From Candidatus Omnitrophota bacterium (GTDB lineage Bacteria > Omnitrophota > Omnitrophia > Omnitrophales > Aquincolibacteriaceae): 43,911 nucleotides of DNA. The DNA lies in the NCBI GenBank assembly GCA_028713205.1, contig JAQTOZ010000003.1:1-43911 (forward strand), read 5' to 3'. Below are positions 1-43,911 of this stretch, piece by piece; the stretch's first letter is position 1; the number at the start of each line of letters is the position of its first letter. Made by a program: the position numbers and the translations under genes. A model generated the notes under the pieces. It was not told the origin of the DNA. It made no database searches and saw nothing but the letters and a program-made list of their open reading frames with translations.

Positions 1-1
1 C

Positions 2-1740
2 TCGATTCAGTCGTACGATGAACAAGCCAGGGCCAAGAAGGACGAGATCGAAGCTGTCTTGACCAAGAACGGTTCCTATTTGACGCGGACACAGGAGCTC
101 CTGTCCTTGACTGAATTTTATGCCGGTAAAGTTGAGAATGCGGCCAATGCTCAGGACGCGGATCTCTACGCCGGGATTTTAGAGAAAATCAAAGGGCAAG
201 CCTACACGGCGGTTGTTGGAGCTCGATTGTTTGCGGACGGGGCTCACAAGAGCACGGATGCGACCAATAACTGGAATGCCGCCGACCTGATCTACAGTCA
301 GATCGTCGGTTTGGTTGAACTTGCCGCCGTCACGGCGAACGGGAAAGCGATGATCGGATCGAATGGGGATTCGCTCTTTACCGATGCTGATCAAGCCCTT
401 GCGGAAATTCAGATGGTTTTGAATGATGCGGTTCAGTATGCCGAAGAAGCGAAGGATCGCTATTATTATTCGCCGGATGAGATCAATAAGCATGATGCGG
501 CGATCTATATGTATCAGTTGGCCAAAGCCATTCGGGATGCAATGCAAGCCAAACGGGATCAGGCCGGGATGATACTCAATCTCGGAGATACGACGATTGC
601 GGGCAAATTGCAGCAAATTGATGCGCAGATTGGTGTGATGGATTTGCGGCTCGAAAATGCCCGCACGAGCATCAACGCGAATTTAACCTCGATGTGGGAT
701 TCTGATTTTAACGTGGCGAATGAGACGCTGGATAAACTGACAACGATCAGACTTGCGGAACAACGATCCGCAGAATTGGCTTCAGCGGATATGGCGAATT
801 CCGACTCGGCGCAACTTTTCGAATCTGTAGCCAACGCCATGCTGCGTGATGCCGACAAGAAGGCCATGCAGATCTACGGCGAGTTCAAAGGAAATCCGTC
901 CTATAGCTATCTAAAATCACGCGCATGGGAAGCAACATCGCGTACATCGGCGGTAGAGAATGCCGTGCACGACATTGAAAATCATCATGCCGAATTACTG
1001 GCAAAAGAAACAAACGGCGCATCGATCGTTGATACCGGCCGACAATACCGGACGGTGATGGAAATGCTGACGCAAAAAGTAACCGAAGCCGTTCAGGCGT
1101 CATCGGCAGCAGATGCCCATCGCTATCTACGGGCCCAGGAGTTTCTGGCAGAGGATCAAAAGAAGTTTGAGAACACGATGGCGGGATTCGCGATGCGTAA
1201 CCGGGATAATGCCGCTATCCAAACGGCACAAGCGGCGATTGAAACCATGGCTCAGCAAAGCAGTAATCACATGGACGCGAATAAGTCCGCGATTGCTGAA
1301 TCGGAAGCGGCATCTCAAGACGGTACCAATCTGGTAAGTGAAGCCCGGAAAATCAAACGGGAGCTCGATGCCTTGATGCTGGCTATGGAAAATGTTCCGA
1401 GCGCAGAAGTCGCACGCAGTATTTTCAATTCCATGAGCGCCGGCAATGCACGAATTCAGTCCTTGAATTCGATTATGACGAGGCTCGTGGAAAGCGGGAC
1501 AAATGACACGCGCACCCAAAATCAAACCGATTTGGCGACCGTCTCTTCTCAAGCAAGTGCTTTGACCATGACGGCTACCCAAGGGTATTCGTCGCTGGTT
1601 CAGAACCAACTTGCGTCAGATTCGAATGTGTTCAATGTCAAAGCGCTGTCCGAGTTAATCAAGAAAGTATCGGATGCGGCGAGATCGACCGTTTCGCCCA
1701 CGATTTTGAAAGCTTACAGCCAGTTGATTCGCGGTCTTGG
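2..1740 (+). other. Protein region: Ala/Glu/Gln-rich helical, coiled-coil-like segment
   Basis: Translation such as QLAKAIRDAMQAKRDQAGMILNLGDTTIAGKLQQIDAQIGVMDLRLENARTSINANL; Pro/Gly poor with heptad-like hydrophobic spacing. Confidence 0.6.
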
Positions 1741-4700
1741 AAATGCAACCGTTAATCAGGCCTTTGGCTTAGGATTGGCGGGTCAATTGAATATTCATCT
1801 CGGAGGTGTCGTCGGGGCGCCGAGCGTCTATAACGCACCGGAAACCCGCCGGTTCGAATATGCCCTTGAAATGTTAAACCAGGATGGCATCGCGACCGCA
1901 ACGATCGTTGACGGATTAACCAAAACGGATCTCGAAACGATCATGGCGTTGGATAAAGAAGTTGGGATTCTGGTTCTCTACGGACAGATCGTTCTCTTTA
2001 CGATCAGTGACGAAAGTGACCTGAAACTTTTGAAGGCCGTATCCGAGTTGGCTCAAAATGCGAGCCTGATTGCGCATACGCATCCGTCCACGGTCACCGG
2101 ACCGAGCGAATTGGATATCACAAAGGCCGGTGGTAGTACGGAATATGTTCTGACCCAGGATGGGGTCTTCTCATACAACCATAGCGGAGTCCAAACAAGT
2201 AACGAAGATTATTCTGTATTGGCCGATCAGATCCTGATGACGGTCAATGCATGGCCGGAGGAACCCGGTGATGAAACGAGCGTCCGTAGCGATTTGAATC
2301 ATTTTATTCAGGCGATGGATATTTATGCGGTGGCGCCTGAGGAGCAGAAGGTTCTGTTCCGATCGGACGACGGCGGCGGGGCGGGTGCGCCCGTACCACC
2401 CGGTGGCGGTGTTGTCGCGCCAGCGGATGCTCTCGAAGATTTAATCGATATCGTTATCCTTGAGGATCTGATTCCGATTCTTGCGAACATCAATGCCGAA
2501 GTTAATGACGCCATCAGCGTCGGTGATGACGGTGCGTCGAATTTGGCCAGCATTCAGGGTGATCAGGCTGCCGTGGCAGCGCAATTGGCAGCCGCCCAGG
2601 CGGCCGGAGTAAATCAGGCCGCGACCGCAGCCGCACGAGCCGCGGCGCAAACGAGATATAACACAGCCAGTAGCACGTTGTCGACCATGTTGAATGACTG
2701 CCGTGATAATCCCAGGGCGGAACAGCTCCGGCAAAATACGGTACAGGCAGCGCAAGCGGTTGTGACCGCCTTCAAGGATTTGGAACAGATTATTGAGATC
2801 GATGAGAGATTGCTTGTTGAAGAAAATAAAGGCAATAAATTCCAGGGAATTTCGGCCGCTCGATTGGCGGAAGCCGTTGCGGATGCGGCCTGGATTGCAG
2901 CGGCGCCGGCTCCGGGACTTACGGCGGATATTGTTCTGGATTATGCAAATAAATTCAGGGAAATCGTTGCGTGGATGACGTATGCCCGTGCCGTCCTGGC
3001 ACCGTTTATCGCACGGGATGGCGATCCTGTCGTAATCGGTAACGATGGAGCTATTGGGGGCAATATCGCGGCGATGGCCCCGCTCATCGCGGCTGCGGAC
3101 GCTCAGGCACGGGCCATGGCGATCCAGGAGCAGGCAGGTTCCGATGCTTATTTGCATGCGCAAAGCGTAACGAAGAAGCTCGAAGAAATCATACTCGGAG
3201 TATGGGATGCCCAAAATTCGACCGTTGCGGAAACATTCAGGCAAAAAGCGGTCAGCCGGAGACAACTGCTGGTTGATGAGCATGACAAGATTACCGCGGC
3301 CATCGCTGCGTTGCCGGGCGGCGTGCAGGACTATCATCTGAATAACTGGCATTTGTTAGTGGATAATGAAATTGCCAACTTCGACGCAAAAGATTTGCAA
3401 GCGCAGGCATATATTCAACAGATGAAAGATGCGGAAGCCGCATCTGAGGCGGCCCTGCTGCAGGTGAAATTACAATTCGACCGTGTGATGTATGCTTACA
3501 CCTTAAGCCTCGTTACACAAAATGCGGCAACCATGCAAGCTCAGTATACGATTGCCGAAAATGCGCGGAATGCCATGCAGCCTCAAATCGACATCATCGT
3601 TGCTCAACTGGCGATCAATCAATTTCCGGCAGATAAATGGATCAAAACGGATCTGGATGAGGCCCGGAATCTTTATGTCCAGACCAATGAGATGATGTTG
3701 ATGATGAAAACGCGCATCAACCAATTGACGATCGAGAACCAGGTCAGCGGTCCGACCATGCGGCGTGCCGATCTGAACGGTGATAACAAGATTGACAATA
3801 CCGACGTTGATTTGTTGATCAATTCGATATCCAAAATGATCGACATCAATCAGGACGGCAAAACCGATCTTCTGGATAAAGAAACGTGGCAAAAAATGTT
3901 CCCCTATATCCATCTCTTGAATTTCTATTCGACGGCCGCTGCGACGAAGGCCGATATCACAGGTGACGGAGAAGTCAACTGGAGAGACCGCGATATGTTC
4001 AAGACCGACCTCCGGTATTTCGTCGACGTCAATCGTGACGGTACTGTGGATGGGGCCGATGTCGCGATTGTGGAAAGCTATCTGAATGACAAGGTCTACA
4101 TCTACGGTGACGTCGAATCGGTGACAGTCAATCAGTATGGCGGAGAAGTGATATCGGATACACCCGAACCGGTGATTCCGGGTCAAGAACCGGATGTGGA
4201 AGAACTCTATGATTTCTTTGCCCAACTGGACGATGAAATTACGGCCGCCATTGACGTGGAAGTCCTGAGCGCACGGACGGGTGTCTTTACCAATCGCATG
4301 CAGGAATTGATTGCGCGTGCGGAAAGCACGGAAAATCTTGAAACGTTGAAATACCTGGAGACGATCGCTGCCAATATCGAAAAGGCGGCGCAGCAAGGAT
4401 CGGATGTGCTTTCGGAAGGCAATACGGCCGCTTTGCTGGCGGCGATCGAAACCATTCGCCCGCGTCCCAACGATGCCGCAGCTGCGACGGCTTATGATTG
4501 GTTACAATTCTACCGCGGAGCAGTCGAAGTGTATGTGGGGTTGATAAAAACGGAATTGCAGAAAGTTACGACGGCTTATACCGACTACAATACGGTTTTG
4601 GGCGAATACATGAATCAAACCGATGCCTTGAAGCTTGCCGAAGACAATCTTAAGACGAAACTCGATGCTTATCATACGCAAGTCACCGCGTATAACGGTA

Positions 4701-7700
4701 CCATTGCGGCCTATCAGAATGCGAAGAATGCTTATTGGGGGAATGCGAATGCTGCGAATAAAACCGCGCTGGATAATGCACGAGATGCCATGAATCTGGC
4801 CTATGCCGGTGTTCGTGATACCTGGGGTGATTTTAATGCCGCAATCCAGGTTGCCGATGGTGTGAAGAATGATTGGGAGCAAAAATACAAACTGCTCTTG
4901 GAGAAATATGAGGATTATAGCGAAGCCTGGACAAAGTTTAATACTCCTCCCGGCGGTGCTAATTCGGCCAAAACCAAATACGAAACAGCGTATACGAACT
5001 ATACCAAAGCGCTATCGGATATGAAAACCGCGCTCAACGCGTTCAAGGACGTGCTCAACGGAACGGCTCCGGGTACCACCAACTTTTTAGCGATGGATCA
5101 ATTATTGCCGTCGATCAAAGACAATTACAACGCTGCGATGAAAACTTTGAACACGGCATTGGCCAATCTGGAGGCTTCCAATACCGAGATCGAAGGTAAG
5201 AAATTGCAATTCGACACGGCACTCGGTGATATGAATGCGCAGTTTGCAACATTGCAAGCGGCTCTGGACGCAGGCGGTTCCGTACCGACGGCCAATGATG
5301 CGTATATCGAGAAATTCAACGAGCTGAAGGCCCGAATTGCCAAACAAAATGGGTCTTTGGATGTCTTGAATACGGCGATCGATCAGATGAATGTTGCCTA
5401 TGCGGCCATCACCACGACCAATCCGACGCCGGGTGTGTTTAACGACGCGTATAACGCATGGGATCCGTTGCGTACGGCATTTACCACTCACGAAAGCGAT
5501 ATGCAAGATTACTATACCAACGAATTTAAACCGGCGCAAACGGCGCGACGAAACAAACATTATGATCCGGCCGGGCCTTCGGGATTCAAATATGATATCC
5601 GGGACTATCATGCGAAACAACTTGCCTTGGAAAATTCCGTGCAGGTGCTGGATGCGGCAATCAACAATCAATCCGCGAATGAATATATTAATTTCATTAC
5701 GGCCATCGTGCCGGCGGCCGAGGCGGCTGATTTGTTAAGCTTTACGGCCCATGTTACCTTCACGGCGGATGCCGACAAAGATTCACCGATGGAGATTTAT
5801 CGCATGCTCCTTCAGAAACAGAAGCTTTACGAGGAGAAGAAGAAAGAGCCTATCGAGAAGCTGAACGCATGGCAAATCGCGGAGAATAACCGTAAAGCGG
5901 CCGAGGCCGAATATTTTAAGTTGATTCAGCAGGGCGGAGAATCAACCGATGCGAACGTGATTTGGGCACGCAGTCATCTGTACGAAGAAACCCGTAACGC
6001 CCAGGAAGCCGAACGAGCCTATCGTGAGGCTCAGGATGAACTGACCGGCGTCGGGATGGCGGTAAGAGAAATCCGTCATATGTACGAAATTGCCATGGCG
6101 GAAGTTCAGTCTGCCCGCGAAGCCTATGAGAGGATACGCGAACGCCGCGAAATACTGACTTACACGAGTGCGATGTCTCAGTTCGGCTCGATGACTCAGG
6201 ACGTGATCGATGCCGCCATCCTGCAACGAGGGCAGCAATCCGGGAGAACGCGCTTTGACGCGATGTACCCGCAATGGGTTTCTGCCGTGAATGCCTTCAA
6301 ACTTGCCAATGAAACATTGGGCGCCAAAGTTCTGGATCCGTTCAACCCGAGTCTTGTGTCGGCGAAAACGGAACGGGAAACCGCGGATTCCAATTTCTTC
6401 CCGGAGGCCGGCAACTATGATTCCCAACAGGGCACGACGAATACCGCATTCGATACTTTGGACGGTGATATGTTTGCGGAGAACGACGATCAGGCGCCGG
6501 CGTATCATGCGGCCCTGGATGATCTCCAGGATAAGGTCAAGGCAACCTCCTTAGCGAAGATGCTTTCGGCGGAGGATCAAGGCCTGATTGATGATAAGAA
6601 GACGCCTTTGGAGACTCAGGAAGACGAATTGAAAGCTGCTCATGAAGCCTATGCAAATCAGTTTGAGAATTTGAAAGATGTCGCGGATCCGACCAAAATA
6701 TATTCGGAACCGCAATACGAGGATTTTCTGTCGGATTATGACAATGCGGATCCTGATAGTTACCTTTCAAAATATACAACCTTAAATAACCCGCGCGAGG
6801 AGGATATCGTTAGTGCGCATACGGCATTGAAGACCAAGCTTGACGACTATAAAACGGCCGCGGATGATTTTAAGGCCAAGGCGGACGCGCTGGCAACGGC
6901 TCGAAGCTCCGGAGATGCGACCGCCATCAGTACCGCGGAAACCGATCTGCAAAACGCTTTTACGGACATGAAGAGCAAATTTGATGATGCCAATAACGAA
7001 AGAAACGGAGCTTATAAGACGGCATTCGATCAATGGAAAACCGCTTATGACGATTGGTCGGGAATCGTTGAAACGGCAAAAGCGGATTATGATCAATTTA
7101 AAACAGTGCTGGCAGAATTCAAGATCCGCTGCGATGTCTTTGATGATCCGATGCTCGCGAATTACCGTCAGGAGCAGGATGATATTCTGCAAGCCATCAA
7201 CGAGTTGGATAATGTGCTGCAGACCATGATTGCGGACGGTAAATTGAGTCAGACCCTCGTCACGACTTATACGACGGTCAAGGGCGCTTTGGATACCGCA
7301 AGGCAAGCGCTTTGGCAATCTCGCGGAGATGTGCTGACGCAAAAAATGGATTTGCAAACGAAATTGACGGCATTGCAGACTGCAGTCAGTGCGCTGGATG
7401 CTCAGGCCACCACCCTTTACAGCAAGATTGATGTCTACCGTAACCTCGCGGATTCCATGATCAGCACCAAGGACGAGTTATTTACGCGCTTCGATCTTAT
7501 GACGACGTCGATGACCACGATGCAGCCGCATGTGACGAATATCCAAACCGATTATGACCAATTTGTCGTCGACTATGCGATCTATAACGTCAAGAACGAT
7601 GCGCTGAACAATTATGCGAGCCAGATGCACGGTCTCATGGAGACGAATGCGGAGAATTTCGGGTCGCGCAGGACCGAACTCAAAAATGCCTATGATGGAT

Positions 7701-10700
7701 TTGTCAATCAACTCGCGGACGTCAAAACGAAATGGACGGATATGTCCGATGCCTTTGCGACGCTTAAAGGTACGATGGAAAACGAAAACAAAGTAACTCC
7801 TGCCGGTACCTATCCCGAATTTATCGCGAAGTTGGATTCCTATCGGCTGAATGTTGACGCGATTAAGTCGGCAGATATGTTTAGTGTGGCCGATCTCTTC
7901 CCGATTGATCCCAAGTGGGAAGCGCTCAAATCGGCCCGGACTGATTATGAAATTGCGAGAGCCGATTACGAGTCCAACAGTAATGCGTTATCGCTTAAAT
8001 ATGAAGAAGCTCGCAATGCTTATACGGAATACTGGAGCGCCAAATTAGCGCTTGAAGGCTTTGTCGATCCGGCGACCGGCGTCCTGCCGTCCTTGGAAGA
8101 TGATTATACGAACAAGTACACTGCGTTGGATGCGGCGATTGCGGTCTTTTTAAGTGCTCAAGATGATTTCGATAATGCGAAACTGGCGTTTGACGGCGCT
8201 TTTATGGCCGATCCGGAAGCTGCGACGGCTCCGGGCGCGACCGAGAGAGCCGACATGGATGCCGCCAAGACGGCGCTTGATACGGCCTATCAGGATATGA
8301 ATACGGCATGGGCCGATTATATGATTTCCTATGCTGCGCTGACGAGCGCATGCAACGAGTGGACGAGGATGAAAACGGAGCTCGAGACGAAATACAACGC
8401 ATATAAGGCCCTGGCCGATGAAGTTAGGGATTTAACGGATGCGCTCGACGAGGCTTTAAATACGCCGGTAAGCGGACTATTGTCGCGCAAGGTTGCTCTC
8501 GACACGGCCGTTACTGACCTTCGGACCAGTATTCAAGCTGTTGCGACTGCCGGTAATCTGCCTTCAGCTACGATGACGGAATTGGGAACCTATTTTGATG
8601 CCTATGATACCGCTTCGACGGATGATTCGACGGAATTGAATTCGGTCGTGACGGATTTGAGCGATTTTGACACGGAACTTACGAGCCTGGATGACATGAG
8701 GGATGCAACCGTCGCGGGTTCCTTCGGCGATTTGATTCAGAAGGCATTTGATGCCAACTCCGCGTATGCGACAGCGATTGCGGCCGTTGTGAGCGCCCAG
8801 GATACTTTGGGCGCCAAAAAGGAGAAACTGGATCAGCAGATGCTGGACTTCGCGGATGCCTACAGCAAGATCGATATTGATCTTGCGGGTTATACGCAGG
8901 TGCAAGCGGTGATCACGCAAATGACGAGTCTGCAAAATGAATTTGATTATCTCTTGGATACCAATGATGACCATATTGTGAGCCTGGATGAACTGAAGGG
9001 CATGATGCAAAATCAGATGGGAGCGAATTCATTCCTCAAAAAAGTCGACGACGAATATCAGTCGCTGATTAATCCTGCGCCGGGCGCGGAAATTCCGGAA
9101 CCGGACCGGAGCAAGAAGGCATTGGCGCTAATCGAAAAAGTAAAAGCTTACATTTTAATCTATACGTTATCCGATGAGCCGATTCCCGCCCATGATGAAG
9201 GTGAGGAAGACTGGGAGGGCTATTTTGTGGATGATTACAACGGTCAGATAGGCCGGAAGCCCCAACCTGTGATTCGCGATGAACTCGTAGCGGGGTCCTC
9301 GGGCGGCGAAGAAGGAGAAGGCGGAGATACGGGTGATGTTGTACCGGAAGTCAAAGACATCGGCGGCATCTTCATCGCGCAGAATGTTCAGGCCAATTTG
9401 AACACACGCAAGCTATCGATGGAAAGCGCGTTGGAATATTTGGAACAGGTTCGTTTGGCATTTGTGCTTGCGCCGAACTCGACAAGAGATCTCTTTACGG
9501 CCGAAGTTGCGCAGACTTTGGGTGTGAATGAGATATTGCGTAGAGAACTCGAAGAACCCGACTTTGTTCTTGTCGACAAAGAAGGCGCGGACCCTGATGC
9601 GGATGCGGATAAAAATACTTGTAATGAATTGGATGCGGCCATCACAAAGCTCAATGACAAATATAAAGTCGTATTCGACGTGCCGGCTACCGACATGATG
9701 AAGGCTTTTGATGAAATGATTGACCGGTTGACCGAGAATTTCACATTCGAGCCGGATAAGATTGCACAAACGTTGCTGGACGAAACCGACGAGGCTGTCA
9801 AGACGATCCGTGAAGCTCCGTCCGCAGCTGCGGCGGCAGCGTCCATGGTGCAGGTTGATTTTGTGCTCCGTGAAAAAGCAAAGCCTCCGGCGGAAGGTGA
9901 AACCGCACCGGAAGAAAAAGACGATTTTGTGCTGGGAGTCCCGGATGTCGTGACGACGAGCTTTGAGAATATTCATGATTCCTCGGACCTTGATGCCTTG
10001 ATGACCAATAAAGTAATCACCGGTGTTAAAGTCGTTCCGGCCATGATTCAGGACACCAAAGTCATGCTTTATTTCGATGTGACGGATGACAGCAATCCGG
10101 ACCGGACCTTTGAGGTGCGTGGTGATCCGACCGGGATATTCCTGTTCTATGAGATTGATCAGGAAACGGGTGAAATGATGGATCCGGATAATCCGATCAA
10201 AAGCAAGATTGTGTTTACGGCGATTACCCCGCCGGCCACGACGGCAGAACCTCTTTACACGCATACGGTTGATCTCGAGTGGGACGACGGAAGCGGTACC
10301 GATACGATGATGACCGTAACTTATGAGATCAGTGCCGGGGCCGTCGGAAACGCGTTGCATATGATGGCCCGTGCCGAACAGGAAAAGAAATTAGCCGAGC
10401 AGCGTTTGAATGAATTCAAATATGGTGTTTCCGGCACTGAAATTGCACCCGAAGACGGTTCTTACTGGAGTTATGCCAACAACGATCCGGACCTGATTGA
10501 GTATCATTCCAAAATGAATGAGGCGCTGCAAAAGGACTTGGAAGCAAAGACGGAAAGGGCGGCACGCGATGCGGACGTTTTGACGGCCTCCGATACGTCT
10601 CTGGCCGACGCGAAACTGGACCTGGATCAAATCAACGGTATTATGGCGGGATTACCGGCCATTAATCTCGATCTGAACTATGACAATGCCTACACGAACG

Positions 10701-13700
10701 CTCAGGCGCTTTATGATTCGGTCAAGGCTGAAAGTGAAGCCATTGCCGTTTCGATCGACGAAATCAAACGCAAATATCTGGTGGCCAATAATGACATTAA
10801 GGAACAACTTAAGAATGATTATGAAGCAGCAAGGCGTTATCAGGATGCTGCCGATGAGGCGTTGTATGAAGCCGGCTTGATTTTGGCCATCAAATTCGCG
10901 TTGAAATTCGACACGAGTCTTTTGGTCAGCGGACCTGACAACGCACGTCAGAAGATGTTGGACACCGCATTGAGGCTGCAAGACATCATCCCGGCGACGA
11001 CGGAACTCCAGTTGGATGCCATGATCGATCCGACACTGTCGGATATCGAGTATGTCTTATGGCGTGTTTACGAATATAACCGGGATTATATGGAATCCAG
11101 TAACGATGTTAAGATCGAATTGTCAGCATCTTTCGATGCCACGCAATTTGCGGATACGATGGAAGGATATTTGGCCCAGATTTACGGCGAAAAGGCCAAG
11201 CGGAAAGTCGATACGATCGAGGCTGATGTTTTGGCAGCCACAACAAATTGGGCCACTGAAGAAGCTGCATTGATCACAGACTTGACCAACAAATTGAATG
11301 GCAACGCGCCTTTGGCGATTGACGGGCTCAAAGACAAATTTAATAACTGGGTCAGCAATTTGGAAGTGATAGGTATTGAAAATATGACCAAAGAAGGGGC
11401 GCTAGCATTCATGGAGGATCCGGAAAATGGGCTTGACCTGCAAAAAGAAGTACGGAATTTATACGGACTCGCAATTTATTGTAACGATGTCGTCCGGGCG
11501 CCCGAGTCTAAAACGGCAATTCGAAAAATGGCGAATGAAATCGAATTGCTGATGCAAAAAATCAACAATTACATGGATGCCTTGAATTTGCAAAGGGCCA
11601 TTCGTAATGTTGAGGCAAGAGCGGAACATAATATGACGATTGCGATCAACGCGTTTAATGCCAAATCGACGGCAGTCCCGGCGGCACCTACGGATATCCG
11701 GAGTATGGATACTGCAACCGTTGCATCGAAAATGACCGAATGGACTCAGTACAACAACGATTTGACCGCCGAACTCAATAAGATGGCGGCGACGCGCAAG
11801 GAAATCGCGTATTACCGGGAAGCCTTTTCGGGAACGGATTTGGTCGCGACTTTTGATGTGATGTTGAGGAAAATTGACGATGCCATTGCCAAGGCAGATA
11901 TCGAGAAAAGAGTTTCCATGCCTTTGGCGCAGATGGAAGATCGGCAACTAAGGATCACCCAGTCCGTGCTTGAGGCACAGGCTGCGGATGCGGCGTGGGC
12001 AGCCAAGGTCGTGGAAAAGCGAATGCGGGAGAACCGATTGAGCGATGCGATGGAGCAGACTTACACGAAGGCGATGGATGTCTTTAACGAAGCGGACCGT
12101 AACGCACAAAATGTGACTTTGAAAGTCACCACGCTCTTGAAAGAATTCTCCGCGATGTGGGAACAAATCATCGAAGAAACCAATGTCGAAAAGATTATCA
12201 GCGACGCTCAAAATGCGCAACGTTCGCTGACAAAAGTCGTCAATGAGCTTCTGACAGATGTGGATATTTTCGAGAAATTCCGGGCGACCTTAACGGATAG
12301 TCAGGCCCGCATGACGGAACAAACCGAGCTCAAAGCGGTGGTTGCGGCGTACGTGGCCATGGTCAATGATCTGGTGCTTGGCAATAAGGACAAGAAGATT
12401 ACCGGGATCTATGAATTGTTCAATCTTGCGCGTGCCCTGCACAGCCGCTACCCGAACAATCAGCGCATCCAGGAAATGATCGAAATGATGCAACCGACGG
12501 TCAATGATGCACGCGATGTGGCGGAGCTGATGCGTGGCTTCGGCGAAATTATCAGCAATTACTATACCGCGTTTGCCAACCTGGATGCCCTCGAGCAGTC
12601 TCAGGTGGCACGCCAGATTCTGGTGGATCAGCTCCGCAATGAAACCGATCCGGCCGCGCAGGAAGCCGTTTACAGCATGATTATGAAGGCCATGGAAGAG
12701 GAACAAACGAGCAAAAGCCAGGCAGTGACCTTAGCCCAGATCGTCCGTACCAAGACGGATGAAATGCTGGATCTGGTCTATCATTCCGAGCCTCTGTCGC
12801 GATTGGATTATGCCAGCGAATTGATGGTGAATAAGCAGCTTTTGATTACAACTCTTCAGGATGTTGCGGCCAATGTCGGCGTTTCACTGTTGGCCAGCGG
12901 AAGCGTCATTGTCGAACCGCCGTCTGCCGTGAAAGATGCCCAGCATAAGCTCGCGAGAATTACGGGAATGAAGAGCCAGACCCTCTTTCCGGGTTTGAAA
13001 GTGATTACGGATACGACCACGAACCCGCCGACCCTGAGCGACGCGGCGAAAGAACCGGCCCCGTCCAAAAATTGGAAGATCGAGTCTGGGAAAACCTATG
13101 TGTGGGAGATCAAGATTCCCGATGACGATAAGTATGATGTGCTGATCCGGACCGTGATGCTGACGCCGACGGAAACCAATTTGGGATACGTTTCCACGAC
13201 CTTCTTCCGCGTGGATCGCATGAAACTGGGAACGCCGCCGACCGAAAAGGAAATCAAACGGCAGGTGGGCGACGTCCTCTATGATAGTTTGCCGCTGGTT
13301 CGCAAGAGCGGTTTGGATACCTTCAAACAGGAGTCGGGCGCGACCGCGATTACGATAGGTGATAAGCACTATGTCATCAGCGCGACGCCGGAAACCGACT
13401 ATATGGGCAGGCCGCTCACCGTTCTCGAATACGAAGACGGCGCAATCAAGATCAAGAGCTTCTGGGTTAATAGCATTCAACGTATTCGCATTGATGAAAA
13501 GATTTATGAAATTACCACCGGACCCGGCGGGATCGAGCTCAAAACGCCTTTTGTCATGGATTTGGCCCAAAACTTAACGACCCTGGAAGAGGCCAAACTT
13601 GCTTATAAAGCGGCAGCCGAGAATTTCTTTGGGAAGCAAACGACATGGCCGACTCCTACGGGAGGTTCCGAGAAGAATCCGGCCCTTGCAATTACGGAAG

Positions 13701-16700
13701 GCATACGCGCTGAAATGCTCAAACTCAAAGGCCGCTATGAAAAGGTAAAAATATGGAAGAAAACAAAGACAACCGGCCCGGATGGGGAGACAGAAGAAAA
13801 GCTTGAAGAAGTCGATCCGATGACGACCGACGAGGAAGAATCGGTTTGGAGTATTATCAAGGATGAGGGCACAGGCGCTGCGGGAACTGACGGTGAGGTC
13901 GGCAAAAAGACAATCATTATTACCGAAGACGGCGAGACCGCAGTATGGCCGGACGGGACACGCATCAAGCTTCCGCCGTCGTCCAAAGACTTTGAGTTGG
14001 TGATCACCGACATCTTCAATCTCGAAAAACCGGTCGACGATCTGGATGTCAAGCTGCCGGATGATATCGGCTATGAATCCGCACAGCTCTTGGCCGATAT
14101 CCTGCGGGTGCTCGGTGATTCCGGCGATGCCGGTTCGGACAGCTTGCTGCGATATTTCGACCAAAAAGGCGAAGAGCTGGGAAATATAATCCGGGAAGAC
14201 TATACCGAGCTCGTGAAGGCCCGCAAAGATGTGTATAAGAAAATGGAGGAGGATTACCAAGCCAAACAAACGGCTCTGAAAGATTATGCGGACAAGTTCA
14301 AGGAAGCCATGGATATTTGGAAGCAGTTTAATGATGAAGGTGAGCTGATCGGAGGAAAGTATAAAGACTACGTGGACGCCGAAGCAGAGCTTGCGAAGGC
14401 TGAAGCGACGCTGGACAAATACAAAACCGAAGTTGCGGCCTATAAGAGAACACAGGATCTCCTGGAAATGGAGGTCAAACGGAATCAGGAACGCATCGAT
14501 CTGGCGCAGCAATTGGTGGCACAGCTCCAGGCTACGCGTGATCGTTTGATTCAACTGGCTGGAAATAATAAAACCATGGCCAGTTGGGATCCGGATTATA
14601 AGCCGGCAGGATATGATTCAACGACGGCGTCCAGCTATCCGGAATACGACGCGGCGACCAAGGAAGTCAAAGGGTACATCCAAGAGATGGCGAATTGGCT
14701 CATGGACAAAATTTGGTCGGAGGATGCTTACCTTCCTCAGCAGGGTGGCATACCGCGCAAGCGAAGCGATCCGCAATTCAGTATGTATCGCATTCCGCCG
14801 GGACAACTGGACGGGACATTCTTCCCGTATTTGAAAGCGGGAGTCAACCCTGCGGGTACGTTGACGGTGGATGACTTTGAGAGTATTGCGGTCGTCGAAG
14901 AACATCGCGAAAGCGGCGGACGAGTCACCGTGCGTGATGATGCCGTGTATAACGTGGAAGGCTATGAAGTCTGTCCGGCCACGCACCCGAGTTGTGTTCC
15001 GGAGGCGCTTAAGGATGATGAGGATCGATCTATCTTTGCGTTCCGAAAAGAGATCCCGGGTGGTTACGGAAGTCCGATCAAGAGTTATTGGGAGTCCGGT
15101 CTCCAGTATGTCAGCCTGGATGGTACGCTCTATGAAGTCACCCTCATTACCGGTTCGCTGGTTCTGACGAAGAAAAATACCAGTGCTTTCAGCTCGGATC
15201 CGATCCTGGATGATCTTAAGGGTGTGTTCGATTATATGGTCAGTTTTGATTTTGAGCTTGGGGCATCTGCGTCCCGCAAGGTCGAAGAACTCATCAGGGC
15301 CATCGGCGGAACCAGTGTTGAGATCGGCGCGGAAAAGAATCAAGTCGTTTTCGGGAATGATTTTAACCAGGTCGTGAGTGGTCAGACCGCATATGGATAC
15401 GCGGAAACGGGACATGATGATAGCTTGACGGCCGGATGGTTCAACCGCAATAGCGGGGTAGAAACTCTGGCCTTTAAACTCCCGATGGAGTTTTTGGGTG
15501 ATATCTATCACTATGCTGATAAACCGCTTGCGTTTGATGTTATGGATGGTGGCAATAACAATGGATATATCGATGCTGCCGAAGCGTTTGATGCGACCGC
15601 CGCATCGCTGACAGCCAATGCAAGTGAGTATCAGCATTATGGTTCTGCGGTACCCAATGTTGGGGGTACTAACCTATGGGACCATACCTATACCAGCAGT
15701 ACCTTTGCGGATTATCAATTCAACTATGTGGGCAATGAAATCATTATTGAAGGAAAATGGAATGAAGACCGGTCCCGGTTTGACCTGACGAGCGTTGCGC
15801 TGCCGTATTTGGCGCCGAGCAGGCAACGTCAGTCATTGATTGATACGTATAAGAAATTGCTGGAAGGGGATGAAAGTAATGATTGGAACGGATTAAACAA
15901 CCAGTACGAGTCGTTGGAGACTTTGGCGAGGGACATCGATCAGATCAGTAAAGATCCTGAGATTCAGAAGATTTATCTTGGCAATAATAAAGAGCGGCTG
16001 GAGAAGGTCAAGAGTGATCGCGCAAAAGCTCAGGAGATCCTCAACGCAGCGCAATCCGGCAATGTCGATGAAGCGTGGGCGCTGGCGGTATCGTTCGGTA
16101 CATTACCGGAAATCAAATATGAGCTGAATACGTTGAAGTTTGAACCGCCGATGATCGTGACCAATGAGGTGCTGCTCAGTATCCCGCAACCGAATGACGA
16201 CGGCCGTCCGCCCTATCAGATCCGTATGGGACTCCGGTTCGCGGATTCGGATATCGATCCCAAAGGCGAATTGGTGCAATTCTATTTTGAACACAACGAA
16301 GGTGCCATCGGCGAAGTCCAGAGTGCCTATGCCACGACGTCGGCAGCGCCTTCGACGGTCGACGATTGCTCGGGCGATTGCCGGGGTATTCTCTATTCCG
16401 ACAAGAAGCAATCCATCGATACGCCGATCTTCTCCTATGTGATTAATGAGAAAAACGAATGGAATGACCTGGATCATGACGGGATAATCAAACCCAAAAA
16501 CTGGGTGGATAAGAACATGAACGGGAAAGTTGATGGAGGGTATTGGAAAGGGCCGGGCCCAGATAAGCAATGGAACACGAGCGATGATGAATGGGAAGCT
16601 GCCGAATGGGATGATGCCGACAAGGACAATTCCCTGACACATAAGGATGCGACGACCGGGAAAATTGTTGCCGACGTGGATGAATACGATCCGGCCGAAT

Positions 16701-19700
16701 ATTCGGATGCAAACGGCAACAAACAGATCGATGTGGCCGAAGCGGTCGTGACGCAATGGGAGAAATATGAATTTTATTCCGGTCTTTATTGGCATCAAAA
16801 GGAATTGGCGGACGAAAAGAGCAAGCTCGAGGAAAAATTGAAGGCTTTGGACAACACCGATTCGACTTCGCTCGGCAAACTCCAAAAAGCCCAAAAGGAC
16901 TATGACGACGCATTTAAAGCATACCAAAAAGCCAAGGATGAAGAAGAAAAGATTCGTTCGGGAAGCAGCGCCGTGGCGACACCCGGCAGCCCGACGGCTT
17001 CTGAAATGGGCGTCGAAAAGCTTCAGAAGTTGTTCGAAGATGTTGCGCGCGACTATGAACTGGCGTCAACGGATCGGGATGCGGCCTATCGCCAATTTAT
17101 GCTGGCCATTGCCTTAAACACCAAATTGGATGATAAAGAGAATCTGCGCACCACATGGAAGACCAAAGAGGATGCGGCATCCGATGCGGAAAAGATTCTG
17201 CAGTCGCTGGAGAACGCGGGTGTGAGTCATGACACGGACGAATATAAGAATGCCGCGAAGGATGCTTTTGATAAACGCGAGGCCTCTTATGAAGCGAAAG
17301 ATGCTTTTTATGCATATATTCAACGATGGGAAAAGGCCGCTGCGAGCCTGCAGACGAAAATAGACACCTTTATTAAGCCGCAATATCTGGATATGGTCGA
17401 GGCCGACCATGAGATGTCGAATTACGTTCAGAAACTGCAATCGAGGATTGAGGAACTGCAAATTGCCGAAATCAAGACGGCCACCGATTTCCATGCATAC
17501 AAAGAGAGCCAGGAAGGCGCTGAAATCATGTACCGGTTGCGCGAACAGGAAGAGATGGATCTGCGCGCCGGTTATTTGGTACAAACGCGCTTTATGGGTA
17601 ATTATGCGCGTATCCGCGACCAGGTTGTGACCCGATCGGAATTCGAGATTAACTTGGTGAATGAAGGCCTTCAGACGGTTGCCAGCCGGTTGCAGAAACG
17701 TTCCTTGAGCTTCCTCGAGGGGATGACGGCCGCGGCCCGCTTGGCTTATAACACGGCTCAGCGGGAAACGTTGCGCTCTTCCTTCCGTCAAACGGACATC
17801 GAAAGCGCTTGGAACCGTTATCTGTTTGAGCTCGGTGCGACCGATGCCCTGTTGACCGGCACGGTTCTGTTCCCGCCGTATGATCAATCGAATCCGGCGG
17901 CTTACCCCTCGGAATTCGAGATCAATATCCCGGGAACCGTCGGTGATAATCAAAATGACGGGCCTTATGTCGGCAAGATTGTCGTGACATACGATTCTAC
18001 GCTCGGTTTCTTCAAACTGAAACAGGTCAAATGGTACAAGGAATCCTATAGCGGCGATGATCTGATGCCGCCGCAAACTTATCCGCCACAGGTTCTGTCT
18101 TCGGGAAGCACGGTCGTTATTCCGATGCCGCCGCTGGTGCAAGGCGAATTGTCTATGAATGTCAATATTCTCGGAGACCGGTTTGTCGGCGGATTGATTC
18201 AGCTCAGCCGGACAGTGGCCAATGACCGCCAAGGTGTTCTGGATACGGGTGATCTGACACGGTTTAGCGAACACGAGCTGTGGATGCGCAAGATTTCATT
18301 GCAGCGAGAGCTGGATATGCTCGAATTTGTTTCGATGCCCCAGAAGAAGTCGAAAGAGTGGACGGATGCGGATGAGGACGGCATCGTGAAGCCGCTTGAC
18401 TGGGTAGATGGCGGTATTCTCGGCATGGTGGATACGCCCGAACTCTATGACCGAAATGGGGATGGTACCGTCAGTGATCCGGAAGAGTGGGTTGATCTGG
18501 ACAACGATGGAGTGAATGATCCCGCGGAGTGGACCGATTTGAACAATAACGGTGTCGTGGATGAGACGGAATATGATACCTCGGAATGGACCGATCAAAC
18601 GGTCAATGGCGCGGTCGATCACGAACTCAATCTTGGAGAATATGAACTGCAATTGGCCAAGACGAACCAGGCCAAGAAGCGCTATGAGAGTATTCGTGAT
18701 GCTACTGAAACCGACGATGAAAATAACAACGGCACACCTCACGAAGTTCTGTTCGGTGAAGATCATCCGACCACCAAGGCCGCCAAAGAGGCTTGGCTCA
18801 AGCAAAAAGAACTTTTGGATGCCATCGAGGCGCAATATCAGCAGATGACCGAGCGCAAACAGCAGATTATAGACACGATTGCGTTAATTGATCTGCAAAT
18901 CGGAACAGACCCTGCGGTTGCGGGTGGCGTGACGGAATTAAGAAAGAGCAGCTTGAAAACACAACTCAATGATCAGATTCTGAAATATGTTGCGATGCTG
19001 AACGGTTTTAAGCAATCGACATGGCCGCCGACCGGTGTGACCCCGGATTATGGCCTGGTTGCTTTCGGCAATCAAGGTGTGCAACTCGGCACAGTTCAAG
19101 GAAATGGTACGGGCGGCGGATTCCTTCTCGGTAGCGAATTTGACGCGACACTTGCTTCGAAAGCGGAAGCCGAAGCGCATTTTGCCGCGATGCAGGCGAT
19201 TGTACGGCAACGGGGCATGAGCGGTGAGTTTTCGACCGTGACTTCTACGGAGTTGCCCGAGGGGTATCAAAAGAACCTCGAAAAATTGTGGTGGAACTAT
19301 TATGTCCAGCAAAACAATGTGGCGGTCCTTCAGATACAGAAAGACCAGCTTCGCGAGGAGATTCTGACCTATGAAAAGCAGGAGACGGAGATGCGGGCCG
19401 CAATCCTGGCAGCCGATATCGCGCTCGAAGGAGATTTAAGTGACAATCAAAAAGCCGTGCAGACAAATTTCAAAGACAGGCTGACCGAACGATTGAACGG
19501 TATTATGGCAAGGATTACGGCTCTCAAGACGACGGAAGACACGCTCAGGACGAGTTTGAAGACTGAAAAGCAAAAGCTGGATAATTGGCGCGTCCGGGTG
19601 GAGGTTATGCGCTATTACGGAGGTGAAGATATCAACGGCAACGGTGTTTTCGATCCGGATATTGATATTGAACTTTCGGGCGAGCCCTTCGATTCGGCGA

Positions 19701-22700
19701 GTCCGTGGGTACCGTCCGATATGACGGATGTGGATAAATCGGCGCGAGCAGCGGCCTTGAAGCTATGGCAAGCCTGGGCGGATGAACGTGCCAAGGATCA
19801 GAGTTCGAATTTGTCGCTTCTGACGCTTGAAAAGGAACTTGAAGAGAATCAGCTCAAATTTGATCAGGCCCAGCGAGAATACGATTTGGCCGAAGAAACC
19901 GTCAAAGCTTACGAGGCCGTCAAACTCCGTCTGGAATCGAACCTGAAAGTGGATCAGCTCAAATTGATCAAGTATGAGGAAGAAATGAAGAAGTACAAGA
20001 TCGATATCGGCGATCCGGATGCGACGGACGGGCTGTTCAACGGATCCAAGGGAACGCTGAAGATCCGTCTCGAAAATATCGAGGCAGCCTTGGGCGATGT
20101 TCCGACGGAAGATGTTGACGGAGACGGCTCATTGGCACCTTCGGAAGACACCAATGAGGATGGAGATGTCGACGAGTCGGGCGAGGATTTGGACGGAGAC
20201 GGAGAGGTGGATTACGGCGAAGACTTGGACGGTGACGGGGAAATCGATCCGATATTCCCGAATGTTCCGCAGGTCCATGCGGGACAGGTTCCATTCCCGA
20301 GCCCGCCGTTGCCCGCCAATCCGACGACGGAATATCAAAAATGGCAAAAACTGCAGAATGATCTGAAGCGCAAGACGGATGATCTGGCGAATTATGAAGT
20401 CGGAAGCGCGGATTATATCGCCATCTCTCTGGAACGGGACAAGATCAGCAATAAGGTCAAGGCCCTCGAAGAATATATCGGTCAGCTGGAAGATGAGAAA
20501 AAGTCCCTGCAATTCGAAATCGAAAGCACCTTGCAGCGTTTTAAGAAGGCCAAGGAGAATAAGGAAAATACCCAACAGGAAATCGATGATATCAAGAAGC
20601 GTCTGGTGGAATCCGGAGGAACCGGATACAACGAATCCTGGAATGTCATTAAGAAGATCGACGATGCTAGGGCGATCATGGATGCCAAGCAAATAGAGAT
20701 GAACGGAACTCCGGGAACGACCGGAGGAGGATTGCGCGGTGTGATCGATGCCAAATACAAGGCGATCGAAAAGAAACAAAACTCCATCCTGCGATGCGAA
20801 GACGCCGCAATGGCTAACGGCAATCCGGTCGATTTGGTCTATGACAAACTCCATCTGGAAATGCGCAATTTCATGCGTTTGCAGCGCTACTCGGCGGAAA
20901 TTAAGACCTTCGGTAAACTGGTGAGCGCCGTTGCGGATTCTGTGACGGTGGTGCGCAAGTCCATCGACCGGAACTTTAAACGGATCACGGATGTTACTTC
21001 CGAGGTCCAGGCCTTGTCACAGGCTGCAGGCCGTTCGAAGCAACAGACCGAGATTTACCGAGATACCGGAGCCCAGAATGTCGAAGTGCTGAAGCGCATG
21101 TTTGCCCAGCTTTCATTCACGCAAGACAACGTCGAATATTTGATGGACAAGACGAAGGCCTTTACGGATACGGCCAATCTGTTGGCCGAACAAATGCTGG
21201 AAGTCGACGTGCTTAGCAGCGCTCCTTCCGCGCGGATTTATGTCAACCTCATCAACTATGCGGCGGATGAAGTCCGCGCCACCAACTCGTTGTTGCAGAC
21301 ATTGCTTGTTATCGAAAAAATGGGATTGAGTCCGGCACTCCTGCAACTGGCGGCAATCCGGTACGATCCCGCACAAGAAAGCTACATGCAGGCCCTGGAA
21401 CAACTCCGGCTGGCGCAGGAAGCTAAGGATAAGATTCTGGCGAAATTTGTGCAGAAGCGTGTGCAATTAATGACGGAGATGGCCAACCTCGACGAGGATG
21501 TCGAAGACAAGAAGATCCGGTGGGATAACTACTCGAATAAAGCGGAAGAACAACAAGCGGTCGTGGACAAACTCCAGGAAGAATTGGATGCGTTCATGGA
21601 AGACGAGGTTACGCCTCTGCGCGATGAGAAGAAGGATTTGGAGGACAAGATCCGCTCGTACATGGATGATGAGGAGACCGCTGAAGAGGGAGAGACTGCC
21701 GACGGGATTATCCCGCAACTGGATAGGGAATTGAAGGAAGCAAGGCGTGATTTTGAGCAGGCCTATGACATTTGGCTCGCGGACAAGACCAATGCGGCCA
21801 AGAAGACGGCGGTGGTGGATGCCGGCAATGCGCTCGCGGCCAAACAGCTCGAATTACATGATGCCATGGAACAGTACGATGATTACAAGAGGCAATTGGG
21901 AACGGTTAAGTCCGATCTGATCGACCTGGAATTGAAGCTGAATACGATGCAGGAGCGCTTGCAGGAAGAAAAAACGATTCTGACGCGCATCATCGATATT
22001 CGGGATGCCGCCGAGAAGGAATACGATGAAGCCGTGGAGGCTGCCGATATCGAACAGACCCCCGAGACGACATCTTGCACCGATGATACGGATACGGCTT
22101 GTATTCCCGGAATCCTGCCGCCGGTCCAATGGGATGAGAAATTCGAATTCAAGACCGAACGGGCAAAAATGATGGACAGCGGCGTCAAAATCATTCTTGA
22201 AAGTCATTTTGAAAATTATCCGTATGGATACAACGACCCCGATGTCGACGGTGACGGTATTTTGAATAATGATGATCCGGTGGATGATCGAGAGGAAATC
22301 AAGGTCAAAACCAAAGCCTTCATGCTTTGGGAAGAGTACGATTTGTTGAAAGAAGAGCTGAAGGCCGCAACCAATACCTGGAGACTGAAGCAAAAAGTCT
22401 GGGAACTCACGCGCGGGGAGTTGGCCAACGGCGGAATTATTGCGCATGTTGCGGAATTGGCGACCTTGACGGCAGAGGCGATCGACAAAAAGGCGGATGT
22501 CGAATTGATTCATGAGCAGGCGAACCGCCGTCTGCAAATTATCCGGGACTTGAAACAACGCTTTGACGCTATCGATGTGGTTTCAACGCCGGATACCGCG
22601 ACGGATGATGATGTCGACGGCGACGGAATCACCAATGATACGGACGATACGGATGACCGTCCGCGGACGGATGAAGCCATATTCCTGGCGAAGATCATCA

Positions 22701-25700
22701 AGAGTTACAAAGGGGAGCTTGTAAATTACGAACATGCGCTGACCGATCGCCAGAAAGACCTGGATTGGATCATCCAGCGAGCCTGGGATGACTATGAACA
22801 GATCCGCAAGGCGGAGTTGCAGAACGAAAACATCAAAACGGCCATTTACAAAGATAAGAGCTATACGCGCATTGCGCAGGAACCTTATCTGGACAATGTC
22901 ATGCTCATCGAAGGGGCAAAGTATATTGCTGAGGCGATGCGGGAATATTTCATATCCCTGGAAGAGGTCTTTGACTGGGATACGACCAATATCAAGGCCG
23001 CTCAATCGATTATCGAAGAGATTGAAAAGGAAATGACGCCGGAGCCTCCGGGGGAAATTATCATCCTGAAGGTCAAAGAGTACGATATTGCCAATGCTTG
23101 TTATCAGATTGTGAAAAACTCCTTCAGCCGGATCAAGGAAGAGCACGATCCGCATACGATGATTCTGTTCCTGGATTTGATCCGGGAATCGACCAAGAAG
23201 GCTGTTCGGACAGCGACGAAGGCCATCACTGATTTACAGGCGGAAATCGATGATCTGCATACCCGGATGACCGCTGAAAGGGATCCCGTCGCCATCTTCG
23301 TCTTATCGATGAAAATCGCCGAGCTGGAAGACAAAAAGAAAACGATGGAGGAAGTCAAGAAGATGACGGATCCGGCGGAAAAGTTGAATTATGGCAAGTT
23401 TGCGCTGGATTTGATCCTGTCGCGTATCTATCTCAATAAGACCACGATTTACCGGAATGTGGCCAATGAACTTTCAGGACTCCTGGGGATTATGGATGAA
23501 TCGACGGACATCGCCAAGATCGATGACGCAATCACGGACGCGGGTAAGAAAGCCAAAGAATACGCGGACAAGCTCGACAAGTTAACGGTCAAAATTCTCA
23601 AGGATATGGTGGCCTTGGGGGTTATCACCGTAACCGTGCCGGCCGCAGATATTAAGTGGAACACACCGTTCACGATTCCCGATCCTTCCGTGACGACGCT
23701 TGAGAGGATCAATCCGGCATTTATTCTCATCAAAGCCATGTGCTCGGAAGCTATTGCCAAAGCCGAAGAGGCGACCAAAGACAGCGAGCGCAGCAAGTTC
23801 TTGAAAGAACAATCGGGGCAATTCGATACGCATCGCAATGCCCGAACGTTCGCGGCACCGCAAATTCAGCAAACTTGGGAATTTGCCAATCATACGGGGT
23901 ATTTGTCGACCAAGACGCTTTACTTCCCGGATCGTATCGGTGGGACCGGAAGAAATATCCGCAGCATCGCGCGGTATCAACCCAAAATCAGCGGGGCCCG
24001 CGAACTGATCGATTGGACCTTCTACAATTATTACGATTTCGATTGGGAGGATTCGATTTTCGAAAATGAGCCGCCCGAATTGCAGCCTTTACCCGAAGAT
24101 ACGGAAGAAGAGGCCAAAGAGAAGGAAGAACAACTGCAGGAATATTACGATGAAGCGCGGCATGAGCAGATCATGAAGGAAGTCCATGAAGATCCGACGC
24201 TGAAGCACACCCTTACGATGGCTGCCCGCGGCGACAACAATCTCGAAATCGTGGGGCTTAATTTCTTTGCGATGAAGGGCGCGCGGAGCTATTTGCAGAC
24301 GCAGGAAGAAATTTCAACCAACTCGCCGGGCGGAGACAAGGAAGCATGGCACGATTATCTCGAAGTGTGGTTGCCGATCGGCACCGGCTATGTCGTGAAA
24401 CGGACCAATTACATGGTCAATGACAACGCGGAACGCATTAAATCGCAGCAGGTCAGGCTGGTGCAGGTTGAAACCAAGACAGGACCTGAAGTGCAGATTT
24501 TGATGTCAGAAGCGACCTATTCGGGCGATGCCGGGCATGAGAAGCCGGAATCGATCAGTCCCGAATATGTGAGCACCGTTATGCCGGAACGTAAAACCGA
24601 CCTGATCGAGTTTCCGCCGGCGGACGCGGAAACGAATGTCCATAGCGTCGAGAATATCTATTTCTACGATGCGGAAAGCACGGATGAGGAAGAATTCGAT
24701 AATTTGATTTTCGATCTCGATAAAGACACTTCCGCGGATTCGGACGATATTGACTATGTGGTTCAGGTAACGCGCTATGCGGATGGGTCAGGACAACTCG
24801 CCTACAATTTCTATAAAGGCGATGAAGGTGTGGAAAGGGTCCATTTCTCGGTCAAATTGCAGAGGACCGATAATTTTGGCAATGAGATCGATGAGACAAC
24901 GGTGACATATCCGGAAGATATCAACGATATGCCCGAAACGACACCGGAAGAAATCGCGGACAAAGAGGCCAAGAAAGAAGCCTATATCGAAAAGCTCAAA
25001 TGGAAGGCGCGACGCGACACGGCGATCGAGTCTATCACGATCTTTGAAAGAGACGCATTGGGCGCCATTCGCAAGACCATGACGATCGGTGTGGAGGGCC
25101 TGCTAAGCGAAGTGGTTCCGCTGCTGGGGCAGATCGAGGCGCTGGATAACGAGGTCAAGATCGGCGATGAGACCAAGACGATTTTTGCGCCGATCATCGA
25201 TACGGCAGAATATGTCGGTCCCAAAGACCTTGAGATGATCAGCGCGACGAAACATTACCGACGCGTCCTGCGTCGGTTTGAAGTGAAGGAAGAAGAGGAA
25301 GAGACGCCGCCAGAAACGCCTGAGACCGGTGAAGGTGAGGATACCGGTGATACGGGAGATACCGGAGACGAAATCCCGGTGGAAGAAGAGCCGACCTTTG
25401 ATTATGAATTGCTATCCGAACTGGAATCCTACACCTCCTATGAGCGGGACGGCGACGGAAGGTTGCTGACAACGACCACGATTCAATATCCCGCCTACGG
25501 CATCGGCGCCGCCCGTATCTCGAAATCTTATTATGAAGGTGATTTGGGACGTGAAACCATGGTGAAGATGGTCGATGCGGACGGCATTACGCATTATTAC
25601 GTGAATTATAAATATGAAGACGGCAAGAAAGTGACCGTCATGCACACCAATCCGAATTTGTTTAAGCGGCCGGAAGCGTTCACCGATGAAGAGGAAACAG

Positions 25701-28700
25701 AAACGACGGAAGAAACTCCTCCGGAAGATGCGGAAAAAACCAAATACGCGGCGCAGGATTTCACATCGATTGTGCAAAGCGATGAATTGACGCGTCTTAC
25801 CAGCAGTTCGCTCTATCAAGCGGACTCTTACCATACAACGGTGATTTCGGATGAGGACGGTTTGACGCTGAAGTCGACCGATCGTAACGGAAATGTCACC
25901 ACCTATGCCTATATGCGTGACGAAGACGGACATATTCTCTACGATCCGTTGCTCGGCAAACCGCTGGAGACATGGATCATGAACTCCAACGGGAATATCA
26001 CCATTCAGGGCAAAGAAGGTGAGGCACTCATGGAGTTTGATTTTGCGACGGAAGGTCCCGTGCCCGATCAAACGACCGATCCCGAGTTTTATGCCATGTA
26101 TGAACGGGACATGAATAAACTGGCGGAAATCTATGCCGCCTTCCAGGAACAATTCGACATAACCTTGAAGTTTGACGGAACTATTCCGGCGCCGGGATCG
26201 TATGGACCGGCGATTACACATTATTATTACCAGCGCTATATTGTTGAGCAGCATCGATTGACCGGTGATGAGGAAGAGGAAGCGCCGGAAGAGGAAACAC
26301 CGGAAGAAGAAACGCCCGAGGAAGATAGCGGCACGACCGGAGGTGAAATCACGGACGGCCCTGTGTTTGTCCTGGGCGAAGGGCTGAAGGATTCGTGGAT
26401 TATCCGCGACGAGTACGGGCGGCCGGTTGAGATGCGCATTGTGAAAACCTACACGAAGGTCCCGGAATTCGGCAAAACAGATGTGGGACTGACGTGCAAT
26501 AACATCCGTGAAACGATGACGTATAAGAAAGGCGAACTGAAATCTCAGGATGCCATAGAATATTTCAACCAGCAAACGGAGCTGGATACGGCAGGATACG
26601 GCGATTACCGGAATTATCTCCATATGCATTACCGTGCTGACGGCACGATGGAAATCAAACGGAATAACCGCGGGGAAGAAGAATATGATGCGAAGATCGG
26701 TGCCGATGTAGCCTTCCTATCGGACCGCGTGATGAGAATAGCCTTTGACGAAAGTACAGGCGCGATCGGTGCGCTCGGGATGGAACGGACGACGACTAAA
26801 TCTAAATCCGGACGCGGTATCTTTGCCACTGAGTCTTTCGGAAACTATGATTATCGTTCGAATATGCAGGAAGATTCGAAAGGGGTTTATATCCGTGTGA
26901 AAGTATTCAAGAAGGAGACGGATGGCAAAGCCTATGGCGGCGCATCGCTGAAATATCGGATTTATTATATCCAGCCTGTTGACGAGAACGATCCCGAAGG
27001 TGAAACGAAGTTGGTGCCGGTGCCAAAGGCCGACATGGATAAAGCTGAATTTGACTGGGATGCCGACAACGTGAAAATAGTCCTGGAAAGCCTTCAGGAA
27101 GACGGCATGATGGAAGAAAAGATCTTTATGGCGGATGACTCCTACGATGAAAATTATATGCAGCAACTCGAGAGTACGGTCTTCACCGAATATGTCTATA
27201 CGCCGGTGACCAAGCGTTCCAAGTATTATGTGGAATGGCGCGAGAGGCTGGATTATCTCCTCGAAGGCCGCGGCAGCTGGTCATGGGACAATGATAAATT
27301 GAAGTCCACCGCGGAAGAAGCTAATCCGTTGATGAAAGTTGAACGGGACACGTCCAAGACGGCCAAAATTCAGAATGATCTTAAAGACGATTTGGCCACG
27401 GATCCGATCGACGGCCTGAAATACTACGAAGATGTCGTGACAACGACAAGCACAACGGGCGGAACTTCGGCAGGCAGTGAGAGGAGTTTGTCACCGTTGC
27501 AGCAGCAGCTGCAAGATGTTAGTGACCGCTTCGATGAGCTAGAAACAGAAATGGACAAGTATCGAGCGACACGCGATACGGGGATCGATGCCGCGATTCA
27601 GGATCTCTTGACGGCGATACACGGACAAGAAGAAGCGGAAGACATCGGTGCCCAGATCATCGGTGGACGGTACTGGTTCTCGAGTGAAGCTCAATATGGC
27701 ACCAATCGCAAAGCGGTGTTGGATTGGTATGAAAGAAAAGCGGTTCTGAATAACAACAAGAGTGATACCGCCGGCGCAAGAGCGCAAGCCTATGCCGAAG
27801 GCTGGCGGGCACTTCTTATGGGATCGGCCCTTGCAGTAGCATGCATACCCGTCGGTGCTGGTGCGGCATCGGCTTACTTTGCGACGTGTGCCATGACCGC
27901 GAATTCCGTCGCCGACACAATGTACAACAATCCGGGTGGCGCACCAGGTGTAGCGGAGCAGGCTATCCATCTCAGGACGCCGGGCGGCCAGAATGCGAAC
28001 TTCAGCAAGGTCGTTGCGGGATGGGCCAATGAAGATGAAATGAATTACACCTACAATGGTTTGCCACAGAAATTTCAGCGGGTAAGCACGGAGGCTTTGA
28101 AGGATTTCATGGATTCGGCAACCCAAGTGGTGCTGAAGATGGACAATCCTCTGACAGGCGTGGACAGTGATGTGGTAGAGGAAGCGTTTGCGGTCGGCAC
28201 TGGCGGTGAAAGAGACGGTACACCGGCCGGAGCGCCTTCTCTTGTTTCCGGTGATGTCAACATTACCAAAACCGTGATGGAAAACCTCGGACTTGTCCAC
28301 GATCTTGAGCAATATGTGGCGGACCGTGTGCAGAAATACGGGAACGCTTTCGGCACTTATCTTTCGGTGGATGATTATCTGGCCAACTACATGGAAGGAG
28401 ACGGCACTGCGACAGGCAACGGAAGCAAGGTTGTGAGAAATCTACTCATCGAAACATTGCCGAAATTGATTCAAATGTATCAGGGAGATCCGGCGTCGTT
28501 GGAATTGATCATGGGAGATCCGAGCAATCCATCCAGTCAGGGGCTCTTTTATCTCAATTATGAGTTGATTACCACAAAGGGTAAATACACAAACGTCCAT
28601 TTCGATTCGACACAAGGGAAAATGGTCGGGAACCTGAACGGCGCATCCGCCGCAACGGCCGTCGATGTGAAACCGGAACAAGTGATACGAGCAAAATACG

Positions 28701-31700
28701 TTGCAAATCCCAGTACGGTCTTTGCTTCAAATACCGGCAATGGCGTTTTGTATGAAGCGATGAAGACCATTTTGGAAACACTTTCAAAATATGAGACCGA
28801 AAAGCAAAATGAATATGAAAAGATATTTAAAGAAGTTCAGAAAGGTCCCGCCGTTGCAACGGCAACGCCAGGCGCGGCGACAACGTATAGTGCCGGTTTT
28901 ATCACCGCTGATTCAGGTGCCGTCCAGGAAACCAAGGACGGCCAAAATGACTGGATCGAATCCGCGAAGAAGGAATATGAAACCTACATGAAAGAACAAA
29001 TCAACGAGGCCAAACTCCAGTACGGTTTGACGGTGCGGACGCATGATGTCCGCAATCAGAATATCATCGGTGGTTCACGGCAATTCATCCTGACGGAGGA
29101 AGAGCTAACGGAAAAGGAAGCCCCGGCAGAGAATATCAAGGCCTTCGTTCAAGCCCATTCCGGTGTTGCGCCGACGGCCGGGGGTGGAGCGGCAGATCCG
29201 TCAGCTCCGGAGCTTTACCTGAGGACCACGGACAAATTTACGGAATATCATGTGCCGGCCACGAGCGATCCGTTATTGGGTGATTTGGGCGAACACATGA
29301 TGGATCAAAACGAAAAGTTTAATTCGATCAACAACAAGGACTACTACATCGGTGCGCTGGACCGATACGATTACGAAGTCGAAATGCTTTTCCGCGATAC
29401 CATTGATGAAGTCAATACGTTGACGGATGAAACGGTCAACGGCATTCAACAGATTGCAGCGTTGTTTAATGTTGAGATGAGCAGCTATTTCACGGATGTG
29501 TCCGATGACAAAGTGGAACAAAGTGATTTTATGACCTTGTTCCAGAAAGTCATACGTCCTCTTTTTGAGGCCGGCCAGACGATTTATGACGGTGAGATGG
29601 ACCCGAATATCTCCGCGCGCGTAAACAAAATTGACGGTATGATCAAACAGGTGCTGGATTATTTTGAGCTCCTCTTGACCGATCCGCATACGGCAATCAA
29701 CGGCTATGACGACAAGGGTAACAAGACATCCTCGCCGCTGGAAGATATTCCGCAGATCCTGTCCCTGATCAATGACCTGAACGACGTATTTCTCAATGTC
29801 GATCCGGAACACATCAAAAAGCGTTGGAATGAAACGGCGATCGAAAAGATTGTCGGGGACCCCAATGGCTATGAAGCGGCGGAGGAAGAATTGCCGTCCG
29901 ATGAAGAGGAAGAGGACGGAGTGCCCGCATCAATACCGGTCGCACCGACCAGCGGGATTATGGACCTTTCGAATGCACCGAATTTCTTCACCGATGACGT
30001 GACGCATTTACTGGATTACGTGACACGCCAGATGTACCGCTACCTGGATATTGCGAAGAAAACGGCACAGAATTATGACCTGATCCGTAATCAGCAGAGT
30101 ATTCCGATAATGGTCGAGGAAATGCGCTATGACCTGGAAAGTATGGATTTACCGGCGGAGCTGATCCTCCTGCAGAAGAAAGATGCCGCGAAATTCGAGA
30201 AGTTGATGGAACTACGCAATTACGCGATTGCGGAATTGGCCAGCGATGAGGCGCTGTCAAGCCGTATCGCGGAAGCATCGGCCATCCGGTTCTTGCTGAA
30301 TGAGGCAAGGGCCCAGGAGAAACTGGATGATCAACTGCGCGCGGGTGTGGCCGGCAGTGAAGTGAATGTCGAGGAATTGCTGGCCCTGATTGACGAGAAA
30401 CTGGCCATTCCGCCGGTGACGGATGCCACGCTTGCGGCCAGTGCGGAATCCGTTAAGGCCGCACAGCTGGCAACCCTGCTAGGGAATGACGTCAACAACG
30501 ACGGTGCCTTGGCGCGTCAGATCAAACAGTTTTTCCTGAATCAATACCTGCCGGTCCGTAAGGCCATGGACCGGTACATCGCGCCGTCAGCCGGCCTGTC
30601 CGCCGAAGAAAACCTAATGCGATGGGACGACACCAATATTGCCGAAGACGAACTCCAGTACAAAGACAAGATCGTTTCGGCGAAAGAACAAAGCACCAGC
30701 GTTTTCGAAGACCAGGAAGAGGAATATTACCGGGATTATGCCAATTATGTCGGTACGGGCGGCAAAAAGCTTCAAGACCGCTTAGCGGAACTTGAAGTCA
30801 AAATTGCGCAGGCATTGCTGGATGCGGCGCGTCAACGCGTCATTGAAGGCAAGGACGGAGAGGAACGATTCCTGCGGACCGTCAGTGCTTTAGATCAATA
30901 CAAAACGGCCTATCGTGATTACCTGATTCGCTACATGTTGGGTGATTTCAGGGAAATCTGGGGTAATCCGTTTGAGCTTCCGTTCGATGCACCGATCGAT
31001 GCCTTGGCCTCCGGTGATTTCGGAATTCTTCATAATCTCACGCAGTATCTGACCAACGACCAACTCGTTGAAGTGCAAATTCCGGATCCGGACAATCCGG
31101 GCAAATATATCACCAAGACCGTCAACAAGAAAGGCGAGGAATCCGAGCTTGTATTGGGCAAACTCGGGACCTATATCGTGAACGAGTATGACAAGTGGTT
31201 CGATCAGATGGTCAATGCCTATAAGGGAGCTATCTTCCATTACGAAGTTGTCGGCGATTTGCCGGGACTCGAGACGGAAGACAACCGGGAAGTGGCGGCC
31301 GAAAAGTATATCGAGAAAATTTTTAATACGCATGTGGGCGAGCTTGACTTTGAGGATGCCAATGGCGAAATCATCGGGAACAAGGATGATACGTTGATTC
31401 AGGCGGCCGAAGATCCAGATGCGCTCGAGGCGGAATATCCCGACGGTACGGGCATCGGCATGCTCAAGAAAAAGTATGATGAATACGAGGCCCAGGCATG
31501 GACGGTCTATGAGAACCGGATGGAGGATGCCCTCACCAAATACAAGGCGGCTGTGGATAGCCTTCTCGTGGACGCCAGCGGGATTAGCAAGAAGATACGC
31601 AATTTGCGTCAGATGGACGGTTACATTACGGTGGGACAAGAGTTGGGCCGTGCCGTTCTGAAAGAGGCCTTCCGGATCATGCGTTCCCTGGCCGCGACCA

Positions 31701-34700
31701 TTCAGTCCATGATTCTTTATTACAATAGTATTAAGCCCGGAACGGCCTGGTTTACCGATCAGCAGCGGCAAAACGGTGTTGATTGGTGGTATGAGCAGGG
31801 GACAAAGGCCTTGATGCAGGTTTATAACGGCCTATTTTACGGCACGTTCCAGGAGAATTACATCATTCCGGATGAAGGACTACGTGCCTGGTGGAATCTG
31901 TACACCACCGGCATTATGGCCGGCGGCATCGATGTCGATCCCGAACTCGCCTTCCAGCACTTCTATGAAATATTCGATGCCTATGGACATGGTCCGGTCG
32001 GTGCAACAGATACTGCGGAGAACGCCCGGAAGGCCATCGAGGCCGAGGTCGGATTGGCGATTCTTGATAAGATGGTCGGAAACGCCATGGAAACCGAGGA
32101 AACCGAAGAAGAAAAAGAATTGGAATATATGCTGGCCGAAATTACGGGTCAAAATCAGGGATGCATCAAGTATTTCGAGTCCGAGAGTGATTTCTCAACG
32201 CGCGTAAGCTCCAGACTCAAAGCCGGAAGCGGTTCCAATCTGGATGCGGCTTCAGCCTCATTACAGGCTGCGGGTGGGCTCGGCGGAGGCGGTATCGATA
32301 CGGCCACGAAACTGAAAGTGCTGGAGGAAGGTTATGCGGCTCAGATCCGGCAATTGACGGACGATTACGAACGTAAGATTATTACCGAATCTGAATTCCA
32401 GACAAAGGTTTTACAACTGGATATGGAATTCCAGGAGCAAAAGAAAGAATTGTCACAAGGGCTCTTGCCGACAACCAACACCGGACTTCTGGAAGGCCTC
32501 TACACGCTCTTTAACGAGGGGATTATTACCCAGACGGAATTTTATAAGTACGGCATCGACCCGACGTATAAAGACAATGCTCAGAAAATCATTGCCGAGA
32601 TCCGCGAAAATTCCGTTATCGGGGAAAATCGCTTTAATCGCGTTATCGATCATACCGAAGACGGTGTGCCCGTGTACAAGACTCTCAACGGTAGCTTTGC
32701 CAAGAAGATGGAAGAGATCAGGAGAAAATATGTTCTCCACTCAGGGGCGGAATCCACCGCCAGTGCCGAGTCGATGATCGATTCGGACATTGTGGCCCTC
32801 ATGACGTTAAAGACGGACGTGGGTGATGGCACGATTGTGAATGCCTACAATGCGGGTGTCGCGAGTGCGGTCGATTATCTTAGCCTTACGATGCTGCAAC
32901 CGACGAGTCCAGGAAGTCCGGGCAACGCCTATATTGAAAGGGTTTTTGGCAGCATTGACAGCATTAATGCGCCTATGGAACGTTATGAGGCAAAGGACCC
33001 GACCGAAACGGGTAACCTGGCTGCCGGTAACTTAAGTCCGTCCGTTGATTTATCCATTCGTGCCTATAAGGACCGTATCGCTTGTCTTGCTTCCGGTTGC
33101 AACAGTTTTGCCGGATCGGTAGGTGTTGAAACCTCAGGCTATGGGACTAATCTGGCGTTAGATGCCGATTTTGTCATTGCCACCGATGATCAGGGAAATA
33201 TCACCAAGATGGGGCTCTATGATCTCTATGATCGTCTAAAACCGATGATCAATCAGTTTAAGAATACGACAAGCTTTACAAAGGGACTTAATGTACTTCA
33301 GAACGAAAAACAGACGAATGTCAGCAAAAAGGTTGACGAATATCACAAGTCGTTGCTCTCAGAATTCCATCTCAACGGCGGCAGTGAAGACCGCTTCTAT
33401 CAGGATGCGATTAATCTCGCCGGGTTAGAGACGCAATTCTACGAAGATACTTTGACGTCCATCCGGGATTTCTACGAGTACGGGTATAGCTCGGAAGCCA
33501 TCAGCTACAAGAGCCTCTTGAGCAAAGAATACCTTAGCGGACGCAGCAATTTTGAAAATGTCGGTAACAACATGGTCTACGATTTCTATGAGTTCGATCC
33601 GGATGCCTTTACCTCATCGACGCTGACGGACATCGCGAACGTGCTTAGCGATGAATCCCTGAAGCGTCTCGGCGCATTCTCGTCCCGCGACGGCAATCTG
33701 GCTTCACGGACCATGTCCTATATCACCAATCGCTATTACAACGAAAAAGTATCCGAAATCGGAGAGGTTGAACAACGCATCAGCGAACATTTGTTCATCG
33801 GGCAGTTCGGACAAATTGTCGAAGGCGGAAGCCATGACTCCAAAACCAGCGCTGCGATCGAAGAGGCGCAGCGCAAGGAGACGCAACAGCGCTATCGTGA
33901 GGCCATCAAAATCGTTCTCGGCCAAACGGCGGCCACCATGATGTCGGCCCAAGAGGCCATTCAGCTCTCGGCCCTGACCGGTCAGCAGGTTGGTATCGAA
34001 ACCGGCACCGGTGACGGAACGCTGTATACCATTTTCAATGACGGTGTCAAAGAGTACGAATTCTTTAAGGGCTTCTCGGGCGGTTCGGATTGGGCGCGTT
34101 ATTATGAGCCGGACGGAAGCTACAAGCAAGTGACCGAAACCAAACGCATCGTCAAGCAACGCCGGCAGAGCGGTGAGTTGGCGGCTATGGATACCATCGA
34201 ACAAAATGTCGAGACGACGCAGAATTTCACCTCTTATGGCGCGATGGTTGCAAGCGTAACTCGCGTTCAGACGAATTATCTCGATCTTGATATTAACGAT
34301 GCCATTGACCGCCAGGTCAAGAGTTGGACTCAGACCGATGTCTTGGGATCAACCATGGTTATGAAAGACACCACCATTACGACCGATCAAAGCGGCAGGA
34401 AACATCGCCGCAATGTCAGCACCCTTGAGAACCGTGACAATTTCGGGCGCATGATCAACGGACGTACAACCATGCAAGATTCTGAAGATCTTGCGTTTAC
34501 GAATAATCGTGCACGGGTAGTCAAAGAGGATGGCATAGCGACAGTTACTATGGAAATAACCGGTCAAAAATCATGGAAGGTGATTAAGACCAACGGATTC
34601 ATCGAATATGGGAAAAACGGCGTCGTGATGAAGAGCAAAATGCATACCGAGATCTATGACATGTACGGCCGTATTGTCATGAAATCGGATGAAAAGAAAG

Positions 34701-37700
34701 AGACCAAGATGGTCGGCGGAGAATTGGTAACATTTACAAGTGTCACGGGAGAAAGTTATGAGTACATGGCTGCTGATTGCAAAAATGTCGATGAATGCGG
34801 AATTATTATCGAAGAGAAGGACGAGGAAGGAAGACCCGTAACGGACCCGAAAACGGGTAATGGGAAAATCAAAAAACGCGTTGCGAAAATCGTGCACACC
34901 TTCTCATCGGATTCGCAGATGGCGTATAACGCAGACGGAACATTCCGTTGGGGCGAGTCCGCCGAGACCTCAACATCTTCCGAGGATGATAAGTTCACGA
35001 AACGTGTTATCCGTACGGCGGAACTGAATTATCGAGGTCAAAAGACGCGTGAAGTTACTACCGAAGAAGAAACCGGCAAAGAAATTGCAGCGACGGAGTA
35101 TGGCTATTATTACGCCGGCGGAGAGCTCGAACATTCGCGCGCGCATACGATTAACGAAGAAGGCTGGGCCAGGAAACATCATCGGGTTGTCGCTTCGGAT
35201 AAGGATGGCGGAATCATCAGCGATTATGAATACCGGAGTTTCACCGCCGCCGGGTGGACGGCACTGATCGCTGCGGCCATCGTTTTGATAGTGTGTATGA
35301 TTTTTGTCGCACCGCTTTTTTGGATTGCGGCTGGCTTCCTTCTGATCGTCATTTCGATGGCCATCGATAATTTTGCCTGGAGTGCCTCCACCTATTATAC
35401 GACTCACAATGGCGAGAATACGCGTGTCTCAAGAGAATCGACCGGCGCCTTCGGATCATCCATTGCTACACGTCAGGAGGATGGCACATGGCGCGTGGAA
35501 TACAGCCTCAGCTTTTTGGGTATAAGGTCGAATTGGCTATTTTCTCCGCAGTTCTTGTTATACGCAAATCCTTATTTAATGTTAACGTTAGCTTTCCTTA
35601 TTTATCTCGATTGGGATTTAGGACTTGGTTGGAATTTAGAAGACAAGTTAAGTGGATGGTTGACTGATGGAGGGTTGGGATGGTTCCAGGACGGAATTAG
35701 TTATGCTACTTATGAAGCTGCAAGTGCGGCTTCGGATAGTTATGCGCACCGCGATGTGATCATCGGAGAACTTTTCGCTATCATCGTCGAAATTGTATTG
35801 GGTATTAATAGCTTTATGAAATGGGCAACAGGGGGTGAGGGCGGATGGTGGGACAGAAATGTCGAAGATGCTTGCATCGAAATCAAGATTGGCTGCTTGG
35901 TCTTGTGGGATGAATTTGTTCAGTGGGCCAGTGACAATTGGAATACGCCTGCCGGTGCGACCGCAATTGTTGTTGCGGCAGTAGTTGCGGTTGCCGCAAT
36001 TGTCATCAGTGCGGTGATATTTAAATATGTGCCCAGCAGTTGGTTTATATCAAGCTTAGGTGGAAGGTTGGCATTTTCAGCTACGGTGATGATGGCGGTT
36101 GGAGGTGTGACACTGGCCATCGGTCTTGCAACAGCTTTGTGGATGAATGTGGCTTACGGTAGATCGATCACCATCGGAGACTTATTAATTGTTTGGTGCG
36201 TTGCCATCGGGGCCGCATTGATTGCGGGAGGGGTAACATTCTTTGTCGCTTCAAGAGCGATAGCTCCCGCCTTGCCGGAAGTAGCTGCAGGCACTGCAAC
36301 GAGAGAAAGCGCGCTTGCATCAGGCAAAGCCTTTGTAACAAATGTGCTGGGATTTAAACCGATGGCAAAAGCCTTGCTGCAAAATTCAGTGGCGATTACA
36401 GCCGGAGGCATGGTTGTAACAGGTGCGCTGCTGGTAGGCGGCGGTATTGCGATGGCGATAGCTCAGGGTACGGGCGATCGAGAATTGGCGGTAAACATCT
36501 TTTTGGGAACAATGGCGGCAACTACTTATGTCGTAGGAACATTGGCTCCGTTCATCTTGGCAGGCTTATTATTCGCCGGGGTGCTATGGGCTGCTGCCTT
36601 ATGCCCGTTTTTGTTCCTGCCGTTGCTGTTTGTCGCCGCAGCCTTTGCGAGCAACATACCTCAGGTTACGATCAAGGATTTAAAAGATCGACAAACGCTT
36701 GGCAAAGGGGTTAACCTTGCGAACTCGTATATGTCCAGCGGTCATTGGTCATCGTATCTCGTCATGGCATTGATTGCTGTTGTGTTGTTTGCGGTTGGCA
36801 TGAAAATTTTCACAGCGAGCGGGGCTCAAGTCTTAAAGGGCGGACAGGTTTTGGCCGCAAGTAATTTTGGCAAGGCGATCGGCATCTTTTGCATGGTAGG
36901 AGGCGGAATTTGGCTGGTAGGAACGGCATTGGCCTGGACACGAGGCGTTTCGGTAACGGATATGACCGGCCTTTCCGCGTTCGATATTTTGAGCATTGTG
37001 GCTTTGGGCGTGATCGTAATATCGATGTCCTACAATCCTTCCGGACTTAGTGCCAGACAGGTCATGGATTTTCAGCAAATGAGGTTATCGCAAGGAATTC
37101 CGCAATATTACATTGGCAATATCATGCGAGTTTCAGCAGGCAGCGGCAAAGGATTAGGAACGCTTCTGTTACAACGTTGGCATTTGATGACCGGGATGCT
37201 CGGGTTGAGCCAAGGTGCAGGCGCAAGCGGTTTGATGGCTTCGATGCTCGGTCGAATTGGATTTATGACGGCATGGTCTTCAATTATTGCGCAAGCCTTC
37301 GGCTTGGCGTTCTTTATTCTGGCGTCTCAATTCATGTTGTCGATGGTTATGGCATCTCTGCAAGTATTGATCAATTCGGTATGGATGGGCTTCTTTGAGT
37401 CTTATGATAAACCGATCGAAACGAATTTAGCCAAGACGCTTAGCGACTTGTCTTACTCGTGGCGTAGAAACGGACTTTGGGGGCAGACCAAAGAAGGTGA
37501 AGCCGGGCACTTGGGCGGATTTTCAAATTGGTTATCTTCATTGCTCGGAACTTTTGCCGCGGCACCCCTGGGGACTTTGGTGCATTTTGCCGGTTTCTCG
37601 ATCGACGAAAATACCGGTGAATTTCTGGGCCGCGGGTCGAGCTTTGACGCAGTCAAGGGTTTGATGAGCGCACTCCCTATGTTTGTCTTCTTGTTGCCGG

Positions 37701-40700
37701 TGATTGCACCCTACGTCGCTCGATTGCCCATCGTCGGTTCATTGTGCAGTTGGCTCAATAAAGTCGTGGAAGCGGGAACTAAGGATGCGATGGGCGCTTT
37801 GCTGCAGCGTACAGGGCCGAGCCTCTTATCGGCATTCCTTACGGCCGGTCAAATGGCATTTAAAGGATGGGTCGATTTTGCTCTCATTATCCCATTGATG
37901 GAAAATCTTGCGACGAAACCCGCCTATGAACTTCTGTGTTATTCAGCAGGATTGAATATCGTTCAAAGAAATGCAACGGCATCATGGCCATCAACGGTAG
38001 CACTCGGTGTTACTGCGGCACCGATCGGCGGTTTGCGGACGGGCGAAACGGCGAGAGAAGTCTCTTCGACCCGGCGCGCGGTTGAATCTGCCAATGTGGA
38101 AAGACCGTTTGACGCAAGCAAAGTCAGGCCTAGTTTGAGGCAATATACGAATCCTGTTACCGAGCAAGCATTTCGCATGGGTGAATTAAATCCGCTGGAA
38201 TCATCGACTATCGATACGTTTACCGAGATGCCTGTGGTGTCTCAGATAGATGCTATGGCTGAGGTCCAACCGGTGGTAGAAGCAGCGACCGAAGCAAAAC
38301 CAGCGGTTCCCGAAGTGACTAAGCGACCGCCTCCTGTGCGGCCCGCACAAATGGGCGCCAATGCCCGTTATGCGGAGTATCAAATCCAAATGGGAGAATA
38401 CAATCCGGAAGGATGCCGCTATCGGGACATTTCTGATGCAGAATTGGAATGGCTGGAATATTTATGGACGAGTGTTAATGCCCCTGGCGAGGCCGGCCTT
38501 GCCGCAATGCAGGATTATGCCTATTCTCAATACAGCGTCGTAGGCAATTCCGTAGACGATTCAAAGAGACTGAGACCCGTTCGAGGTACGGAACTTCCCG
38601 CAATCGAAAGATTTAGCCGGTTGATGGAAGCAACAGCGGTCGAGAAAGTGCGAGCGGCCTCAAATCTACCGACGGAGTCAGAAAAGATAGTTCGCGAGGA
38701 TAGTGCCAAGGCCGAGGTCGTGAGCCAGCAATTACAGGCCTCTCGACCCAAGGAAGTACAGAAACTGTCTTTGTGGGATGCCATCCGGATCAGTTTCGGC
38801 GGCGCCGATGTCAAACCCGCCGAAGTTTCGTTGTTAGACGCAAATTTCAAAATTCCTGCCGAAATGGAAAAAACGATGAAAGATGCGGAGGAGGGTTTCG
38901 CTCTGAGTGCGGCGAAGTTGGCGGATATCGGCTTGAGGACGATGGACTCTGAAGGAAATTGGAGGACAACACCGCTAGAAGGTGCCGATCGTGCCGTGTT
39001 TATCGAACGCTATGTCAAAATTCAAATGGCGCGTTGCGGCGATTTGAATGCCGCCCGTGAAGTTGCGCAGGGTGATCTTCTGGGACAGAGAAGCGGACCC
39101 GGAGGCACTTGGGCAAAAGGGCGCGTATCGGAGTTTTTGAACGTTGTATTGCCAAGTCAGAGAGGTAGCCGGTCCGGTGAAATCGTGGTGCGGGTTACGA
39201 CTTTAGAAGAAATTCTGGGCCAGAAAACACTTCCTGCGGTAGGTGATTTGGTAGACGTTGTTTACCTTAAAGAATTTGAAGTTAGGGATCAAGCCGGCAA
39301 GGTCATCGGGACTGAGTTGCGTGAAGTCGGTGGAGGAAAAATTCGAGTGACCGATCTGGATGTGGAAGCCATGCAGGGTTCAGTCAAGAAGACGAGAGAA
39401 CAACTGCAGACACTGATTGCGATGCTCTACAGCCGTGATATGGTTTTACAGGTAGGAACCGGTGTCGGTAAAGACTCGGCCATTTTGCCGTGCTTTGCCA
39501 ATATGATGAAAAGCCGGGGAATGCAGTCGGTGCTTGTCTATCCCAACAAGCTCTTGGCGAAGCAAGGTCTCTTGGGTATTGCGGCGACCCAGGAGGCATT
39601 GCGCGGTAAGAAAACCGTGGCGGAAGCAATCGATGTCGGCATGAAAGTATTCGAAGATGCGCTTGCGACGTCCAACCTCAGCGCTTCGGAGAAATATGCG
39701 GCAAGAGAAAGTCATCGCGCCATTTTGGAATCCAGCATTATGGAAAATCTACAAGTGGCTGTCTTTGATTCGGATGTCTTTTTCAACGAATCGGGTAATC
39801 ATCCGGCGGAGCGGGTTGCCGAGATGCGTGAAGCGGTTGAACATGCCGATGTTTTGGTTATGACCATGTCGGATATGTTGACCCCTCTTAGCACATTGCG
39901 TGCCTGGAGTTTGAATCGGGGCCATGCTAATGCCGAAACGATGATCAATCTGGCGGATCGCGTGCTGTCACGCATGTCGAGATCCGCCATCCTGATTAAT
40001 GAAGTTGACGCCATGAGTTGGGTCGTTCCGTTGACGCGCGGAAAAGGCGGTGAGGCCTTTAACCTCGTGAATGTTATGGAAACGTTGGCGGAGCATGGGG
40101 GCGGCGTGGAAGCGGTCCGCGAGCAACAGAGTTTTATGGACTATTTGCTCGAAAATGGCTTTGCCACTGTTTCGGGGAACCGGCTACAGCTTACAACGAG
40201 TGGACGGGATCATGTATGGGGGAATGACGCACAGCCCTTGGATAGCCGGGGATTTGACCGTTTCGTTCAGGAAGGATATGCCACATGGCTTAAGGCCAAG
40301 GGGAACTTAGCGGAAATTCCTAAGCTTACCGACAATCAAATGAAAACGATTCATTATACCGCTCAGGCCCTTGTCGCCACGGAACGTCAATTGAATATCG
40401 ATCCCAATACGGGGCAATTACACCCGGTTGATCCGTCGGGAACGGTTTCTGTTGAACAGAGTTTTCAAGGGGCAAGACGCGCATTGGCCTATAACGTCGT
40501 CGGCCTTGCCAGAGGATTAGGCCGTGCACTCGATTATCGGTCACCGATCAGCTTCGCTCAGGAAGGTAAGACGTGGCGTGTTTCTGAAGCCGATATTACC
40601 AAGGTGGCCGAAAGTGTGACGGTGCAGCGCAGTGCGGTTACCGTGACGATGGAAGCAACCATACGTGATATACGCATGAGACAAAGGCAAGCGAATGTCG

Positions 40701-43700
40701 GCGGATTTATGCTTGGACTTTCCGGTGATGCAATGAGTTTTGCTTTTGAGGCTGCGCTGATCTTTAACATGGGTGTTCTGGGTGTCGACCCGGCAGGTTT
40801 TAAAGGAAAAGGATTCAGATTTTGGAGTATGGATCCGACGAATGCTGCATTTGCATTGGCGAATAGGTTGAATAAAGTAGGAGCGGCATTTCAGAGCCTT
40901 GGTATTGAGGATGCAGTCGTCCGGGGATGTCAAGATCTCGAAACGGTATTTAGCGGAGCCGGCGGTACTAGGGGCATTACGGCATTCAAACAAGGCGGAG
41001 TCGTCGCATCGCTTGCGTCGAGATTGAGAAGCGGAGGGAACGCGACTATTCAAATGGTTGGCGAGATACGCGATAGCGATACGATTGCGGCAACTTTAAA
41101 ACATCTAGAGTTAGCCGCTGCTCAAGGAGGAGAATTATTCGGACAGGGTGATACGGCGATCATTATCTTTAACGCCGCCAACAACCGCGTAGAACTTTAT
41201 GGAAGTGTTCGCGAGGCCCAAGATGCCCTTAGCGGTAAAGCCGATGCAAAACCGCTGGCCATCGCGGATGACGCAATGGTTTTTACGATTGGCGGTAAAC
41301 AGTTTGAACTTTCAAAACTATTAGCTTCGAAAGGAACCGATGCATTAAAAGCGGCATCAGTTCAGACTCGTAACATTCAGCGAATTGTTGCCTTTCAAAC
41401 AGTCTCGGCTACGCGCGGAACCGACCTGAACTGGACCAAGTCGATAGAAAATGCCGCATCGAGCGGCAACGTCCATCAATATCTTATTGCAAGCCGCAAT
41501 GTGACGTTCTCGGAAATTAATCAGGCCCTCGGACGTGACCGCGGTGTGGATAGCATGGGATTAAGGGCGTCAACACTGTCTCTTACGATTGCTTTTGTGG
41601 GCGAAGGCTGCCGTTCGATGGTAAGACGATGGCAACATAACGCCGGTTTTGGAACGAATAAATTTCAGCGATTTGTTGAAGGGATGCAGGAACATCTGCT
41701 GGCGAATTTGAAGAATAGCGTTCAGCAAAGCGTTTTAAGCCGGACGACGCAGGCCTTGCAAAACGCAAACCGAAATTTCTTGGAAGAGGTCCAGACGCGG
41801 GTTGAGACCGAGCTGACCCAACTCACAGGAAACGATGCTGCAACGGTTGGGCAAAGAGCCAAACTGGTCAAGCTCCATGCTGAAGTTACGGAAGAACTTA
41901 AAAAACTCGATGACCAGCAGGAAACCGACAGCCTGCCGACGGAGCAAAGCCAGGACTCCGTGGCCAAACTTCAGGAGATGATTGCTATTACATTTGGCCG
42001 GGAATTGGAAACGGTCAAGAAATTGAGAGATGCCGGCATTGAAGATGTTGCGGGACGGAAAACGCAAAGCTGGGATGTCGTTCCGGAGCTGCAATTTGTA
42101 GACGGAAAGTTGGTTTCTCAAGCGCGTGTGCTTGAAAGGGTCGACGGTGCTTTTGTGCCTACCGATTTTACAAGCGCATCCACCATTCAAGATGTTGTTA
42201 ATATCTTGCATGTCAGGCTCGGTGAGTTGATGAACGGAGAAGTTTTTGCGCCATTCCGGGAAGGGTTGAAATTCGCAAATACGCGCGATGTCCTGCCCGA
42301 ACAAACAACGGCTTCGCAACTGACTGTGTTCTTGCGCTCGATGCAGCAGGCACAGAGTGCGACGCAAACCGCAACCGCCGCAAGAGTGTCCGAAACAACA
42401 CCCGAAGGGGTTGTCGCGAAACAGGGGTTGCAAGTCACAAGGTTCAGCGTCGGCAATCAGGCAGTTTTTATGGAGCGGTTGCAAACGCTGTGGGCGATGC
42501 CGAACAATCAGGGGCAGGGACAGGTTGCGAGGATTGTGCAAGGATTTACGGTTCTGCAGCAACTTGGTGTGGACTTTACGAAATTCAGCACGTCGCAAAT
42601 GAAATCGTTCATGAGCGGCTTCGCCAATATGACGAGCGAGGAAGCTATTATTCGCGCTGCCGAAGGTTTGAATACTTTGAGTTTATTGACCGATGGTAGT
42701 TTTAACCTGAGAGATTCCAGTGCTGTAGGGAACCAGACACAACTCGATCGTATTCTGTTGCCGGGTAGTACGGGTGCGGACGCAAGGAAAGCTCGCATGG
42801 CCTTGATGGCGGCATTGCCGCTGCTTCCGGATTGGATGCAGATCCAAGCTATTGATACGATTCGATCGATGACCGATGCCGATTTTGCCGACATCTTGCC
42901 GCAGTTAGGGTGCAACTTCCAATTCCAGTCACAAGGCGTACAAGCGGCACTGATCGGAAGGCTATTGCAGTTTGTGATTGTCGATGATCAGAATAACCCG
43001 AGTCCCATTATTGCTGCGATACGGGCGTCTAATCCGCAGTTTGCGGATGTCTTGGTCCAGGTTATGGGAAATATGATCAATCCGGGCCAAGTTACTCCAC
43101 TAACGCCGGATCAATTTAAAGCTTTTGCTCAATTATTCAATCCCGATATGCTTCAAATGTTGCCCGAGAATTTGAGATTGGGCTTTTTGCTGATGGCGCC
43201 GGGGATCATCAAATGGCAGGAAGGCGGCATTGCGGTTCAACTGCCTACGGCTTTCGGAATGACTTCTTATACTTTTAAAGATGCCGAAGCTGCGGCGCTT
43301 GCCGGAAATCTCGCGCGGCTGATCAACAACCTGAATAATCCGTCGGTCGTTGGTTTTAATCTGGCGGCCTTGTTGGGGCAGGATCCGAAGAAGGCCTTGC
43401 CTTCTTTGGCTCTGGATATCCTGAATCTGGTTCGCAATATGCTTCCGATTCTGGCGCAAATCACGGACGGTGCGGGTAATGTTGTGGCGATTAATGTCGG
43501 TAATCTCCTTGGCTTTATGAATCACGTGGATTTCAATGCGCTGGCGGCCCAAAATCCCGTTGCCGCCAATGCCGCGCTCGTCAATTTGCAAAGTCTGCTG
43601 GTGAACTTGCGCAATCTCCAGATCACGAAAGTGCCGGCAGTTGGTTTCGAACAGATCGGGTCCTTGATTCTGAATATTCTGCAAGCGGTTGTCAATCAGG

Positions 43701-43911
43701 TCCAATTCGACGTGGATAACCCAAACAATTCAGCCAACCGGAGCATGCCGGTTGCGATCGACATGTTGCGGAATCTGCGGAATCTTTTGGATGCGGTGCG
43801 GGCTGCGGGTATATCCTTCGATCCGGCTCAGCTGCCCACTTTGGCCGCGATCGCCAATTTGCCCAACCTTCAAAACTCACCGGAGAATCTGGGCGGTTTT
43901 ATCATCGAGCT
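2..43911 (+). CDS. Giant modular protein, partial at both ends (>=14,636 aa), frame 2
   Basis: Frame 2 translation from base 2 (SIQSYDEQARAKKDEIEAVLTKNGSYLTRTQELLSLTEF...) to base 43909 (...LPNLQNSPENLGGFIIE) is protein-like throughout with no stop met. All + strand ORFs in the supplied track fall in frames 0 or 1 mod 3 and none in frame 2, consistent with frame 2 never reaching a stop. Confidence 0.95.
1780..2250 (+). other. JAMM/JAB (MPN)-like metalloprotease-type domain embedded in the giant protein
   Basis: Translation ...EVGILVLYGQIVLFTISDESDLKLLKAVSELAQNASLIAHTHPSTVTGPSELDITKAGGSTEYVLTQDGVFSYNH. H-T-H-x7-S-x-x-D at 2075-2116 matches the JAMM signature HxH-x7-SxxD, followed by a predicted beta-strand region. 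Confidence 0.6.
2365..2430 (+). other. Gly/Pro-rich interdomain linker
   Basis: Translation DDGGGAGAPVPPGGGVVAPAD. Confidence 0.6.
3767..4090 (+). other. Dockerin-like / EF-hand Ca-binding repeats (about four loops)
   Basis: Translation ADLNGDNKIDNTDVDLLINSISKMIDINQDGKTDLLDKETWQKM...ADITGDGEVNWRDRDMFKTDLRYFVDVNRDGTVDGADVAIVESYL; DxNxDxxxxxxD loops followed by short helices as in type I dockerins. Confidence 0.8.
4200..9000 (+). other. Long helical, coiled-coil-like array with aromatic heptads
   Basis: Translation such as LKTKLDAYHTQVTAYNGTIAAYQNAKNAYWGNANAANKTALDNARDAMNLAYAGVRDTWGDFNAAI and ARTDYEIARADYESNSNALSLKYEEARNAYTEYW; Tyr/Trp/Phe recur at 7-residue spacing. Confidence 0.65.
8957..8992 (+). 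other. Canonical EF-hand loop
   Basis: DTNDDHIVSLDE matches D-x-[ND]-x-D-x-I-x-S-x-x-E. Confidence 0.7.
9298..9357 (+). other. Acidic Gly/Glu/Asp linker
   Basis: Translation SSGGEEGEGGDTGDVVPEVKD. Confidence 0.55.
9850..10345 (+). other. Beta-rich module
   Basis: Translation VDFVLREKAKPPAEGETAPEEKDDFVLGVPDVVTTSFENI...KVMLYFDVTDDSNPDRTFEVRGDPTGIFLFYEIDQ...TVDLEWDDGSGTDTMMTVTYEISAGA; alternating hydrophobic strand pattern. Confidence 0.5.
12890..13560 (+). other. Beta-rich module A
   Basis: Translation SGSVIVEPPSAV...KNWKIESGKTYVWEIKIPDDDKYDVLIRTVMLTP...IKSFWVNSIQRIRIDEKIYEITTGPGGIELKT. Confidence 0.5.
14740..15830 (+). other. Beta-rich module B with an EF-like loop
   Basis: Translation ...GSPIKSYWESGLQYVSLDGTLYEVTLITGSLVLTKK... 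and VMDGGNNNGYIDAAEAFD (15545-15589). Confidence 0.5.
16457..16743 (+). other. Trp-flanked Asp-rich (EF-hand/TSP3-like) Ca-binding-type repeats, copy 1
   Basis: Translation EWNDLDHDGIIKPKNWVDKNMNGKVDGGYW...EWDDADKDNSLTHKDA...YSDANGNKQIDVAEAV. Confidence 0.7.
18356..18650 (+). other. Trp-flanked Asp-rich (EF-hand/TSP3-like) Ca-binding-type repeats, copy 2
   Basis: Translation EWTDADEDGIVKPLDWVDGGILGMVDTPELYDRNGDGTVSDPEEWVDLDNDGVNDPAEWTDLNNNGVVDETEYDTSEWTDQTVNGAVDHEL; about 15-residue period. Confidence 0.75.
19625..19670 (+). other. EF-hand/TSP3-like Asp loop
   Basis: Translation EDINGNGVFDPDIDIE. Confidence 0.5.
20111..20257 (+). repeat. Tandem DxDGDG Ca-binding-like loops
   Basis: Translation DVDGDGSLAPSEDTNEDGDVDESGEDLDGDGEVDYGEDLDGDGEIDPIF; ED(L/V)DGDG repeats visible in the DNA as gaggatttggacggagacggagag / gaagacttggacggtgacggggaa. 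Confidence 0.75.
22235..22297 (+). other. TSP3-like Asp loop
   Basis: Translation DPDVDGDGILNNDDPVDDRE. Confidence 0.65.
22604..22674 (+). other. TSP3-like Asp loop
   Basis: Translation DDDVDGDGITNDTDDTDDRPRTD, similar to the loop at 22235. Confidence 0.65.
25289..25396 (+). repeat. Acidic Pro/Glu/Thr/Gly linker with short tandem repeat
   Basis: Translation EEEEETPPETPETGEGEDTGDTGDTGDEIPVEEEP; DNA near-repeats gataccggt/gatacggga/gataccgga. Confidence 0.7.
26267..26349 (+). repeat. Acidic PEEET tandem linker
   Basis: Translation DEEEEAPEEETPEEETPEEDSGTTGGE. Confidence 0.7.
27809..27910 (+). other. Isolated hydrophobic segment (possible TM helix or hairpin)
   Basis: Translation ALLMGSALAVACIPVGAGAASAYFATCAMTA, flanked by polar sequence. 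Confidence 0.4.
29870..29960 (+). other. Acidic/Pro linker
   Basis: Translation YEAAEEELPSDEEEEDGVPASIPVAPTSG. Confidence 0.5.
33980..35245 (+). other. Beta-rich YD/Rhs-like region 2, directly upstream of the TM block
   Basis: Translation with RDNFGRMINGRTTMQD, YDMYGRIVMKSDEKKETK, NYRGQKTREVTTEEETGKEIAATEYGYYYAGGELEHSRAHTINEEGWARKHHRV. Confidence 0.55.
35255..37950 (+). other. Polytopic transmembrane region (multiple hydrophobic helices)
   Basis: Translation WTALIAAAIVLIVCMIFVAPLFWIAAGFLLIVISMAI; ATAIVVAAVVAVAAIVISAVIF; SATVMMAVGGVTLAIGLATALWM; LLIVWCVAIGAALIAGGVTFFVA; VAITAGGMVVTGALLVGGGIAMAI; TYVVGTLAPFILAGLLFAGVLWAAALCPFLFLPLLFVAAAFA; SYLVMALIAVVLFAVGMKIF; FGLAFFILASQFMLSMVMASLQVLI; LPMFVFLLPVIAPYVARL. 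Confidence 0.9.
39380..41790 (+). other. Divergent SecA-like ATPase module (NBD1, PPXD and NBD2 equivalents)
   Basis: Ordered motif correspondence to SecA by eye: LQVGTGVGKDSAILPCFANMMKSRGMQSVLVYPNKLLAKQG (MRTGEGKT...VHVVTVNDYLA); ADVLVMTMSDMLTPL (ITYGTNNEFGFDYL); ILINEVDAMSW (ALVDEVDSILID); IHYTAQALVATERQLNIDPNTGQLHPVDPSGTVSVEQSFQGARRAL ([50 protein letters not shown]); FMLGLSGDAMSFAFEAALIFNMGVLGVDP ([30 protein letters not shown]); IVAFQTVSATRGTDLNW (VTIATNMAGRGTDIVLG); YLIASRNVTFSEINQALGRDRGVDSMGLRASTLSL ([35 protein letters not shown]). Confidence 0.8.
41690..42000 (+). other. Coiled-coil-like segment after the SecA-like module (possible helical scaffold equivalent)
   Basis: Translation LANLKNSVQQSVLSRTTQALQNANRNFLEEVQTRVETELTQLTGNDAATVGQRAKLVKLHAEVTEELKKLDDQQE. 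Confidence 0.5.
43150..43911 (+). repeat. Degenerate Leu/Asn-rich helical repeats, continuing past the window
   Basis: Recurring units: LARLINNLNNPSVVGFNLAALLGQD; LNLVRNMLPILAQITDGAGNVVAINVGNLLGF; LQSLLVNLRNLQITKVPAVGFEQIGSLILNIL; IDMLRNLRNLLDAVRAAGISFDPAQLPTLAAI. Confidence 0.55.

Follow-up and report, generated by a model that had tools for sequence, protein, structure and literature searches.

Most full-length giant genes reportedly encode divergent secA DEAD helicase domains. If this holds, the kind of protein described here is known, and what is new is the extreme divergence of its motor, an altered active site and an order-wide tally. Giant-SecA fusions have probably been described already, though among the papers covered by our search none dealt with giant proteins and SecA at once. 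The giants of West-Roberts et al. reportedly share with the present locus a giant protein with many transmembrane segments, a divergent SecA DEAD-type domain and membership of the same phylum, whereas our copy lies beyond the reach of Pfam SecA models and its Mg2+-ligand residues are altered. The 2023 preprint of that group is concerned with giant genes (bioRxiv 10.1101/2023.11.21.568195). The 39,678-aa protein of 'Ca. Velamenicoccus archaeovorus' is likewise a very long single frame with transmembrane helices and few annotated domains, and dockerin domains were reported in another Omnitrophota giant (PMC10066038); unlike the present locus, these giants come with no mention of SecA in that paper. 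The issue is by what means proteins of 10,000-85,000 residues leave bacterial cells, and whether motors for this purpose are built into them.

The window, meaning the whole stretch of DNA that was analysed (43,911 nucleotides), is one of the 295 contigs that make up a 3.1-Mb genome. It holds a giant ORF of 14,636 codons (2..43909, frame 2; all features given below are on the forward strand) that is stop-free and open at both contig ends, a typical example of the giant ORFs reported from Omnitrophota (PMC10066038). The best explanation, which we hold to be probable as a whole, is that its product is a very large surface protein of an Omnitrophota bacterium which carries, fused in cis behind a polytopic membrane segment, an SF2 ATPase core of SecA descent that has diverged extremely. 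The region at 29372..34420 is homologous to residues 9791-11473 of the nzgw285 giant (sequence comparison, 27% identity, E 8e-138) and is presumably extracellular. A transmembrane cluster of about 13 hydrophobic segments follows at 35264..37717 (residues 11755-12572; Kyte-Doolittle, 19-residue windows) and matched no Pfam family and no SecY. The idea that such a cluster is a SecY was rejected, PF00344 being unmatched in 8 of the 8 tested. A Pro-rich linker then leads to the motor-like domain. The post-motor region (41552..43909) is at first helix-rich, according to a low-confidence model, and then Leu/Asn/Pro-rich to the contig end; Pfam found neither the wing/scaffold (PF07516) nor the two-helix finger in the window. 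We also noted three dockerin type I (calcium-binding) stretches (window 3698-3829 and nearby, around residue 1233; E 1.8e-13); a weak RHS repeat lies near 25.85 kb.

The SecA-like SF2 motor core (39383..41551, residues ~13128-13850) was delimited by motif blocks, chain scores, a Pfam DEAD match and a homologue. The Q motif and Walker A lie together in TREQLQTLIAMLYSRDMVLQVGTGVGKDSA (39392..39481, residues 13131-13160; motif block). Walker A reads GTGVGKD, with Asp in place of the Thr/Ser after the catalytic Lys. The strand ADVLVMTMSDML (39845..39880), common to the window and its relative and recovered by alignment, chain and block, is a probable NBD1 strand. Walker B is the DEVD-like AILINEVD (39986..40009; ILINEVDAM, residues 13330-13338), which retains the Glu and has Asn in place of the Mg2+-binding Asp. 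An insert of about 200 aa (40019..40609) sits between motifs II and III, where SecA has its preprotein cross-linking domain (PPXD). Motif III, GLSGDA (40715..40732, residue 13572), was placed by the chain and resembles the GxSGT form found in some giant-embedded SecA-like copies. The second half of the core contains the motif IV-like GNATIQMVGEIRDSDTIAATLK (41036..41101, residues 13679-13700), motif V ATRGTD (41408..41425, residues 13803-13808) and motif VI NQALGRDRGVD (41519..41551; NQALGR at 13840-13845), to be compared with NQLRGRxGRQG of SecA. Of the SecA NBD2 signatures, ATRGTD is thus present and QLRGRxGRQG appears in partial form (NQALGRDRG).

When PSSM blocks were ranked over the ~14,600 positions of the protein, V came first, I second and IV fourth, and none of the remaining blocks, including Ia, Ib, PPXD and GRR, rose above background alone. 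Motifs I, IV and V are accordingly supported individually; for II, III and VI the support comes from their collinear order and from conservation. The SF2 order Q, I, II, III, IV, V, VI is present in the domain. A sequence-only reading of this DNA had listed SecA landmarks in the correct order, preprotein-crosslinking domain included; Q/I, II, III, IV, V and VI stand, but at the place of the PPXD there is an insert of SecA-like size in which the PPXD block reaches no significant rank in the whole protein. The observation is thus confirmed in part, and so is the interpretation built on it supported in part. The domain has in common with SecA (PF07517, PF01043, PF21090, PF07516) the order and spacing class of Q/I and II-VI, the insert between II and III, and the RGTD and NQxxGR signatures. 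It differs from SecA in the Asp after the P-loop Lys, the Asn found where DEVD has its first Asp, the lack of a profile match, the undetected wing/scaffold and SEC-C, and its embedding in a giant behind a transmembrane cluster.

Among the 384 Omnitrophota genomes searched, just two others carry the domain, both of the window's phylum. They are giants on JAHFFE010000004.1 and JAHFHF010000006.1 (MAGs nzgw285 and nzgw332), and both contigs are single open frames (45,037 and 26,028 codons; 135 and 78 kb). A viral-contig scan gave no relative. The identity between window and relative is about 28-30% over the domain, and homology with the giant of the 135-kb contig covers the motor domain and ~1,680 residues further upstream. 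Conserved in both versions are Q and GT..GK in the Walker A block, E-V-D in Walker B, SG in motif III, and the later stretches ATRGTD and QALGRDRG. The relative has an intact active site with canonical Walker A and B (GTAGGKT; DEVD, within LLIDEVD), whereas the window is altered in both (GTGVGKD, NEVD).

Clear SecA cores occur in other giants of the order. We found PF07517 matches beyond standalone SecA in ~15 of 47 genomes, in frames of 1,008-39,033 codons (SecA_DEAD, E 1e-12 to 1e-56). Eight long frames were scanned: SecA_DEAD was found in all eight, P-loop_SecA in seven and SecA_PP_bind in six, and the wing/scaffold in one, as a partial, sub-threshold match. In most giant-embedded copies scanned the wing/scaffold and SEC-C went undetected. 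GK[ST] is retained in 14/14 copies with the Walker A region aligned and the Walker B Glu in 15/15. Many of the SecA-core frames have transmembrane clusters near the core, and in several giants further clusters come after it. The window's genome has a separate standalone SecA, so the window domain is not the housekeeping copy. Two other PF07517 matches were discarded: the second one in the window's own genome (contig C274) is RecG, not SecA, and that in G245 is a false positive on a small frame. These sister giants, through their comparable context, are the strongest reason for the SecA assignment, and the claim that a SecA-type motor is fused into a giant polypeptide draws its support mainly from them. 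With conserved ATPase residues in many long-frame cores, the survey offers concrete domains to express and assay. Since the window copy is invisible to Pfam SecA models, profile searches must undercount such cores.

Overall, we suggest that the core would consist of two RecA-like folds, with an insert taking the place of the PPXD. The core is most likely cytosolic, because a SecA-type ATPase is useful where ATP is, and the transmembrane cluster would tether it to the membrane on that side. In the family as a whole the motor would spend ATP on moving polypeptide at the inner membrane or across it, and its most likely task would be to help in exporting the very long extracellular stretches between the transmembrane clusters of giants. 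The nearest known need is the action of SecA on large periplasmic loops of membrane proteins, as reported in PMC9192764. We regard active polypeptide translocation in the family as quite possible without calling it probable. The sequence-only reading had suggested that the protein might carry part of its own export machinery. Most of the chain, with the N-terminal ~11,700 residues, precedes the motor in synthesis, and its export presumably precedes the motor too, which speaks against such a role; a C-terminal motor would be of no help to the earlier residues of its own chain unless export is post-translational. Its targets might be later segments of the giant, neighbouring giants, or the action might be mechanical. 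A repurposed SecA-derived motor of this last kind would translocate no preprotein and would do mechanical work on the giant itself, for instance by pulling, retracting or gating the transmembrane cluster or the surface structure when the cell attaches or preys. We consider this unlikely; it fits a motor made after most of the giant, the close association of transmembrane clusters with the core, and the failure to detect wing/scaffold and SEC-C in most giant copies even though PPXD and both RecA folds were detected. However, PPXD is the preprotein clamp of SecA, and most of the clearer copies have retained it, which argues against a purely mechanical role.

The window copy is a separate matter. 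The residues at both of its Mg2+-ligand positions have changed (GKD, NEVD), which makes ATPase activity of its own doubtful; judged by these residues the copy may be weakened or inactive, and we lean against its being active. A rival view holds that it is a catalytically dead scaffold, a pseudo-ATPase retained for binding. The substitutions of GK[ST] and DEVD speak for it, the former being conserved in every other giant copy aligned and both being canonical in the closest relative (GKT, DEVD). But the catalytic Glu and the P-loop Lys are still present in the window, as are ATRGTD and the Arg of motif VI, and the window's motifs V and VI are near-identical in the relative. We find a dead scaffold distinctly improbable. 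A more speculative extension of the SecA-derived core, to which we would give little weight, is that a fast-evolving lineage without recognisable wing/scaffold, together with the adjacent transmembrane cluster, would form a self-contained membrane device serving the giant, with the active site rewired in the window's lineage: the acidic Mg2+ ligand would have left Walker B (D to N) and taken up a place in Walker A (T to D).

Direct similarity searches do not decide the SecA assignment. Searches of Pfam, NCBIfam and PDB sequences matched no SecA family to the window, and SecA_DEAD (PF07517) in particular left the domain unmatched. In the core Pfam gave DEAD alone, at Walker A (E 3.7e-4, below the Pfam cut-off). 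Because this sub-cut-off match is the sole one in the core, the searches came close to an absence of SecA and SF2 similarity, the very outcome which the sequence-only reading had named as contrary to its claim. HMMs built from 21 Omnitrophota SecAs, whether or not the giant-embedded copies were added, gave the window no better score than its reverse; with filters off, the HMM of SecA plus giants did not detect it either. HHalign of the two-row profile to SecA gave 7-14% probability, with the three best local matches collinear with SecA. AlphaFold models (903 aa, and the NBD1 part of the relative) were of low confidence (mean pLDDT 37 and 47), and Foldseek found no match with the low-confidence NBD1 model of the relative.

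In the chain test, collinear chains of ungapped segments were scored against the SecA profile. The two-row alignment reached z 7.3 for SecA and 8.7 for SecA plus giants; among the controls, the reversed alignment gave ~1 and a RecG profile 2.4, and values of 3.1-4.9 were obtained for two unrelated pairs of homologous regions taken from the same proteins. As a single sequence the window domain scored z 5.1-5.7 and the best of 15 other window segments 3.7. RecG, a non-SecA SF2 enzyme, attained 3.2-5.4 against SecA profiles in this single-sequence test, which, since RecG reaches 5.4, favours SF2 more than SecA membership. A simple local-alignment z-test did not settle the matter, as one control segment reached 3.5 in it. 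We conclude that the domain is very likely of SF2 motor descent and likely of SecA descent. An SF2 motor of another lineage, of the nucleic-acid helicase type, would agree with a generic DEAD family as sole database match in the core and with the scores of RecG against SecA profiles. Such an origin is nevertheless decidedly improbable in view of the preference of the two-row chain for SecA over RecG, the ~200-aa insert at the PPXD position and the true SecA cores of the sister giants. Chance resemblance within a 14.6-kaa protein is disfavoured as extremely improbable: the motifs were first matched by eye and several blocks (Ia, Ib, PPXD, GRR) do not exceed background, but two homologues that are 28% identical retain these motifs in a common order, and the controls score below the window domain.

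The two contigs that carry relatives of the domain (G059:C9 and G032:C32) encode giants that are 100% identical over the 5,695 aa compared. At least one of them is probably misbinned, because an identical giant in MAGs of different families is involved. The 45,037-aa frame (L008) closes in near-perfect tandem repeats of ~34 aa (FSAIAKVPAADLPNLAGLINFNLAGVDIAEIPAL), and these may explain why the assembly stops at the end of that contig. The window's genome has a second giant frame (C225:4162-19998, 5,462 aa), in which no SecA-like domain was detectable in the part read. This frame has a C-terminal region (4162-4701, L097; ending GMAA) that it shares with several other giants (G018:C47, G009:C12, G015:C59 and G020:C42; loci L059-L078), where the region closes the protein with A-x-A-A or similar (ATAA, AVAA, AQAA, AAAA). 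A profile of the region matched 12 of 47 genomes of the order; most matches close long frames, and others lie in short frames of 36-128 aa. The shared region may serve as a C-terminal signal for sorting or processing, or it may be what is left of broken copies.
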